Below, piece by piece: positions 1-64,000 of a stretch of DNA of 64,000 nucleotides. Each line of letters begins with the position of its first letter. Positions within the stretch are counted from its first letter, which is position 1. The notes beneath the pieces were generated by a model that had not been told where the DNA came from, made no database searches, and saw nothing but the letters and a program-made list of their open reading frames with translations. The DNA is from Methylocystis sp. ATCC 49242. GTDB lineage: Bacteria; Pseudomonadota; Alphaproteobacteria; Rhizobiales; Beijerinckiaceae. The translations under genes and the position numbers were made by a program. Where the stretch lies: positions 656,736 through 720,735 of the forward strand of contig NZ_KE124774.1 of the NCBI RefSeq assembly GCF_000188155.2. Direction: 5' to 3'.

Positions 1-1
1 G

Positions 2-812
2 GCGCGTTTCGACCGTAAGCGCAAAGGCAAAAAGCTCTCGAACGACGACTGGACGAGCGCCACGGACGCCGAGGCGAAGATCGCGCGGATGACGGACGGG
101 ATGACGCATCTCGCCTACAGGCCGGAACATGCGGTCGACCTCGACACAGGCGTGATCATCGCCGCGCCGATCCACGAGGCGGACAAGGGCGATAGGACGA
201 CGCTCGGCGACACGCTGGAGACGGCGAAGGCCAATCTCTCGGCTGTCGGCCTCGCGCCGACGCCGGACGATCCTTGCGAAATCATCGCGGACAAAGGCTA
301 TCATTCGCGCGAGGTTTTGAAACGACTCGACGACGGCGAGTGGAAGAGCCGGATCAGCGAGCCTTTGCCGGCGAAGGGCTATTTGCGCTGGCAGTGACAC
401 AAAGAAGCGCGCGACGCCGTTTACGCCAACCGCGCACGGCTGAAATCGGGCGTTGGACGCGTCGCCATGCGCAAGCGCGGGGAGCTGGTCGAACGCAGCT
501 TCGCTCATGTGCTGGATCGCGGCGGCATGCGCCGGGCCTGGCTTCGGGGGCCGTGAGAACATCGCCAAGCGTTATCCGATCCACGTCGCCGGCTTCAATC
601 TTGGCGTCCTGATGCGCGCCCTCATGGGCTACGGGACGCCGAGAGAACGCGCCGAGGCCACCAGAAACGCCTTTTTGTTCGTCATTCGGACGGATAGCGC
701 GATGGCCATCGTCATGATCACGGACATCGGCGGCGCGCTGGCATGCTCGCCGTCATCGCCGCTCCGGAACCCAATTAATCAAGCTGCGACTTCGTCACCG
801 CGCTGCTAGGGC
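2..812 (+). pseudogene. Decayed DDE transposase (IS1182/IS5-like), 5' end outside window
   Basis: The reading frame is open from the window edge. It encodes a typical transposase stretch with HAVDLDTGVI, then IHEADKGD, then EIIADKGYHS. It is interrupted by an in-frame TGA at 395-397, continues in the same frame (GELVERSFAHVLDRGGMRR) to a second stop near 556, and then resumes in another frame (ENIAKRYPIHVAGFNLG, LFVIRTDSAMAIVMI). One nonsense or indel lesion and one frameshift therefore make it inactive. The family is recognised from the C-terminal ERSFAH...IAKRY...N pattern of DDE transposases. The exact IS family is uncertain. Confidence 0.8.
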
Positions 813-998
813 TCGCGAGAAATGTTCGCCGCCCCGCCGGCTGAAAATCTCACCTTCGTTGACAACCTACCAAAATTCGGAGCCCTCGAACCGAACCAGA
901 ACTGACCAGGTCGGTTGAGTTTGACTGATCGCTCGTTAGCAATTTATGCTATGGATTATTATAACCCTTGCCGTAGCTTTATTGGGGGAGGCGACGCG

Positions 999-3900
999 AT
1001 GGGCTGGAATTTCAAACGAGCACTTTGCCGTCTCGCTGTGGCTTTACTTTTCTCGGGCATATCCGTTTCGTATGAAACGTCCACTGGAGGAACGAACTGG
1101 CGTCTATCTGGAGCGACCACTGCTCATGCGCAGGCTGTCGTACAGCAAGTATTACGCGGCGTAGCTAAGCCCATTGCTCTTGAAAGTGGTACTTGCACAA
1201 TTAACGGAACCACGCACTCTTTAAGAGGCCGAATTGTAACTCCTCCTCAATACGGGACACTGACGATACAAAGCGGGCTATTCTTAATTTGTCCTCAGTC
1301 ACAAATTGCGACTAAAGTTTGGGCCTACAGGTGGACGAGCGTTGATAGAAATGTAACAACTGATCGAGTTGTCGTCACTCTTACGGCAACCTATTGCGAT
1401 TCTACCGGGTGCCGTGACATGCCACCTGTCACAAGTACTGTCAACATTGTGTTAGAACCATCCAAAAAATGCGAACCATGCGCTCCTGCCTGCGGAACTG
1501 GATGCGACGAAGGCAATCCCATCAGCGCCGCAACCGGCAACAAATTCCAGGTCGAAACTGACCTGACTGATGGGAAGTCGACGGGAATATCTCTCACGCG
1601 TTATTACAACAGCTTGATCCCGACGAGTTCAGCGTTTGGGACTAATTGGGGCAGCACATGGGGCCGCCGCTTGCTTGTGGGGAGCGGGATAGTGCAAGCG
1701 GTTAGAGCGACTGGCCGTAAGGATACATTTCGACTGAACCCGGCGACAGGGGCATATGACGCGGACCCTGACGTAAGAATGGTCTTGTCGACCGCGGCGG
1801 GGGGGTGGAAGCTGGTTACGGAAGATGACACCATTGAAAGCTACACGTCCGCAGGCATTCTCAGCACGATCACGACGCGAGCGGGCCGTGTCACCAGGCT
1901 CGCATACGACTCCAGCAATCGTCTGACCCAGGTGACGGGCCCCTTCGGCCACCGGCTCAGTTTTGCGTATGACCCCAACAATCGCGTTCGCCAGATGACG
2001 GCCCCCGACGGCGGCGTATATGCGTACCGTTATGACGCTGTCGGCAATTTAGTTTCAGTGACCTATCCCGACAATTCCGTGCGTAGATATGTTTACGAGA
2101 ATGCAAGCTTTCCCCGCGCGCTGACGGGCATTATTGATGAGCTCGGCAACCGCTTTGCCACCTGGGCATACAACTCCGCGGGCTTGGCGATCTCGTCCGA
2201 GCATGCGGGGGGCGTCGACAGGACGACGCTGACATATGGCGCAAATGGTGCGACGACGGTTGTTAATGCGCGCGGCTTTTCGCATAGCTATAGCTTTAAG
2301 ACACAATTCGGCATGGACAAGCCGACGTCTCTTTCAGGGGCCCCGGTTCAGTCATCCGGCGGCAAGGCGTTCACCTACGACGCCAACGGCTTTATCGCCA
2401 GCCGGACTAACTGGCGCAATGTCCGGACGACATACACCCACGACGGTCGTGGCAACGAGACATCGCGCACGGAGGCGGCGGGAACGGGTCTGGCGCGGAC
2501 GATCAACACGACGTGGCATCCGACGTTCCATCTGCCCTTGCAGATCACCGAGCCGGGGCGGACGACGAATTTCAGATACGACGCGAAGGGCAATCTCCTG
2601 ACCAGGACGATCACGGCCGGGGCGCGGGCGCGGACCTATTCCTATACCTACAACGCCCTCGGCCAAGTGCTCAGCGCCGCCGACCCGCGTGGCAATGTGA
2701 CGAGATACACATACGACGCTCGGGGCAACCTCGCGAGTGTCACCAACGCGTTGGGGCATGTCACGCGCTTCACCAATTACGACGGGGCCGGCCGCCTGCT
2801 GCGCAAAGTCGATCCCAATGGCGTCGTGACGACCTATGCATATGATCCGCGCGGGCGGCTTACGTCAACGATCGAGGCGTCATTGAGGTGGTCCTATACT
2901 TATGACGCCGCAGGCAATCTGACCCGCGTCACCGGGCCGGACGGCGTATATGTCGCATTCACTTATGACGCCGCGCATCGACTGGTCGGCATGGCCGACG
3001 CACTCGGCAATCGCATCGCCTATACGCTCGACGCGGCTGGCAACGTCACCCGCGAGCAGGCCTTCGACCGCGCAAATGTCCAGAAGCGCGTGCGCAGTTT
3101 CGCCTATGACGCGGTCAATCGCCTCATCCGATCGATCGGCGCGCAAGGCCAGACGACGAGCTATGCCTACAACCCCGAAGGCAATCTGGTTTCGGCGACC
3201 GACCCTCTTGCGCACCGCAACCTTTACGCTTACGACGCGCTGAACCGGCTCGTGCGGCAGACAGATCCAAACGGCGGCGCAACGTCGCTCGGCTATGACC
3301 CGCTCGACCACCTCACTATGGTCACCGATCCGCGCGGGTTGCGAACGATCTACACATGGACCGGGCTCGACGACCAGACGCGCGTGAACAGCCCGGATAC
3401 GGGCGTCACGGCGCGCACTTTCGACGCGGCCGGCAACGTGTTGACGTCGACGGACGCGCGCGGTGTGCGAGCGAGCTATACCTATGACGCCTTGAACCGG
3501 AAGCTGAGCGAGACTTTCGCTGGCGGCGTCACGACCACATTTCAATATGACCAAGGCGTCAACGGCAAGGGGCGGCTGACGAAGATCATTGACTCCTCCG
3601 GCTCGACGAGCTTCAGCTACGACGCCAACGGCCATGTCATCCAGAAGCAGCAGGTCATCGGCGGGATCGCGCGGACAACGCGCTATGGCTATAACGCCGG
3701 TGGGCGTCTTTCGACGATCACGTATCCATCAGGCCGACAGGTCGCCTACGCCTATGACGCCACGGGTCATGTGACCGGCGTCTCGTCGGGCGGCCGGCAG
3801 ATCGTCAGCAATGTGACCTATGCGCCGTTCGGCGGGGTCACTGGCTGGAATATGGGCAATGGCGGGGTCTATCGGCGCACGATCGACGCCAACAACCGCG

Positions 3901-5126
3901 TGGCGTCGATCGTCATGCCGGGGGCGCGGTCGATCACGCTGACCTATGACGCGGCGAGCCGCATCGTCGGGATGAATGACAATCAGCGGCCCGCGAAGAC
4001 CTTCGGCTATGACGCGCTCGATCGCCTGACGAGCTATGCTGGCGGGACGCTGACCCAGAGCTATAGCTATGACCCCGACGGCAACCGGACGCGAGCAACG
4101 CTGCGGGACGGGGCGACAACGAACAACTATACATACGCTTATGGCGCGACCAATAACCGGCTAATGAGCATTGGCGGCGCATCGAGCGAGACGTTTACCT
4201 ACACTCCGACGGGTTCGACAGCGACGCACAGGGGCGGCGCGGCGAATAACGTCTTCACTTACGACGCGCGGGGACGACTGGTGAGATCGACCGTCGGCGC
4301 GTTCGCCAGGAATTACTTGATCAACGGCCTCGGTCAGCGGGCGACGAAGTGGAATCCGTCCGTCGCTGCGGATAAGGCTTACTTCGCCTATGACGAGGAC
4401 GGTCACCTGATCGGAGAATACGGCCCGGCCGGCGCTCTAATCGAGGAGACGGTGTGGCTCGGCGACCTACCGGTCGCGACCTTCCAACCCGCCGGGACGT
4501 TCTATGTCTCCCCCGACCACCTCGGCGCGCCGCAACAGATCACGAACGCCAGCCGGCAGATCGTATGGACATGGGATCACGACCCCTTCGGCAACGGCGC
4601 GCCGAGGGGAAGCCTCGCCTACAATCTTCGCTTCCCCGGCCAGTATTACGACGCGGAGACAGGGCTGAATTACAATTATTTCCGCGACTACAATCCAAAG
4701 CTCGGGCGCTATCTCGAGAGCGATCCGATTGGCCTTGTGGGTGGGCTGAATACCTACAATTATGTCGCGGCCAATCCGGTTTGGAGCGCCGATCCGGACG
4801 GTAGGAATCATTGGGTAGTGGGGTCGGCATTAGTAATTAATTTAATTGCGATAATAAATCAAACTGTTGATTTTAAACGACAAATCCAGGATGCCGTCAA
4901 TCCCGCCGCTCGGCCGATAGCACCTATGTGTACCCCTAATAATCCTTTCGGGTACGGCAATGCCGGCCCCCCGGTTGAAGGCCCTGACTGGTTTCCCGAA
5001 CGACCGTCTCCGCCGCCGGGAGGCAGGTCTCCGCCAACGCAGCCATACAAGCCACGCATTCCAATTCTATATATTCCGGCTCCTCCGACCGGCAGTTTTA
5101 ATCCGCCGAGAGTCATAACCAGGTGA
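999..5126 (+). CDS. Secreted RHS/YD-repeat protein with orphan C-terminal tail
   Basis: This is a 1,375-residue protein. The ATG at 999 is preferred because a purine-rich GGGGGAGG lies just upstream and residues 1-47 then form a Sec signal peptide ending in TTAHAQA. The frame is open further upstream from a TTG at 915. A DUF6531-like segment (GNPISAATGNKF) starts near residue 171. About 30 YD repeats (YDAxGNL, YDALNRL) follow to the canonical RHS core end LESDPIGLVGG near residue 1240. After the final DPDG the sequence changes abruptly to a tail of about 108 residues, first hydrophobic and then proline-rich, encoded by more AT-rich DNA. In RHS proteins such tails are exchangeable effector domains, but I recognise no toxin fold here and see no PAAR or VgrG partner. 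It is probably surface-exposed or exported. Its neighbours are mobile-element debris. Confidence 0.9.
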   Translation: MGWNFKRALCRLAVALLFSGISVSYETSTGGTNWRLSGATTAHAQAVVQQVLRGVAKPIALESGTCTINGTTHSLRGRIVTPPQYGTLTIQSGLFLICPQSQIATKVWAYRWTSVDRNVTTDRVVVTLTATYCDSTGCRDMPPVTSTVNIVLEPSKKCEPCAPACGTGCDEGNPISAATGNKFQVETDLTDGKSTGISLTRYYNSLIPTSSAFGTNWGSTWGRRLLVGSGIVQAVRATGRKDTFRLNPATGAYDADPDVRMVLSTAAGGWKLVTEDDTIESYTSAGILSTITTRAGRVTRLAYDSSNRLTQVTGPFGHRLSFAYDPNNRVRQMTAPDGGVYAYRYDAVGNLVSVTYPDNSVRRYVYENASFPRALTGIIDELGNRFATWAYNSAGLAISSEHAGGVDRTTLTYGANGATTVVNARGFSHSYSFKTQFGMDKPTSLSGAPVQSSGGKAFTYDANGFIASRTNWRNVRTTYTHDGRGNETSRTEAAGTGLARTINTTWHPTFHLPLQITEPGRTTNFRYDAKGNLLTRTITAGARARTYSYTYNALGQVLSAADPRGNVTRYTYDARGNLASVTNALGHVTRFTNYDGAGRLLRKVDPNGVVTTYAYDPRGRLTSTIEASLRWSYTYDAAGNLTRVTGPDGVYVAFTYDAAHRLVGMADALGNRIAYTLDAAGNVTREQAFDRANVQKRVRSFAYDAVNRLIRSIGAQGQTTSYAYNPEGNLVSATDPLAHRNLYAYDALNRLVRQTDPNGGATSLGYDPLDHLTMVTDPRGLRTIYTWTGLDDQTRVNSPDTGVTARTFDAAGNVLTSTDARGVRASYTYDALNRKLSETFAGGVTTTFQYDQGVNGKGRLTKIIDSSGSTSFSYDANGHVIQKQQVIGGIARTTRYGYNAGGRLSTITYPSGRQVAYAYDATGHVTGVSSGGRQIVSNVTYAPFGGVTGWNMGNGGVYRRTIDANNRVASIVMPGARSITLTYDAASRIVGMNDNQRPAKTFGYDALDRLTSYAGGTLTQSYSYDPDGNRTRATLRDGATTNNYTYAYGATNNRLMSIGGASSETFTYTPTGSTATHRGGAANNVFTYDARGRLVRSTVGAFARNYLINGLGQRATKWNPSVAADKAYFAYDEDGHLIGEYGPAGALIEETVWLGDLPVATFQPAGTFYVSPDHLGAPQQITNASRQIVWTWDHDPFGNGAPRGSLAYNLRFPGQYYDAETGLNYNYFRDYNPKLGRYLESDPIGLVGGLNTYNYVAANPVWSADPDGRNHWVVGSALVINLIAIINQTVDFKRQIQDAVNPAARPIAPMCTPNNPFGYGNAGPPVEGPDWFPERPSPPPGGRSPPTQPYKPRIPILYIPAPPTGSFNPPRVITR

Positions 5127-5540
5127 TAGAGTGGCTGAGATTTTCCGGACGTAGAGTTTTTGTCCCATTGGCCTTTGTGGGTTTACGAGGCTTTGCTGAT
5201 CCGAAATTCTTCCGAAGGTCGGATTTGGCGTTGGAGGGCTTGGCAGATGGACAGAAGCACGAAGGACGAAGCGACGGGTGGGTATGATATGGATTCGTCG
5301 GACAGATTGGTTTCCGGCGTTCGCGTTCCGGCAATCGGCTGTGGCCGAACGAGTTGAAGCGTCGGATCGTCCAAGAAAGCCTCGCGCTTGGGCGTTTGCG
5401 ATTGCTACGAGAGTCGCGTCCGCATCGTGTCCGCCGCGTCGCGTCTTAACGAACGTCCTCTTCCGAATATGGGGGTCCTCAGCACCATACTGAATCCCCA
5501 ATTGAATCGGCATGTTCGGATAACGCCCTAATACCATCGG
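5127..5540. other. Gene-poor stretch after the RHS gene
   Basis: About 410 bases hold only short open frames. The longest on the plus strand is 65 codons at 5160-5357, with no recognisable motif. An immunity gene for an RHS effector would be expected here, but none can be supported. The right edge adjoins an IS630 remnant. Confidence 0.5.
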
Positions 5541-5705
5541 CTATGAGGCGAACCCGATATGAGCCCAGTCGCGCATGCCGATTGACGTGATCGTTTCGGG
5601 CTGTGCGGTAAGCCTTCGCCATGCGTCGTAAGCGGCGTCGATAATCGCATCGTAATTGTCGAAGACCCGGTTGGAGAGCCAGTTCTGGGTAAGCGTCCGC
5701 CGCGC
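5541..5705 (-). pseudogene. IS630-family transposase, C-terminal fragment
   Basis: The minus strand encodes QNWLSNRVF, then YDAIIDAAYDAW, then TITSIGMRDWAHIG before a stop. This is the characteristic end of many IS630-type transposases. Only about 55 residues remain. The N-terminal and catalytic parts are missing, replaced upstream by the end of an IS66 transposase. Confidence 0.75.
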
Positions 5706-5709
5706 CCCG

Positions 5710-6038
5710 TCAGCCTCGAGAGAAATTCCATGGCAGGAGCGCGTCGATATTTTTGTTTGGCCAGCCCGCGGCGATACGCTCCAGAGTTTGCGTGAGCCAC
5801 GCGTTGGGATCGACGTCGTTGAGGCGCGCAGTCGCAAGGAGAGAGGCGATCGTCGCCCAGGTCTGGCCGCCTGCTTCGGATCCTGCGAACAGCGCGTTTT
5901 TCCGGGTGATCGTCTGGGGCCGGATGGCGCGTTCGACGCTGTTGTTGTCGAGTTCGACGCGCCCGTCTTCGAGGAAGCGGCGGAACTCGGCCTTTCGCGA
6001 CAGGCCATATCGGATCGCCTCGGCGAGTTTGGATTTAC
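5710..6038 (-). pseudogene. IS66-family TnpC transposase, C-terminal fragment
   Basis: The minus strand encodes KLAEAIRYGLSR, then GRVELDNNSVERAIRP, then RKNALFAGSEAGG and ends NIDALLPWNFSRG. This is the diagnostic C-terminus of IS66 TnpC, including the Glu of its DDE triad (NNSVERAIRP). The stop codon is native, but everything upstream has been replaced by the end of an IS21 element at about 6039. It is an inactive remnant. Confidence 0.85.
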
Positions 6039-6931
6039 TATGAACATCGGCGCCAAAGTGTACCACTGAACCGGCTTTGGGGGCTGCTTTGACGGCGGCG
6101 CAAAAGTGTACCGGTCCTGATAGGCCGAACTCGATGTCATCGACTGGCATGGAGAGGCCGAAAGGATGTTCACAGTGGAACTCTATGCCCGGGTGAGACG
6201 CGCGGTGATGGCGGAAGGGCTGAGCCGGCGGGAAGCGGCCAGGCGCTTCGGCGTGCACCGCAATACGATCACGAAGATGCTTCAATATTCGGTTCCGCCG
6301 GGGTATCGGCGTCGGGAGCGGCCGATCTCGAAGAAGCTGGGGCCGTATATGGCGTGGATCGACAAGGTCCTGGCGGATGATCGGCTTGTTCACGCCAAGC
6401 AGCGTCATACGGCACGGCGGATATTCGAACGGCTGCGGGACGAAGAAGGGTTTTCGGGCGGCTACACGATCGTCCGGGAATATGTCGCGCAGGCGCAGTT
6501 GCGGTCGCGCGAGATGTTTATTCCACTCAGCCATCGACCGGGGCATGCGCAGGCGGATTTTGGCGAGGCGGACGCCTACATCGCCGGCAAGAAGGTCCGC
6601 TTTCATTATTTTTGCCTGGACCTGCCGCATTCGGACGGCTGCTTCGTCAAGGCCTATCCGGCGGAGACGGCGGAAGCCTTCTGCGACGGCTATGTCGCGG
6701 CCTTCGCTTTTTTCGGCGGCGTGCCGCAATCGATCTTGTATGACAATACGCGACTTGCCGTGGCCAAGATTGTGAATGGCGGGCAGCGCCTGCGTTCGCA
6801 GATGTTTGCGGAGCTTCAGAGCCACTACCTTTTTGCCGATCGCTTTGGCCGGCCCGGCAAGGGGAACGACAAGGGCAAGGTCGAGGAGCTTGTCGGCTAT
6901 GTCCGGCGCAACTTCATGACGCCACAGGCGG
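6039..6931 (+). mobile_element. IS21-family element copy A, truncated
   Basis: The left terminus (TATGAACA followed by the AAGTGTACC repeats near 6056 and 6110) matches the ends of two other copies at 16866 and 20893. Only the end and the first part of istA survive. Homology stops near 6931, so istB and the other terminus are lost. It is slightly diverged from copies B and C, with several amino-acid differences. Confidence 0.8.
6166..6931 (+). pseudogene. istA: IstA transposase of IS21 copy A, C-terminally truncated
   Basis: It starts MFTVELYARVRRAVMAEGLS with an N-terminal helix-turn-helix (SRREAARRFGVHRNTITKML). The first part of the rve integrase core follows (QADFGEADAYI, GVPQSILYDNT). 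After RRNFMTP near residue 255 the sequence departs from the family, ending in about 20 unrelated codons at 6996. Full-length relatives have about 510 residues, so this copy lacks the end of the catalytic core and should be inactive. Confidence 0.85.
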
Positions 6932-6962
6932 CGGCGGGGCTTTTCAACAATATAGGTCAAAA

Positions 6963-7526
6963 TCAGCTGCTCGCGGGCGGGCCTTGTACGCGTTGACGCC
7001 TCGCCTTATGAACGACCGTTCGCCACAGCTGCGCCCACAAGAGCGCGTCGACGTGGGCGCGGTGGCGACGATTTTGTTCGGCTTCATCCCGGGCGTCACG
7101 GTATCGCCGAACATCGAAATTCCGCTCGGCGACCGCTTTCTCGAGCAAATGATCGGCGCTAGTCTGGCGCACGGTGAATGAGGGTTCGATGCCGGCGCCT
7201 TCGAATATCTGCACTAGCCAACTCTCATCAAACGGGCTGTCGGAATATAGTTCGCGCCCGGCGAGGGCGTGGTTCATGGCGTTGGCGATGTCGTGGACTG
7301 GAACCCCTCGCGCATAAAGGTCGGCAAGCGAAATCCCGTGCAGCTCCCCGGCGTTTTCGTCCCAAGAGGTCTCGATCCGCCACTCAGACAGGGGGCGCAC
7401 CAAATACGAGGCCGAGACAATTTGCCCATTGCTCGGATTGACGAATGCCCAGCCGATTTCGATCACAAACCCGTCGAGACCGGACGCCTCGCAATCGTAG
7501 AACACGGGCACGGAACTGCTGATCAA
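6963..7526 (-). CDS. DEDD-family 3'-5' exonuclease domain protein
   Basis: This is a 187-residue protein with the DEDDh (RNase T/DnaQ-like) layout. Exo I is YDCEASGLDG with Asp11 and Glu13. LHGI follows the first third, then DSPFDESWL (Exo II Asp), and the end has HRAHVDALLWAQLW (Exo III His/Asp). I chose the TTG at 7526 because GGGGAGA sits a few bases upstream and the motif-bearing part begins directly after it. The frame extends to an ATG at 7673, but that part overlaps the resolvase gene and has non-coding-like composition. It follows the resolvase by 50 bp on the same strand, so the two are probably co-transcribed. Its substrate is unknown; single-stranded DNA or RNA trimming is a family-level expectation only. 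Confidence 0.75.
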   Translation of the reverse strand: MISSSVPVFYDCEASGLDGFVIEIGWAFVNPSNGQIVSASYLVRPLSEWRIETSWDENAGELHGISLADLYARGVPVHDIANAMNHALAGRELYSDSPFDESWLVQIFEGAGIEPSFTVRQTSADHLLEKAVAERNFDVRRYRDARDEAEQNRRHRAHVDALLWAQLWRTVVHKARRQRVQGPPASS

Positions 7527-7575
7527 GATGGCTTCTCCCCTTGACCGTCGCGGCGGGGCGCGCGCCTTTGCCGAC

Positions 7576-8145
7576 TCAGGAGTCGACGCCTTGGGCCGAG
7601 CGCTCGCCGGCAAGGACTCGATACACGTGCATACGTGAGCAGCCCATTGCCTTTGCAATGGCGGCCGGGCCATGGCCCTTCGCGGCCAGTTCCGTTAGCT
7701 GATTGCGGTCGATGCGACGCTTGCCGCCCCGATAAACGCCCTCCGCCTTGGCCTTTTCGATGCCCTCGCGCTGACGCTCTTTGATGAAGCGCCGTTCCAA
7801 TTGCGCCACCATGCCGAGCACCGTCATGACAATTCGGCCGGTTTCGCCACGCGTGGTCACGTGTGGGTCGAGAACGGTTACGAACGCCTGCCGTTGGTCG
7901 CATTCGTGGACAATATTGAGGACGTCGCGAGTGTCCCGACCCAGACGGTCAAGGCGTGTGACGATCAGTTCGTCACCGGGCCGCAGGAATTCAATAATCG
8001 TCATCAGTTCAGCGCGACCTTCGCGGCTGCCGCCAGAAGCTTTTTCCGAGCGAATGACGCCACAACCTTCAGCTTTGAGCCGGGCTAGCTGGGTGTCGAG
8101 GTCCTGATCAATCGTGCTGACGCGGGCGTAACCAATGCGGGCCAT
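7576..8145 (-). CDS. Serine recombinase (resolvase/invertase)
   Basis: This 189-residue small serine recombinase has ARIGYARVSTIDQD at the N-terminus with catalytic Ser10. TRLDRLGRDTRD supplies the conserved active-site arginines, LERRFIKERQREGIEKAK forms the long E helix, and a C-terminal Hin-type helix-turn-helix (LAAKGHGPAAIAKAMGCS) follows. The ATG at 8145 is preferred over the upstream GTG because GAGG lies 8 bases before it. It heads a probable two-gene unit with the exonuclease. All catalytic features look intact. The likely role is resolution or inversion of a mobile element whose other parts are gone. Confidence 0.9.
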   Translation of the reverse strand: MARIGYARVSTIDQDLDTQLARLKAEGCGVIRSEKASGGSREGRAELMTIIEFLRPGDELIVTRLDRLGRDTRDVLNIVHECDQRQAFVTVLDPHVTTRGETGRIVMTVLGMVAQLERRFIKERQREGIEKAKAEGVYRGGKRRIDRNQLTELAAKGHGPAAIAKAMGCSRMHVYRVLAGERSAQGVDS

Positions 8146-8244
8146 GGCTGTCACCTCAGGGTTTTAGGCCCGACCCTACATTGTCACAAATAGTCGCTGT
8201 CAACCCAGATGTTACAAGGGGGTAGCAGCCCTCGGTTACGTCGC

Positions 8245-8262
8245 ATCAGGGTATGCCCTGAT
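8245..8262. repeat. Short palindrome upstream of the resolvase
   Basis: ATCAGGG-TATG-CCCTGAT is a perfect 7-bp inverted repeat about 100 bp upstream of the resolvase start, between two resolvase-type genes. It could be an operator or part of a res subsite. Only the symmetry is seen. Confidence 0.4.
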
Positions 8263-8296
8263 ATGACTCAGGTTGCGTCAGCTAGCTTGTACGTGA

Positions 8297-8798
8297 TCAA
8301 AATGTGAATTTATCCGTGGCCGGGTAGCGCGCCTGTGGAATTTTCATCGTTCCATAAGGCCGTCGGGCCTTCTTTCGCCCCCTTTTTTCGCCGCGCACTA
8401 ACGCGGCGAAAAAGGGGGCTTGGGTGCACTCCCGGATGAACTCGCGGTCGAAATCGGCAAAGACCCCGTGATCGAATATCGAATAGAGCAACTGCCCCTC
8501 GGGGGTGGTGGTGTCAATCGAGAGCACGAGACAGCGGAGCCCGATACCAGGCATGCCCAAATCCCCCCAGCACCAGCACCAACTGATTGAGGGACCGCGC
8601 CAGGCGGTCCAGCTTTCTCACTACCATTGCCTCGCCCTTGCGGGCGTGGTCTAGCAACCGAGCGGGATCCGGCCGGTCTTCCTTCGCGCCGGACGCCTTT
8701 ACCTCAAAGATTCGCTCGTGACCGGCCGCCTTCAGGGCACCGAGCTGCAAGGCCAAGTCCTGGTCAGTGGTCGAGACGCGAACGTATCCGATCAGCAT
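8297..8798 (-). pseudogene. Frameshifted second serine resolvase
   Basis: The N-terminal part MLIGYVRVSTTDQDLALQ through KLDRLARSLNQL matches a Tn3-type resolvase. Near 8555 the frame shifts, and the continuation (GIGLRCLVLSIDTTTPEGQL, FADFDREFIREC) lies in another frame. Homology fades after REC, where a long inverted repeat (8377-8419) sits. No C-terminal helix-turn-helix is seen. It is therefore inactive. It is a different lineage from the intact resolvase next door. Confidence 0.8.
8377..8419. repeat. Long inverted repeat inside the broken resolvase
   Basis: Arms 8377-8395 and 8402-8419 are complementary over 18 bp, with one extra T in the left arm and a 6-base loop. Each arm combines a CCCCC/T-tract with a CGCCGCG block. 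It would form a very stable hairpin on either strand. It lies where the resolvase coding homology ends, so it may be a small inserted palindromic element or a relic terminator. Confidence 0.6.
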
Positions 8799-8867
8799 TG
8801 TCCGAAAAATGCAGCACAATCGTTCTTTCTGTGCAATGGATATTCGGACGCGTTTTTGAACAAAGAA

Positions 8868-9670
8868 AGGTTAGGTAGGAAGAGCGGCATTTCATGTTCA
8901 TTGGCGGGAAGGCCGGCGTAGAACTCGCTCGGAATATGTAGAAAGGCCGGATCCACGGGAACTCCATCGCGCCAAACGAGCCTTCCACCGTTATGTTCGG
9001 CGCGTAGGCTGAGGCGATCTCCGTTATCGGCGTTAAAGGCTAGCATAGGCGCGACGTCGAAACTGCGCGCGCGCACGAAGTTGACAAAGCTGCCGGAACT
9101 CTGCACCGATCCAGTCATTCGAAAGAGCAGGCTTTTCTCATCGTCAAGTGGGGCGTTGACGTCGACGGTTAGGCGGCGCACGCTGAAACTGGCGAGCGTC
9201 GAAACCGCGCGTGCGAAAGCTTCCCGCGTGGGGCTCTTTCTGATGTAATTAGCCGCGCCTCCATAGCCCCCGAGCGCCTTGCCCAATAGCATGGCGCTCG
9301 GTCCCTTGTAGAACTCGACATGATCGACGGTGGAGAGATCGACGTCCTGTGCGGTGAAGCCATGCGAGGCACCGTCGAAGAGCGTCACTCCGGTAGGAAA
9401 GCCGCGCATGACGAAGGTAGGCGAATAAGCGGTATTAGCCGCTGGCGCGTTTACATAGACGCCGCTTTGGTCGCGCCCGAGCGTCTGCGCATTCGGGGCC
9501 GCCGCGGCGTGCTGTTCGATTTCTCGCCGCTCTTTGGCGGGAGCTATGTCTTTGCTGTGTCGCTTGCCGCTGTTCTTCAATCCGTCCCTGCGCCCGCCTT
9601 CCCGCGCCTCCTCGGCGAGAGCCTGGACGGCTCCGAAGCAGGCAAAAAGCAAGGCGAGCGCAATCCTCAT
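8868..9670 (-). pseudogene. TonB-dependent receptor, N-terminal fragment
   Basis: It starts with a signal peptide (MRIALALLFACFGAVQALAE). A partial plug domain follows (YSPTFVMRGFPTGVTLFDG, VDHVEFYKGPSAMLLGKALG, NYIRKSPT) and the first barrel strands. The reading frame runs on to 8792, but receptor-like sequence ends near residue 265. Receptors of this family have 650-800 residues, so most of the barrel is missing. The loss coincides with the junction to the broken resolvase. The start overlaps the preceding gene by ATGA, so it was once the last gene of the uptake operon that begins at 13692. Confidence 0.8.
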
Positions 9671-9990
9671 GGCGCTCCCGGAGCCGCTGTCTCTCCCCGG
9701 CGCCCGGGGCGCAACCGGTCTATTAAATACCGGCGGTCGAGCGCGACCTGCGCGAGCGGTGCAATGAAGCCGGAGGCTTCTTCATTATTAGCGACGGAGA
9801 AACGGCACATCAGGCCGCCCGCCGCGCCTGCGTCGAAAACGTTGAGAATGACAAGCCTCGGCGAACCATGCCCAACGATGCCGCGTTCGCGCAAAAACGC
9901 GGTGAGTTTCGGCCTGGGACGCGCCGAAAGCGGCAACGCGCGGCACAGACTATGGATGAGACTTATTCGCGTGACCCGATCGTGATCCAT
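9667..9990 (-). CDS. Small protein of unknown function in TonB operon
   Basis: This 107-residue product has no signal peptide and no recognised domain. It is rich in Arg and Leu. The start at 9990 (MDHDRVTRIS) is chosen because GAGG lies about 7 bases upstream. It then overlaps the PepSY gene end by about 40 bp, and its stop overlaps the start of the receptor fragment (ATGA), implying translational coupling. A longer frame to 10080 exists but overlaps the upstream gene more. Small uncharacterised genes between PepSY and receptor genes are common in iron-uptake operons. A role is not assigned. Confidence 0.6.
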   Translation of the reverse strand: MDHDRVTRISLIHSLCRALPLSARPRPKLTAFLRERGIVGHGSPRLVILNVFDAGAAGGLMCRFSVANNEEASGFIAPLAQVALDRRYLIDRLRPGRRGETAAPGAP

Positions 9991-11269
9991 TTGTCGCCTC
10001 GTCAGTTGAAAATGCAAGCGCGTCAGAATCAATCGCTCGCCCGTTTGGCCGACGCAGTCTGCGCCATGCTCTCCCGACATGTTGGCTTCTCGCCGAACGC
10101 TTTTTCCACCAAATATAGACGCCGGTGCCGGAAAGCATCACAATGAGAAACCCTAGCCCGCAGACGAAGACGCGGTACGGAAGACCGAACAGATTGGCCA
10201 TATGAAGTTCGATCAACCACGTCGTAATCGAATTCCCTGGCCGATGACCGGTTGGGAGAATCACATTCTGCAGGGCTCCGGTGTAAGCATCAAAAAAAAT
10301 GGAGGTCTGGCCTGTGATCATGCCGATATCGCGCGACGAGCGCACGCGATATTCGGCGTATCCGTCATCGGGTAGGATATAGAGCGCGAGTTCTCGCTCC
10401 ACCGTGAACTTATGTCGATCCGCTTCTTCAGCCATCAACTTGCGCCCAATCGCTTGGGCGTCATCCCAGGTGAGAGGCAGCTTTCCTTCCACTGCATGCT
10501 GCGGCGGCGGCAGCGCCCAGGCGGGCGGCTGATACTCGAACAACATTTGCATTGTCGTGCGATATAGAGTTGGCAGTTTGAAACTGACGCTCGACCACGC
10601 AAAGATGAGTAAAGGAATCCATAACCATAGACCGCCTGCGCGGTGGAGATCGAAGTTGACGCGAAAAAAAGATGATCGAAACTTAATCGACCAAGCGCAC
10701 TTCCATCTCGTGAAAAAATTGCTTAAGCCAAAGGCACCCGCCGGCAGCGTAAGATAAAGCGCGACAAAACAATCGAGCGTCCAAATCAGCGCAAAAATCC
10801 CGAGAATCCATGCGCCCACATTCCCCAGCGCGAGTGTCATATGCAGATCGTAGATGAAAGGCATAATTGCGCTTAGAGTCGTGGGGAAGACGCCGAACAA
10901 CGCAGTCGGGGGTCCGCCAGATTTTATGCGTCCTAATTCGCGCCCATCGGTTGGGTCCAGAAAAAGGGTGTCGAAATCGAGGGGCGCCGCGCCTGGCCGA
11001 GGACCCATTCCTATGAGGGCCGTACCCGGATAGCCAATGTATACCGTCTTGGCTCGACCTTGCGGCGCGAGGGTTTCGGCGCGATGGGCCAGTGCGGCGG
11101 GCTCGATGAGCGGCCCGGGACGCGGTTCGGGATAGAGTTCAGGCGTCAGCCAATGATTCAGTTCTTGCTGGAAGGCGAGCAAACTGCCGGTCGTTCCGGC
11201 AAGTATCAGGAAACCCGCCATAGCGAGGCCGGCCCACCGATGCAGCCTCACAAAGAATGAACGGTTCAT
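9950..11269 (-). CDS. PepSY-associated transmembrane protein
   Basis: This 439-residue inner-membrane protein starts RLHRWAGLAMAGFLILAGTTG, the classic first helix of PepSY_TM proteins. A periplasmic PepSY-like part follows, then helices near residues 145-180 and 220-245, a second PepSY-like region, and a last helix (FVCGLGFLIVMLSGTGVYIWW) near residue 380. Conserved membrane histidines are present (LHRW, DLHMTL, DLHRAGG, ELHMANL). Such proteins are found next to siderophore receptors and are thought to reduce ferric-siderophores or help release iron in the periplasm. It sits 68 bp downstream of the receptor gene. Confidence 0.9.
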   Translation of the reverse strand: MNRSFFVRLHRWAGLAMAGFLILAGTTGSLLAFQQELNHWLTPELYPEPRPGPLIEPAALAHRAETLAPQGRAKTVYIGYPGTALIGMGPRPGAAPLDFDTLFLDPTDGRELGRIKSGGPPTALFGVFPTTLSAIMPFIYDLHMTLALGNVGAWILGIFALIWTLDCFVALYLTLPAGAFGLSNFFTRWKCAWSIKFRSSFFRVNFDLHRAGGLWLWIPLLIFAWSSVSFKLPTLYRTTMQMLFEYQPPAWALPPPQHAVEGKLPLTWDDAQAIGRKLMAEEADRHKFTVERELALYILPDDGYAEYRVRSSRDIGMITGQTSIFFDAYTGALQNVILPTGHRPGNSITTWLIELHMANLFGLPYRVFVCGLGFLIVMLSGTGVYIWWKKRSARSQHVGRAWRRLRRPNGRAIDSDALAFSTDEATNGSRSGHANKSHP

Positions 11270-11337
11270 TGTCTAGATCCACAGTGGATTGGTTTGTGAA
11301 AGGGTTAGGGCGGCCTGCCGCCGCCCAGCCCAAGCGG

Positions 11338-13692
11338 TCAAAAATCCACCCTGATTGTGCCGAGAGCTGTAAACGGCTTGGCCGGAATTAGAGGCGGCGG
11401 TGGCACAGGGCCTGGTTGGAAAAAGTTATCGGCCCCCTCAAAGTACTGTACGTTATTGAGATTACGCAGATTGAGCTGCGCGGTCAGTTTGCGGCCTTCT
11501 ATCAACGTCGCGTAACTCGTCATGACGTCGAGTCGCGCCCATCCGGGCTGCAAGATCGTGTTCCAAATATCGCCCCAGGCGCGGGTCGACGCGGTTACGC
11601 CCCCACCAACTCGCCAGCCAAGTCCGTTGTCACCAAAATCGTATGTCGCGAAAATTTTACCGGAATGGCGGGGGACGTTATCGAGGTGGTTGCCATAAAG
11701 TCCGCTCGCTCCGTTGAAATTGAAGGGATCGAACGGGTCCCTGAGATTGTCGGCGATCACCTTCGCGTCGATATAGGCATAATTGGCGATGAGGCTCAGA
11801 CGGTCCGTGATACGGCCAACGACATCGAGTTCAATGCCGCGACTGCGTTGAACGCCGGCAAGCTTCACTGCGCCTGGCAAAGCGAAATCCTGTATCGGAA
11901 CGTTCGATTTCGTGATTTGAAAGAATGCGAGGGTCGCGGACAGGCCTTCGAACGCCTGCGCCTTTAAACCCGCCTCCCATTGCAGAGCTCTTTGCGCAGG
12001 AAGCACGTCTCCGTTGGCGGTCAGTCCGTTATTCGCGCCAAATGAACGAGAATAGCTGGCATAAGCGCTCACTTCGGATGTGAGATCGACGACCACGCCG
12101 GCGCGCGGAGTCCATCCGCTATCGACGCGTTCTCGGGCTTGCAAGCGATCGGCGATCGCGCATTCCTTGCTTGCGCTAAAGTCATTGGCGAAACCAAAGC
12201 TGGAACACTGTCCTCCGACGACGCTTGCAATATCATATCTTGCTCCAATCAGCAGGTGCAGTCGATCAAACCACGTCGCATGCTCCTGAACGTAAAGCCC
12301 TCTTTGGCGAGTCAAAAAAGATGTGTGCTGTTTGAAAGTCGATCCTGCTTGAGCGTCCCAGAAGGCAAATTGCGGCACCGTGCCGTAGACTGGCGCATAC
12401 AAATTGATGGGATGGACATCTCCCACGCCCAGAAAATAGTTGTAATTACTATTTAGATAATCGAGCCCCATCAAAAAGTCGTGCTTTGCGCCGAGCGCGT
12501 GAAATTTCCCCTCAATGTTTAGATTAGTTGAGACTACTCTCGCATCGATGTTTTGCGCATTGGTGATCCGGTCGTAAATGACGTTGTTTTGTTCGACGCC
12601 TGCATTGATAATGTTTCGCTTGTTGAACCAGCCTTGGCTGTAAAGGAAATTGTTCGTAAATTTCCAGTCCTCGTTGAGATTTTGCTTGAACACATAGCTT
12701 ATATTGTAATTGCTCGCGCTATCCCGCGGATCGTTGGGCTCCTGATAGGAACGACTCAATGGGATGGGTGCCGGGAGCGGTCCAAATGGTCCAGAGGCGG
12801 GCACTCCCGCGTCGCTCTGCGCCCGTGTTCCCAGAAACTGCGTGTCGACGGTAAACTCTGTCCACGCAGAAGGCTTATAGGTGACGACAGGCGCGACCAG
12901 CAGCCGCTCCCCGCCTTGGAACCTCCGGAAAGAGCCGTTGTTCTGATAGGCGCCTGAGACACGATATGCGAGACCTGGAACCTCTTTGATGGGTGCGGTC
13001 AGATCCCATTCCGTTCGATAGTGGTCGTAGGATCCGAACTGTTGTTCAACCCGATATAGTTCGCGATCCAGAGGCCGTTTGGTGACGAAATTAATGAGTC
13101 CTCCGGGCTCCATGCGGCCATAAAGTACAGAAGCGGGCCCTTTGAGGACCTCGATGCGTTCCATATTCGCGGTGTCGAAGGTCGACGTGCCCGAATCGCT
13201 CAACGCAAGGCCATTTCGAAAAATGACTAGGCTCTGAAATCCACGAATCTTGAAGTTGTAGCCCTCTAACTCGTTATTGTTCGAACGTACGCCCGACACG
13301 TTTTCCAGCGTATCTTTCAGTTGCGTGTCTTGCTGGTCTTGGATCACTTGCCTTGGAACAACGGCAATGGAGGCCGGCGTTTCCCTGATGGGTACATCAG
13401 TTCGGGTAGCCGTCGTTGCGTCGGTGACGACATAGCCCTCGGCTGGCGTTTTTGGATCGCGGGTTTCATGAACGCCCTGCGACGAAGAGCCGGGAGCATG
13501 GCCGGAATTGGTTGACGTTGGGCCAGTGCCGCCCGGAGTTTGCGATCCATTGCCGGACGCGTGTCGGGTCGCCGCTCGTCGAGCGGAACCGACTTCAATT
13601 GTCGGCAGCGACTGCTGCGCTTCGGCGGCCATTGAGAATAGGACGAGCGTAATCGCCCCGCCAGAGGCGGCGTGGAGCTTGATAGGTAACAT
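11338..13692 (-). CDS. TonB-dependent siderophore-type receptor (module 1)
   Basis: This 784-residue outer-membrane receptor has a signal peptide ending AAEAQQ and a putative TonB box (LPTIEVG). A low-complexity Gly/Ser/Thr linker (about residues 35-75) precedes a plug domain (ETPASIAVVPRQVIQDQ, VSGVRSNNNELEGYNFKIRG, IEVLKGPASVLYG). The 22-strand barrel ends in the terminal aromatic signature (LGTIRVDF). The plug resembles FhuA/FpvA-type siderophore receptors. The ATG at 13692 is selected because GGGAG lies 9 bases upstream; the frame opens 11 codons earlier without one. It probably heads an operon with the PepSY protein. The N-terminal box and linker closely resemble those of the module 2 receptor. 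Confidence 0.93.
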   Translation of the reverse strand: MLPIKLHAASGGAITLVLFSMAAEAQQSLPTIEVGSARRAATRHASGNGSQTPGGTGPTSTNSGHAPGSSSQGVHETRDPKTPAEGYVVTDATTATRTDVPIRETPASIAVVPRQVIQDQQDTQLKDTLENVSGVRSNNNELEGYNFKIRGFQSLVIFRNGLALSDSGTSTFDTANMERIEVLKGPASVLYGRMEPGGLINFVTKRPLDRELYRVEQQFGSYDHYRTEWDLTAPIKEVPGLAYRVSGAYQNNGSFRRFQGGERLLVAPVVTYKPSAWTEFTVDTQFLGTRAQSDAGVPASGPFGPLPAPIPLSRSYQEPNDPRDSASNYNISYVFKQNLNEDWKFTNNFLYSQGWFNKRNIINAGVEQNNVIYDRITNAQNIDARVVSTNLNIEGKFHALGAKHDFLMGLDYLNSNYNYFLGVGDVHPINLYAPVYGTVPQFAFWDAQAGSTFKQHTSFLTRQRGLYVQEHATWFDRLHLLIGARYDIASVVGGQCSSFGFANDFSASKECAIADRLQARERVDSGWTPRAGVVVDLTSEVSAYASYSRSFGANNGLTANGDVLPAQRALQWEAGLKAQAFEGLSATLAFFQITKSNVPIQDFALPGAVKLAGVQRSRGIELDVVGRITDRLSLIANYAYIDAKVIADNLRDPFDPFNFNGASGLYGNHLDNVPRHSGKIFATYDFGDNGLGWRVGGGVTASTRAWGDIWNTILQPGWARLDVMTSYATLIEGRKLTAQLNLRNLNNVQYFEGADNFFQPGPVPPPPLIPAKPFTALGTIRVDF

Positions 13693-13777
13693 AGTGCCTG
13701 TCTCCCGGCGCGACTCTACCGTCACGCTCGAACAAGGTCGGGTTGAAGTTGCGGCCTAAGGCCGTTTCCCAATCGAG

Positions 13778-14188
13778 TTAGGAGACATAGGGAGGCGCGC
13801 GAGGAGATCGTGACAAAATCTGCGCAGTCGCGCTTTTCGAAGCAGGTATAGAAAACGTGTAAACTAAAGTTAAATCTGGATTTTGATCAGGAAATGACAA
13901 TATCCTTGTAGGCGTATTGGTATAATGCGACAGATCTTCATCGACTCTGTTAGAAGAGCATAATCCACAACATTTCGGATGAGAGGATCTTCTTTCAGTA
14001 GGCACCTGGCCATTAATCTCAGCGCTACAAAACACTTTTGCGATTAGCGTGGTGGCTTCAAAGTGGCGCTTTCCGCCCTCCGTCGGTCCCGTGGCAAGCA
14101 CCAGGCTCTGCAACATGAATAGGCATGCGACCACAACGGCGAGCGCCTTCCTCGCCCCAGCTTTTTGATTTGCCCACCTGCTTATCAT
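13778..14188 (-). CDS. DUF2946-like small cysteine protein (module 1)
   Basis: This 136-residue protein starts at 14188 (MISRWANQKAGARKALA) with one hydrophobic N-terminal segment (AVVVACLFMLQSLVLA), acting as signal peptide or anchor. A cysteine motif (KCCGLCSS) follows in the middle. That layout fits DUF2946, a family often encoded beside TonB-dependent copper or iron receptors. The gene lies 85 bp upstream of the receptor on the same strand and is divergent from the two-component system. The counterpart in module 2 is at 29035-29406 (HHCDACA motif). Its role in metal binding is an inference from the cysteines and neighbourhood. Confidence 0.7.
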   Translation of the reverse strand: MISRWANQKAGARKALAVVVACLFMLQSLVLATGPTEGGKRHFEATTLIAKVFCSAEINGQVPTERRSSHPKCCGLCSSNRVDEDLSHYTNTPTRILSFPDQNPDLTLVYTFSIPASKSATAQILSRSPRAPPYVS

Positions 14189-14430
14189 GCCGCTTCGATA
14201 CGTTCCGATGCCAGCCCTATGCTCACTTGCTCGCACGCTTACGGTCACGCGAATGTTTCCTAGCGGCGCCGCTTTTAAATTTCCAGCCCTGTGGCGTTTC
14301 TGCAACAGGTCAGCGCCTCGATTTTAGTTGTCCTTGCGCTTTATGAGGGCTGACGAAATATTGGTCCGGCCCGACGACCAAGTGGTCGATCGGTCGGGGA
14401 TACCGATGCGAGTGGCGAGGAGCGGCGCCT
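14189..14430. promoter_or_regulatory. Divergent control region of uptake module 1
   Basis: These 242 bases separate the divergent DUF2946-like/receptor genes and the response regulator gene. The region must hold promoters for both directions. No convincing operator repeat was found. Confidence 0.5.
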
Positions 14431-15111
14431 ATGCGAATTCTGTTGGTCGAAGATCATGAGGAGTTGGCGTCGCAGATTGCGAAGCAAATCAAGGGAGCAG
14501 GCTTTATCGTCGATCGCGTTGACTCAATTGAGAAAGCTGAGCTCGCGCTATCCGATTATACCTATTCGGTCACGCTGCTGGATCGAAGATTGCCCGACGG
14601 GGACGGATTGTCGTTGGTTCCGAAAATCCGCAGGCGTCAGCCGGATAGCCGCGTCCTGATGCTAACTGCACTCGACGCCATCGATCAAAGGATTGAGGGG
14701 CTTGATGCCGGAGCTGACGATTATCTCACAAAGCCGTTCAATCTCCATGAATTGATGGCGCGCATCCGCGCGAACCTGAGGCGACACGAGGGAGACCCAA
14801 GTCCTCCGGTCGAGATTGCTTCCCTCTCATTCGATTTCAATACGCATGTTGTGACCGTCGCCGGTCAACCCGTAATGCTCCATCGACGGGAGCTGTCGCT
14901 TCTCGCCGCGCTGATGCGGCGAGCGGGTCGAGTCGTTAAGCGCCAAACGCTGATGGCCGAAATTTACAGCATCGACGAAGAAATTCAGCCGCACGCACTA
15001 ACGATCCTGGTTTCACGCTTACGGACCCACCTCGACGAGGTAGAAGCAGGCGTCGATATCCACTCGGCAAGAGGGGTTGGTTATGTTATCGCGAAGCGCC
15101 ATCCGTGCTAA
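14431..15111 (+). CDS. OmpR-family response regulator (module 1)
   Basis: This is a 226-residue protein. The receiver domain is MRILLVEDHEELA...LLDRRLPDGDG, with acidic Asp7/Asp8 (EDH), phospho-acceptor Asp51, Thr79 and Lys101 (YLTKPF). A C-terminal winged helix (LHRRELSLLAALMRRAGRVV, SRLRTHLDE, ARGVGYVI) binds DNA. Its gene overlaps the kinase gene by 7 bp, so the pair is translated together. It is clearly paralogous to the regulator at 29600-30277; both carry the unusual LLDRRLPDGDG in place of the common DLxLPDxDG. It likely controls the divergent receptor operon. Confidence 0.95.
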   Translation: MRILLVEDHEELASQIAKQIKGAGFIVDRVDSIEKAELALSDYTYSVTLLDRRLPDGDGLSLVPKIRRRQPDSRVLMLTALDAIDQRIEGLDAGADDYLTKPFNLHELMARIRANLRRHEGDPSPPVEIASLSFDFNTHVVTVAGQPVMLHRRELSLLAALMRRAGRVVKRQTLMAEIYSIDEEIQPHALTILVSRLRTHLDEVEAGVDIHSARGVGYVIAKRHPC

Positions 15112-16475
15112 AAATTCGTTCGCTGACAAACAAGCTTCTTGTCTACCTACTGCTATCGCAAGCAGTGGCATTCCTTGTAACCTGGGTAGCGATCCAGATA
15201 CTTATTGCGATCGGCGCGGCATTTGTATTCGATTTTCAGAAAGATGACTTCGCGTATTTCGAAGCAAGCGATCTGGTGGTGCAATCGCTCGTCAAAGAGT
15301 CTGATGGAAAGCTCGTGATCGCGCCATCCCCGTCGTTGCAGGCGCTTGCGGATGAAATACCCACTTTTAGGTATGCGGCGATCGCGCCTGAAGATAGTCG
15401 AGCATTGCCTGGTTCGTCGCCCGAGCTTGTCGACGCGCTATCTGATATGGGCAAAGTGAGATCTAGATATATGGAATTCAGCATCGACGGAGGCTCACGC
15501 TCGTCGCTGCGAGGAATAAAGGAAAAACAAAGAACGCCATTCGGATTGCTGTATATCGTCGTCTACGGCTACCAATTTCGACCAGCCTCTCTCTTTTATT
15601 TCTTAAAAGATGAGCTGATCAGGCCTGGGACATTTTTTCTCGGAATGTTTTTCGCATCCGTGGCGGCAGCTTGGATTTCCATTCGCCAGGGTTTGAAGCC
15701 ACTAAACGTAATTGCCCGGCAAGCGGCGCGGATCGATTTGGATTCTCTTGGCCAATCCATCGTCGCGGCACATGTCTCAAAAGAGGTGGAGCCTTTGATC
15801 GACTCGATTAACGGCGCGCTGCGCAGATTAGACGCAAGCACTACGCGCATGCGCCGATTTATTGCCAACGCCGCACACGAATTGCGAACGCCGGTGGCGA
15901 TAATGCGTGCACGGCTCGAGAATACGAGGGAGCCTACGTTCGACAACGATCTATTGCGAGACGTTAGCCATCTGCAATCGCTCGTTGAGCAACTGCTCAT
16001 CGCGTCTCGCATCGCCGAAAGGCAATCAGAGCTTGAGCAAGATCTCGATTTGGGCGAGACGATTTGGCAGGTTGTGGCGGATTATATGCCCCTCGTCGCC
16101 GCTGGCGGAAGAAAAATCGAACTAGAGAGTGGAGATTCGGTAGTTCGAGTGCGCGGCAATGAACGCGCCATCCAGTGTGTCGTCGCAAATTTGCTTGACA
16201 ATGCATTGCGTGCTGAGCCGCTGGGAGGGACTGTTCGGGTTCGCGTCGAAGACGATGGCATCGTGGAGATCGCGGATCATGGCGAGGGCATTGCCGCAGA
16301 GGATATGGAGAAGATATTCGAGCCGTTTTGGCGCAAGAGCGAACGAACGCCGGGAACCGGTCTTGGTCTTGCGATTGCGAGGGAATTGATAGGGAAGCTC
16401 GGGGGCCGAATATGGGTGGAACATACCCCCGGAGGAGGCGCCACTTTCAAGGTGCGCTTTCCCGTCCAAGTATGA
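15105..16475 (+). CDS. Sensor histidine kinase (module 1)
   Basis: This 456-residue kinase starts with GTG inside the end of the regulator gene. Helix 1 is near residues 10-45, a periplasmic domain of about 130 residues follows, then helix 2 near 175-195 and a HAMP-like linker. The DHp phospho-acceptor is His258 (NAAHELRTPVAIM). The HATPase boxes are NLLDNALRAEP (N), ADHGEGI (G1), FEPFWRKS (F) and GTGLGLAIA (G2). The periplasmic sensor part has no recognisable ligand motif. It is paralogous to the kinase at 30277-31725 (same NALRAEPLGG, FEPFWRKS and PGTGLGLAIARELI blocks). Confidence 0.95.
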   Translation: MLKIRSLTNKLLVYLLLSQAVAFLVTWVAIQILIAIGAAFVFDFQKDDFAYFEASDLVVQSLVKESDGKLVIAPSPSLQALADEIPTFRYAAIAPEDSRALPGSSPELVDALSDMGKVRSRYMEFSIDGGSRSSLRGIKEKQRTPFGLLYIVVYGYQFRPASLFYFLKDELIRPGTFFLGMFFASVAAAWISIRQGLKPLNVIARQAARIDLDSLGQSIVAAHVSKEVEPLIDSINGALRRLDASTTRMRRFIANAAHELRTPVAIMRARLENTREPTFDNDLLRDVSHLQSLVEQLLIASRIAERQSELEQDLDLGETIWQVVADYMPLVAAGGRKIELESGDSVVRVRGNERAIQCVVANLLDNALRAEPLGGTVRVRVEDDGIVEIADHGEGIAAEDMEKIFEPFWRKSERTPGTGLGLAIARELIGKLGGRIWVEHTPGGGATFKVRFPVQV

Positions 16476-16712
16476 TCGTCTCCCGCGGAGCCGACTTTTC
16501 CGTTCTCAGTAGCCAAAGATGGCAAGCTGATATCTGGGTGGGGTGGGGCACATCCAGTTCGTCCGGTGACGGATCGCGTCTTACCGATATGATACCCGCA
16601 CTATGTACGCGTTATTGTTTAGGCTCAGCATGGTTCATCCATTCCGCTAACATAGTGCTACCTATTTGCTGCCTAGCGCATATTGGCTGGTGTCAATTTT
16701 TGCCATAACTAT

Positions 16713-16771
16713 TTGATTTTATTGGTGCCGGTTGAGGGATTCGAACCCCCGACCTACTGATTACAAATCAG
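16713..16771. repeat. attL: displaced 3' part of tRNA-Thr (59-bp direct repeat)
   Basis: These 59 bases are identical to 41604-41662. They contain the CCA end, T arm, variable loop and 3' half of the anticodon stem of tRNA-Thr(UGU), plus 10 bases downstream of the tRNA. The 5' half is absent, so it is not a tRNA gene. Together with the integrase at the other end it marks the left boundary of an integrated island. Confidence 0.92.
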
Positions 16772-16865
16772 CGGTCATACCCTGACACAGCCGGACGCGA
16801 GGCGACAATCGTTGCGACCGATCCGACTGTTTATACTTGCAAAATTTGGCGTTGTCCATCATTGT

Positions 16866-18233
16866 TATGAACAGCGGCGGCAAAGTGTACCACTGAAGCG
16901 GCTTTGCGGGCTGCTTTGACGGCGGCGCAAAAGTGTACCGGTCCTGATAGGCCGAACTCGATGTCATCGACTGGCATGGAGAGGCCGAAAGGATGTTCAC
17001 AGTGGAACTCTATGCCCGGGTGAGACGCGCGGTGATGGCGGAAGGGCTGAGCCGGCGGGAAGCGGCCAGGCGCTTCGGCGTGCACCGCAATACGATCACG
17101 AAGATGCTTCAATATTCGGTTCCGCCGGGGTATCGGCGTCGGGAGCGGCCGATCTCGAAGAAGCTGGGGCCGTATATGGCCTGGATCGACAAGGTCCTGG
17201 CGGATGATCGGCTTGTTCACGCCAAGCAGCGTCATACGGCACAGCGGATATTCGAACGGCTGCGGGACGAAGAAGGGTTTTCCGGCGGTTACACGATCGT
17301 CCGGGAATATGTCGCGCAGGCGCAGTTGCGGTCGCGCGAGATGTTTATTCCACTCAGCCATCGACCGGGGAATGCGCAGGCGGATTTTGGCGAGGCGGAC
17401 GCCTATATCGCCGGCAGGAAGGTCCGCTTTCATTATTTTTGCATGGACCTGCCGCATTCGGACGGCTGCTTCGTCAAGGCCTATCCGGCGGAGACGGCGG
17501 AAGCCTTCTGCGACGGCCATGTCGCGGCCTTCGCCTTCTTTGGCGGCGTCCCCCAGTCCATTCTTTACGACAATACGCGTCTCGCGGTCGCCAGGATCGT
17601 GAAGGGTGGAGAGCGTCTGCGTTCGCAAATGTTTGCGGAACTCCAGAGCCATTACCTTTTTGCTGATCGCTTTGGCCGGCCCGGCAAGGGGAATGACAAG
17701 GGCAAGGTCGAGGGGCTTGTCGGCTATGTCCGGCGCAACTTCATGACGCCACTGCCCGTGGCGGAGAGTTTCGAGGCGCTGAACGCGAGGTTCCTGGACG
17801 CCTGCACGAAACGACGGCGGGCGATCCTGCGCGGCCAGTCGACGCCGATCGGCGAACGCATGCAGGCGGATATGGCGGCATTCCTGCCGGCGCCGCCGGC
17901 TCCCTATGACGCCTGTCACAAGGTCGCGACGCGCGTGTCGTCGATGGCGCTGGTGCGCTACCGCAACAACGATTACTCGGTCCCGACGCGCTTCGGCCAT
18001 CGGGAGGCGCTGGCCAAGGGCTATGTCGATCGGGTCGAGATTGTCTGCGGCGGGGAGACCATCGCCGTGCATGCGCGCAGCTACGGCAAGGCCGAGTTCA
18101 TCTACAACCCGCTGCATTATCTCGCCCTGCTCGAACACAAGAGCCGCGCGCTCGATCAGGCCGCGCCGCTCGACGACTGGCGGCTTGCCGACTGCGTGCA
18201 TCGTCTGCGGCGGCTGATGGAGGCGCGCATGGG
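16866..18233 (+). mobile_element. IS21-family element copy B, truncated
   Basis: The left terminus (TATGAACAGCGGCGGCAAAG) with a second AAGTGTACC repeat is intact. The element stops abruptly at 18233, exactly where copy C begins in opposite orientation. It forms a near-perfect 1.37-kb inverted repeat with 19525-20893. Confidence 0.88.
16993..18233 (+). pseudogene. istA: IstA transposase of IS21 copy B, 3' truncated
   Basis: The first 413 codons match copy C almost exactly (one visible substitution, REALAKG versus REVLAKG). They include the N-terminal helix-turn-helix, the rve core and most of the C-terminal domain. After MEARMG the native frame is lost and 13 unrelated codons from the neighbouring IS end lead to a stop at 18273. 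The last 100 residues and istB are missing, so the copy is probably inactive by itself. Confidence 0.88.
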
Positions 18234-18298
18234 TGTCAATGGCGGGGACAAAATGTGCATGAAGGCGGGGTAAAAGTGTACCGGTCTGGTTTCGAGAA

Positions 18299-18316
18299 AA
18301 GGGCCGCACGGCCCTT
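18299..18316 (-). terminator. Hairpin downstream of istB
   Basis: AAGGGCC-GCAC-GGCCCTT is a perfect 7-bp stem between the istB stop and the element end, followed on the minus strand by a short T-rich run. It probably terminates istAB transcripts. Confidence 0.5.
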
Positions 18317-18387
18317 GTAGTTTAGTTGACGCGGGCGTTGAGGCGCGCGGAGCGTAGCGCAGCGCGGTTCAACGCGCGCGACGGCGA

Positions 18388-19230
18388 TCAGTTCGTCGTG
18401 TCGGCGCCTCCTTTGTCGATTGCGGGCGCGTCGGGGAGATCGCGGTTTCGCCGTTGCACTTTCTTTGCGGTCGAGAGCCGATAGCTCTCGCCGTTCATTT
18501 CCAGAATGTGGACATGATGGGTGAGCCGGTCGAGCAATGCGCCGGTGAGACGCTCGGAGCCAAACACCGACGTCCATTCATCAAAGGGCAGATTGCTGGT
18601 CACCAGCGTCGCACCGCGTTCATAGCGCTGGCTGAAGACCTCGAAGAGCAGCTCTGAGCCGACCGCCGTGAACGGCGCATAGCCCAGTTCGTCGACGATC
18701 AGCAGTTTGACGGTGTTGAGATGCTTTTGCAGCGCGCGCAGGCGGCGCTCGTCGCGAGCCTCCATCAGTTCGTGCACAAGAGCCGCGGCGGTCGTGAACG
18801 CGACGCTGAACCCCTTCTGGCAGGCGGCGAGCCCCAGGGCGAGCGCGACGTGGGTCTTCCCCGTTCCGCTTGGCCCAAGGGCGATGCAGTTCTGTCGCTT
18901 CTCGATCCATTCGCACCGCGCCAGCTCCAGCACGAGCGGCTTGTTGAGTGAAGGCTGGGCGGTAAAGTCAAATGTGTCGAGGCTTTTGACCTGCGTAAAG
19001 CGCGCCAGCCGGATGCGGCGCTCGACATTGCGCCGCTCGCGATCAATGCGCTCCAGTTCGCACAGGCGTAGCAGATAGCGCGGGTAATCGGCGCGGTCCT
19101 GCGCCGACTCCAGCGCCACCTTCTCATATTCGCGCGCGAAGGTGGGAAGCTTCAGCGCCTTGAGATGATTACCCAGCAGCACCTGCGGCGCGACGATCGT
19201 CTGCGAACCTGGCTCATGCGAGGTGGTCAT
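18388..19230 (-). CDS. istB: IstB AAA+ transposition helper ATPase
   Basis: This is a 280-residue protein. The Walker A motif GPSGTGKT is at residues 119-126, Walker B is LLIVDELGY near 183, and sensor-1-like TSNLPFDEW follows. The N-terminal part has the IstB helical domain. It is the DnaA/DnaC-like regulator that, with IstA, selects IS21 targets. The start overlaps the istA stop by four bases (ATGA), the standard coupling in this family. It looks intact. Confidence 0.95.
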   Translation of the reverse strand: MTTSHEPGSQTIVAPQVLLGNHLKALKLPTFAREYEKVALESAQDRADYPRYLLRLCELERIDRERRNVERRIRLARFTQVKSLDTFDFTAQPSLNKPLVLELARCEWIEKRQNCIALGPSGTGKTHVALALGLAACQKGFSVAFTTAAALVHELMEARDERRLRALQKHLNTVKLLIVDELGYAPFTAVGSELLFEVFSQRYERGATLVTSNLPFDEWTSVFGSERLTGALLDRLTHHVHILEMNGESYRLSTAKKVQRRNRDLPDAPAIDKGGADTTN

Positions 19231-20783
19231 GCCGGACCTCCCGCGGTCGTCTCCATGACGCCCGCGATGACGCTCGCGCCGGCGACGAGCCCGAGATAGG
19301 CGCGCGGATCCGTCGCGCCGACCGTAGCCGCCGGCAGGTAGGGGTAGAATGTCAGATCGAGCCGCGCGGGCCGGTTCTCCAGCCTGGCCAGCAGCAGCAT
19401 CTTCACTGCGTCAAAGCTGATCGCGCCAAGACGCAGCGCCTCCGCGACCGCCTGTTCGACCTGATGCTGATGAAAGTCCTCCATCAGCCGCAGCACTTGG
19501 ATGAACTCGCGGCGCCCGCTATTCCCCATGCGCGCCTCCATCAGCCGCCGCAGACGATGCACGCAGTCGGCAAGCCGCCAGTCGTCGAGCGGCGCGGCCT
19601 GATCGAGCGCGCGGCTCTTGTGTTCGAGTAGGGCGAGATAATGCAGCGGGTTGTAGATGAACTCGGCCTTGCCGTAGCTGCGCGCATGCACGGCGATGGT
19701 CTCCCCGCCGCAGACAATCTCGACCCGATCGACATAGCCCTTGGCCAGCACCTCCCGATGGCCGAAGCGCGTCGGGACCGAGTAATCGTTGTTGCGGTAG
19801 CGCACCAGCGCCATCGACGACACGCGCGTCGCGACCTTGTGACAGGCGTCATAGGGAGCCGGCGGCGCCGGCAGGAATGCCGCCATATCCGCCTGCATGC
19901 GTTCGCCGATCGGCGTCGACTGGCCGCGCAGGATCGCCCGCCGTCGTTTCGTGCAGGCGTCCAGGAACCTCGCGTTCAGCGCCTCGAAACTCTCCGCCAC
20001 GGGCAGTGGCGTCATGAAGTTGCGCCGGACATAGCCGACAAGCCCCTCGACCTTGCCCTTGTCATTCCCCTTGCCGGGCCGGCCAAAGCGATCAGCAAAA
20101 AGGTAATGGCTCTGGAGTTCCGCAAACATTTGCGAACGCAGACGCTCTCCACCCTTCACGATCCTGGCGACCGCGAGACGCGTATTGTCGTAAAGAATGG
20201 ACTGGGGGACGCCGCCAAAGAAGGCGAAGGCCGCGACATGGCCGTCGCAGAAGGCTTCCGCCGTCTCCGCCGGATAGGCCTTGACGAAGCAGCCGTCCGA
20301 ATGCGGCAGGTCCATGCAAAAATAATGAAAGCGGACCTTCCTGCCGGCGATATAGGCGTCCGCCTCGCCAAAATCCGCCTGCGCATTCCCCGGTCGATGG
20401 CTGAGTGGAATAAACATCTCGCGCGACCGCAACTGCGCCTGCGCGACATATTCCCGGACGATCGTGTAACCGCCGGAAAACCCTTCTTCGTCCCGCAGCC
20501 GTTCGAATATCCGCTGTGCCGTATGACGCTGCTTGGCGTGAACAAGCCGATCATCCGCCAGGACCTTGTCGATCCAGGCCATATACGGCCCCAGCTTCTT
20601 CGAGATCGGCCGCTCCCGACGCCGATACCCCGGCGGAACCGAATATTGAAGCATCTTCGTGATCGTATTGCGGTGCACGCCGAAGCGCCTGGCCGCTTCC
20701 CGCCGGCTCAGCCCTTCCGCCATCACCGCGCGTCTCACCCGGGCATAGAGTTCCACTGTGAAACATCCTTTCGGCCTCTCCAT
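19227..20783 (-). CDS. istA: IstA transposase of IS21 copy C (start codon shifted)
   Basis: It is about 518 residues from the ATG at 20783 (MERPKGCFTVELYAR). It has the helix-turn-helix SRREAARRFGVHRNTITKML, the rve core with QADFGEADAYI and SILYDNTRLAV, and a C-terminal DNA-binding region ending ETTAGGPA. In copies A and B the protein begins ATG-TTC-ACA; here the same spot reads ATGTTTCAC. One extra T puts the usual ATG (20766) out of frame and leaves the upstream ATG at 20783, or a GTG four codons into the normal protein, as possible starts. Translation may thus be altered although the body is intact. Confidence 0.85.
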   Translation of the reverse strand: MERPKGCFTVELYARVRRAVMAEGLSRREAARRFGVHRNTITKMLQYSVPPGYRRRERPISKKLGPYMAWIDKVLADDRLVHAKQRHTAQRIFERLRDEEGFSGGYTIVREYVAQAQLRSREMFIPLSHRPGNAQADFGEADAYIAGRKVRFHYFCMDLPHSDGCFVKAYPAETAEAFCDGHVAAFAFFGGVPQSILYDNTRLAVARIVKGGERLRSQMFAELQSHYLFADRFGRPGKGNDKGKVEGLVGYVRRNFMTPLPVAESFEALNARFLDACTKRRRAILRGQSTPIGERMQADMAAFLPAPPAPYDACHKVATRVSSMALVRYRNNDYSVPTRFGHREVLAKGYVDRVEIVCGGETIAVHARSYGKAEFIYNPLHYLALLEHKSRALDQAAPLDDWRLADCVHRLRRLMEARMGNSGRREFIQVLRLMEDFHQHQVEQAVAEALRLGAISFDAVKMLLLARLENRPARLDLTFYPYLPAATVGATDPRAYLGLVAGASVIAGVMETTAGGPA

Positions 20784-20893
20784 GCCAGTCGATGACATCG
20801 AGTTCGGCCTATCAGGACCGGTACACTTTTGCGCCGCCGTCAAAGCAGCCCCCAAAGCCGCTTCAGTGGTACACTTTGCCGCCGCTGTTCATA

Positions 20894-21110
20894 CGGAGAC
20901 GTCCATGCCGCCATATTTGGCCTTCCAGTTGTAAAGCGTCGTCTCCGACACAGCATATTTGCGAGCCAGATCCGCCGCCTTCGCGCCCGCCTCGTGCTCC
21001 CGCAAAATCCCGATGATCTGCTCTTCCGTGAACCGCTTCTTCTTCATCTCGTCCGTCCCGATATGGCCGGACTCTAATCGCATCTGGTCGAGTTTCTCAG
21101 GGGCAGGTCA
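20894..21110 (-). pseudogene. IS3-family (IS407-like) orfA, 5' fragment
   Basis: The sequence is identical in protein to the start of orfA of the IS3 copy at 31893-33161 (MKKKRFTEEQIIGILREHEA...WKAKYGGMDVS). It also has the same outer terminal repeat ending CAGGGGCAGGTCA-like at 21110. It is cut after GGMDVS by the end of IS21 copy C. The element inserted into an IS630 transposase gene and was then itself truncated. Confidence 0.85.
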
Positions 21111-21207
21111 CCACGCCAAAGCGCAAAGCCACGGCGCGGCAACTCTCGCCAGCCAAAACCGACGCAACCACACGCTCTCGAAGATCATTGGAGAGAGGTC
21201 GAACCAT
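21111..21207 (-). pseudogene. IS630-family transposase, N-terminal fragment
   Basis: From an ATG at 21207 the minus strand reads MVRPLSNDLRERVV, then AGESCRAVALRFGVV. This is the typical N-terminal helix-turn-helix of a small IS630 transposase. It is cut after about 32 codons by the terminal repeat of the IS3 fragment. The flank 21208-21296 probably is the rest of this IS end. Confidence 0.75.
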
Positions 21208-21300
21208 TGGATGCTGGCCTCCGCCCAGCCAGCATCTTGAATCACACTCCTGCTAAAACAGGAATCCCTCCCGATTCAGAAATACAGGGAAATGCTCTAG

Positions 21301-22163
21301 AGGGTGTTATGCACCTTGGATCATGAAATCTGCTGCGCGCTTGAGCATGAGACATGCGAAGGCGACGACGTGGAGTCCTGCGAGGGTCTGAGCATAGCGC
21401 TCGTAGTCTTTGACGAGCCGCCTGCATCGCGTCGCCCAGGCGAATGAACGCTCGACCACCCATCGCTTGGGCAACAGCACGAAGCCCTTCTTCGCTTCGG
21501 CAAGTTTGACGACGCACAGTTCGGCGCCTTGCGCCTTCGCCGCCTCGGACGCCTTTTCGCCGGTGTAGCCCTGATCGACATAAACGAGTTCGACGCTTTC
21601 GCCTGTCACATCCTGCACGGCTGCGATGAGCTTGCCGACCTCGGCGCGGTCATCGACATTCGCCGGCGTGACATGCAACGCCAGCAAATGGCCCAATGTG
21701 TCGACTGCCATGTGCAGCTTCGAGCCGCGCTTTCGCTTCGCGCCGTCATAGCCCGCTCGTGGGCCGCTCTCAGGGGTCGAGCGCAAGGTGCGGCTGTCGA
21801 TGATCGCCGCCGTCGGCTCCGCCGCCCGCCCGGAAGCGACGCGCAACTGGGCGCGCAGATCCTGCGCAAGCGCCTCGAACACGCCCGCCGACAGCCAGCG
21901 CTGCGATTGCTGATACACGGCGAACCATGGCGGCAGATCGTTGGGCATGGCGCGCCAGGCGATGCCGTAGCGCAGCACGTAACGCAGGCCGTTGAACAGC
22001 TCGCGCAGCGAATGTTGACGCTGCGGCGCGCCTTCGTCCATGAGCGTCAGATAAGGCGCAACCAGCGACCATTCTTCGTCGCTGACGTCAGACGGATAAG
22101 GTTTGCGAATCGGAGACATCCGATTCTACTAAGACAATCAATCACCAAAGTACATAACACCCT
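21301..22163 (-). mobile_element. IS5-family element with CTAG target duplication
   Basis: The terminal inverted repeats are AGGGTGTTATG at 21301 and its complement ending at 22163. The flanks are CTAG at 21297-21300 and CTAG at 22164-22167, a 4-bp target duplication typical of the IS427 group of IS5. The element is complete and the duplication is perfect, so insertion is recent. It landed between two IS630-type sequences. Confidence 0.9.
21307..22119 (-). CDS. IS5-family DDE transposase
   Basis: This 270-residue protein has an N-terminal DUF4096-like domain (YPSDVSDEEWSLVAPYL, LFNGLRYVLRYGIAWRAMP). The DDE core has IIDSRTLRS (first Asp), VDQGYTGE (second Asp) and WVVERSFAW (Glu). Its length is normal for single-frame IS5 transposases and no lesion is visible. 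It fills almost the whole element between the inverted repeats. Confidence 0.93.
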   Translation of the reverse strand: MSPIRKPYPSDVSDEEWSLVAPYLTLMDEGAPQRQHSLRELFNGLRYVLRYGIAWRAMPNDLPPWFAVYQQSQRWLSAGVFEALAQDLRAQLRVASGRAAEPTAAIIDSRTLRSTPESGPRAGYDGAKRKRGSKLHMAVDTLGHLLALHVTPANVDDRAEVGKLIAAVQDVTGESVELVYVDQGYTGEKASEAAKAQGAELCVVKLAEAKKGFVLLPKRWVVERSFAWATRCRRLVKDYERYAQTLAGLHVVAFACLMLKRAADFMIQGA

Positions 22164-23282
22164 CTAGTCACGTGAATCTGAAGTTCGCAGCATAAGGGTC
22201 GTCTCCGTCTTCTGGCAGAAGCGTTTGACGGAGGCGAGGATTTCGTCGGCGGATTTGGTCCAACGATACGGCTTCGGGTCTTCGTTGTGTCGCTCGATGA
22301 ATGCGAGGATGTCCGCTTCGAGCTGCTTCGTTGAGGTATGGACGCCGCGACGGATCTGTTTGCGGGTGAGTTCAGCAAACCAGCGCTCGACTTGGTTTAT
22401 CCATGACGCGGAGGTCGGCGTGAAGTGCACATGATAGTGAGGCCGTCTCGCCAGCCAGTTTTTTACCAGAGCCGTTTTGTGAGTGGCGTAGTTGTCCATG
22501 ATAATATGGATATCGAGGCCCTCCGGAACACGCGCATCGATTTGCTTGAGGAAGTCCAGGAACTCCGCGGCTCGGTGGCGCTTGTAACATTTGCCGATCA
22601 CAAAGCCCGAAGCGATATCCAGAGCCGCGAAAAGCGACATTGTGCCATGGCACACGTAAGAATGGGTCCGGCGCTCTGGAATGCCCGGCATCATCGGCAG
22701 GACCGGTTGCTCTCGATCAAGAGCCTGTATCTGGCTCTTTTCGTCGACGCTCAGCACCAGCGCCCGAGTTGGCGGCGATAGATAAAGCCCGACGATGTCG
22801 CGCACCTTGTCAACGAACAGCGGGTCGCTTGAAAGCTTGAATGTCTCGGTGCGATGCGGCTGCAAGCCAAAGGCGTTCCAGATCCTTCGGATCGTCGTAT
22901 GCGAAAAGCCTGTCTGCGTCGCCATCGACCGGATCGACCAATGCGTGGCGTCCTTTGGCGTAGACCGTAGCGTGCGCTCAATGACGGCAGCAACCTGGTC
23001 ATCGTCGATCGTCCGGGGCCGGCCAGGGCGCGCTTCATCCAGTAGCCCTTCAATTCGGTCCTTCAGAAAGCGTCGCCGCCATTTGCCTACCGTGGGCTCA
23101 TGCATCCCCAACTCAATCGCAACGGTTTTGCTGCGCACTCCGTCCGCGCATCGCAGGATGACGCGGCAGCGTTCGGAAAAAGACCGTCCAACTCGATGCC
23201 GGCGAACCTGCCGTTCAAGGTAGGCGCGTTCTTCCGGACTCAGTATCAAGGGAGCAATCGGACGTCCCGTCGCATTGGCCAT
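22164..23282 (-). CDS. IS630-family transposase
   Basis: This 372-residue transposase starts at 23282 (MANATGRPIAPLILSPEERA). The N-terminal helix-turn-helix is AIELGMHEPTVGKWRRRFL, and a linker carries the GRPRTI motif. The DDE core has VDEKSQIQAL (Asp), HIIMDNYATHK (Asp) and ASWINQVERWFAEL (Glu). All three catalytic residues are present. Its stop codon lies in the CTAG duplicated by the adjacent IS5 insertion. The frame is open further upstream, but the chosen start follows the family N-terminus. The element's termini were not resolved. Confidence 0.9.
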   Translation of the reverse strand: MANATGRPIAPLILSPEERAYLERQVRRHRVGRSFSERCRVILRCADGVRSKTVAIELGMHEPTVGKWRRRFLKDRIEGLLDEARPGRPRTIDDDQVAAVIERTLRSTPKDATHWSIRSMATQTGFSHTTIRRIWNAFGLQPHRTETFKLSSDPLFVDKVRDIVGLYLSPPTRALVLSVDEKSQIQALDREQPVLPMMPGIPERRTHSYVCHGTMSLFAALDIASGFVIGKCYKRHRAAEFLDFLKQIDARVPEGLDIHIIMDNYATHKTALVKNWLARRPHYHVHFTPTSASWINQVERWFAELTRKQIRRGVHTSTKQLEADILAFIERHNEDPKPYRWTKSADEILASVKRFCQKTETTLMLRTSDSRD

Positions 23283-23625
23283 AAACTCGCTCCCACTCCC
23301 AGCTGGGGAGAGGATATAATGAATCGAACTTCGGTTCCAGATGACAAGCATCGCGCTGGCAGCCGCAAAGAGTGCCGTGAGTGGCCGTCGATGTCGATCT
23401 TATAGCCGCTCTGAATGAGTTGGACGTCAGCTCGAAATGCATTCTTCACCGTGCGGAATCGTGTCGGATCGTCGACCATTGTGTTGAAGTGCTTTCGACG
23501 TTTTGGCCTCTGTTCGAAAGCAGGCATGACCGCGTAGTGAGATCCCGCTTTTGGCGCGTCGACCGCTTCTCGCCAGTCAGCGCGTCTCATGCATTGAATG
23601 TTCCTATGTGTGGGGAAGCAGGCTC
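23283..23625. other. Junction between IS630 and module 2, with a possible truncated gene
   Basis: A minus-strand frame opens at 23590 (MRRADWREAVDAPKAGSHYA), 35 bases after the peptide-binding protein's stop and with AGGAA upstream. It runs into the IS630 start region. It could be the 5' end of a third operon gene cut by the insertion, but I recognise no family. Otherwise the stretch shows nothing. Confidence 0.35.
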
Positions 23626-25500
23626 CTAGTCGTTACGAATTTCTTCGCTTTTCCACCACCACTGCTCGAGCGTGAAACCGAACGGATACATCGGGTAATG
23701 CGGAAGATATGACGGCCGCTCGAGTGTAGCGCTATGAGCGGTCCAAATTTCGTCGACAAAAAACAGCGGAACGAAATAAAAGCCCGAGAGCAACGCCCGA
23801 TCAAGCGCGCGCGCCGCATCGACATGCTCTTCCGGCGTCTTTGAACCAATGAGCGCCTCGATCAGCGCGTCCAATGCGAGCGATGAGGCGCCAGCGAGAT
23901 TGGTTCCTTTTTGGTTGTCTAGGCTCGCGGAACTCCATCTTCCTGCCTGCTCGGCTCCTGGAACGGCGGAGGGGAGCCATTGGCCAATCATCATGTCATA
24001 TTCGAACTTCCGCCGACGTTGCTGATACTGCGTCTCGTCATATAGTCTGGGCTGCGCGTTGATTCCGATGCGCTTCAGTGACGCCGAAAAATTCAAGGCA
24101 AGCCGCTCTTCGTCGCGATCGCGGATCATGATCTCGAATGCGACCGGCCGACCGTCCTTCTCCAACCCCTTGTCGGTCAGCTTGTACCCGGACTGCGAGA
24201 CAAGCCGGATGGCCCGCCTCGCGATTTCGCGATCACGTCCGCTGCCGTCATGAATGGTGGGGCGCCAGCTACCGTCTAGCGCATCCTGTCGAACCGTGTC
24301 GGGGAAGCGCGCGAGTAGCGCGCGTTCTCCCTCGCTGGCGGGGCGGCCGAATGAAGAAAAGGGTGACCCTTCGAAATAGCTTGTCGTCCTCTTGTAGAGG
24401 CCGCCATAGAAATTGGCGTTGACCCATTCGAAATCGAACATCATCGCCATGGCTTCACGCAGCGCGACGTCTTCGAAAAGCTTGTTACGGAGATTAAAGA
24501 CGAAGCCGGACATGCCGACCGGCCGTCCCGGGCGCAGCGTATCCTTGACAATCCTTCCGTCTCGCTTGGCGGGAAAATCGTATGCCGTTAGCCAGCGCGC
24601 GGCGCTCGATTCTTCGCGATAGTCGATGAGCCCGCCCTTCAATGCTTCAAACAGAGCGCCGCCGTCCCGATACCATGAGACGTCGATCTCATCGAAATTA
24701 TAGAGTCCGCGTTGGCTCGGGATATCCTTTGCCCAGTAGTCTGAATCTCGCGCGAGAACCAGCCGCTCGCCAGCTTTCGCTTCCTTGACAAGGTAAGGGC
24801 CGGATCCGACTGGAATATCCATTCGAACATCGTCGAAATGCGCGCTGTCGACCGCTGTCTTCGAGAGGATTGGCATCGCCGCCAGCAGCAGCGGCAATTC
24901 GCGGTCTGCGCCTTTGCCCAAATCAAAGCGGACCGTATGGGTGTCGGCTGCTTCGCTTCTTGTCACGCGCGAGAAGGCGTCGCGTTGGCCGGGGCGGCCT
25001 TTCGCCTTCAGGAGCTCGAAGGAGAACAAAACGTCTTCCGCAGTAATTGGCCTGCGGTCGGAAAAGCGCGCGCGTGGATCGAGGCGAAAAATGACGTATT
25101 CTCGCTCGGGTCCGAGTTCCACCGACTGTGCAATGAGCGCATACATGCTATAGGGCTCATCCTGCGAGCGAGCCATCAGGCTTTGATAGACATTTCCGAT
25201 GAGAAGCTGCGGCGCTGCGGCGAATTTGAAATTGAACGGATTGAGGCTCTCGTATCCACCCGCCATTCCGAGCCGCAATTTTCCCCCTTTTGGCGCGCTC
25301 GGATTGGCGTAAGGGAGATGATCGAAACTATGGGGAAGCGCAGGTTCTCCATACAGGGCGAGCCCATGCTTCGCCGCTTCGGCGCCGGAGGTCTGCGCAA
25401 AAAGCGCGATGAGACAAGTGACGACGAGCGCAAAGGCGGCCGGCGGCCATTTGGAAGGAAGCGCAAGCAAGGCGCCCTTTGGATGACCGCGATGACGCAT
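23626..25500 (-). CDS. YejA-like peptide-binding periplasmic protein (SBP family 5)
   Basis: This 624-residue protein has a basic N-terminus and a signal peptide (FALVVTCLIALFAQTSGAEA). The family 5 fold follows: HSFDHLPYANPSAPKGGKL, LNPFNFKF, ITAEDVLFSFELLKAKGRP, VGSGPYLV, SGFVFNLRNKLFEDVALREA. HSFDHLPYxNPxAPKGG is the N-terminal hallmark of YejA-type proteins. Those feed YejBEF ABC importers for oligopeptides such as microcin C and plant antimicrobial peptides. No permease or ATPase gene accompanies it here. The start has AAGGAAA 6 bases upstream. It lies 34 bp after the HMA-methyltransferase gene. The likely ligand is a peptide, possibly the metal-loaded cargo of the receptor upstream (inference). 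Confidence 0.88.
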   Translation of the reverse strand: MRHRGHPKGALLALPSKWPPAAFALVVTCLIALFAQTSGAEAAKHGLALYGEPALPHSFDHLPYANPSAPKGGKLRLGMAGGYESLNPFNFKFAAAPQLLIGNVYQSLMARSQDEPYSMYALIAQSVELGPEREYVIFRLDPRARFSDRRPITAEDVLFSFELLKAKGRPGQRDAFSRVTRSEAADTHTVRFDLGKGADRELPLLLAAMPILSKTAVDSAHFDDVRMDIPVGSGPYLVKEAKAGERLVLARDSDYWAKDIPSQRGLYNFDEIDVSWYRDGGALFEALKGGLIDYREESSAARWLTAYDFPAKRDGRIVKDTLRPGRPVGMSGFVFNLRNKLFEDVALREAMAMMFDFEWVNANFYGGLYKRTTSYFEGSPFSSFGRPASEGERALLARFPDTVRQDALDGSWRPTIHDGSGRDREIARRAIRLVSQSGYKLTDKGLEKDGRPVAFEIMIRDRDEERLALNFSASLKRIGINAQPRLYDETQYQQRRRKFEYDMMIGQWLPSAVPGAEQAGRWSSASLDNQKGTNLAGASSLALDALIEALIGSKTPEEHVDAARALDRALLSGFYFVPLFFVDEIWTAHSATLERPSYLPHYPMYPFGFTLEQWWWKSEEIRND

Positions 25501-25534
25501 GGCGTTTCCTTGTTAAAAGGCAGCTTTGCACAGC

Positions 25535-26440
25535 TTACGCTTTTGACCGACCGAACAGGGCGCGCCAACGGCGCGAAAGACATCCCTGCTGAGGGATGTC
25601 GTCGAGTTCCAGTAACTTCAAGCCGTCGACGGCGAGACTTTCGATTTCGCCGCGCGTCAGCGGCCGCCATGGCGTGGCCTGAGGCTCATTCGCTTCTCGC
25701 GCAGAGGAAATGACGAGCAGGCGCCCGTCGGGCGCGACCATCGACGCGAGCGCCTTTGCCGCGTCCGCCGTCGATTCGGGTCGAAGTGTCTGCAAAGTGT
25801 AGCATTCGTGCACGAGATCGAAAGCGCCGACCCATTCAGGCGGCGGCGCGAAAAGATTGGCGACGCGGTAGTCGACCGCAGTATGGGGGAAACGCTGCTT
25901 CGCCCATGCAACGGCGCGGCCAATATAGTCGAAAGCGCTGACGCGAGCCCCGGCGGTAGACAAAGCCTCCGCATTGTCGCCGAGCCCACAACCGACGTCG
26001 AGCGCGCGCTTGCCGCCAATATCCTGCTTGGACAGCCAATCCGTAAGCAGGGAGTTCGCAGAGAGCGTCGCCCAGGGAATATTGGCTGCGTCGTCGCCGG
26101 CAAGCTCATAGACCTTCGTAAACCATTGATCTCCTTTTGGGTCGCCAGGATCTCCGCCTGGCTGCATGCGCGGGTTGATCGCGTTCAGCCGCTCCCGAGC
26201 CATGGTTCGGCGCGCGAAAAAGTCGGCGTCGGTCTCCTGCACGACACGCGCCTTGTATCCGGCCTTGTCGATCGCGCAGAGAAGCGCATGCAAATCAGCA
26301 GGGGCGGGATCGATCGACACCTGCTTCGCGGGAAGATCGACGGAAACTCCCGCGTTGGACTTCAGGGCGTGCACGGCCTCGACGACATGCTGCGCGCATC
26401 CTTTGCAATGCATATTCTCTACGAACAGGACTATCGGCAT
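25535..26440 (-). CDS. HMA metal-binding domain fused to SAM-dependent methyltransferase
   Basis: This is a 301-residue fusion. Residues 1-68 are a heavy-metal-associated domain with the MxCxxC metal site (VENMHCKGCAQHV, Cys12 and Cys15), as in CopZ/Atx1 copper chaperones. Residues 105-295 are a class I methyltransferase of the TehB/UbiG type. Its SAM-binding motif I is ALDVGCGLGDN (148-156), its acidic loop is SAFDYIGRAV, and FDLVHECYTLQTL follows. The start at 26440 is chosen for the GGAG 6 bases before it; a frame four codons longer exists. No signal peptide is seen, so it acts in the cytosol. It sits between the receptor gene and the peptide-binding protein gene. It may methylate a metal, a metal-bound ligand or a protein; the substrate is unknown. 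Confidence 0.88.
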   Translation of the reverse strand: MPIVLFVENMHCKGCAQHVVEAVHALKSNAGVSVDLPAKQVSIDPAPADLHALLCAIDKAGYKARVVQETDADFFARRTMARERLNAINPRMQPGGDPGDPKGDQWFTKVYELAGDDAANIPWATLSANSLLTDWLSKQDIGGKRALDVGCGLGDNAEALSTAGARVSAFDYIGRAVAWAKQRFPHTAVDYRVANLFAPPPEWVGAFDLVHECYTLQTLRPESTADAAKALASMVAPDGRLLVISSAREANEPQATPWRPLTRGEIESLAVDGLKLLELDDIPQQGCLSRRWRALFGRSKA

Positions 26441-26505
26441 TATCCGCTCCATCTGCGCGTGGTCGAACGACCGCCCCGCAATAAGCGAGGCGGTTACGGC
26501 GACAA

Positions 26506-28956
26506 TCAGAATTTCAGCTTAACGCCGCCAACCAAGGCCCGCGGCGAGCCAGCAAGAATCCCCGCGCCTTGCGCCGTGGAGAGGAGGAGCGTTGGCGTCT
26601 GGATAGGCGTGCCAGCGATCAGCGTGTTGCCCATCACAAATGAACCAGCAATATAGGTGCGATCGAAGACGTTGTTGAGATTGAGATACATCTCTAGATT
26701 CTTGATGAAGAAATTCGCGATGTCGCGATTGTAGTGCAGGTTCAGATTGACCAGCCCATAGCCCGGAAGGGATGTGAAGTTGGCGTTGTCGATCGTGTAG
26801 CCCGCCTTGAAGACATATTCGGCGTAAGCGCCCAGCCCCTTGAAATCGCCGGTCGACTGATCGTAACCCACGCGCGCCGTCAGCGTATGCGGAGACACGT
26901 TGGGGATCCTGTTGCCAGAACGATTATACATAACGAACCGGCCGTTCAAGGCGCCGAGATTGTCCCAGTAGTTCGTGAAGAACTGATCGTTCAGCGTATA
27001 TGCTGCAAGGAAGCGCCAGCCGTCGAAGGGGCGCCAATCGATATTGGCTTCGAGACCACGATGGATCGAGGCGGGCACGTTAGCCTGATAGCTGACGAGC
27101 CCATTCGACAGGGTCAGAATTTCGTTGCGATACCACTCGTTGAAGCCGGTGAGGCTTACAAGCACGTTGTGGCTCGGCGTCCAGTCGATCCCGACATCGA
27201 CGCCCATATTAGTCTGCGCCTGTAGGCCGGTATTGCTCCCGGCGCCTGTCTGCGTCGACGTCAGATAGAGGAAGGACGGCGTGCCGTAGCCCGCCGCGTA
27301 ACGCGCCCGGACCTGCCATTCCGGGCTGTAGCGGTAGGTCAGCGACGCTTCCGGCGCAGTGTTCCAATAGTCATTGTCCACACCGACCTGCTGTGGCAGC
27401 CTCCATGTCCCGTTCGCGTTGTAATTATAAACGGTATTGACGCCCCAGACGCGATTCCAGTTTGTGCTGAAGCCGATAACGCCGGTCAATTGCGGCGTCA
27501 GCGCGATTTCCTCGCGAGCACGAAGTCCGATATTGGACGTGTAGCTGTCGATCTTACCGACGGCTGCGCCAACTGCGCCGTAATTCCAGATGTTGGGGAG
27601 CTGGTTGAAGAGGGGATTCGTGGTTTTGACGTTGCTATAGAAGAAGCCCAGATAATGCGTGGCTGGTATGCCAAAAAGCGGGGCGTGGCTGGTGATGTCC
27701 GTGCTGGCGTCGATGCCGACGGAAGGTCCGCGGATCGCGACCGGTCCGCCAAGCCCGCCCAGAAAGGCCGGCCCCACTTTCGGCGGCGGCCAGGTGCCGT
27801 TGATGTAGTCGAAATGGTTATAAGTGAATTGGCTTCGCCAGGTCGTCGCATTGTCGAAATCATGCTCATAGCGGACGCCGCCGATCATCTGCTGCGAATG
27901 CAGATGCGAGCCGAGTTGCCAGACGCTCTGATTGACTAGCGGAGCCAACGCTGAGGTGAAGATCCCGTTCCTCGGCACGTTGAGATTGTTGCAAAACGGC
28001 AGATTGGCCGGGGTCGCAATGGCGCAGCCGAAGCTTGTGCCGTATGGGTTCCAATAATACTGATTTTGAGAACTTCGGTTCATGAACGTCGAGAACGAAT
28101 CGTTGAACAGATACTTAAGCGTGAAGCGATCATTGGGCGTCGGCGCCCATCTCGCAAGAAGGCGCGCCTGGTCACCCGAAAATGCGCTCCGCGCGAGATA
28201 GCCATCGCCACGGGCGTCCGAGGCGAAGATCGAGATGTCGAACTCGCCGAGGCTCGCGGTCGCTGCCTTCTTGCCCGCGCGGATGTAATTATTGATGTAG
28301 CCGAAACTGCCGAATTCGGACCCGGTGTCCAGTCCGTCGATTTCCGCGCCCGAAAATGTCCGGAAATTGATCGCGCCGCCGAGAGCGTAATTGCCGAAGA
28401 GCGCCGATGAGGGGCCGCGATAGACGTCCGTGCCGTTATAGGCGTGCGGGTCGAGGATATCCGTTCGGCCTGTGCCGTCAGCGGTCGTGATCGGAAATCC
28501 GTCCTCGTAGAGCATGATGTTGCGGACGCCGAGCGGAAAGCCAACCCCGAATCGGGAACCCGAGCCGCGGATCGAAATGTTGACCTCTCGCGGGGTGTTG
28601 CCTTCCTGAATCTGGACGCCGGGGCTGTATTGCAGCATCTCCCGAACGGTGAACATGGGCGTTGGCCTGAGGAACTTGTGATCGACCGTCGTGACCGTTT
28701 GCCCCGGCGGCTCTCGATAAATAGGCAGCTTGGCCCGCGGGAGCTGGAAGCCCGGCGCGGCGTTTGTCGATTGTGTCCCATTGGTCCCGATCGCGGGTAC
28801 GGCGGCGGGCGCGGGGCTCGATGCGCGAGGGGCGGCCCGCCGGGCGACGCCGACTTCAATGGTCGGCAGCGTCTGCTGTGCATCGGCGACTACAGGAACA
28901 AAGGCGAGCAAGAGTGACGCGACGGATGCGCCGCGCAATAGGCTTGAGCGTGACAT
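26506..28956 (-). CDS. TonB-dependent outer-membrane receptor (module 2)
   Basis: This 816-residue receptor has a signal peptide ending VVADAQQ and a TonB box-like LPTIEVG. A Pro/Ala/Ser linker (residues 38-70) precedes a plug domain (FTVREMLQYSPGVQIQEGN, ISIRGSGSRFGVGFPLGVRN, TDVYRGPSSALFGNYALGGAINF). The long barrel ends in the C-terminal Phe signature (LVGGVKLKF). The plug is of the FecA/OprC-like general type, not the FpvA type of module 1. It heads a minus-strand operon with the HMA-methyltransferase and YejA-like genes. Divergent two-component genes lie beyond the DUF2946-like gene. The substrate may be a metal-peptide complex, inferred from partners. Confidence 0.92.
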   Translation of the reverse strand: MSRSSLLRGASVASLLLAFVPVVADAQQTLPTIEVGVARRAAPRASSPAPAAVPAIGTNGTQSTNAAPGFQLPRAKLPIYREPPGQTVTTVDHKFLRPTPMFTVREMLQYSPGVQIQEGNTPREVNISIRGSGSRFGVGFPLGVRNIMLYEDGFPITTADGTGRTDILDPHAYNGTDVYRGPSSALFGNYALGGAINFRTFSGAEIDGLDTGSEFGSFGYINNYIRAGKKAATASLGEFDISIFASDARGDGYLARSAFSGDQARLLARWAPTPNDRFTLKYLFNDSFSTFMNRSSQNQYYWNPYGTSFGCAIATPANLPFCNNLNVPRNGIFTSALAPLVNQSVWQLGSHLHSQQMIGGVRYEHDFDNATTWRSQFTYNHFDYINGTWPPPKVGPAFLGGLGGPVAIRGPSVGIDASTDITSHAPLFGIPATHYLGFFYSNVKTTNPLFNQLPNIWNYGAVGAAVGKIDSYTSNIGLRAREEIALTPQLTGVIGFSTNWNRVWGVNTVYNYNANGTWRLPQQVGVDNDYWNTAPEASLTYRYSPEWQVRARYAAGYGTPSFLYLTSTQTGAGSNTGLQAQTNMGVDVGIDWTPSHNVLVSLTGFNEWYRNEILTLSNGLVSYQANVPASIHRGLEANIDWRPFDGWRFLAAYTLNDQFFTNYWDNLGALNGRFVMYNRSGNRIPNVSPHTLTARVGYDQSTGDFKGLGAYAEYVFKAGYTIDNANFTSLPGYGLVNLNLHYNRDIANFFIKNLEMYLNLNNVFDRTYIAGSFVMGNTLIAGTPIQTPTLLLSTAQGAGILAGSPRALVGGVKLKF

Positions 28957-29034
28957 GAATAGCTCCTGGGCGGCCGATCGGCCGCTACCCTAATGGTTTA
29001 GCTGGGAGAACAGGCTGTTTGGCCTATGCTGAGA

Positions 29035-29406
29035 TCAGTTTGCCAGAGGCGGTGATCTCGGAGACTGCGATCCAAGCCGATCAAAGGTCCCGAAGGGAGG
29101 AACCTGCCAGGAAAGCCCCGCAAGGCGGGCAGGAGGTGGCGGCGAGGGAACCATGAGCGCGTCGTTCGCGCCCAGAACGGGTCTCGGCGCGCCGCCGACA
29201 TGATCGGTCGCACACGCATCGCAGTGATGCCGCCACAGGTCATTTCGCGGCGCGTTCTCTCCCGCATCCCTGCCCGTGCAATTCACGCCAGTGAAGGCTT
29301 TGCCTATGCCCAAGGCGGCTCCGTGCCCGTTCGACGTTCCCGTCGCCGACAGGGTGGCCCCCTGAAGGGTCAGACAGAGCAGGAAAATCCAAAGGGCGCG
29401 GAACAC
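29035..29406 (-). CDS. DUF2946-like small protein (module 2)
   Basis: This 123-residue product is read from the GTG at 29406, with GAGG 7 bases upstream. The frame is open far upstream but composition there is not coding-like. It starts VFRALWIFLLCLTLQGATLS, a signal peptide or anchor. It has a His/Cys motif (WRHHCDACATDHVGG) and a proline-rich middle (VPSPPPPARLAG). It is equivalent in position and layout to the module 1 protein at 13778-14188. DUF2946 proteins are frequent neighbours of TonB receptors for copper or iron. Function unproven. Confidence 0.62.
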   Translation of the reverse strand: MFRALWIFLLCLTLQGATLSATGTSNGHGAALGIGKAFTGVNCTGRDAGENAPRNDLWRHHCDACATDHVGGAPRPVLGANDALMVPSPPPPARLAGLSWQVPPFGTFDRLGSQSPRSPPLAN

Positions 29407-29510
29407 GGTTCGACCTCGATCAAAGACTTCCTGATCGATTAGCACTTCAAGGTAACGCGAACGCAACCGCAGGAGCGATACCCAGGGGCCCGAAGTAGAA
29501 GGCGTTTTAC

Positions 29511-29534
29511 TGTTGCAATAGCGCAACAATAGCG
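29511..29534. promoter_or_regulatory. Candidate response-regulator binding site
   Basis: CAATAGCG occurs at 29516-29523 and again at 29527-29534, an 11-bp period like OmpR/PhoB direct-repeat boxes. Overlapping it is a 6-bp inverted repeat, TGTTGC...GCAACA (29511-29528). The site lies about 65 bp upstream of the regulator start and in the divergent gap, so it could control both directions. Confidence 0.5.
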
Positions 29535-29599
29535 GATAGCCTGAGGCTTGGAGGCGCGTTCGATTTGTAATCCAAGCGCGAGATGCGGAAAATCCTCCG

Positions 29600-30277
29600 A
29601 TGAGAATATTGGTCGTCGAAGACCAGATCGACATGGGCATTCTGATGTCCGACCGACTTGAGCGGTCGGGATATCTCGTCGACCGCGTGGGCAGGATCGC
29701 CGACGCGCGGGAGGCGCTGCACGCATTCGACTATCCCATCCTGCTGCTGGATCGACGGCTGCCAGATGGCGACGGCTTGGATTTCCTGCCGGAAATCCGC
29801 ACTTTGCGGCCAAATATTCGCGTGCTCATGGTCACCGCGCTGCGTTCGCTCGACGATCGGGTCAATGGCCTCGACGCCGGCGCGGACGATTATTTGATCA
29901 AGCCCTTCGCGCCTGACGAGCTTCTCGCGCGGATACGCGCCAGCCTGCGTCGGCCCGGCGCCGCCCCGATTCCTCCCGTCGTGCTGGGCCAATTGTCTTT
30001 TGACCTCAATCTGCATGAAGCACAGGTGCGGGGCCGAGCGTTGGCGCTCCACAAGCGCGAACTCCTGTTGCTGGAGACGTTGATGCGGCGCGCCGGTCGC
30101 GCGGTGACCTATACGGTCCTCATCGACGAAATTTATGGTCTGGACGAGCAGGTTCAAAATGACGCGCTCAAAATGCTGGTGTCGCGCCTTCGCCAGAAGT
30201 TGAGAGACGCCGATGCGGGCGTCGAAATCTATGCGACGCGGAGCGTGGGCTACATGATCGTGCAGGCGCGCGCCTGA
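29600..30277 (+). CDS. OmpR-family response regulator (module 2)
   Basis: This is a 225-residue protein. The receiver is MRILVVEDQIDMG with the phospho-acceptor Asp51 in LLLDRRLPDGDG, followed by MVTAL and YLIKPFAPDELLARIRA. The winged helix has LHKRELLLLETLMRRAGRAV, VSRLRQKLRD and RSVGYMI. The last base of its stop is the first of the kinase start (TGATG), so the two are coupled. It is a paralogue of 14431-15111. It probably regulates the divergent receptor operon in response to a metal or envelope signal. Confidence 0.95.
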   Translation: MRILVVEDQIDMGILMSDRLERSGYLVDRVGRIADAREALHAFDYPILLLDRRLPDGDGLDFLPEIRTLRPNIRVLMVTALRSLDDRVNGLDAGADDYLIKPFAPDELLARIRASLRRPGAAPIPPVVLGQLSFDLNLHEAQVRGRALALHKRELLLLETLMRRAGRAVTYTVLIDEIYGLDEQVQNDALKMLVSRLRQKLRDADAGVEIYATRSVGYMIVQARA

Positions 30278-31725
30278 TGCGACCGCGCTCCCTCAAGTCC
30301 CGGTTGATCCTGTTTTGGATATTGGGTTCGCTTCTCGCCTATTTTTCGACGCCCATCACCGTGCAAATTCCGCTGGCTTTTTTTTGGGGTCGCGACCATC
30401 GCCAGGCGCTCGAAGTCTGGACGACGAAGCACGCGCGAGACGTCGTGATCGACGCGCTCAGACGCGGCGACGACGGCAACCTCTATATCGAGTCGACCCC
30501 GCAGTTGCAGAGACATCAAGAACGCAACCCGGATTTTCTCTTCGCCGTTTTTGATCCAGTAGGCGGCGCGTTGCTGCCTGGGTCTTCGCAACGGCTGGCC
30601 GCGCATTTCAGACCTCTCCTTGGCGACGTCGAAGTGTTCGGCTCGCTTTTCCATCTGGAGAACGATCCAAATCCGAATGCGCGCGGTTACGTGCGCACGA
30701 CGCTAACCCGCTTCGGCAAAATCGAGACGATTGTGTATGGCTCGACCTTTCACTGGGACGACGTCTTCTACCAGTTGAACGCCTATCTCGTTGCAGAGAA
30801 TATTCTCGCGTATCTCCCGCTTTGCGCGATCATCTCGCTGATCGGCTTTTTCGTGGTTCGCAAAAGTTTGGCTCCTTTGAGCGTTGCCGCCCGCAATATC
30901 AAGAAGATCAATGTAGATACGCTGAACTGGCGTGCGCCGGACGGTAATCTCCCCTCAGAAATCGCGCCTTTTGTCGAGGAAGTAAACGCCGCCTTCCAAC
31001 GCGTTCGAGACGGGGTTGCCCGGCAGCGACGTTTCACGGCGAACTCGGCGCATGAACTCCGCACGCCAATCGCAATTCTGTGCGCAAGGCTCGAGAAAAT
31101 GATCGATTGCCCGCTCAAGGCGGAATTGCAGCGGGACGCGGCTCGAATAAAAACAATTCTAGAGCAACTTCTCGTCTTGGCTCAGATTGAGGAGCGCGCC
31201 CAGGAAAAAGAAATGCCGAAGCTCGATCTGCGGGAAGCGATTCTTACAGCAATCGCGGATTTGATGCCCATCGCCTATCATAGTAATCGTCAAATCGAGT
31301 TCGAGGCCCCTGATAATCCGGTTCCCGTCTACGCTTTCCGCTGGGCCGTCGAGAGCGTCGTTACAAATCTCATTGAGAATGCCCTGCGCGCGGAGCCGCT
31401 CGGGGGCTTCGTTGTCGTTCGCTTATCGCCAGACGGAGTCATCGACGTCATCGACCACGGCCCGGGCATTGCGCCACAGGAGCGCGACATAATTTTTGAG
31501 CCGTTTTGGCGAAAGAGCGACGCTACGCCAGGCACTGGACTGGGCTTGGCGATCGCCAGAGAATTGATGGAAAAGCAAGGCGGACGTCTGTGGGTGGCCG
31601 AAACGCTTGGTGGCGGGGCAACATTCAGGGTTGCTTTCGCCCGTCCGCTCACCTCCGCTCACCCTCCAGGCCTATATGGAGATCGGCAACGAAAGGAAGC
31701 AGGCCGCTTTATCCAAAGCCAATAG
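30277..31725 (+). CDS. Sensor histidine kinase (module 2)
   Basis: This is a 482-residue kinase. Helix 1 (LILFWILGSLLAYFS) is followed by a periplasmic domain of about 130 residues, helix 2 (AYLPLCAIISLIGFFVV) near residue 180 and a HAMP-like stretch. The phospho-acceptor His259 lies in NSAHELRTPIAIL. The HATPase boxes are NLIENALRAEP, IDHGPGIAP, FEPFWRKSDATPG and GTGLGLAIAREL. It has an extra 25-residue tail absent from the module 1 kinase. The sensor domain is diverged from that of module 1, consistent with a different signal. Confidence 0.95.
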   Translation: MRPRSLKSRLILFWILGSLLAYFSTPITVQIPLAFFWGRDHRQALEVWTTKHARDVVIDALRRGDDGNLYIESTPQLQRHQERNPDFLFAVFDPVGGALLPGSSQRLAAHFRPLLGDVEVFGSLFHLENDPNPNARGYVRTTLTRFGKIETIVYGSTFHWDDVFYQLNAYLVAENILAYLPLCAIISLIGFFVVRKSLAPLSVAARNIKKINVDTLNWRAPDGNLPSEIAPFVEEVNAAFQRVRDGVARQRRFTANSAHELRTPIAILCARLEKMIDCPLKAELQRDAARIKTILEQLLVLAQIEERAQEKEMPKLDLREAILTAIADLMPIAYHSNRQIEFEAPDNPVPVYAFRWAVESVVTNLIENALRAEPLGGFVVVRLSPDGVIDVIDHGPGIAPQERDIIFEPFWRKSDATPGTGLGLAIARELMEKQGGRLWVAETLGGGATFRVAFARPLTSAHPPGLYGDRQRKEAGRFIQSQ

Positions 31726-31800
31726 GGGATACATTGATCGGCGTGGTCACCATGTAGTCACCAATCCGACATCAGCGTTGCCATCTAGACCCTCAACGCC

Positions 31801-31853
31801 TTGATTTTATTGGTGGGCGCACAAGGGCTCGAACCTTGGACCCGCTGATTAAG
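31801..31853. repeat. tRNA-Lys 3' fragment, relic attachment site
   Basis: On the minus strand this reads the end of a tRNA-Lys: anticodon-loop 3' side CTTAATCAGC, variable loop, T arm with GGTTCGAGCC, acceptor TGCGCCC and ACCA. The 5' half is missing, so it is not functional. Its downstream bases TTGATTTTATTGGTG are the same as those after tRNA-Thr at both island ends. It looks like the displaced end left by an island that entered a tRNA-Lys gene elsewhere. Confidence 0.75.
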
Positions 31854-31910
31854 TGTTACCCTGTCCTTGTCGGAAATTAAATCCGGACATATTGACCTGC
31901 CCCTGAACTT

Positions 31911-32838
31911 TCATCCAGCGGCGGGTTGAGTCCTTCCGGTTGATACGCCCGAGGGCGCGAATGGAGCAACAGGCGATCGGCGGAGTTGGTCCGGGTTGCG
32001 CAGCCGATCGCCTGTTGCGGTGAGATTGGCCGCGAAGGCGGCGGGCGTCGCATAGCCGAGGGCCGAATGCGGGCGGCGGTGATTGTAGTCCTGGGCCCAG
32101 GCGCTGATCTTCTCCCGGGCATGGTCGAGCCCGAAGAACAGCGTCTCGTTCAGCAGTTCGTCGCGCATGCGCCCGTTGAAGCTCTCGCAGAAGCCGTTCT
32201 GCATCGGCTTGCCCGGCGCGATATAGCGCCACTCGATCCTGTTCTCGCTCGACCACGACAGCACGGCGTTCGAGGTGAACTCCGTGCCGTTGTCCGAAAC
32301 GATCATGCCGGGCCTGCCGCGCCATGCGATCAGCGCCGACAGTTCCCGCGCCACGCGTTGGCCCGAGATGGATGTGTCGGGGATCGCCGCGAGGCATTCA
32401 CGCGTCACGTCGTCGACGATGTTCAGGATGCGGAACCGGCGTCCGCAGGCGAACTGGTCATGCACGAAGTCCAAAGACCAACGCGCATTCGGCCGCGCCT
32501 CGACAGGAATGGGCGCCCGCGCGCCCGACAGCCCTTCGGCGGGCGCGCCGCTTTCTCACCGTCAGCCCTCCCTCGCGATAGAGCCGGTAGATGCGGTTCT
32601 TGCCCGACGTCTCGCCCTCCTGCCGCAGCAGCACGAACAGCCGCCGATAGCCGAAGCGCCGGCGCTCGTTGGCGAGTTCCCGCAGCCGCTCCCGTAACGG
32701 CTTGTCGGTCGGCCGCTTCGAGATGTAGCGGACGGTCGCGCGATCGACGGCGACAATCTGGCAGGCCCGACGCTCCGACAGAGCCATGGCGGCTCGCAGA
32801 TGCACAACGGCTGCGCGCTTGGCGGCGGGCCCTACCAT
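31911..32838 (-). pseudogene. IS3 OrfB transposase, frameshifted
   Basis: The first part (32838 downwards) encodes ALSERRACQIVAVDRATVRY and ERRRFGYRRLFVLLRQEG. The second part (to 31911) encodes [31 protein letters not shown] and [17 protein letters not shown], the DDE core. The two lie in different frames, with the break near 32520 just after [10 protein letters not shown]. Normal IS407-type OrfB is one continuous frame of about 280 residues. The copy is probably inactive unless complemented. Confidence 0.85.
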
Positions 32839-33098
32839 TTTTTTGACAAAAGCTCCTTCAGCGCCGCGGCTTCCAGCATCTGATCGGCCAGAAGCTTCTT
32901 CAGCCGCGCATTCTCTTCTTCGAGCGCTTTCAACCGCTTGGCCTCGGAGACGTCCATGCCGCCATATTTGGCCTTCCAGTTGTAAAGCGTCGTCTCCGAC
33001 ACAGCATATTTGCGAGCCAGATCCGCCGCCTTCGCGCCCGCCTCGTGCTCCCGCAAAATCCCGATGATCTGCTCTTCCGTGAACCGCTTCTTCTTCAT
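32832..33098 (-). CDS. IS3 OrfA DNA-binding protein
   Basis: This 88-residue protein is read from the ATG at 33098 (MKKKRFTEEQIIGILREHEA). It has a helix-turn-helix (AADLARKYAVSETTLYNWK) and a leucine-rich coiled coil (ALEEENARLKKLLADQML) ending LLSKKW. It ends at a run of seven A residues in TCAAAAAAATGGTAG, where the ATG of orfB overlaps. This is a plausible -1 slippage or re-initiation signal of the kind IS3 elements use to make OrfAB. A frame 12 codons longer exists. Confidence 0.88.
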   Translation of the reverse strand: MKKKRFTEEQIIGILREHEAGAKAADLARKYAVSETTLYNWKAKYGGMDVSEAKRLKALEEENARLKKLLADQMLEAAALKELLSKKW

Positions 33099-33204
33099 CT
33101 CGTCCGTCCCGATATGGCCGGACTCTAATCGCATCTGGTCGAGTTTCTCAGGGGCAGGTCAGTCGTCTCATAGTTTCTCTGAAGCAACAAGAGGAGATTT
33201 TTCC

Positions 33205-34377
33205 ATGCCGTATTTCAAGCTCAGCCTTTTACCGGTCGTCGCGATCTTCGGAATAGTCTGCGCCGCTGCGCAGGCGAAAGAAATCACGCCAACCGAGAAG
33301 TTGATCGAGCGGCAGGGTAAGCTCTGTTTCGCCCGCGTCTATGACGCGGCCCATCTGAAGGCGCATCCCCGCCAAAGGGTCGAGCGCGTTTTCTTCTTGA
33401 TCGGCAAAGGCAAGGCCGCCTCCTATTGGGAGGACCCCAATCTGCGCCACAGCGAGGAAAGCCCCAACAAACACGCCAATCCGGCCGCCGATGATCCGGA
33501 GCGCGACACGACCCGTGTCGTCGCGCTCGTCACCCTGCGCGGCGCGCGAAAACCCGAGTATGTCGCTGGCTGGTGTTCTTCCGAAGCACATCTCGACTCG
33601 CAAAGCAAAAAATTGTCCTGCGGCGGCGAATGCGATCACCATATTGGCGCGATCTATTCGGACGAGGCGGCGCATCTCATGCTCGAAGACGTCGAGCAAG
33701 CCGTCCTTCTCGACTCCGAAGCCGAGGAGGCCGGCGACAAGTCGCGCCTGCTTGGCCCGGACGACAAGAAGTTCCGGCTCGACGCGCGCCCTCTTTCCGA
33801 TTGCGTCGCCGAAGCGAACAAGACGAATCCACGCTACGCCGGTCTCGGCGCACCTTTGCGCGAGCGTCTCAAGCCGGACGCACCCTTCTGCTATGGGCGC
33901 GATTATTCGACGCAACATCTGACTTCGCATCCACAGCAGCTCACCAATTCGATCCGCGTATCGCGCGACGACGGCCAAATCGCCGTAGATCGCGCCAAGG
34001 GGCTGCTCGTCGATTGGCCGGATGGCGTCGGGCTATCCATCTCCGTGACGACGCGCAAGCAACCAAAGCCAGTGCGCCTGCATTATGTTTGCACGCCCCT
34101 GGAGGATCAATGGGAGTGCAGCGCGTCCTTTTGTAAGTCCGGGATGGCGAACTGCAGTGAAGCGGAACGCGAGAACGCCAAAGCGACGGCATGCGACAAG
34201 GACGATTCGCGCACGGTCTATTTACGGCGCGGCCAGGCCGAGTTCGTGATGCTCGGCAACCCGATCGCTGGCCTGCCGCTCGACGGATCATGCGCGCAGA
34301 AGGACAAAACGGCGAGCGACGACAAGGTCTATCGTCTCGACTCCATGCCGCTCGCGGCCTGTGAGAGCCCCGATTGA
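33205..34377 (+). CDS. Secreted cysteine-containing protein of unknown function
   Basis: This 390-residue protein starts at 33205 (MPYFKLSLLPVVAIFGIVCA), 9 bases after GAGGAGA, with a signal peptide cleaved near AAAQA. The mature part has paired cysteines (WCSSEAH, SCGGECDHH, VCTP, ECSASFCKSG, NCSE) suggesting disulphides. Two roughly parallel halves each contain a CFARVYDAAHLKAHP / CYGRDYSTQHLTSHP segment, indicating an internal duplication. I do not recognise the family. It lies right after the IS3 element and convergent with the DUF3142 gene. Confidence 0.8.
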   Translation: MPYFKLSLLPVVAIFGIVCAAAQAKEITPTEKLIERQGKLCFARVYDAAHLKAHPRQRVERVFFLIGKGKAASYWEDPNLRHSEESPNKHANPAADDPERDTTRVVALVTLRGARKPEYVAGWCSSEAHLDSQSKKLSCGGECDHHIGAIYSDEAAHLMLEDVEQAVLLDSEAEEAGDKSRLLGPDDKKFRLDARPLSDCVAEANKTNPRYAGLGAPLRERLKPDAPFCYGRDYSTQHLTSHPQQLTNSIRVSRDDGQIAVDRAKGLLVDWPDGVGLSISVTTRKQPKPVRLHYVCTPLEDQWECSASFCKSGMANCSEAERENAKATACDKDDSRTVYLRRGQAEFVMLGNPIAGLPLDGSCAQKDKTASDDKVYRLDSMPLAACESPD

Positions 34378-34411
34378 ACAGGCCGGGGTTCAAGTCGTAC
34401 GGGAGGCAATT

Positions 34412-35134
34412 CTATAGGGGCGGATTGCGCAAGAAGACGATATAGCCGCGAAAATACGGATGACGCGCAAGGACGGCGGGAGGCGACCAAGCGGCTCCCT
34501 CGGCGAGGCCGAGGCGGAAGGGAATGCGCAACCGGCCAAGTCGCCCCAGATAAACGTCGACGTCCCTGACAGTTTCGCGGCCGCGATAGGTCTGGAAGAC
34601 GAGTTCATCAACGCTTCCCGACAACGCATCTAAGTCCTCCGGCGTCGCCTGCGACGCCCAGTCCATGAGGCCGGTCACGCTGAGGGCGCAATCCTTTGGC
34701 AGAGACTGGCGCAAATTGCGCAGGAAAACCGCATAATTCTTCAGGCCGTGGGTCGATGCGTCGAAGTCGATCTGTATCCCTGCCACCGCGCCCGGCTGCG
34801 CGCGCCACACGGCCAGTCGGCGGGCGATCCCGGCGACAATTTCCGGCGTCCAATCGAGGCTACGCACGCGATAGGCGAGCCAGATCGTCGCCGCATGAGG
34901 GCCGGGCTCCGTTGCGCCCTGCGCCTTCAGTCGGACGGCGCTGCCGCCATCCGGCCCGATTTCGCCCGTGTGCAGATAGATCGTCTTGGCCTTTTCCAAT
35001 TCCGGACGGCTTCTGACGCCCGCCCAGAGCCAGTAGGCGTCATGATCGGCGGCGCGCACAGTTTGACCGGCGGCGGCCGGAGCCGGCGCGCCAAGCGCGA
35101 ACAGAATGGGGAGGAGGAGGAGGATCGATCTCAC
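34412..35134 (-). CDS. DUF3142-like exported protein
   Basis: This 240-residue product is read from the GTG at 35134, which overlaps the stop of the upstream gene (GTGA) and places a signal peptide (ILLLLPILFALGAPAPAAAG) at the N-terminus. The body has a TIM-barrel-like pattern: YWLWAGV, IQIDFDASTHGLKNYAVFL, LSVTGLMDWASQ, VDELVFQTYRGRE. This resembles DUF3142 and related glycoside-hydrolase-like proteins. It is translated together with the 710-residue exported protein before it. The catalytic role is unknown. Confidence 0.72.
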   Translation of the reverse strand: MRSILLLLPILFALGAPAPAAAGQTVRAADHDAYWLWAGVRSRPELEKAKTIYLHTGEIGPDGGSAVRLKAQGATEPGPHAATIWLAYRVRSLDWTPEIVAGIARRLAVWRAQPGAVAGIQIDFDASTHGLKNYAVFLRNLRQSLPKDCALSVTGLMDWASQATPEDLDALSGSVDELVFQTYRGRETVRDVDVYLGRLGRLRIPFRLGLAEGAAWSPPAVLARHPYFRGYIVFLRNPPL

Positions 35135-37263
35135 CAGTAATATTTCAGGCTTCGCGCCCAGGCGGTGGCTCCGTAACGGGACTTCAGCATGGTGTGCCAC
35201 GCCTTGCGTTGTGCCAATTCAACATCCTTTCCGCCGCAGCCGTTGACGCCGCTTGGTTCATAGCACCTGACGGCGCGATAGAGCGCATAGGCCCGGTCGA
35301 TGTCCGGCGTCGAAGGGGAGTTGATCAGCTTCTTATAGATTTCGCCTCTCGAAAAAGCCTGGCCTGGAAAGATCGGTTTACCCCCGCCCAATTCGTCTGG
35401 CGCCGGCGGGTTGCTTTCGAAATCGTCAAGGTACTCGGTGCGGATGAATTCGCCTAGACACAACAATCCGTGTGAGGAGCCGGGATTGGCGGCAAGCTCG
35501 CCGATCACCGCCTTCAGTGCGGGACACTGATACGGTTCGCTCGATCCCTCCCACAAAAAGGCTGAGGATTTCAGATAGTCGACCTGCGGCGCCTGGGCAT
35601 CATCGCCGGTCAGGCCATCAGGCGAATAATCGCGCAAGAAGCCGGCGTACTGGCCGCGCGTCGCTTCCTTGAAGAGCAGGACGAAACGAGCCAATTTCCT
35701 TTCGTCCGCCCGTGACTGGGGGTCCGCCACCGCCATGCGCAGAAGAATTGGTCCTGCTGAATGGCGCAGGAGAAGCGCTCGAATGCGCGGCGATGCAATG
35801 CGCGTCTCGGGCAAAAACACCTTGTTGAGCGTTCCGGCGCGTTCCCAACTCATGCCGAGGCCGAGCTCGACCGCCTCCCTTTGCCAAGGTTCGGCGGCGA
35901 GGGGCAAGAGCGTTTTCCAATGGAGGATCGCCGCTTCGAAACGTCCCGACGCCATCAACGCCTGACCGCGCAAGGTTTCGCGGCTGAAGGCCAGATAGGG
36001 CGGCGAGAGGGGGCCGGGGCTGGCCGGGCTGAGCAACTGCAGCGTCTCGACAAAATCGCCATCGGCATAATAGGCGCGCGCCGCTTTCAGGAACGCGAAC
36101 ATCTCCTCGTGACCCACGAAATCGGGCGCCTGGGCCTCGAGCTCAGCGGCAGGGAATTTGGGCCTGACAGGGTCAGACGACCGCAGCCTCATCAAATCCT
36201 CAACGGCGATCAGGTTCGGGTCGTGGCTCTCGCCCGCGGCGGCGCCCAGATATTTGGAATCGATCTCCTGCGCCAGCACGGAATTGCCGAGATTGGCCTG
36301 GAGAGAGTTGCAATGGGTTATCTGCCAGCCATATTCGGCGGCGAGCCGCGTTTTGTCGCCCCCAAGCCAGTAGATCCGGCGCAGCAGCCCGCGCGCCGAG
36401 GCGGCGTATCGCCCCGCGGGATAGTCGGCAAGATATAACTTCAGCTCCGCTTCCGAGGCGCCCAGAGATGTCCTGTCGGTCACTTTCGGTTCCGCGACGC
36501 CGTCGAGGGACGCGAACGCTCCAACCTGCGCTTTGTTAAGCAGGGTGCGGCCGATCATGTAGCGTGCGGTCTCGCGTAGCCATCCATCTTGCGCCTTAAC
36601 TATTTTCTGGAAATGATCGATGGCCTGATCGAAAGCGCCTCCGTAAAAGGCATTGGCTCCCGCCAGATATTCTGCGAATTCGCGCGCAGCGACTGAGGGC
36701 TCGGAGATCCCGGCCAAAGGATCCTTCTGAGAATGATCTCCCGTACCCATATTGAGGCAGACGGTCGTTCGATTCCGCGCCTCCACCAGAACATTCCGCT
36801 CGGCGGCGGAAAGACCGGACTCGGCCTGAACGGCCGCAATGAACGCAAGCTTCCCTCCCTCGAAGGAAATGCAGCGGGTGCCTTCGCCATCTGCGAAAGT
36901 CACAGGCTTTCCACCCACTACACTGCCGCGTTCAGGCGGCGACGCGTTCGCATCGGCGTTGAACGCCGTCTCGATGTCTGATCTCGAAAATAGCACGGGG
37001 GAATTGAAGTCGATTTTTGTGTCAGCTTCGAAAATCGAGCCCGCCTTCGAAACCTGTCGAGGATACGCGTCTCTCATCAGGAGCTGAAGATTGATGCGGC
37101 TGTCGTTGCCCGGGCTGAGGAAGGGCAAACCGTTGTTGCCGGAATATTCCGTGTGATCCAGAGCCCATCGTCTCGATGGCTCGAGACCGCCACCACAGGC
37201 ATGGGCCTGATCCGCGGCAAGCAAAACGACGATGCACGCGACGCCAGAGAGAAACGAGCGCAT
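35131..37263 (-). CDS. Large exported helical-repeat protein of unknown function
   Basis: This is a 710-residue protein. A signal peptide (MRSFLSGVACIVVLLAADQA) is followed by ACGGGLEPSRRW at the mature end. The rest is helix-rich with tetratricopeptide-like stretches (AGANAFYGGAFDQAIDHFQK, AARAYYADGDFVETLQLL, RGQALMASGRFEAAILHW). It is probably periplasmic or surface-attached and involved in protein contacts. Its stop overlaps the DUF3142 gene start, so the two form one operon and likely one pathway. No family name can be given. Confidence 0.82.
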   Translation of the reverse strand: MRSFLSGVACIVVLLAADQAHACGGGLEPSRRWALDHTEYSGNNGLPFLSPGNDSRINLQLLMRDAYPRQVSKAGSIFEADTKIDFNSPVLFSRSDIETAFNADANASPPERGSVVGGKPVTFADGEGTRCISFEGGKLAFIAAVQAESGLSAAERNVLVEARNRTTVCLNMGTGDHSQKDPLAGISEPSVAAREFAEYLAGANAFYGGAFDQAIDHFQKIVKAQDGWLRETARYMIGRTLLNKAQVGAFASLDGVAEPKVTDRTSLGASEAELKLYLADYPAGRYAASARGLLRRIYWLGGDKTRLAAEYGWQITHCNSLQANLGNSVLAQEIDSKYLGAAAGESHDPNLIAVEDLMRLRSSDPVRPKFPAAELEAQAPDFVGHEEMFAFLKAARAYYADGDFVETLQLLSPASPGPLSPPYLAFSRETLRGQALMASGRFEAAILHWKTLLPLAAEPWQREAVELGLGMSWERAGTLNKVFLPETRIASPRIRALLLRHSAGPILLRMAVADPQSRADERKLARFVLLFKEATRGQYAGFLRDYSPDGLTGDDAQAPQVDYLKSSAFLWEGSSEPYQCPALKAVIGELAANPGSSHGLLCLGEFIRTEYLDDFESNPPAPDELGGGKPIFPGQAFSRGEIYKKLINSPSTPDIDRAYALYRAVRCYEPSGVNGCGGKDVELAQRKAWHTMLKSRYGATAWARSLKYYW

Positions 37264-37391
37264 GATGACACCCCGAGCCTGAAAAATGAGTTCACAAAGG
37301 ATAACGCGTCTACATCTGGCACGAAACCGGGATTATCCGTTCTTGGTCTCTCGCTCCAGCGCGCGCCACCCTTCCGTGCGAGGTCACCCCG

Positions 37392-37901
37392 TCAACTTGA
37401 CGGCGCCGCCTGTGAAATCACACAGAAATGTCTCGACAGACGCGCGATTTTCCAGAAGATCCGCGCGGCGATCGGGGCGATGATGATGATCGCAGTGATT
37501 TCGCCGGCGAAATCAATTTCCTTGATCCCGAGTCCAAGATGGACCTGCAGAGGCAGAAGCGTCATCGCGAATATTATTGCCGCGCCGAAGCTCACAAGGG
37601 CGCGGGTTCGCTTCGAGATCGGCTTTGCCACGCGAGCGATTAGCAGGTTGGCGAGGTAGAAGAAAACTATTGAAGGAAGGCTGATGATTATGCTGACGAT
37701 CGCCCCGATCATTCCGACGAACAGTAGGAATTTCAGCGCCTCGGGATCCATGCGTGCTAGAGCCGCCAGGAATTGATAATCCCCGCTGATGGTCATTAAA
37801 CGGATCGCCTCGACGCAGCCTGCGGCGAATGCGCCCGCCACCGAAAAGATAAGTGCCGCTGCGCCTCCGAGAAATAGTCTGGCAAAAGCTTGTTTCGTCA
37901 C
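37392..37901 (-). CDS. Small integral membrane protein
   Basis: This 169-residue protein has four predicted hydrophobic helices (about residues 8-30, 58-90, 102-118 and 130-148), with short loops and an arginine-rich cytoplasmic link (AKPISKRTRA). No signature motif is recognised. The long hydrophobic frame and normal codon pattern support a real gene. It lies upstream of the exported-protein operon on the same strand, separated by 128 bp. Confidence 0.65.
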   Translation of the reverse strand: MTKQAFARLFLGGAAALIFSVAGAFAAGCVEAIRLMTISGDYQFLAALARMDPEALKFLLFVGMIGAIVSIIISLPSIVFFYLANLLIARVAKPISKRTRALVSFGAAIIFAMTLLPLQVHLGLGIKEIDFAGEITAIIIIAPIAARIFWKIARLSRHFCVISQAAPSS

Positions 37902-38529
37902 GAGTCTTCCTTTCGAATATCCATTGCTGGCGTGCGCTCCAGGTCAATGAACGTAAGGCGCAATATGGAACCTGAAGCCCGCCTCTCCGGCAGGAGCACA
38001 TCTATCAAGAACCCCCGTTTCTCGCCCAAAAACGCTGCAAGGAAATGTGCGTTTCGACACGCGTGAAAAATCTGCGAAATTCTCCGGTGTCAGCGCGGCG
38101 ACATTCTTGAGTATCGGCCCGAAGAAAAGCCGGCGCTCGAAAGCGAGCCTGCGCCGCATGCCGCCGGGGCACGTTTTCCCTCGTGAAAAGATCGGTCAAT
38201 GCCGAGATTTCGGCATTTGCTTTCTGAGCCCTTCGTCGTGCGCTGGCGCGGGCGGGTCAGGCCCGCGAAGCGCCCCGAAGGGGCCGCCTTGAAGCGGCCG
38301 CGACGGCGTAGCCCAACCCTTTGGTAAAGACTCTGGCGGCGGATTTCCGCCGCTTCCGATTCGGACAGTTTTTGTCCCCGTCCTGTGCCAGGATTCCCGA
38401 AACGAGACAGCACGCGACGCACACTCCTGGTTCTGTCGCAAATTTTGCTTAAGGCCGAGACGCGCGGCATCAGGGCTCTCGAGGCTTACGCCGCGAGAGC
38501 GTAGAACTGCTTCGCTGGGCGCATTTTAC
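37902..38529. other. Non-coding stretch in the island
   Basis: About 630 bases without a credible gene; short frames on both strands look random. The only structure is a cluster of adjacent hairpins at 38252-38299, listed separately. Confidence 0.5.
38252..38299. repeat. Cluster of three GC-rich hairpins
   Basis: GCGGG..CCCGC (38252-38266), GCCCC-GAA-GGGGC (38272-38284) and GGCCGC..GCGGCC (38282-38299) follow each other within 48 bases. The last two share bases and exclude each other. They could be a transcription stop or a remnant repeat. No T-run follows. Confidence 0.45.
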
Positions 38530-39032
38530 CCGTCGTTCCGACCATCAGCTTCGATTTGCTCTGCGCCTTCGTCATTATCCGGCTCGACCGCAGAGCCCTC
38601 GTCTGAATCGACGTCACCCGGCATCCGACAGCGGAATGGGTTGCGCGTCAGATCAACGAAGCGTTCCCCTGGAGCGAGGCGCCGCGTTATCTCATTCGTG
38701 ACCGGGATGGCGTCTTTGGCCCCATCGTCAGGCGTCGCTTGCGCGCTATGGGCATACGAGACAAGCCGATCGCGCCGGCCTCGCCTTGGCAGAATGCCTT
38801 CGCTGAACGATTGATCGGATCGATCCGTCGCGAGTGTGTTGACCACCTCATCGTCTTGGGCGAGCCGCATCTGCGGCGGCTTCTGCGATCTTACGCGGGT
38901 TATTATAATGAGATCCGCACTCATCGGACGTTAAACAAGGATGCGCCGATCTCTCGCGCCGTTCAGCGGATTGGAGCCATCAAATCTCGCGCGGTCCTCG
39001 GCGGACTTCATCACCATTACGCCCGGATGTAA
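38530..39032 (+). pseudogene. Integrase-core (rve) transposase, C-terminal half
   Basis: The plus strand encodes a DDE integrase end: PTAEWVARQINEAFPW, PRYLIRDRDGVFG, MGIRDKPIAPASPWQNAFAE, RLIGSIRRECVDHLIVLGE, YYNEIRTHRTLNKDAP and GGLHHHYARM before the stop. An in-frame TGA near 38605 (where relatives have Trp) and the absent N-terminal half show that it is a remnant. Confidence 0.82.
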
Positions 39033-39424
39033 TTTTTGGCACACACAGGTATCGTTAGCGATGTGTCGCAGGGCAGACCGACCATTGCAATGTGGCTCAT
39101 CGCTATCGATACGCAGACGCGCGTTCCATAGTTGCTCATGAACCGTCTCCGGCGCGCGCGATCAAGCCAAAGATTCGCTCAACGAACCATTAACGCGGCA
39201 GCACTTTGAAGCCCAGATCGCGGTCGATCCTGAGAACACTCTCGACGACGAAAGGGTTGAACGCCCCCTTGTCGACGAGCTATAGCGCCACGCTGAACGC
39301 GCTGGACCGAAACTCGAAGGCTGTGCTGTCAGCGGCGTCGGTCATTCCGCACGCTAATCTTGTACGCGGAACAAGAGAGCGGCTCGAATGCGGATGTAGC
39401 GGCGGGGCCGCCTTCGCAACGATG
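39033..39424. other. No recognisable gene
   Basis: About 390 bases between the transposase remnant and the small integrase-linked gene. Only short unsupported frames occur. It probably is decayed mobile DNA. Confidence 0.45.
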
Positions 39425-39760
39425 TCAACCGTTGTCGTCATCGGCCGAGCGCTTCCTTTCTCTCGCTCGTTTTTCCATTATCGCGTTCGCGAAGTCGGCG
39501 AATGATTCCCCGCCATCCATCACCATCGGATATGACTTCGGCGGTTTGCCGTCGTCATCGGCTTTCGGCGGAAGGTCGCCCGCCGGCTTCGGCCTCAACG
39601 GTTTCTTGCGCGCCATTTCGTGGAAATTCTCCAATTCTTTCGGCGTCGCCGGCCGTCCCTTCAACGCCTCGAACATCTTGACAATGCCTTCAAGCGTCGG
39701 CTTGGCGATGAATTTCGTCTTCAGCGCCGGCGTGTCGGGCCGGTCGTCGTCGTCAACCAT
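39425..39760 (-). CDS. Small charged protein downstream of the integrase
   Basis: This 111-residue, very hydrophilic product is read from the ATG at 39760 (MVDDDDRPDTPALKTK), with GGGAG 8 bases upstream. It contains KPTLEGIVKMFEALKGRPAT and ends with YPMVMDGGESFADFANAIME and a basic helix. The VMDGGESF motif recurs in the small protein encoded upstream of the integrase (41124-41459). It lies 17 bp after the integrase stop on the same strand, so the two are probably co-transcribed. The function is unknown; an excision-related or defence-related role is conceivable only from position. Confidence 0.68.
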   Translation of the reverse strand: MVDDDDRPDTPALKTKFIAKPTLEGIVKMFEALKGRPATPKELENFHEMARKKPLRPKPAGDLPPKADDDGKPPKSYPMVMDGGESFADFANAIMEKRARERKRSADDDNG

Positions 39761-39777
39761 GTGCTCGCTCCCTGTGG

Positions 39778-41037
39778 TTACGCCCACCGCGACAGCGGGA
39801 CGATATTTGCGCCGGTCAGCGCCGCGATATGCGCCGCCAGCGCCTGCAACGCGTCGCGCCGTTCGGCGAAATATTCGTGGCGCTGATAAATCGAGACAAT
39901 GCCGCGAAATGTTCCGCTGGCGTGATTCAACAGCTTCTCGACGACATGCGCGGCGACGCCGAGCGACTGAAGATTGGTCGCCGCCGTCCGTCGCAAATCA
40001 TGCGGCGTCCAATGCGCAAGCGGCGCGCCGTCAAACCGCGCAATCTCGGCGTCGATACGGTCGCGGATGCGCGAGAATGACGAACGGAACACGCGGCCGT
40101 CATCAGTGACGCGCGCGGCGTGCAGCCGTTGCAGGATGCGCAGCGCGGGCGCGGAAAGCGGCGTCACGTGCGCCTTGCGGTTCTTGGCGCGCGCCGCCGG
40201 CAAGGTCCAAACGCCGTTGTCCAAATCGACTTCGCGCCATTCGAGGCGGGCGACTTCGCTGAAGCGCGCGGCCGTCAGAATCAAGAGCCGGATGAAATCG
40301 CCGTCTTCGCCGTCAAGGCGTTCGGCGGCGCACCACACGCTGGCCAGCTCGCGGCCGTCAAGCACGCGCTCGCGCGGCGTCTCGGCGTGCGGCGGCTCGA
40401 TTCCGGCGGCGGGATTGCGCGCAATCAATTCTTCGTCGACGGCATGGGCGAACAGGCGGCGCACGGTCGACAACAGCCGATTGGCCATGACCGGCGCGCG
40501 TTCGCCGACGCATTCGAGTAACGCGCGCACGTCGGCGCGGGAGACTTCGGCAATCGGCCGCGCGCCCCAAGCGGCGACGACTTCGCGCCGCAACAGGCGC
40601 CCGGTTGCGTCGACCGTCTTCGGGCTGGCCTTGCGGGACATGCGCTGAAGGAAACCGTCGACAAGCTCGGCGACCGTCTCGCGCTGGGGTGTCTTGGCCT
40701 GTCGCTTCGCCTCCCGTTGTTTGGCGATTTCGGCCTTGGCTTGACGCTTGGCCTCCCGCTTCTCGGCGGCCGGGTCTTTGCCTTGCATTAGCTCCAGCCG
40801 CGCCTTAGCGGTGAGCTTTCGCGCCCCGTCGACGCCAATCGAGGCCGGACCGAGCGTCAGATTGCGCGATGCGCCGCCGAAGCGATAGCGTAAGCCGAAG
40901 GACTTCGCGCCGGACGGGCGGATGACGACGCGAAGGCCGGACTCGACGGGCAGCTCGTAAGGCCCGGCGCGAGGCGACAGCTTGGCAATGCGCGCATTGG
41001 TCAGCGGCTTTGTCTTTGCGGGAGATTGGGCGGACAT
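39778..41037 (-). CDS. P4-type tyrosine integrase of the island
   Basis: This is a 419-residue integrase. The N-terminal DUF4102 domain (LTNARIAKLSPRAGPYELPV, FGLRYRFGGASRNLTLG) is followed by a Lys/Arg/Ala-rich helix, a SAM-like core-binding domain (ETVAELVDGFLQRMS) and the catalytic domain. The catalytic domain has LTAARFSEVARLEW (Arg), HDLRRTAATNLQSLG (His-x-x-Arg), LLNHASG (His) and the nucleophile Tyr in IYQRHEYFAERRDAL. The ATG at 41037 has AAAGGA upstream. It lies next to the intact tRNA-Thr, its presumed integration site. All catalytic residues appear present, so excision may still be possible. Confidence 0.95.
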   Translation of the reverse strand: MSAQSPAKTKPLTNARIAKLSPRAGPYELPVESGLRVVIRPSGAKSFGLRYRFGGASRNLTLGPASIGVDGARKLTAKARLELMQGKDPAAEKREAKRQAKAEIAKQREAKRQAKTPQRETVAELVDGFLQRMSRKASPKTVDATGRLLRREVVAAWGARPIAEVSRADVRALLECVGERAPVMANRLLSTVRRLFAHAVDEELIARNPAAGIEPPHAETPRERVLDGRELASVWCAAERLDGEDGDFIRLLILTAARFSEVARLEWREVDLDNGVWTLPAARAKNRKAHVTPLSAPALRILQRLHAARVTDDGRVFRSSFSRIRDRIDAEIARFDGAPLAHWTPHDLRRTAATNLQSLGVAAHVVEKLLNHASGTFRGIVSIYQRHEYFAERRDALQALAAHIAALTGANIVPLSRWA

Positions 41038-41123
41038 TGGCGGGCGTCCTTTCGAAAAGTAACGGCGGCGGCGGCACTGCGCCGACGGATCGGGCAAGCT
41101 GGCGCGCGGCGCAACGGCGGCGA

Positions 41124-41459
41124 TTAAGTTGCAAGCCCTGAATTGCTTGACGGCGGCCGGCGCGACACGTCGCTGCACATTGTCTGGCGGACAGCGCGCA
41201 GTTTCTGCACGGCCTTCTCCACGAAGCTTTCGCCGCCGTCCATGACGAGCGACGGAACGCCGCCGCGCTGCGCCTTCGCCCGCGCCCATGAGAAGGCGAG
41301 ACAGCGCGACCTGCTCCAGCCGTGCGACGCCATAAGGCGAAGCTGACGATGGGCGTCGGACATGATGGCGGCGCGATCGAATGCGCCGGCGGGCGTGAGA
41401 AGGGGACGGCGGGCGGCGAGGGACGCGCCGGGGGGAGGGACGGCTTTGGGCGTGGCCAT
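41124..41459 (-). CDS. Small island protein between attR and the integrase
   Basis: This 111-residue protein is read from the ATG at 41459 (MATPKAVPPPGASLAARRPL), with AAAGGA 6 bases upstream. The middle carries a basic helical motif (HRQLRLMASHGWSRSRCLAF, SWARAKAQR) common in small prophage and island proteins of alphaproteobacteria. It then has VPSLVMDGGESFVEKAVQKL. The VMDGGESF match to the protein at 39425-39760 is notable. It is the first gene of the integrase transcription unit. Possible roles include regulation or excision. The family function is unknown. Confidence 0.65.
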   Translation of the reverse strand: MATPKAVPPPGASLAARRPLLTPAGAFDRAAIMSDAHRQLRLMASHGWSRSRCLAFSWARAKAQRGGVPSLVMDGGESFVEKAVQKLRAVRQTMCSDVSRRPPSSNSGLAT

Positions 41460-41603
41460 GGTCAATCCTTTCGAGATTGATCGTCCGCCGAATGCGCGTC
41501 GCGAGGGGCTGTGAAGGGCTTCCGAAAATTCCGAGTGTTACGTCAGTGCATACATCAGCTCGGATTTACTTCGGATCAGCAGCCAAAAAACCAACCTAAC
41601 TCG

Positions 41604-41662
41604 TTGATTTTATTGGTGCCGGTTGAGGGATTCGAACCCCCGACCTACTGATTACAAATCAG
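41604..41662. repeat. attR: 3' part of intact tRNA-Thr (59-bp direct repeat)
   Basis: It is identical to 16713-16771. It spans the 3' half of the tRNA-Thr gene and 10 bases beyond it, giving the right boundary of the island. The integrase gene starts about 570 bp to the left. Confidence 0.92.
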
Positions 41663-41689
41663 TTGCTCTACCAGCTGAGCTAAACCGGC
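41614..41689 (-). tRNA. tRNA-Thr(UGU)
   Basis: The minus strand folds as a full 76-base tRNA with encoded CCA. The acceptor is GCCGGTT/AACCGGC, the D arm AGCTCAGCTGGTAGAGC, the anticodon arm ACTGA-TTTGTAA-TCAGT with anticodon TGT, and the T arm GGGGGTTCGAATCCCTC. It is the integration site of the island to its left; insertion left the gene whole. Confidence 0.97.
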
Positions 41690-41726
41690 GTCTGCGCTCT
41701 TCTAATCGTCCAAGGGCGCTGCAAGG

Positions 41727-42563
41727 TCAATCCTGCATCGCAATACGCAGCCGAAAATGCGCGACGCTCAGCGCCGCGGCGCAGGCGTTGGAGACGTTGA
41801 GGCTCTTGATCGGACCGGGAAGGTCCAGGCGGGCGATCGCGTCGCAGCGCTCGCGCGTGAGCCGGCGCAGGCCTTTTCCCTCGGCGCCGAGGACCAAAGC
41901 CAGCGGCTTCGGCAGCGCGATCGTCTCCAGCGGTTCTGCGCCCTCAGAATCCAGCCCGACGACGCCATAGCCGGCCCCGCGCAACTCGTCGAGCGCGCGG
42001 GCGAGGTTGACCACGGAGACGATCGTCACATGCTCCAGCGCGCCGGATGCCGCCTTGGCGAGCACGCCGGTGAACTCGGGGCTGTGCCGCTCCGTAATGA
42101 TCAGCGCGTCGACTCCGAAGGCGCAGGCGGTGCGCAGAATGGCGCCGACATTGTGCGGATCGGTGATCTGGTCGAGCGCGAGGACGATCCCGCTTTTCGG
42201 CTCGATATCGCCGACGCCGGCTTCCGGCAGGGGGCGCGCCTCGAGCAGCAGGCCTTGATGCACGGCCTCGTCGCCGAGATGGCGCGAGAGGTCGCGCCCA
42301 TCGACAAGACGCGGCTCGACCCCGGCCCCCCGGGCGAGGTCGGCGATTCGGGGCAGGGCGGTCTCGGTGGCGTAGAGCGCCAGCAGCTTGCGGCGGCGCG
42401 CCTTCAGCGCCTCACGAACCGCATGGGCGCCGTAGATCGTCACCACCTCCGGCGAGGGGCCGCGAAACGGAACGCGCGAGGGGTCTCCTCGCGGTCGATC
42501 CCGGACGGGCCCCGGGCGTTCGCGGCGCGGCTGGCGGTCCTTTGGCGGCGGGCGGCGGCTCAT
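41727..42563 (-). CDS. rlmB: 23S rRNA (guanosine-2'-O-)-methyltransferase, RlmB/TrmH family
   Basis: This is a 278-residue SPOUT methyltransferase. A basic N-terminal extension (residues 1-35, [15 protein letters not shown]) precedes the substrate-binding domain ([19 protein letters not shown]). The knotted catalytic domain has motif 1 ([16 protein letters not shown]), motif 2 ([13 protein letters not shown]) and motif 3 ([12 protein letters not shown]). It methylates a 23S rRNA guanosine (G2251 in E. coli). The ATG at 42563 overlaps the ispE stop by four bases (ATGA). Close to the tRNA-Thr gene. Confidence 0.92.
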
Positions 42564-43426
42564 CGCAGCGCCGCCGTCTTCACCCACCATTCGGGGTGCT
42601 GGGCGCGAATCGCGCAGGCCGCCCGCGCCGCGGCCCCTGGCGCAGCGAATAGCGCGAAGCAGGTGGCGCCGGAGCCCGACATGCGCGCCAGCTTGCAGCC
42701 GCGCGCCGCGCGCAGCACTGCGAGCACATCGACGATGACAGGCGCCTGGAGGCAGGCGGCGTCTTCGAGGTCGTTGCGGCCTTTGGCGAGATTTGACCAC
42801 AGCTCCCCGGCCGAAGCGCCGCACGCAATTTCAGGATGTGCAGCGCCGCCGAGTCGCTCCCCGGGCTGCAGGCCCAGGCGGGCGAAGACGGGGCGTGTCT
42901 CCACCGGGACGCCGGGATTGATGAGCACCGCCGGCAATAGCGGCAGTCGAAGAGCCTCGCCGAGCGTTTCGCCGGCGCCGCGCATCATGCGAGCCCGCGC
43001 GCCGAGGCAGACGGGCACATCGGCGCCAGTGGCGCGGGCGGCGTCATGCAGCCGGGGATCGTCGGGGGCAAGGCCATTGGCGCGGGCGAGAAGTCGCAGC
43101 GCGGCCGCCGCGTCCGATGAGCCGCCGCCGATTCCGGCCGCTACGGGCAGCCGCTTTTCGAGACGAAAGGCGCCGAGCGTCAGGCCGTCGATTCGGGCAG
43201 CGAGATTTCGGGCGGCGCGAAGGACCAGATTGTCGTTGCCGCCGCCAGCGGCAGGGGCGGTCGGACCGGAAATATCCAGCGAGAGCTCTGGGCCGGGGAG
43301 GAGCGTCAGCGTGTCCCCCGCGCCGGTGAAAGCGACGAGGCTTTCAAGCTCATGATAGCCGTCGCCCCGACGGCCGAGAATGTGGAGAGTGAGATTTATC
43401 TTCGCGGGGCAGCGCGCAACCAGCAT
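42560..43426 (-). CDS. ispE: 4-diphosphocytidyl-2-C-methyl-D-erythritol kinase
   Basis: This 288-residue GHMP kinase carries out the ATP-dependent phosphorylation step of the MEP isoprenoid pathway. Its N-terminal signature is [23 protein letters not shown] with the active-site Lys. The ATP loop is [17 protein letters not shown], a conserved [10 protein letters not shown] segment has the catalytic Asp, and the C-terminal motif is [13 protein letters not shown]. It forms a translationally coupled pair with rlmB downstream. Confidence 0.96.
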
Positions 43427-43466
43427 TTACCCCGACCTCCGCTTTGGGTTATCGCGGAGCTTCATT

Positions 43467-43541
43467 TGGAGCGGGCGAAGGGATTCGAACCCTCGACCCC
43501 AACCTTGGCAAGGTTGTGCTCTACCCCTGAGCTACACCCGC
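43467..43541 (-). tRNA. tRNA-Gly(GCC)
   Basis: It is a complete 75-base tRNA with encoded CCA. The acceptor is GCGGGTG/CGCCCGC with one wobble or mismatch, the D arm AGCTCAGGGGTAGAGC, the anticodon stem-loop AACCT-TGCCA-AGGTT region gives anticodon GCC, and the T arm is GAGGGTTCGAATCCCTT. It lies 40 bp upstream of ispE on the same strand. Confidence 0.96.
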
Positions 43542-43644
43542 ATCCGTTTACGACGTCGTGTGTCCGTCGCGGCGTCCTTATGGCTCAAACCGATTTGGTT
43601 TGCAACAGCCTTCGGCGCTTTTTTTCAAACGAGTTCAGCGCCGT

Positions 43645-43686
43645 CAAAAAACAGCAACGTCCCGGGAGGGACGGCTCCCGGGACGT
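43645..43686 (-). terminator. Strong rho-independent terminator of the 55-residue gene
   Basis: The 12-bp perfect stem ACGTCCCGGGAG/CTCCCGGGACGT (43657-43686, 6-base loop) is followed on the minus strand by TGCTGTTTTTT. It starts 15 bases after the stop codon and should end the small gene's transcript efficiently. Confidence 0.9.
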
Positions 43687-43701
43687 CGCTGTCAACCAGG
43701 A

Positions 43702-43869
43702 TCAGTTGATCATACGAGCCGTGGAGCCCGTGTTGCCGGTGATGTTGGCGCTGTCCGGCGAAATCCACTCCGGCACCCAGGTCAACGCGACAACGACGAA
43801 GGCCGCGAAGCCCGCGACGTAGAGCAGGATTTTGCCGAGCTCGGCCGCACCGTGAACATTGTGAGCCAT
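43702..43869 (-). CDS. 55-residue single-span membrane peptide
   Basis: It starts at 43869 with MAHNVHGAAELGKILLYVAG, 6 bases after a near-consensus GGGAGG. Residues 13-31 form one transmembrane helix (ILLYVAGFAAFVVVALTWV). The C-terminal 24 residues are polar with an Asn/Thr/Gly/Ser pattern, probably outside the cytoplasm. A strong terminator follows immediately, and a long AT-rich leader precedes it. These are features of an abundant monocistronic product. No family is recognised; it could be a supernumerary subunit of a membrane complex (speculation). Confidence 0.75.
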   Translation of the reverse strand: MAHNVHGAAELGKILLYVAGFAAFVVVALTWVPEWISPDSANITGNTGSTARMIN

Positions 43870-44418
43870 GTGTTCCTCCCTTTGCTTTTTTGCTGAACAC
43901 AGCCCGGCTTTCGTAGCCCAGCGCTCAAAATAACGCAAATAAAAAATTGCTAATGGCGCCAAATTGTCCTGATATTTTTTGATCTGGTCTCATATTTATT
44001 CTGAAATATAAATAAACTGGACTTATTATGCTGAACAGCAAAAGCATTATATGAATTTATATACCATAAAATACGTATAGGTATTCCGCCGTCATGGAAC
44101 GGCAGAGCACAAATACGAAAATAATACGGGCGACGCCGGCGGACAGCTTGGCCTCTGCCACGCCGCCGTCGCTCTCCATGATAGCAACAGGGGGAAGCCA
44201 TCGTGGATGTACGGGAAATGCCGGTACGAGCCATGATCCTCAAGGACCACTGGCGCTCAAATCGGTGGTAATTTGTTTGGTCTTATGAAATTTATACTGA
44301 CTGGTCCGAAGATTTGACTGCGCGCAAGACCACTGAATGCGCGGATTGATCGCGCATTGGTCCTGCGAGCGGAAGCTTGACCGGGGAGAATCGAATCGTA
44401 AAGGCGACGTGATCGCGC
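43870..44418. promoter_or_regulatory. Long AT-rich upstream region
   Basis: About 550 bases without a gene. The part 43930-44090 is far richer in A+T than the surroundings and holds imperfect palindromes such as ATTTAT...ATAAAT near 43995. It probably is the promoter and control region of the 55-residue peptide gene. The left-out part next to 44418 shows nothing. Confidence 0.45.
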
Positions 44419-45105
44419 CTATTTACACTCCTGCGCCACGCGAGCGAGGGCGTCGGAAAGGCCCTTGAGGGAGTAGGTGTCGGTCGTCGAAGTGCCTTTG
44501 GCCGAGGAGGCCTTTACGACGAGCTTCGAGCCGCCGCGCAACGCGCCGACAAACTCTTTCTCTTTCGACTGGTCCTTGATCCAGGCGTTGTTGCCCTTGG
44601 TGATCAGCTCCCAGCCGTCGCCGTCGATGTCGGCGGAGGCTGCGGAGCCATCCTTGGTGGCGTAGCCGAGATCGATCGCAACTTCGTTGCGGACTCCTTC
44701 GCCGGGTCGGGTGGATATGAAGATGTGTGCAGCCGTGTCCTTGAGCTTGGCTTTCGGCTGCCGCTCTTTGGGTTGACCGAGGGCGTAGCAGGTCTTGTCC
44801 TTGCTGCCTTCCGCCGCATAGGCGCCCCAATCGCCATAGGAGCCGAGCTGTTCGGGCTTGGCGGCGCCCTTGTCGCCCGATTTGTCGGCCTTGCCGTTCT
44901 TACCCTTCTGGTCTTTCTTGTCGGTCTTATCCTTGGACGCGTCGGTTGCGGCTTCCTCGGTCTGCGCGGGCGCAGCCTTGGATTTGGACTCGGTCTTCGA
45001 TTTCGCGAAAGCCGGGTGCGGCGCCGTGGAAAGGCTCGCGCAGGCCGCGAAGACCGCGGCGAGGGCGAAAAGGGAAAAGCGGTAGGACGACGATTCGTTG
45101 CGCAT
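44419..45105 (-). CDS. Invasion-associated locus B (IalB)-family protein
   Basis: This is a 228-residue exported protein. The signal peptide (FSLFALAAVFAACASLSTAP) precedes a long Lys/Ala/Asp-rich low-complexity linker (residues 35-85). The IalB domain follows (SYGDWGAYAAEGSKDKTCYA, HIFISTRPGEGVRNEVAIDL, YSLKGLSDALARVAQECK) with two conserved cysteines. The start at 45105 is chosen for its signal peptide; the frame extends 18 codons upstream into the ubiG end. IalB proteins are common in Hyphomicrobiales, and their cell-envelope function is poorly known. Confidence 0.85.
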   Translation of the reverse strand: MRNESSSYRFSLFALAAVFAACASLSTAPHPAFAKSKTESKSKAAPAQTEEAATDASKDKTDKKDQKGKNGKADKSGDKGAAKPEQLGSYGDWGAYAAEGSKDKTCYALGQPKERQPKAKLKDTAAHIFISTRPGEGVRNEVAIDLGYATKDGSAASADIDGDGWELITKGNNAWIKDQSKEKEFVGALRGGSKLVVKASSAKGTSTTDTYSLKGLSDALARVAQECK

Positions 45106-45155
45106 CGGCCAGAAGTTTACTGTTGACCTCCAGCGTGAACAAGACGCTTCGCGCG

Positions 45156-45929
45156 TCACCCCTGCTTTTTGGCGGCCATCAGGTAATTGACGTCCGTGTC
45201 GTGGCTCTTGCGCCAGCTTCGCGTGAGCGGCTGGAAGCTCATGCCCGCGCGGTCGATCTCCCGCATTCCGGCGCGGCGCAGCCAGGCGGACAATTCGTCC
45301 GGACGGATGAACTTGTTGTGGTCATGTGTGCCTTTTGGCACCCAGCCGAGCACATATTCCGCCCCGAGAATGGCGAACACGTAACTCTTCATCGTCCGGT
45401 CGATGGTGGCGAGGAACAGCAGGCCGCCCGGCCGCACCAGCCGTCCCAGCATGCCGATGAAATCCGCGGGGCCTTCGACATGCTCGATCACTTCCAGCGC
45501 GGCGACGGCGTCAAACTGCTCGCCCGTTTCGGCGAGCGCCTCAGCGGTGATGTTGCGATAGTCGATGTCCAGGCCGGATTTCTCGGCGTGACGGCTCGCG
45601 ACGGCGATATTGTTCGGGGCCGGGTCGATTCCCGTCACCCGGGCGCCGAGCTCGGCCAGCGATTCGCTGAGGATCCCGCCGCCGCAGCCGATGTCGGCGA
45701 TGCGCACGCCTTCGAGGGGCCGCTCGCCGGATTCATTCAGGGCCTTCGGATCATTGAGCAGGAGCCGGCGAATGTGGTCGCGGATGTAGGTCACGCGGAT
45801 GGGGTTGATGTCATGCAAAATCCCCATCTTTCCGGACTTGTCCCACCACAGCTCGCCGAGGCGGTTGAACCGCGCGACATCCTCGGGATTGACGCTGGCG
45901 GAGTGGGGGGACGACGCCTCTGTAGACAC
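45156..45929 (-). CDS. ubiG: Ubiquinone biosynthesis O-methyltransferase UbiG
   Basis: This 257-residue class I methyltransferase catalyses both O-methylation steps of ubiquinone synthesis. The N-terminal family signature is EDVARFNRLGELWWDKSGKM followed by LHDINPIRVTYI. SAM motif I is ADIGCGGGILSESLAELGA, and ALEVIEHVEGP and HDHNKFIRPDEL follow. Length and motifs are normal. Divergent from lysC. Confidence 0.96.
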   Translation of the reverse strand: MSTEASSPHSASVNPEDVARFNRLGELWWDKSGKMGILHDINPIRVTYIRDHIRRLLLNDPKALNESGERPLEGVRIADIGCGGGILSESLAELGARVTGIDPAPNNIAVASRHAEKSGLDIDYRNITAEALAETGEQFDAVAALEVIEHVEGPADFIGMLGRLVRPGGLLFLATIDRTMKSYVFAILGAEYVLGWVPKGTHDHNKFIRPDELSAWLRRAGMREIDRAGMSFQPLTRSWRKSHDTDVNYLMAAKKQG

Positions 45930-46109
45930 GGGAACCTCTTCGAGAGCGGGAGTTTCAACTGCCCGTATAGGATAGGGCGGGCGCCGCCGTTGACAGGGGC
46001 GCGGGCGCGGTCACATATACGCCCGCTTTCAACGAATGGCGAATGACGATTAGGGCTTCTCCTCGTCAATCGCCATGCGTAATTCGCCTCCCCGTTTGTA
46101 GCGGTTCAC

Positions 46110-47342
46110 ATGTCACGCCTGGTCATGAAATTCGGCGGCACGTCCGTCGCCAATGTCGAGCGCATCCATAATGTGGCGCGCCATGTGAAGCGCGAGGTCG
46201 AGGCCGGGCGCCAGGTCGCCGTCGTCGTCTCCGCCATGGCCGGCAAGACCAATGAGCTGGTCGCGTGGTGCAAGGAGGCGTCCCCGCTCTACGACCAGCG
46301 CGAATATGACGCCGTGGTCGCCTCGGGCGAGCAGGTGACTGCGGGACTTCTCGCCATCGCCCTTCAGAAGATCGGGATACCAGCGCGCTCCTGGCAGGGC
46401 TGGCAGACGCCGATCTGCACCAACGGGACGCATGGCTCGGCGCGCATCGAATCGATCGACGGCGCGGGGATCATCGACGGATTCTCGCGCGGCGAGGTCG
46501 CCGTGGTCGCCGGCTTCCAGGGCGTCCACAAGGAGACCGGCCGCATCACCACGCTCGGCCGCGGCGGCTCGGACACGAGCGCCGTGGCGCTTGCGGCGGC
46601 CATCCACGCCGACCGCTGCGACATTTATACGGACGTCGACGGCGTCTACACGACCGACCCCCGCGTGGTGCCTAAGGCGCGTCGAATGGACCGCGTGGCC
46701 TTCGAGGAAATGCTGGAGATGGCGTCGCTCGGCGCCAAGGTTTTGCAGGTTCGCTCGGTCGAGGTGGCGATGGTGCACAAGGTGCCGACCTATGTGCGCT
46801 CCAGCTTCGACGATCCCGACAGCCCGGGCGAGGGGACGCTGATCTGCAACGAGGAGGATATTGTGGAAGCCCAGGTCGTCACAGGCATCGCCTTCTCGCG
46901 CGACGAGGCGCAGATCACATTGCGCCGCGTGGCCGACAAGCCCGGCGTCGCCGCCGCAGTCTTCATGCCGCTGGCCGAGGCGGGCATAAACGTCGACATG
47001 ATCGTGCAGGTGGTCTCGGAGGACGGTATGACCGACATGACCTTCACTGTCGGCACGGCGGATTACGAACGCGCCTTCGCCATCCTCGAGAAGATCAAGG
47101 ACGACATCGGCTTTTCCAGCATGGCGGGCGAGAAGGAAGTCGCCAAGGTTTCCGCCATCGGCATCGGCATGCGCAGCCATGCCGGCGTCGCCGCCCGCGC
47201 CTTCCGCGCGCTGTCGGAAAAGGGCGTGAACATCCGCGCGATCACTACCTCGGAAATCAAATTCTCCGTGCTGATCGACGAAGCCTATACCGAACTCGCC
47301 GTGCGCACGCTGCACACGCTCTACGGGCTGGACGCGGCTTAG
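46110..47342 (+). CDS. lysC: Aspartate kinase
   Basis: This is a 410-residue aspartokinase, the first step to Lys, Thr, Met and diaminopimelate. The catalytic domain starts [14 protein letters not shown], followed by [18 protein letters not shown] and [11 protein letters not shown]. Two C-terminal ACT domains ([20 protein letters not shown] and [20 protein letters not shown]) give feedback control. It is the single-function type of alphaproteobacteria. A standalone gene. Confidence 0.97.
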
Positions 47343-47433
47343 TTAACATTAATTAGCGTGGGCGATGGTTGAAGTCGTCGCTGGCTCTCACATGTAACCG
47401 CTCCAGAGAGGCTCTCTCCTGGAGGGTTGCCAC

Positions 47434-47865
47434 ATGGAAGAGTTAGCAAGGCGCGTTGTCTATACGACGACGCTTGAACCAGCAGTCGCCAAGGCCGCCA
47501 TCGGCCACGTGCTGTTGTTTCTTAGAGACGAGGTTCCCGGCGGTCACGTCGGTGAATTCATCGACAAGACGCCGCTTGCGCAGGAGTTCGTCATAGCGGC
47601 GCGCGCTTCCGGCGACGGCGGCGTGACTCAGGTAATCGAGGGCCTGACGAGCTTCATGGGCCGCGGCCGGGCCGACCTCAACATCCTCGTCGGAAAGCTG
47701 GAAAATCTCGGTCTCAAGGACGCGCAGATTGAAGGGCTGATCAAAGAGATCGTCGCGCGTTCCGATGTCCTCATCGGCGCAGAGGGCGCGGCAAAAATCC
47801 GGGAAATCCTGCCCGCGATGAGTGAGCGAATGCCCACAATGGAAGAGATGCGGCGCAGCGCCTGA
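47434..47865 (+). CDS. Small acidic protein, paralogue of 49054-49437
   Basis: This 143-residue protein follows a GGAGGG ribosome binding site. The N-terminal motif AVAKAAIGHVLLFLRDEVPG is shared with the protein at 49054 (EVAKSAIGHVLAFLQKELPD). The fold is helical with no signal peptide. It resembles DUF2267/DUF2780-type proteins, but the assignment is weak. Pairing with the second copy around the DUF4424 gene suggests duplication. Function unknown. Confidence 0.7.
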   Translation: MEELARRVVYTTTLEPAVAKAAIGHVLLFLRDEVPGGHVGEFIDKTPLAQEFVIAARASGDGGVTQVIEGLTSFMGRGRADLNILVGKLENLGLKDAQIEGLIKEIVARSDVLIGAEGAAKIREILPAMSERMPTMEEMRRSA

Positions 47866-47883
47866 CCACGGTGACGCGGAAAC

Positions 47884-47907
47884 TGACGCGGCCGAAGGGC
47901 CGCGTCA
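47884..47907. terminator. Bidirectional hairpin between convergent genes
   Basis: TGACGCGGCC-GAAG-GGCCGCGTCA is a perfect 10-bp stem followed by TTT on the plus strand. It lies between the stop of the small acidic gene and includes the stop codon of the DUF4424 gene, so it can end transcripts from both sides. Confidence 0.75.
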
Positions 47908-48909
47908 TTTCCTGTTCCACCAGTCTATGATCAGAATGTCGAGGTCGCGGTCGGGCGTGAAATTCTTGCGGCGCACCTCGAAGCGAGTGGGCGAAATTTT
48001 CTTCACGCCGTCCATGCAAAAACTTACAAGCGAGTCGGCTTTACCCTTGTCGACGACAAGCCGGAAATCGCCTATCGGGCCTTTCCAGTTTGCGCCGGTC
48101 TTCAACACATAGCCAAGCCAGACCTCCGAATAGGCGCCCATATCCGTGCGCTTTGTCTTTTCGATGCGGTCGAAGCTCGCGAGCCACTCCTTGTCGATGC
48201 AATATCTGCTCAGCGTCTGGTTGAATTCTTTTTCGAGTTCCTTGTCCTTGCGCCGCCACGCGTCGAGATTGCCGCCGACGCTGCCGCCCGCGAGCGGCTT
48301 GTATTCATGCTCCACCGTCACGGTCGCATTCGCCGGGAAGGTCTGATGTCGCGTGATGGTGGTGCGCAGCGACCAGTTCGCCACCCAATTGGGGTATTCC
48401 TCGGAGCCCGTGTTTTCCATGAGGCCATCGGCGACAAGTTTCGCGACTTCCGCTTTCGGGACTTTTTTCAGCGCGTCCTCGAAATCCTTCGCGAGGCGAT
48501 TGAGCGGAAGTTTCAGCGCCGTCAGTCGCGCGCTGACGTCCTTGTCCTTGAAGATCGCCTGCTCGACGGTTTCGAAGTCGATCGGCTTTCCATCAATCTT
48601 CGTCTTGAATTTTATGCCGCCTTTTTCGCTCCAGTAGCTGGTGTTTTCCGCGTCGGTCGGGGGAATGTCGGGCAGGGGGAAGGCGACGAGCGTTTCGATC
48701 GGCGCGTCGCTTTTGTTGGTAAAGCGATATTTCACGCGCACAAGGTCGCGCGAGATGAACAGGTCTTCGCTGTCCATCGAAATCGAATCGGATTTGACGA
48801 GAGTGAGACCACCCACCGCCGTCTCCGCCTCCGAGTCATTGGCGCAGGCAGGTTGGGCGCCGACGAGAGCGAAGAAAATGGCGAATGTCGTATAACATTG
48901 AGGTCGCAT
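47905..48909 (-). CDS. DUF4424 exported protein
   Basis: This 334-residue product is read from the ATG at 48909 (MRPQCYTTFAIFFALVGAQP) with a signal peptide ending ACAN. The body matches DUF4424: SDSISMDSEDLFIS, VKYRFTNKSDAPIETLVAFP, NVxV-type HEYKPLAGGSVGG, and a C-terminal FEVRRKNFTPDRDLDILII. The frame is open upstream, but that part is antisense-like intergenic DNA. The family is periplasmic and uncharacterised. Confidence 0.82.
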   Translation of the reverse strand: MRPQCYTTFAIFFALVGAQPACANDSEAETAVGGLTLVKSDSISMDSEDLFISRDLVRVKYRFTNKSDAPIETLVAFPLPDIPPTDAENTSYWSEKGGIKFKTKIDGKPIDFETVEQAIFKDKDVSARLTALKLPLNRLAKDFEDALKKVPKAEVAKLVADGLMENTGSEEYPNWVANWSLRTTITRHQTFPANATVTVEHEYKPLAGGSVGGNLDAWRRKDKELEKEFNQTLSRYCIDKEWLASFDRIEKTKRTDMGAYSEVWLGYVLKTGANWKGPIGDFRLVVDKGKADSLVSFCMDGVKKISPTRFEVRRKNFTPDRDLDILIIDWWNRK

Positions 48910-49053
48910 TGCCTGTTTCCAGATAATTCCGGCGAGGACAGTCGCCGCGATCACACATAGCTTACCGGACGTAGGGACCGGGCGCTTGATTTTCAATTTT
49001 TCCGCGGCGACAGTCGCAAAGCTCAAGAGAACAGGACCACAGGGGAGAATCAC

Positions 49054-49437
49054 ATGGATGAATTGATCGAGCGCGTTTCCGCCGCGATCGGGGTCGACGC
49101 CGAAGTCGCCAAAAGCGCGATCGGCCATGTGCTCGCCTTCCTGCAAAAGGAGCTTCCCGACGGACCGGTGGCCGAGTTCCTCGATAAGGTCGCAGGAGCG
49201 CGTGACGCCGCCAACGCGGCGACGGCGGACAGCGAGAGCGGCGGCGGCGGTTTGCTCGGCGGTCTTTTGAGCGGGGGCCTCATGGGTCTGGCCGGCAAGC
49301 TCAACGCCCTCGGGCTGGACATGGGCCAGATCCAGAAGCTCGGCCACGAAATTTTCGGCTATGCGGAGACGGTCGTCGGCAAGGAGAAAGTCCAGCAGAT
49401 CGCAAATTCGATTCCGGGGCTGTCACAGTTTCTGTGA
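49054..49437 (+). CDS. Small helical protein with Gly-rich linker
   Basis: This is a 127-residue protein. The N-terminal domain (LIERVSAAIGVDAEVAKSAI, GHVLAFLQKELP) is homologous to that of 47434-47865. A Gly/Ser/Leu-rich linker (SGGGGLLGGLLSGGLMGL) and a helical end follow. The start has AGGGGAG upstream. Its stop lies 6 bp from the convergent murJ stop. Perhaps a DUF2267/DUF2780-like protein; role unknown. Confidence 0.7.
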   Translation: MDELIERVSAAIGVDAEVAKSAIGHVLAFLQKELPDGPVAEFLDKVAGARDAANAATADSESGGGGLLGGLLSGGLMGLAGKLNALGLDMGQIQKLGHEIFGYAETVVGKEKVQQIANSIPGLSQFL

Positions 49438-49443
49438 CCCGGA

Positions 49444-50979
49444 TCATCGTCGGCGTCTGAGGTTTCCAAGCCTGACGCCGACGACATGAAGGACCCCGAC
49501 CAGCGCCGCGCCGTAAACAATTGCGCCTGCGCCGCCCAGCGCGATCAGCGCGACGAGATTGGCCAGCGAACCGAAATGCAGCCCCAGCGCAAGGGCCGGC
49601 GCACGGCCGTAGACGGCGACAAGGGTCAGGACCGCGCTCGCCACGAGGGTCGCCAGCAGCGTCTTGCCGAAGACCTCGTCGAAATCCATCGCGTCCCGGG
49701 CGATGGCCAGCGCGACGAGCGCGCCGAGATTGATCCACAGGCCAACCGAGGTCGCCGTCGCGAGCCCCACCGCCCCCAGCGGGCGGAACAACGCGACTTT
49801 CAGCGCGACATTCGCCGTCAGCGCGATCAGCGCGATGGTCATGGGCGTCCTGGTGTCGCCGCGCGCCTGAAAGCTCGCGCGCGCGGAGGCGATCAGCACC
49901 AGCGCCATCAGCCCGCCGCCATAGGCCGCGAGCACGTCGCCGGCGGCATAGGCGTCGGCGGCCGTGAACTTGCCGCGCATGAAAAGCCCGCTGACGATCA
50001 GCTCCGGAATCGTGTCGAAGGCGATGAAAAAGGGCGCCGCGAGCGCGATCGTGAGCGCCATGGTGCGGCTCTGCGCGCGATGGGCGCCTTCGACGTCACC
50101 GGCGGCGAGGCGGCGGCTCATCTCGGGCAGGAGCACCGTGCCCGCCGCGATGCCGATGACGCCGACGGGCAACTGGTAAAGGCGCTCGGCGTATGAAATC
50201 GACGACACGCCCCCGTCCGCGAGCATTGACGAGAGGATGGTGTCAGCAAAGACGGCGATTTGCGGACTGGCTGATCCGATCACAGCGGGGCCGAGCTTGA
50301 TGAAAAAATCGCGGACCCGGCTCCAATGCGGCTTGCGTAGCCCCCTCAAGACGCCGATGCGCCGTGCGTCCCACATCAGAAGCCCCAGCTCCAGCGCGCC
50401 GGAAACGGTGACGCCCCAGCTCGCCGCATAGCCGGCGTTGGGAAACAGAAACGCCACCGCGAGCGCCGCCATGACCGTCAGATTCATCAGATTTGGCGCG
50501 AAGGCGGGAAGCGCGAAGCGCCCGCGCGCGTTGAGCGCGCCCATGTGCAGCGCGAAGAGCGTCATGAACAGAAGGTATGGGAATGTGATCCGCGTAAGAT
50601 TGACCGCCAGCGCGAATTTCTCCGGGCGGTCGTCGAGGCCCGGCGCGAGCAGCATGACAAACTGTGGGGTGAAGACCCAGACGATCACCAGCAGCACGAT
50701 CTGCGAGGCGAGCAGCAGCGTGTAGATCTGGCCGGCCAGTTCCTCCGCCGACTCGTCGCCCTCCTGCTCGATCGCCATGGAGTAGGACGGCACGAAAGCG
50801 GCGTTGAACGCGCCTTCGCCGAAGATGGCGCGAAAGCTGTTCGGCAGGCGCTGTGCGATGAAGAAAGCGTCCGAGACGACTCCGGCGCCCATGATCGCCG
50901 ACTGCATCGCGAGCGAGAGGAAGCCCGTCACGCGCGAGAGCAGGGTGAAGCCGCCGACCGAGAGGAGATTTCGAATCAT
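49444..50979 (-). CDS. murJ: Lipid II flippase MurJ
   Basis: This 511-residue MOP-superfamily transporter flips lipid II across the inner membrane for peptidoglycan synthesis. It starts MIRNLLSVGGFTLLSRVTGF with the family's N-terminal SxxTxxSRxxGF pattern. FIAQRLPNSFRAIFGEGAFN and PSYSMAIEQEG follow, with about 14 hydrophobic helices to the end. The conserved Arg and Asp/Glu of the central cavity are present (R17, GEGAFN). Single gene, convergent with the small protein before it. Confidence 0.95.
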   Translation of the reverse strand: MIRNLLSVGGFTLLSRVTGFLSLAMQSAIMGAGVVSDAFFIAQRLPNSFRAIFGEGAFNAAFVPSYSMAIEQEGDESAEELAGQIYTLLLASQIVLLVIVWVFTPQFVMLLAPGLDDRPEKFALAVNLTRITFPYLLFMTLFALHMGALNARGRFALPAFAPNLMNLTVMAALAVAFLFPNAGYAASWGVTVSGALELGLLMWDARRIGVLRGLRKPHWSRVRDFFIKLGPAVIGSASPQIAVFADTILSSMLADGGVSSISYAERLYQLPVGVIGIAAGTVLLPEMSRRLAAGDVEGAHRAQSRTMALTIALAAPFFIAFDTIPELIVSGLFMRGKFTAADAYAAGDVLAAYGGGLMALVLIASARASFQARGDTRTPMTIALIALTANVALKVALFRPLGAVGLATATSVGLWINLGALVALAIARDAMDFDEVFGKTLLATLVASAVLTLVAVYGRAPALALGLHFGSLANLVALIALGGAGAIVYGAALVGVLHVVGVRLGNLRRRR

Positions 50980-51147
50980 GAGGACGCTTCTAGCAAGTTA
51001 GGGTTTAATTTCTGTCGGCGAATTGTGAAGGCGCAGCTATCCAGTCGTTGCGTGTGGCCGAGGCCGGGCATAATCTCGGTTTGACTGGTTACGTCATTTC
51101 AGAGCCGAGCCATGCGGCGAGAGCGCGGCGTGTCACGGATAGGCGCC

Positions 51148-51498
51148 ATGAAAGCCGGATTTTTTCTCGCTGCGACGCTTTTGGTTTTTCCGGGCGACGT
51201 CGCTTTTGCGATGCGGTGCGGCACGTCCCTCGTGATCGAAGGGCAATCCAAATACGAGGTGCTGCGGCTGTGCGGCGAGCCGGCGTACGCCGACAGCCGC
51301 GTCGAATATCGCTGGGCGCCGAACTGGACTGGCCCCAGACCGCTCGACGGGCCGGCGAACCATTATCCTTCGCCGGCGGTTCGGCGGCTCGTCTATGACG
51401 AATGGGTCTATAATTTCGGATACACGCAGCTGATGCCGTCGCTCATTTTCGAGAACGGCCGCCTCATCGAGATCCGGTCCCTCGGCTATGGACGATGA
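51148..51498 (+). CDS. DUF2845 small exported protein
   Basis: This 116-residue protein starts at 51148 (MKAGFFLAATLLVFPGDVAF) with a signal peptide. The mature part has MRCGTSLVIEGQSKYEVLRL and CGEP, the conserved start of DUF2845, then DEWVYNFG and MPSLIFENGRLIEI. Two cysteines may form a disulphide. The frame extends 12 codons upstream without a better start. Role unknown. Confidence 0.82.
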   Translation: MKAGFFLAATLLVFPGDVAFAMRCGTSLVIEGQSKYEVLRLCGEPAYADSRVEYRWAPNWTGPRPLDGPANHYPSPAVRRLVYDEWVYNFGYTQLMPSLIFENGRLIEIRSLGYGR

Positions 51499-51502
51499 AG
51501 GC

Positions 51503-51916
51503 CTAATGTTGCGGGCAGTGCTGATAATAGCCGCCGGAGATTTCGCTCACATGTCCCGCGGCGTCGGCTGACCAGCGCACATTGCCGCTGCGTCGGCATT
51601 TGTCCCTGATGCCGGCCTGGCGGTCGTAGGTGGCCACGCGCTCGCCCGCCCGGCCCATTTTGAACCCCTGTTCGAGAAGCGCCGCCGAGACCTCTGCCTC
51701 CGTCGTGCCGGCGGGAAAACGGGCGCGAAGGCGCGTCAGGAACGCTTGCTGATCCGCTTCGTTTAGCGAATCCGGCAGGTTCTGCAGAAGCTCCGGCAGG
51801 GGAGCCTCGGCGCTCAACCAGAAGAGCCGCAGGCCAAAGGCGAGGAACAGGAAAGCGACTGCAGCGAAGGCGAAAACGAGCGCAATTCTCGTGGCGGCGG
51901 AGTTTCGCTGTGTCAT
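51503..51916 (-). CDS. Membrane-anchored protein of unknown function
   Basis: This 137-residue product is read from the ATG at 51916 (MTQRNSAATRIALVFAFAAV). One N-terminal transmembrane helix (LVFAFAAVAFLFLAFGLRLF) is followed by a soluble domain with LTRLRARFPAGTTEAEVSAA, LLEQGFKMG and two cysteines (DKCRRSG, YYQHCPQH). It resembles small exported Hyphomicrobiales proteins but has no named family. It lies 64 bp downstream of the glycosyltransferase gene on the same strand, convergent with DUF2845. Confidence 0.68.
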   Translation of the reverse strand: MTQRNSAATRIALVFAFAAVAFLFLAFGLRLFWLSAEAPLPELLQNLPDSLNEADQQAFLTRLRARFPAGTTEAEVSAALLEQGFKMGRAGERVATYDRQAGIRDKCRRSGNVRWSADAAGHVSEISGGYYQHCPQH

Positions 51917-51980
51917 GATGTGAAGCGCCCTCGATCGGTTATGGCCGTTCACCGCCATTTCGAGCCTTACGGGGCCTTTA

Positions 51981-52964
51981 TCACCCGTCGTCGCGCGGCT
52001 CAATCGTCCCGCTCGCGCCAGTCTCGCCGCCGCCGACTTCCTCCGCCACCAGATAGAGCGGTCGCCCTTTCACCTCGTTGAAGATGCGGGCGATATACTC
52101 GCCGAGCACGCCTAGCGAAATGAGCTGTACCCCCGAGAAGAACGCAATCGACACGATGAGGGACGGGAAGCCGGGCGTGTCGACGCCGAAAAGCATGGTG
52201 CGCACGAAGTAATAGGCCGCCATCGTCAGCGCGAAGCCGGAAATCGCGAGACCAACCCATGTCCATACTTTCAGCGGGATGGAGGAGAAGGACATCAGCC
52301 CGTCCAGCGCGAAACGCACGAGCCGCGCGAAGTTGAATTTCGATTGGCCGCTGGCTCGGCTTTCCACCTCGAAAGGCACGCCGATCGATTTGAAGCCGAT
52401 CCAGGCGTAAAGGCCCTTGTTGAAGCGCGCCCGTTCGCGCATCGAGAGCAGCGCGTCGACCGCCTGCCGGTCGAGCAATCGGAAGTCGCCCGCGCCGGAC
52501 GGCAGGGAGACGTCGCCGAACTTCTCGAGGACATGGTAGAAAAGCTCGGTGAAAACGGTGCGCATCTTCGGGTCGGTCGCGCGATCGGCGCGCTGTCCGT
52601 AGACATTTTTGTAACCCTCGCGCCATTTCTCGACGAATTGCGCAATGACCTCCGGAGGATGCTGCAGGTCGGAGTCCATGATGACCGCCGCACGCCCGCG
52701 CGCATGGTCGAGACCTGCCGCGATCGCCACCTCCTTGCCGAAATTGCGGGAGAAGGAGAGGGCGCGGAAACGCGGTTCGGCGGCGCAGAGGGCGCGCAGT
52801 TCATCAAGGCTCTCGTCATGGGAGCCGTCATCGACGAAGATGGCCTCGAAAGTCACGCCTGCGCCTTCCAGCGCCGGGACTAGCCGCGCCCCCAGGGGGC
52901 GCAGGTTGGCGGCCTCGTTGAACACGGGAATGACGACCGATATATCGGGGCTGCGAATTGTCAT
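51981..52964 (-). CDS. GT2 glycosyltransferase (GtrB/polyprenyl-phosphate type)
   Basis: This is a 327-residue membrane glycosyltransferase. The GT-A domain has DISVVIPVFNEAANL, the first acidic motif AIFVDDGSHDES, and the metal-binding DSDLQHPPEVI. The acceptor region has FGDVSLPSGAGDFRLLDRQA. Two C-terminal helices (VWTWVGLAISGFALTMAAYY and LIVSIAFFSGVQLISLGVLG) complete the GtrB-like layout, and GEYIARIFNEVKGRPLYLV is typical. It probably attaches a sugar to undecaprenyl phosphate. It is divergent from the YdjC-type deacetylase, so both may serve envelope glycolipid synthesis. Confidence 0.9.
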   Translation of the reverse strand: MTIRSPDISVVIPVFNEAANLRPLGARLVPALEGAGVTFEAIFVDDGSHDESLDELRALCAAEPRFRALSFSRNFGKEVAIAAGLDHARGRAAVIMDSDLQHPPEVIAQFVEKWREGYKNVYGQRADRATDPKMRTVFTELFYHVLEKFGDVSLPSGAGDFRLLDRQAVDALLSMRERARFNKGLYAWIGFKSIGVPFEVESRASGQSKFNFARLVRFALDGLMSFSSIPLKVWTWVGLAISGFALTMAAYYFVRTMLFGVDTPGFPSLIVSIAFFSGVQLISLGVLGEYIARIFNEVKGRPLYLVAEEVGGGETGASGTIEPRDDG

Positions 52965-53032
52965 AAGACTGCTTCAAACCAGAATTTCCGGGCGGAGCAT
53001 AGGCGAAAACAGGGTGTGAGGAGACGGACGGC

Positions 53033-53896
53033 ATGGCGAAAGAGCGGATCGTCGCGATCTGCGCGGACGATTACGGGCTGTCGCATGGCGTCAGCGTCGG
53101 CATTCTGAAGGCGCTGGACGCCGGCCGCCTGACGGCGGTCTCGGCGCTGGTCAACGGCCCCCGCTGGCCGGCGATGGGCCGAGAACTGGCGCGGCGCGGC
53201 CATTCGGCCGACCTCGGCCTGCATTTCAATCTCACGCTCGGCCGCCCGCTCGGGTCAATGCCGAATTTCGCGCCGACGGGAACCTTCCCGCCGGTGTCGC
53301 GGGTTATCCGCATGGCGCTGCGCGGCAAATTGCCGATGGAGGAAATCCGCGCCGAAATCGACCGGCAGTTCGACCGTTTCGAGGCTGTGCTGGAGCGCCG
53401 GCCCGACCATGTCGACGGCCATCAGCATGTGCATGTGCTTCCCGGAATACGACAGGCGCTGCTCGAAGCCATGGCGGCTCGCAAGCTCGACGGTCGAGCC
53501 TGGCTGCGCGACGCGGGCGACAGCCTGCACCGCATCGCCGCACGCGGAGCCCATGCGCGCAAGGCCCTGGCGGTCCGGACGCTGTCGGCAGGTTTCCGCC
53601 GGGCGGCGCAACGCCGAGGGTTTTCGGTGAACGAGGGTTTTGCGGGTTTCTCTGATTTCCATCCGGGCCATGATTACGCGGCGGCGTTCGAGACCTATCT
53701 GCGGGCGCCGGGGCGTCGGCATCTGATCATGTGCCATCCGGGCCACGTCGACGATGAATTGAAAGCGCAGGATCCGGTGACCATCACGCGCGAGCAGGAA
53801 CTCGCCTTCCTGCTCTCGCCGCGCCTACCCCAGATGTTGGAGAAACGGCGGATGAAGCTCGGGCGGCTGAGCGAGGCGGGCAATGCGAGGGCGTGA
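53033..53896 (+). CDS. YdjC/ChbG-family carbohydrate deacetylase
   Basis: This is a 287-residue protein. The metal-binding Asp pair lies in AICADDYGLSHGVSVGI, followed by LGLHFNLTLGRPLG and VDGHQHVHVLPGIRQALLEA with the metal-binding histidines. The C-terminal HLIMCHPGHVDDEL is conserved. These enzymes deacetylate N-acetylated sugars; the hopanoid-linked HpnK belongs to the same family. Next to the GT2 gene, which suggests modification of a lipid-linked sugar (inference). Confidence 0.88.
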   Translation: MAKERIVAICADDYGLSHGVSVGILKALDAGRLTAVSALVNGPRWPAMGRELARRGHSADLGLHFNLTLGRPLGSMPNFAPTGTFPPVSRVIRMALRGKLPMEEIRAEIDRQFDRFEAVLERRPDHVDGHQHVHVLPGIRQALLEAMAARKLDGRAWLRDAGDSLHRIAARGAHARKALAVRTLSAGFRRAAQRRGFSVNEGFAGFSDFHPGHDYAAAFETYLRAPGRRHLIMCHPGHVDDELKAQDPVTITREQELAFLLSPRLPQMLEKRRMKLGRLSEAGNARA

Positions 53897-53918
53897 GACT
53901 CCCGCCTCGGCGCCCTTC

Positions 53919-54770
53919 TCAGCTGATTTCGATATCGAGTCCCAGATCCAGCACCGGCGCTGAGTGAGTGAGGGCGCCGACGGAGATGAGGTCGACGCCT
54001 GTTTCCGCAATCGCCGCCACGGTGTACAGATTGACTCCGCCCGACGCCTCGCAGATCATGCATCCGTCGACGAGCGTTACCGCCTTACGTAAATCGTCAG
54101 CGCTCATATTGTCGAGCAGCACGGCGTCGGCGCCTTCCTGCAGCACCTCCTGCAACTGATCGAGCGTATCTACCTCGATTTCGATCTTGACCAGATGTCC
54201 GACATGCGCCTTGGCGGCGCGCAACGCCTCGACGACGCCGCCCGCGACCACGATATGATTGTCCTTTATCAGCACCGCGTCATCGAGACCAAAACGGTGA
54301 TTGGCGCCTCCGCCGCAACGCACGGCGTATTTCTCGAAAGCGCGAAGAAGGGGCGTCGTCTTGCGCGTGTCGCAGATGCGGGCATTCGTGTGGGAGATAC
54401 GCTTTACGTAATTCGCCGTGAGCGACGCGACGCCGGAGAGGCGTCCCAGATAATTGAGCGCCACGCGTTCTGCAGAGAGGATCGCGCGCGCGGGCCCCTC
54501 GATCCGGGCGATCACATCGCCGCGCGCGACAGTCGCCCCGTCATCGACCCATCTCTCGAATCCGACGGCGTCGTCCATCAGGCGGAAGGCCATGCGCGCG
54601 AGCGGGAGTCCAGCGATCACGCCCGCTTCGCGCGCGGCGATGAGGGCGCGAGCGCCGGCCTTGGCGGGGATCGTCGCCTGTGTCGTGACATCGCCGGCGC
54701 GGCCGAGATCCTCGGCCAGCGCGGCGCGCACGGCGTCCTCTATGAGGAGAGGCGAGAGCTCGGGCATCAT
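53919..54770 (-). CDS. nadC: Nicotinate-nucleotide pyrophosphorylase (carboxylating)
   Basis: This 283-residue quinolinate phosphoribosyltransferase is the third step of de novo NAD synthesis. Its start is [20 protein letters not shown], and the family motifs are [70 protein letters not shown] and [19 protein letters not shown]. The ATG at 54770 shares one base with the nadB stop (TGATG), so it is coupled to nadB. Confidence 0.96.
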
Positions 54771-56311
54771 CACGCGGCCTCGTCGGCAATTTTGATCGCG
54801 GCGGAGAGCGTCATTTGCGAGCGATGCGCGAATGCGGTCTCGGGCTCGGGATAGTCCGAACGGAAATGCGCGCCGCGACTCTCTCGCCGCTCCAGCGCGG
54901 CGGCGGCGATCATCACCGATGTCGTGAGCATGTTGTGAATCTCGATGTCGTTCGTGCGCGCGTTCATGCGTCGCAAAGCCTTCAACGCCCCGGTGAGCCC
55001 GGCTGCGTCGCGGATGACGCCGACATTGGCCGACATCAGATCGCGCAACTCCTCGACGATTGCGAAGTCGCGTTCGCGCGGCGCAATATCGTCGCGCTCC
55101 AAGGCGACGCGCTGGTCCAGATCGGGCAATGGCGCCGCCAGGATGTCGGCCGCGACGCGGGCGCCGAACACGATGGCCTCCAGCAATGAATTGGAGGCGA
55201 GACGGTTCGCGCCATGAACGCCCGTGGAGGCGACTTCGCCGATCGCCCAGAGGCCGTCGAGACTCGTGCGGCCGCGTGCGTCCGTCCACACGCCGCCCAT
55301 GTGGTAATGGGCGGCGGGCGCGATCGGTATGGGCATGGCGACGGGGTCGATCCCGGCCGATTTACAGCTCGCGTAAACCGTGGGGAAACGCTTCGGAAAG
55401 GCCGCGCCAACGGCCGCCCGCGCATCGAGAAAGGCGCCGCGTCCCGCCCTGATGCTGGCGAAGACGCCGCGCGCCACAATATCGCGGGGCGCGAGCTCGC
55501 CGGCCGGATTTACGTCCAGCATAAAACGCCGCCCCTCGTGATCGATGATGGTCGCGCCCTCGCCGCGGAGCGCTTCCGTCGCGAGCGGCGCGGGGTCTGC
55601 GTCGATATCGATGGCGGTCGGGTGGAATTGCACGAATTCCGCGTCCGAGATCAGGGCGCCCGCGCGCGCCGCCATCGCGACGCCGACCCCGCGCGCCTCC
55701 AACGGATTCGTGGTCAGGCGGTAAAGATGGCCAAGGCCGCCGGTCGCGAGCACGAGAGCCGCGCAGGGAATGTCGCAGATGCGTCCCGAGGCGTGGCGCG
55801 CGCGCACGCCGACGATGCGGCCATTGCGGGTGATGATCTCTTGCGCGGCGTAGCCGTCGACGACCTGAATTGAAGGCGTCTTGGCGACCTGCTTTTCGAG
55901 CGTCTCCATGATGGCGCGACCCGCCGTGTCGCCCATGACCCGAACGATGCGATGACGCGAATGTGCGGCTTCCCGCGAGGGCGCAAAGGCGCCGCCTTCC
56001 TTGCGGTCGAAGGGCGTTCCCATGGCCGCGAGGTCTTCGACGCGCGCGCGGGCCTCGCGCGCCATGCCGAGCGCGATGTCGCGATCGACAATGCCGGCGC
56101 CGGCGGCGACCGTGTCATCGGCGTGGTGCTCCGGCGTGTCGCCTTCCTCGACCGCGGCCGCGATTCCGCCTTGAGCCCAGTAGGAGGAGCCGCTCGAACC
56201 TACCGGCGTCGGCGCGAGAATGGCGACGGGCGTCGGTGCGAGCTTTAGCGCGCAGAAGACGCCGGCGAGGCCGCCGCCGACGATCACGATGGGAGGAAGC
56301 TTCCCCGGCAT
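54770..56311 (-). CDS. nadB: L-aspartate oxidase
   Basis: This 513-residue flavoprotein oxidises L-aspartate to iminoaspartate, the first step of NAD synthesis. The FAD-binding motif is [18 protein letters not shown], followed by [20 protein letters not shown], a typical substrate loop [20 protein letters not shown], and [10 protein letters not shown]. The helical C-terminus has the conserved [14 protein letters not shown]. It starts 3 bp after the DUF4202 stop. Confidence 0.96.
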
Positions 56312-56314
56312 GCG

Positions 56315-56935
56315 TCAGTCGATCGCGACCGCGGCGAGGCGTTCGAGCGCCGCCGCCTCGCGCGCCACCGCCGCGCCCACGAGCTTGCGCGCGCGTTCGG
56401 GCAGGGGCAGGGCAAGCGCCGCCGCGTGTCCCCTGGGCGACATTTTGCAAAGCGTCTTGCCGAGGATGTCGACGATCTTCTCGTCGTCATAGCCGTCATA
56501 TTTGGCGAGGAACTCGTCGAAGTAATGTTCGAGGAAGACGACGGCCGCAACATTCTCCAGCGCCTGCGACTCGGGGTCTTTCTTCAATTGCTCCTTGCGG
56601 ATGAGCGCGCCGACATGCGCGATCGCGGCGTCGTCGTATCCCTGCGCGCGCATGATGTCGCCGACGAGATTCGCGTGATGGACGCGGCAGGCGCGGCGCC
56701 AGTCGTTATAGCCGCGACGTCCTTCTGGATAATCCGAGCGCGGGACTTCCCATCGTCGCAGATGCTGGGCGCGGGCGGCGATCTTCAGCAGATCCGAGGC
56801 GTCGGGGTAGATGGCGGCGAGGCGTTCGCTCATACGTTCGGCGTAAAGGCTCTCGAACGCGCGCCCGTCCACGCGGCGTGGGTCTTCGGCATTGGCGGCG
56901 TCGATCGCCGCAATCGTCGCATCGAGCGCCGGCAT
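56315..56935 (-). CDS. DUF4202 protein within the NAD operon
   Basis: This 206-residue soluble protein has an HD-like pattern: AARAQHLRRWEVPRSDYPEG, CRVHHANLVGDIMRAQGYDD, AVVFLEHYFDEF. It matches DUF4202 in length and motifs. His, His and Asp residues look suited to bind a metal. It sits between nadA and nadB in one operon, so a link with NAD or nicotinate metabolism, or with handling of reactive intermediates, is likely but unproven. Confidence 0.85.
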   Translation of the reverse strand: MPALDATIAAIDAANAEDPRRVDGRAFESLYAERMSERLAAIYPDASDLLKIAARAQHLRRWEVPRSDYPEGRRGYNDWRRACRVHHANLVGDIMRAQGYDDAAIAHVGALIRKEQLKKDPESQALENVAAVVFLEHYFDEFLAKYDGYDDEKIVDILGKTLCKMSPRGHAAALALPLPERARKLVGAAVAREAAALERLAAVAID

Positions 56936-56970
56936 GTCTGAACCCTCTCACCCGAGCCGCTGTTCGGGGC

Positions 56971-56994
56971 TCCCCTCTTGCAGAGAAGAGGGGA
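56971..56994 (-). promoter_or_regulatory. Hairpin in the nadA-DUF4202 gap
   Basis: The 9-bp stem TCCCCTCTT/AAGAGGGGA with a 6-base loop lies just after the nadA stop. No T-run follows, so it is more likely an mRNA stability or processing element than a terminator. Confidence 0.4.
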
Positions 56995-57001
56995 TCGCTG
57001 A

Positions 57002-58099
57002 TTACCCCAGATCGATCATGCGCTGCACGCTGCGGCGCGCGCGCTCGGCGATCGCCGGATCGACCGTCACTTCTTCGCGGATATAAAGCAGGCTGTCGAG
57101 GATCTTCGGCAGTGTGATCCGCTTCATGTGCGGGCAGAAGTTGCATGGTCTGATGAACTGCGTGCCGACCGTCTCCGCGGCGATATTGTCGGCCATGGAG
57201 CATTCGGTGACGAGCAGGACTCGCGCCGGATGCTTCGTGCGAACATAGTCGATCATCGCCGCGGTGGAGCCGGAGAAGTCCGAGACTTCCACGACCTCGC
57301 GCGGACACTCGGGATGCGCGATGACCTTCAGCCCCGGATGGTCCGCCTTGTAGTTCTGGATTTCCTCGGCCGTGAAGCGCTCATGCACTTCGCAGGCGCC
57401 TTCCCAGGCGATGATCTTCACTTTCGTCTGCGCTGCGACATTCTGCGCGAGGAATCGATCCGGAACCATGATGACGCGATCGACGCCCAGGCTCTCGACG
57501 ACTTTGACCGCGTTGGACGAGGTGCAGCAGATGTCGACTTCCGCCTTCACCTCGGCGGAGGTGTTCACGTAAGCGACGATCGGCACGCCGGGATATTTCG
57601 CTCGCAGCGCGCGAACGTCGGCGCCGGTGATGGAGGCGGCGAGCGAGCAGCCGGCGTCGGCGTCGGGGATCAGCACCACCTTGTCGGGGTTCAGGATCTT
57701 GGATGTTTCGGCCATGAAGTAGACGCCGCCCTGAACGATCACGTCGGCTTCCGACTTCGCGGCGAGCTTGGCGAGTTGGAGGCTGTCGCCGATGTAATCC
57801 GAGACGCAGTGATAGATCTCCGGCGTCATGTAATTGTGCGCGAGGATCACCGCATTGCGCGTCTTCTTGATGTCATTTATCGCCTTCACGTAGGGCGCGA
57901 CGAAGGGCCATTCGACGGGCGGTATGACCCTGGAGACGCGCTCGTAGAGATGCGCGGTCGCGGCCTCTACTTCCGGCGTCCATTGGAGGTCGGGACGGGG
58001 CAGGACGGGAAATCGGCCATTCGGTCCGACGCCGAGGGCGGCCGGCGGTGTGGGCGCCAGCGCCATTGCGCCGCTGCGGTCGATGGTCCGGATCGTCAT
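57002..58099 (-). CDS. nadA: Quinolinate synthase A
   Basis: This 365-residue [4Fe-4S] enzyme condenses iminoaspartate with dihydroxyacetone phosphate. Motifs are [81 protein letters not shown] and [16 protein letters not shown]. Cys residues for the cluster are in GCSLA, HPECP and CNFCPHM. The N-terminus has a 30-residue extension typical of alphaproteobacterial NadA. It heads the operon nadA-DUF4202-nadB-nadC and lies directly downstream of a palindromic operator. Confidence 0.96.
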
Positions 58100-58138
58100 C
58101 GTGGGGCCCTTTCGCTTTATGTTCAGGCCGCTTTTGAT

Positions 58139-58161
58139 CTTATGCTCGATTTGAGCATAAG
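58139..58161. promoter_or_regulatory. Palindromic operator upstream of nadA (NadQ-like)
   Basis: CTTATGCTC-GATTT-GAGCATAAG is a perfect 9-bp inverted repeat 40 bp upstream of the nadA start. Alphaproteobacterial nad operons are controlled by repressors such as NadQ at palindromes in this position. The match to NadQ is from memory of the pattern and should be treated as likely, not proven. Confidence 0.75.
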
Positions 58162-58269
58162 TTGGTCATATAAAATCTCCGAGGCGGATCGCCGCCCGGA
58201 GCGCTCATTTAGCTGAAGATTAACGGGGCCTTATCCAGTCCGCAACCCCAGCCTCCTGGGGGACAGATG

Positions 58270-58284
58270 TGCTCGCACTGAGCA
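58270..58284. promoter_or_regulatory. Second TGCTC-N5-GAGCA palindrome
   Basis: TGCTC-GCACT-GAGCA repeats the core of the operator at 58139-58161, 130 bp further from nadA. Two copies could allow cooperative binding or loop formation, or bring the divergent GGDEF-EAL gene under the same control. Confidence 0.65.
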
Positions 58285-58487
58285 TATGTCAAGCGTCCAG
58301 AGTGTGTACATTATTTACGCTGTTGGCGCCGGACGTTGAACCGGCCGATTTTCAGAAGCTTGGCTTTATGAAAAAGCAATTTTTGGCGTGGGATATTTCG
58401 AGCGCATTGGCGTGCAGATTCTGCGGCAAAACGCGATTTACCGGTCCGGTCGGACGAACACACACGGGGAAGGCGGCGATAAGCTCC

Positions 58488-60539
58488 ATGGCGATTTCAT
58501 CGGTCGGATCGGGACTGCTCGCTGGTCTCAAGGAGAGGGGTCGGCGATCGGCGGAGGACGGCGCGCTCTCCCGGCTTCGCCGCTTTTTCGAGGGCGATCC
58601 TCTGGCCTTCGACCACCGCACGGTTTCTCCCGCGGTGCGCGCCAGATTTCGCGCCGAGCAGCTGAGCGATCTCGAGAAAAGCACGCCCGGCGCAATGCTG
58701 GCGTCCTGCTTCAGCGCCCTCACCTTCGCCATGTCGATGTGGGCGACGCCACAGGCCGACGAGGCTCGCGCCTGGGCCGCGTCGATCTTCATTTTGGGCG
58801 GCGTGATCTATGCTCGCCGCATGAGCGCGCCGCAAACACATCGGCGAGCGGCCTCGACGAACGGCGTCTGGCGCGCGACGGCAAACGCTCTGATGCACGC
58901 ATCCCTCTGGGGCACGTTGCCGATCTTCTTCTTCGCGGAAGCGAGCCCGCCGCAGCAGTTCCTGATCGCCTGCTTCTGCTTCACGACGCTTTTCGGCGGC
59001 GGGTTTGCGCTGTCGATGATCCCTGTCTCGATGTTCGCGCACATCATTCCGATCGTCGCCGGTCTGCTCGTCGCGGTCGTCAATGCGCATAATCCGATCT
59101 TCGACGTCGCCGCCGGAGTCGTCGCAATCTACGCCGTCGTCATCATCAATGCGGCGATCAACCGCGCCGCGATGGCGGCACGTCGTTGCGCCGCAGAGGC
59201 CGCTGCCGAAGAGGGCGCGCTGCGCGACGAGCTGACGAAACTCCCGAACCGCGTGGCCTTCCGGGAGGAGCTGACCCGCGCCTTTGCGCGACACGCGCGC
59301 GTCAACGAGCGCTTCGCGCTGATGTGCTTCGATCTTGACGGATTCAAGAGCGTCAATGACAGCATGGGCCATGAGACCGGCGACGCCGTTCTCATCGAGG
59401 CCGCGCGCCGTGTCCGCGTTTCGACGCGGGAGAGCGACCTGATCGCGCGGCTGGGCGGCGACGAATTTGCGCTGATTGCGGTCGACATCCGCTCGGTGGA
59501 GGACGCCGTCTCGATCGCCGAGCGCATCCTCAACGCGTTCCGGGCTCCCTTCGAGGTCGGGGGCCGCAGCTTTTCCATCTCGGTCAGCATCGGGGTCGCC
59601 ATCGCGCCGAGCGACGGCGTCGATCCGGAAAGTCTGCTGCGCAACGCGGACAACGCGATGTACGCGACGAAACAGGCGGGGCGCTGCGGCTACACATTGT
59701 TCCGCGATCGCTTCGGCTTTGTCGCCGAGCGAAATACGCTCGACGCTGAACTGGATCGCGCCTTCGCGAAAAAAGAGCTGTTCATGGTGTTCCAGCCCTT
59801 TGTGGACACCGAGACGCTCGAGACTACCGGATTTGAAGCGCTGCTGCGCTGGCGCCATCCCGCGCGCGGCGTATTGAGCGCCGGCGAAATCATTCCGCTC
59901 TTCGAGCGAGCGGGACAGATCGACATGGTCGGCGCATGGGCGCTCGAAGAATCGATGGCCATCGCCGCAACCTGGCCCGACCATCTGCGCGTCGCCGTCA
60001 ATATTTCGGCGCTTCAGCTTCGCAAGCCCAATTTCGAGCAAACCGTGCTCTCCGCGCTCGCCAGGAGCGGCCTCGATCCGCGCCGGCTCGAACTGGAGCT
60101 GACGGAGACGGCGATGATCCTCGATGGCGAGAGGGCGTTCGAGATGCTCGCCTCGCTGCGGCGCCTCGGGATTCGCACGGCGCTCGACGATCTCGGCACG
60201 GGTTATTCCTCCCTCGCCAATCTCGTCGGCCTGCCGCTCGATCGCGTGAAGATCGACCGTTCATTCGTCGCCAATCTCGAAACCAATCCGATGTGCGCGT
60301 CGGTCACCAAGCTTTCGGTGGAGCTGGGGCGTTCCCTGTCGCTTGCCGTCACGGCCGAGGGCGTGGAGGACCGGCGCCAATTGGAAATGCTGCGCGCATT
60401 CGGCTGCCGCGAGGCGCAGGGCTATCTGTTCAGTCAGCCGCGGCCGGCGAGCCAGATCGCGCATCTTTTCGAGTCGTGCAGGATCACGGAGGCCCCCGCC
60501 CGAACGCCGGAGGAGCCGGTCGTGGCGCTCGCCGGCTAA
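58488..60539 (+). CDS. GGDEF-EAL cyclic-di-GMP signalling protein
   Basis: It is about 683 residues from the ATG at 58488. The frame is open from 58269 and starts at 58269 (GTG) or 58368 are possible, but no clear ribosome site decides. The N-terminal part has about five hydrophobic helices (AASIFILGGVIYARR, SLWGTLPIFFFAEAS, FLIACFCFTTLFGGGFALSM, IIPIVAGLLVAVVNAH). The GGDEF domain has DLDGFKSVND and an intact RLGGDEFALIAV near residue 322. The EAL domain has FEALLRWRHP near 448, then NISALQL, ELTETAMI, DDLGTGYSSLANL and KIDRSFVANL, which are the metal and catalytic motifs. Both activities look feasible. Confidence 0.9.
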   Translation: MAISSVGSGLLAGLKERGRRSAEDGALSRLRRFFEGDPLAFDHRTVSPAVRARFRAEQLSDLEKSTPGAMLASCFSALTFAMSMWATPQADEARAWAASIFILGGVIYARRMSAPQTHRRAASTNGVWRATANALMHASLWGTLPIFFFAEASPPQQFLIACFCFTTLFGGGFALSMIPVSMFAHIIPIVAGLLVAVVNAHNPIFDVAAGVVAIYAVVIINAAINRAAMAARRCAAEAAAEEGALRDELTKLPNRVAFREELTRAFARHARVNERFALMCFDLDGFKSVNDSMGHETGDAVLIEAARRVRVSTRESDLIARLGGDEFALIAVDIRSVEDAVSIAERILNAFRAPFEVGGRSFSISVSIGVAIAPSDGVDPESLLRNADNAMYATKQAGRCGYTLFRDRFGFVAERNTLDAELDRAFAKKELFMVFQPFVDTETLETTGFEALLRWRHPARGVLSAGEIIPLFERAGQIDMVGAWALEESMAIAATWPDHLRVAVNISALQLRKPNFEQTVLSALARSGLDPRRLELELTETAMILDGERAFEMLASLRRLGIRTALDDLGTGYSSLANLVGLPLDRVKIDRSFVANLETNPMCASVTKLSVELGRSLSLAVTAEGVEDRRQLEMLRAFGCREAQGYLFSQPRPASQIAHLFESCRITEAPARTPEEPVVALAG

Positions 60540-60596
60540 TCGCCGCCGCCAAATTCGAGGCTCGCGGCGGCGGGCAAAGCTGCTATAGACGGGCCC

Positions 60597-61547
60597 ATGC
60601 AAGGCGACGCCAAACAAGTCATCTTCCCGCACCGGCATCTGCTCGGAATCGAGGGATTGTCGCGACCCGAAATCGAGACGCTGCTCGACATGGCCGAGCA
60701 GGCAGTCGAAGTCTCACGCCAGGTCGAGAAGAAGCGCTCCAATCTTCGCGGACGCACGCAGATCAACCTATTCTACGAGGCTTCGACACGCACGCAGGCG
60801 TCATTTGAAATTGCCGGGAAGCGCCTCGGCGCCGACGTCATGAACATGTCCGTCGCCCGCTCCTCGGAGTCCAAGGGCGAAACGCTTCTGGACACAGCCG
60901 TCACTCTCAACGCGATGCGGCCGGACATCATCGTCGTGCGCCACGCGCAGGCGGGGGCGGCGCATCTTCTCGCGCGCAAGGTGGACTGCTCGGTTGTCAA
61001 CGCCGGCGACGGCGCGCATGAGCATCCGACGCAGGCGCTGCTGGATGCTCTCACCATCCGTCGAAACAAGGGGCGTATCGAGGGCCTGACGGTCGCGATC
61101 TGCGGCGACATACTCCATTCGCGCGTCGCGCGCTCGAACATCCTGCTGCTCTCGGCTCTGGGCGCGCGGCTACGGGTCGTCGGTCCCTCGACGCTCGCGC
61201 CCGACAGCCTGTCGCGTCTCGGCGTCGAGGTATTCCACGACATGCGCCGGGGGTTGGACAGCGTCGACATCGTCATGATGCTGCGCCTGCAACGCGAGCG
61301 CATGGCCGGCGCGCTGGCGCCGAGCGCGCGCGAATATTTCCATTTCTTCGGTCTCGACGAAGAGAAATTGCGCTACGCCGCGCCGGACGCGCTGGTCATG
61401 CATCCGGGGCCAATGAACCGCGGCGTCGAGATTGATTCCGTCGTGGCCGACAGTACGCGGTCGCTCATTCGCGAGCAGGTCGAAATGGGCGTCGCGGTGC
61501 GCATGGCTGTTCTGGAGGCTCTCGCGCAGCACCTCCCGAACGTGTAA
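60597..61547 (+). CDS. pyrB: Aspartate carbamoyltransferase catalytic subunit
   Basis: This 316-residue enzyme forms N-carbamoyl-aspartate in pyrimidine synthesis. The carbamoyl-phosphate site is [20 protein letters not shown], followed by [36 protein letters not shown], and the aspartate-site MLRLQRERM and [12 protein letters not shown]. Normal length. A pyrC gene often follows in this group, but here a small membrane protein gene does. Confidence 0.96.
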
Positions 61548-61588
61548 GATCGTCGAAAAACCGGTCTTAGACCTTCAAGGGGTGTGGA

Positions 61589-61933
61589 ATGCTCAAACTG
61601 ATCCGCTTCATCGGACTCGTCTCCCAGTCGATCTTCATTCAGTTCGTCCACTTTTTCGGGCTGGTGGCCTTCCTGACCGCGGCGGCGACCGGATACTTCC
61701 GCCTGCCGTCATGGACCGTGCCGATCAACGCTGTTGTCTTTGGGGTGCTGGCTGACAAGTTCATCGACGAAAGCGCCGTGACGAGCCTGCTCGAAAAGGC
61801 CGCATCGGCCAATCAGCGCGGCGGATTTCTGATCGTCGTCTATTTCGTGATCACCGCCGTCGGCTACATCGTCGGCGCCTACGGACGCTACTATCTTCGC
61901 AACAAATCTCCGGTCGCGGCCGGGAAAAAATAA
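61589..61933 (+). CDS. Small membrane protein downstream of pyrB
   Basis: This 114-residue product starts after AAGGGG. Three hydrophobic helices (FVHFFGLVAFLTAAATGYF, SWTVPINAVVFGVLADKF and GGFLIVVYFVITAVGYIVGA) are followed by a lysine-rich end. No family is recognised. It is 41 bp after pyrB and ends before a strong hairpin, so it is probably co-transcribed with pyrB. Confidence 0.7.
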   Translation: MLKLIRFIGLVSQSIFIQFVHFFGLVAFLTAAATGYFRLPSWTVPINAVVFGVLADKFIDESAVTSLLEKAASANQRGGFLIVVYFVITAVGYIVGAYGRYYLRNKSPVAAGKK

Positions 61934-61948
61934 TCGCGTTGAAAACAT

Positions 61949-61975
61949 CGGCCGGGCCGCCTTATGGCCCGGCCG
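61949..61975. terminator. Bidirectional terminator between convergent genes
   Basis: CGGCCGGGCC-GCCTTAT-GGCCCGGCCG is a perfect 10-bp GC-rich stem flanked by TAATTTGTTT on one side and ATGTTTTC (minus strand) on the other. It lies between the small membrane protein gene and cysK. Confidence 0.85.
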
Positions 61976-61984
61976 TAATTTGTT

Positions 61985-62965
61985 TCACAAACCTTCGAAC
62001 AGCGCCGTCGACAGATAGCGCTCGGCGAAGGACGGAATGATCAGAACGATATTTTTTCCTTCCGCCTCGGGCCGCGCCGCGATCTCGAGCGCCGCCGCGA
62101 CCGCCGCGCCGGACGAAATGCCGACCGGAATGCCTTCGATTCTCGCGAGAAGGCGGGCCGTGTCGAACGCTGTCTGATTCCCGATTGTCACGATTTCGTC
62201 GATCACGCCGCGGTCCAGCACGGGCGGCACGAAGCCCGCGCCGATGCCCTGAATCTTGTGCGGTCCCGGCGGACGCCCGGACAGCACCGCAGAATCTTCC
62301 GGCTCGACCGCGACGACGCGCAGGCCCGGCTTGCGCTGTTTCAGCACCTGGCCAACGCCCGTGATGGTGCCGCCGGTGCCGACGCCCGAGACGAAATAAT
62401 CGACCTTGCCCTCGGTGTCGTTCCAGATTTCCTCGGCCGTGGTCAGGCGGTGGATTTCCGGATTGGCGGGGTTCTCGAATTGCTGTGGAATGATCGCGCC
62501 GGGAGTCTCGCCGGCAAGTTCGGACGCCTTTGCCAAGGCGCCCTTCATGCCTTGAGAGGCGGGGGTCAGGACCAGTTCGGCGCCCAGAAGCGCCAGCATC
62601 TTGCGGCGCTCGATGGACATGGATTCGGGCATGACCAGAATCAGCCGGTAGCCCCGCGCCGCCGCGACAAAGGCCAGCGCGATGCCGGTATTGCCGGAAG
62701 TGGGTTCAATCAGCACCGTCTTGCCGGGCGCAATCTTGCCGCTCTTTTCGAGCGACTCGATCATGCTGACGCCGATGCGGTCCTTGACGCTGGAAATCGG
62801 ATTGAAGAATTCGAGCTTGGCGAGGAGATTGGCCTTGACGCCTTTCTCTTTCGCCAGCCGGTCGAGCCGGACAATCGGCGTGTCGCCAATGGTCTGGGTA
62901 ATGGAGTTATATATGCGGCCGCGCCCGGGTTTGGCGGGCGGCGTGAAACTGGTCTCGTTCGACAT
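61985..62965 (-). CDS. cysK: Cysteine synthase A
   Basis: This 326-residue PLP enzyme makes cysteine from O-acetylserine and sulfide. The PLP lysine lies in [16 protein letters not shown]. The substrate loop is [20 protein letters not shown], the phosphate-binding loop is [17 protein letters not shown], and VPISSGA-type [12 protein letters not shown] follows. It has a 15-residue N-terminal extension. The TauE-type transporter gene starts upstream on the same strand, 26 bp away, suggesting a sulfur-related unit. Confidence 0.96.
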
Positions 62966-62991
62966 GAGTCGCTCCTCCGGCTTGCGCCGTC

Positions 62992-63795
62992 TTATATCGA
63001 CAGTTTGAGTCCGACCACAGCCATCATGGTCGCAAGCACGGGGCGCAGGAAGCGGTCGGGAACTCTTGCAGCCAGATGGCTGCCGATGGCGATGCCCGGC
63101 AGAGATCCGATCAGCAGCGAAAACAGCAAAAGCCAGTTGACGCCGCCCATCATCCAGTGGCCGAAGCCAGCGACAAGCGTCAGCGGCACGGCATGGGCAA
63201 TGTCCGATCCCACCAACCGGACGGTCTGCACGCGCGGATAGAGCGCCAGGAGCACCGTCATGCCCAGCGCGCCGGCGCCGACGGACGAGATCGAGACGAT
63301 GACGCCGAGAAAGGCGCCAAGAGCGATGGTCAGCCAGCAGGTCTGGAGATCGCTGAGCCCGTCGGTGTGGCGGGCGATGTGATCGAGAATCCAGCGGCGG
63401 AACAGGATCGCGACGGCCGTCAGCAGAAGGGCGAAGCCGAGCGCCGAGGTGATGAGGCCGTTGGCGGCGTGGCCGGCGCTCTTGCCCATCCAGGCGAGAG
63501 TGAGCAGCGTGACGATCGTCGCGGGAATGCTGCCATAGGCGAGACGCCGCGTGATGCGCCAGTCGACCGTGCCGTTCAGGGCGTGAACGAGCGTGCCGTT
63601 GCTCTTGGTGATCGCCGCATAAAGGAGATCAGTGCCGACGGCGGTGGCCGGCGCGATGCCGAAGAAGAGCATCAGGATCGGGGTCATCAGAGCCCCGCCG
63701 CCGACGCCTGTGAAACCCACCAGGGCCCCGACGACAAATCCCGAAAGAGAATAGAGGGGATTGAAGGTGTGCAGCGCATCGAAAATTGAGGTCAT
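62992..63795 (-). CDS. TauE/SafE-family sulfite or organosulfur transporter
   Basis: This is a 267-residue membrane protein from the ATG at 63795. The family signature [20 protein letters not shown] is followed by [20 protein letters not shown] and [16 protein letters not shown]. In the second half [20 protein letters not shown] and the mirrored [20 protein letters not shown] repeat the motif. About eight helices. Members export sulfite or sulfonates. Its position ahead of cysK fits a sulfur role. The frame extends 24 codons upstream without a ribosome site. Confidence 0.9.
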
Positions 63796-64000
63796 GTGCT
63801 GAACTCCATCCGTGCCCGTATCCAGATCAGCGCCGCAACGCGACGAGGCGCGCTCTTTAAACGCCATCCGATAATCACCAAGTCTATTAAAATAGTCAAC
63901 TACCCAGGGCTGGCGATGTCCCCGGCCGCCGCCCGCCGGGCGGATCCAGGCGGGAGGCGGCCGCTCGATCCTGTGGAAAAACCGCCCTATCTGAGTTAAT

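Follow-up and report, generated by a model that had tools for sequence, protein, structure and literature searches.

An operon in the window (i.e., the whole 64,000-nucleotide stretch of Methylocystis sp. ATCC 49242 DNA analyzed here) is tentatively read as an orphan and mobile uptake operon for a methanobactin-type copper chalkophore, in which a protein joining a heavy-metal-associated (HMA) domain to a class I methyltransferase would serve as a cytosolic copper-release enzyme, a reading to which we would give a probability of roughly 0.4. The operon thus supplies a concrete candidate enzyme for copper release from methanobactin, including in a genome that is probably that of Methylocystis parvus OBBP or its equal, and, if the reading is true, metal release from a metallophore would be achieved here in a new way, which would bear both on the use of methanobactin for copper removal and on the sharing of copper among methane oxidisers. 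The features of the operon and of its divergent regulatory genes are as follows:

23626..25500, minus strand, SBP_bac_5 YejA-type periplasmic binding protein, MbnE-like (Pfam, PDB searches, tree)
25535..26440, minus strand, HMA-methyltransferase fusion gene, 301 aa (open reading frame list and Pfam)
25538..26230, minus strand, class I SAM methyltransferase part, residues 71-301 (Pfam TPMT, Foldseek, PDB profile search)
26252..26431, minus strand, HMA (CopZ/Atx1-type) domain, residues 4-63 (Pfam PF00403, 44.2 bits, cut-off 24.8)
26396..26413, minus strand, MHCKGC metal-binding motif, Cys12 and Cys15 (translation)
26506..28956, minus strand, TonB-dependent receptor, MbnT clade (Pfam and trees)
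29035..29406, minus strand, small open reading frame upstream of the receptor, 123 aa from GTG, with an HHCDAC motif
29451..29467, minus strand, direct repeat GTTRCG-N5-GTTACS with an 11-base period, candidate response-regulator site
29600..30277, plus strand, divergent OmpR-type response regulator (Pfam, synteny)
30277..31725, plus strand, sensor histidine kinase (Pfam, NCBIfam, synteny)

The first-pass annotation had described an MxCxxC metal-binding domain joined to a class I methyltransferase and encoded with a TonB receptor on one side and a YejA-type binding protein on the other, and this description holds in all of its parts: the Pfam models for HMA, Methyltransf_25 (residues 147-239, 42.4 bits, cut-off 27) and Methyltransf_11 (residues 147-242, 41.7 bits, cut-off 21.2) are all above cut-off in a single open reading frame, the translation reads M10-H-C12-K-G-C15, and both neighbours were identified by Pfam, with all three genes on the minus strand and only 65 bases between the receptor and the fusion gene and 34 bases between the latter and the binding protein. 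An alternative ATG at 26452 would extend the product to 305 aa. The AlphaFold2 model of the protein (mean pLDDT 87.7, pTM 0.76) shows the secondary structure of an HMA fold around the Pfam-matched MxCxxC part, as well as the class I SAM methyltransferase fold, which the fold search also returned and which is accompanied by a SAM motif I reading LDVGCGLGDN in three operon copies and LDVACGLGDN in the copy of genome G203, while the CxxC of the HMA part is kept in four of the four copies. As no signal peptide was seen by eye, the protein is presumably cytosolic. Its MxCxxC HMA domain has the length of the CopZ/Atx1 copper chaperones, from which it differs in being joined to a methyltransferase in three of the four operon copies; the HMA part of the remaining one (G089) is a free 68-aa open reading frame, just as in those chaperones.

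Full-length matches to the protein were found in four of the 39 Methylocystis genomes sampled (30 of the 39 with a completeness of 90% or more and a contamination of 5% or less), namely, the window genome, G627, G089 and G203, and the order regulator/kinase, receptor, HMA-methyltransferase and binding protein is kept in all four, which bears out the predicted recurrence of the pair next to TonB receptors. The neighbourhoods were drawn with a rough gene caller by which some genes were missed or replaced by false open reading frames (the HMA-methyltransferase gene was missed in L097 and L098, and the methyltransferase gene in L100). The two parts are fused in the window genome, G627 and G203, and form two adjacent genes in G089, where the HMA open reading frame stops at TAA and the ATG of the methyltransferase follows three bases on, in the same frame. 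Separate encoding of the parts in close relatives had been named beforehand as evidence that would count against the first-pass interpretation, and it was indeed encountered in this one genome of the four, yet the genes there are adjacent and within the same operon, so the co-function survives and only the covalent link proves not to be essential. Two changes on the receptor tree are enough to explain either order of events, be it fused first or separate first.

This variation bears on a copper-switched methyltransferase, in which Cu(I) bound to the HMA domain would toggle an enzyme acting on a cellular thiol or a protein rather than on methanobactin. HMA domains do act as regulatory modules in P-type ATPases, and the direct fusion seen in three of the four copies would suit such a device; the two separate proteins of G089, however, are ill suited to an intramolecular switch, and the location between a receptor and a binding protein points to some involvement with the ligand that is imported, and we hold a switch of this kind to be unlikely.

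Outside the genus, the pairing is as unusual as it had first been taken to be, with no match joining the CxxC and the methyltransferase in the family, phylum and GTDB samples searched. Among 248 genomes of the family (a sample from which G627 is absent), full-length matches came from members of the genus only, among the matches listed (to about E 1e-6); among 398 genomes of the phylum, the window genome alone gave a full-length match at E up to 1e-20; in the GTDB contig scan, which may leave out records very near the window genome, 63 of 63 loci align from query residue 51 or later and thus do not reach the CxxC; and a plasmid collection yielded 16 records, none of which covers 80% of the query. 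A widespread fusion is rejected on the family, phylum, GTDB and genus searches, and the pairing, as judged from the same searches, is real but narrow in distribution. Pairwise dN/dS (six pairs for each part) amounts to 0.15-0.42 for the HMA part and 0.11-0.23 for the methyltransferase, as obtained with a simple Nei-Gojobori script at dS values of 0.77-1.67, which are partly saturated; since the fused gene recurs at the corresponding position in two further genomes of the genus, and in view of these ratios, the gene is, on sequence grounds, more than a chance arrangement.

The methyltransferase part seems to be nearest to the thiol/halide (TPMT-like) methyltransferases and is a probable sulfur methyltransferase. 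Pfam TPMT matches the protein with 27.8 and 28.8 bits (cut-off 26), and the generic Pfam methyltransferase models outscore it on the window protein alone, whereas across a 25-member alignment (three operon methyltransferases, that of G203 not being among them, plus 22 others; used for both the Pfam scan and the PDB profile) TPMT is matched in 25 of 25 members and yields the lowest single E-value of any family (1.6e-19), with TehB matched in 12, UbiE in 11 and NodS in five of the same 25. The best chain in the PDB search with this profile is the thiol methyltransferase 9h0d, followed at ranks 2-6 by YtkW, 6mro, a phosphoethanolamine N-methyltransferase, 8gdu and 4nec (echinomycin biosynthesis), and Foldseek, when given the AlphaFold2 model, places 6mro first, UbiG ninth and 4nec eleventh, seven chains of its top ten being halide methyltransferases (of three different proteins) and the TM-scores by query ranging over 0.49-0.58. 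By Pfam, PDB profile and fold alike, the nearest group is thus that of the thiol/halide methyltransferases (TPMT, HTMT) and the echinomycin S-methyltransferase 4nec, from which the window protein differs in carrying an HMA domain and in an identity of 17-21% over the top eleven Foldseek alignments. Class I methyltransferases resemble each other, and this counts against a firm S-methyltransferase call; to our knowledge, none of the members of this methyltransferase family has a known substrate or activity.

The TehB matches also lend something to a detoxification reading, according to which the imported ligand would carry Hg, Te or Se and the enzyme would methylate the metal(loid) in the manner of TehB and TPMT-like enzymes; the HMA part does match the start of the mercury(II) reductase model, albeit far below cut-off, and methanobactin is stated, in passages of PMC12997803, to bind mercury as well. 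A dedicated receptor importing a toxic metal would, however, be odd, no mer, ter or ars gene is among the five operon and regulator genes scanned, and distant relatives of the receptor adjoin copper genes, all of which makes detoxification a highly improbable function.

Most genomes of the genus contain a stand-alone relative of the methyltransferase that is 54-61% identical to it (58-59% identity for the single copy in the window genome). This paralogue, the pepA-holC-linked methyltransferase of Hyphomicrobiales, is without an HMA domain and has a housekeeping neighbourhood, unlike the operon enzyme: of 16 loci (taken from the 63 GTDB loci and three fetched ones), 14 have a called HolC-family gene in the 3 kb upstream, and Pfam was used to check HolC and PepA at one locus. 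Seven alignment columns are fixed in the four operon methyltransferases on a residue other than the one shared by at least 70% of 29 others, four of these columns being at residues 249-259 and three at residues 256-259. The closeness of the two enzymes, together with the separate genes of G089, might be taken to mean that the HMA part is a plain copper chaperone that hands copper on, and the methyltransferase a mere passenger, i.e., a duplicated pepA-holC-linked enzyme with an old and unrelated job. Such a passenger would hardly be expected to stay with its partner in four of four copies at dN/dS values well under 1, nor to have acquired seven fixed differences from the stand-alone enzymes, three of them clustered as above, and, at the affinities given in passages of PMC5947558, a plain chaperone would struggle to take copper from methanobactin; the passenger explanation is one that we consider improbable.

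That methanobactin is the candidate ligand, which gives substance to the suggestion in the first-pass annotation that metal might be released from an imported metallophore, stems from the phylogeny of the receptor and of the binding protein. The receptor has the plug (PF07715) and barrel (PF00593) domains above cut-off, and no STN signalling domain was found in it by Pfam. The four operon receptors form one clade (support 97/94 and 99/97 in two trees), which is sister to the receptors of mbnP-H-T-E clusters in a joint clade with support of 100/98 and 100/99; the second of these trees left out L129, L134 and L174, took 12 of the 18 listed Methylosinus matches, and drew a program warning of long branches meeting at the outgroup join. 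Eight N-terminally extended Methylosinus receptors, which we infer from their extension and similarity to be of the MbnT2 type, fall in the wider clade just outside the joint one, and the one of them that was scanned gave an STN score of 27.4 bits, just under the cut-off of 28.4. The window receptor thus shares a wider clade with receptors like MbnT2 of Methylosinus trichosporium OB3b, from which it differs in that no STN was found and in that a two-component system replaces the sigma/anti-sigma pair. It groups with the receptors of mbn clusters and is not itself encoded with methanobactin biosynthesis genes. An identity as PqqU was rejected (NCBIfam match of 144.1 bits against a cut-off of 1200).

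The binding proteins of the window, G627 and G089 are, in turn, sister to 13 binding proteins of mbn clusters (support 99/98), and that of the G203 operon is on a different branch of the tree, which has 28 rows (L206, L207 and L214 duplicating operon rows, so that only its branches are used) and leaves out the fragmentary binding protein of L160. A further locus of G203 (L221 1-9283) holds a receptor-like open reading frame, a two-component pair (by eye) and a binding protein close together, the latter grouping with the binding protein of the G203 HMA-methyltransferase operon. The possibility that the window protein is the solved MbnE (PDB 5icq, from Methylocystis parvus OBBP) was rejected, as 5icq is a chromosomal paralogue (matched with 753 bits by the window protein and with 1121 bits by the chromosomal copy of the same genome), the operon copy being sister to the mbn-cluster proteins. 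The sequence of 5icq, as printed, is identical to the chromosomal binding protein of G627 from residue 35 to 621, by which G627 is probably M. parvus OBBP or its equal. The 5icq gene is found at L220 7948-9813 of G627, where no mbn gene was recognised, and is separate from the two loci at which G627 has MbnB and MbnC; it is a paralogue of the mbn-cluster binding protein.

For comparison, we retrieved 20 receptor-containing regions from the genus, one of which is the G627 operon. A binding protein gene, whole or partial, adjoins the receptor in 14 others (L156-L169), ten of which also contain a divergent 275-aa MbnB-type gene, and no binding protein was called in the remaining five (L170-L174); MbnC is over cut-off inside ten of the fetched regions, and MbnH, MbnP, MbnB and MbnC all pass their cut-offs in L157, the one checked against the models. 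L157 also encodes, at 13587-14420, an ECF sigma factor with a C-terminal methanobactin precursor domain (NF040705, a named family), likewise above the cut-off of its model. The Methylocystis mbn clusters, with their mbnP-mbnH-mbnT-mbnE arm (mbnPH is likewise described upstream of mbnT for strain SB2 in passages of PMC9601215), have the sister receptor and binding protein and, as in the window operon, the receptor before the binding protein; the window operon differs from them in having a two-component system and not a sigma factor, and in carrying the HMA-methyltransferase gene between receptor and binding protein. No HMA or methyltransferase gene was called in the 14 mbn-type regions with a sister receptor, and the fusion is thus not needed by every methanobactin user.

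The window genome also differs from the mbn clusters in its biosynthetic content: neither MbnC nor MbnP was found in it, and its best MbnB-like match reaches 80 bits against a cut-off of 325, so that no biosynthesis cluster defined by MbnB plus MbnC is recognised; the same is true of MbnC and MbnP in G089, with an MbnB-like best of 83 bits against the same cut-off. With a receptor and a binding protein sister to those of mbn clusters and no mbn biosynthesis gene over cut-off, the window operon looks like an orphan methanobactin-uptake operon, a conclusion that appears well supported by gene phylogeny and gene content. An mbnT gene in the absence of biosynthesis genes is reported for Methylocystis strain Rockwell (passages of PMC12997803), and Kenney and Rosenzweig proposed in 2013 that foreign chalkophores might be taken up by non-producers (PMC3621798, in part). 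A “pirate only” picture would nevertheless be too simple, since two of the carriers, G203 and G627, have MbnB, MbnC and MbnP of their own, away from the HMA-methyltransferase operon. MbnC is over cut-off in 21 of the 39 genomes of the genus, and G627 has two MbnB/MbnC pairs, in keeping with the two mbnA genes that passages of PMC3621798 give for M. parvus OBBP.

Receptors distantly related to that of the window (40-43% identity; L125-L128) occur in another family of the order and adjoin copper genes, with PCuAC beside the receptors in L125, L126 and L128, CopC plus CopD in L125 and L128, and DUF2946 in L125 (by Pfam, from which L127 was left out); these neighbourhoods point to a wider family of copper receptors. 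An imported ligand that is a copper chalkophore other than methanobactin, handled by the same release logic, would agree with such receptors from outside the genus, which adjoin PCuAC, CopC and CopD with no mbn gene recognised there, and with the fact that the operon receptors and binding proteins are on branches of their own, sister to and not within those of the mbn clusters. The strength of the joint clade with the mbn-encoded receptors argues against it, as does the place of the extended Methylosinus receptors, taken as MbnT2 type, just outside that clade, and a different chalkophore seems to us quite unlikely.

The nearest NCBIfam models of the divergent regulator and kinase (PmrA and the heavy-metal sensor TIGR01386) are both far below cut-off. 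The pattern GTTRCG-N5-GTTACS is found without mismatch once in the operon region of each of the four genomes, having been derived from those four sites themselves, and 0.70 chance matches would be expected in the window with one mismatch allowed, which makes the repeat only suggestive as a candidate site of the response regulator. Similar small open reading frames to the one with the HHCDAC motif, which has no Pfam match, were seen by eye in L155 and L097, and vaguely in L098; by eye, too, it resembles the DUF2946 proteins beside related receptors (L124 being just under cut-off and L125 above it).

Taken together, an uptake and release route for foreign methanobactin might run as follows. Control of the operon would fall to the divergent two-component system, presumably a copper sensor, as synteny and the shared promoter repeat suggest; the MbnT-like receptor would import Cu-methanobactin made by neighbours, and the MbnE-like protein would carry it through the periplasm (both from gene phylogeny), after which an unlinked permease might move it into the cytosol. 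There, the methyltransferase might S-methylate the thioamide or enethiol sulfurs holding Cu(I), so that their affinity falls, and the HMA domain, tethered to it (or, in G089, co-encoded with it), would take the Cu(I) via Cys12 and Cys15, as its domain family suggests, and pass it on. Destroying the peptide would be affordable for a cell that uses it without re-exporting it. That release would be of this destructive, one-way, “methylate and grab” kind, with the chalkophore's own ligands S-methylated, the copper caught by a fused chaperone, foreign methanobactin as the source and a genomic island as the vehicle of spread, is something we regard as possible, if doubtful.

The chemistry of the ligand leaves room for such an enzyme. 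Methanobactin binds Cu(I) in S2N2 sites, whose sulfurs are those of thioamides or enethiols, with affinities of 10^20-10^21 per M, and passages of PMC5947558 describe the removal of this copper in cells as thermodynamically and kinetically unfavourable, and a cellular challenge; the parts of a 2020 review that deal with the matter state release in the cytosol as unknown (PMC7558416). MbnPH has been speculated, in passages of PMC9601215, to help copper release, and with MbnP absent from the window genome, a replacement would be wanted; the same passages have M. trichosporium importing foreign methanobactin via MbnT2. S-methylation is described as lessening the activity of gliotoxin-type dithiols and has been proposed as a backup protection for holomycin, and deletion of the enzyme that S-methylates gliotoxin gave no added sensitivity (PMC5356443, in part). 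In mostly open-access literature, no report was found of an HMA-methyltransferase fusion in a methanobactin system, and such sources, at abstract level, held nothing on point for the S-methylation of methanobactin. Scavenging of foreign chalkophores is itself an old idea, and it is the S-methylation release chemistry that would be new if shown. Against the main reading are the G203 binding protein on another branch, the separate HMA and methyltransferase genes of G089, the fact that the solved MbnE (5icq) is a chromosomal paralogue and not the operon gene, the absence of a permease gene from the window operon, and a regulator and kinase that stay under the cut-offs of the heavy-metal models.

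The mobility of the operon is suggested by the following features around it:

16713..16771, second copy of the 59-base repeat, inside a predicted tRNA-Thr (16723-16795)
39778..41037, minus strand, tyrosine integrase of a genomic island (Pfam PF00589)
41604..41662, attachment repeat (perfect 59-base repeat), the 3' end of tRNA-Thr(tgt) 41614-41689

The operon is enclosed by the two perfect copies of the repeat, of which the one at 16713-16771 is likely the far end of the island, and, as judged from this arrangement, it sits on a mobile tRNA-Thr island; the operon of G089 is on a 166-kb contig. A third copy of the repeat (98%) is found at L102 6640-6698, about 7.3 kb left of the window, which suggests two genomic islands in tandem, each with a receptor and a two-component system; a second receptor, along with a PepSY protein and a further regulator pair, would then belong to the outer island. 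A second receptor system is present at 9950-16475 of the window, with a siderophore-type TonB receptor (TIGR01783 over cut-off), a PepSY_TM protein and a two-component pair, whose regulator shares 55% identity with that of the G627 operon. A 292-aa remnant with a TonB plug domain alone (8792-9670), near a resolvase gene, is probably a broken receptor. Within the island, the operon is flanked by transposase genes (16993-23351 and 31911-33134), one of which was scanned and has rve and Mu-transposase C-terminal domains, the others being named by eye.
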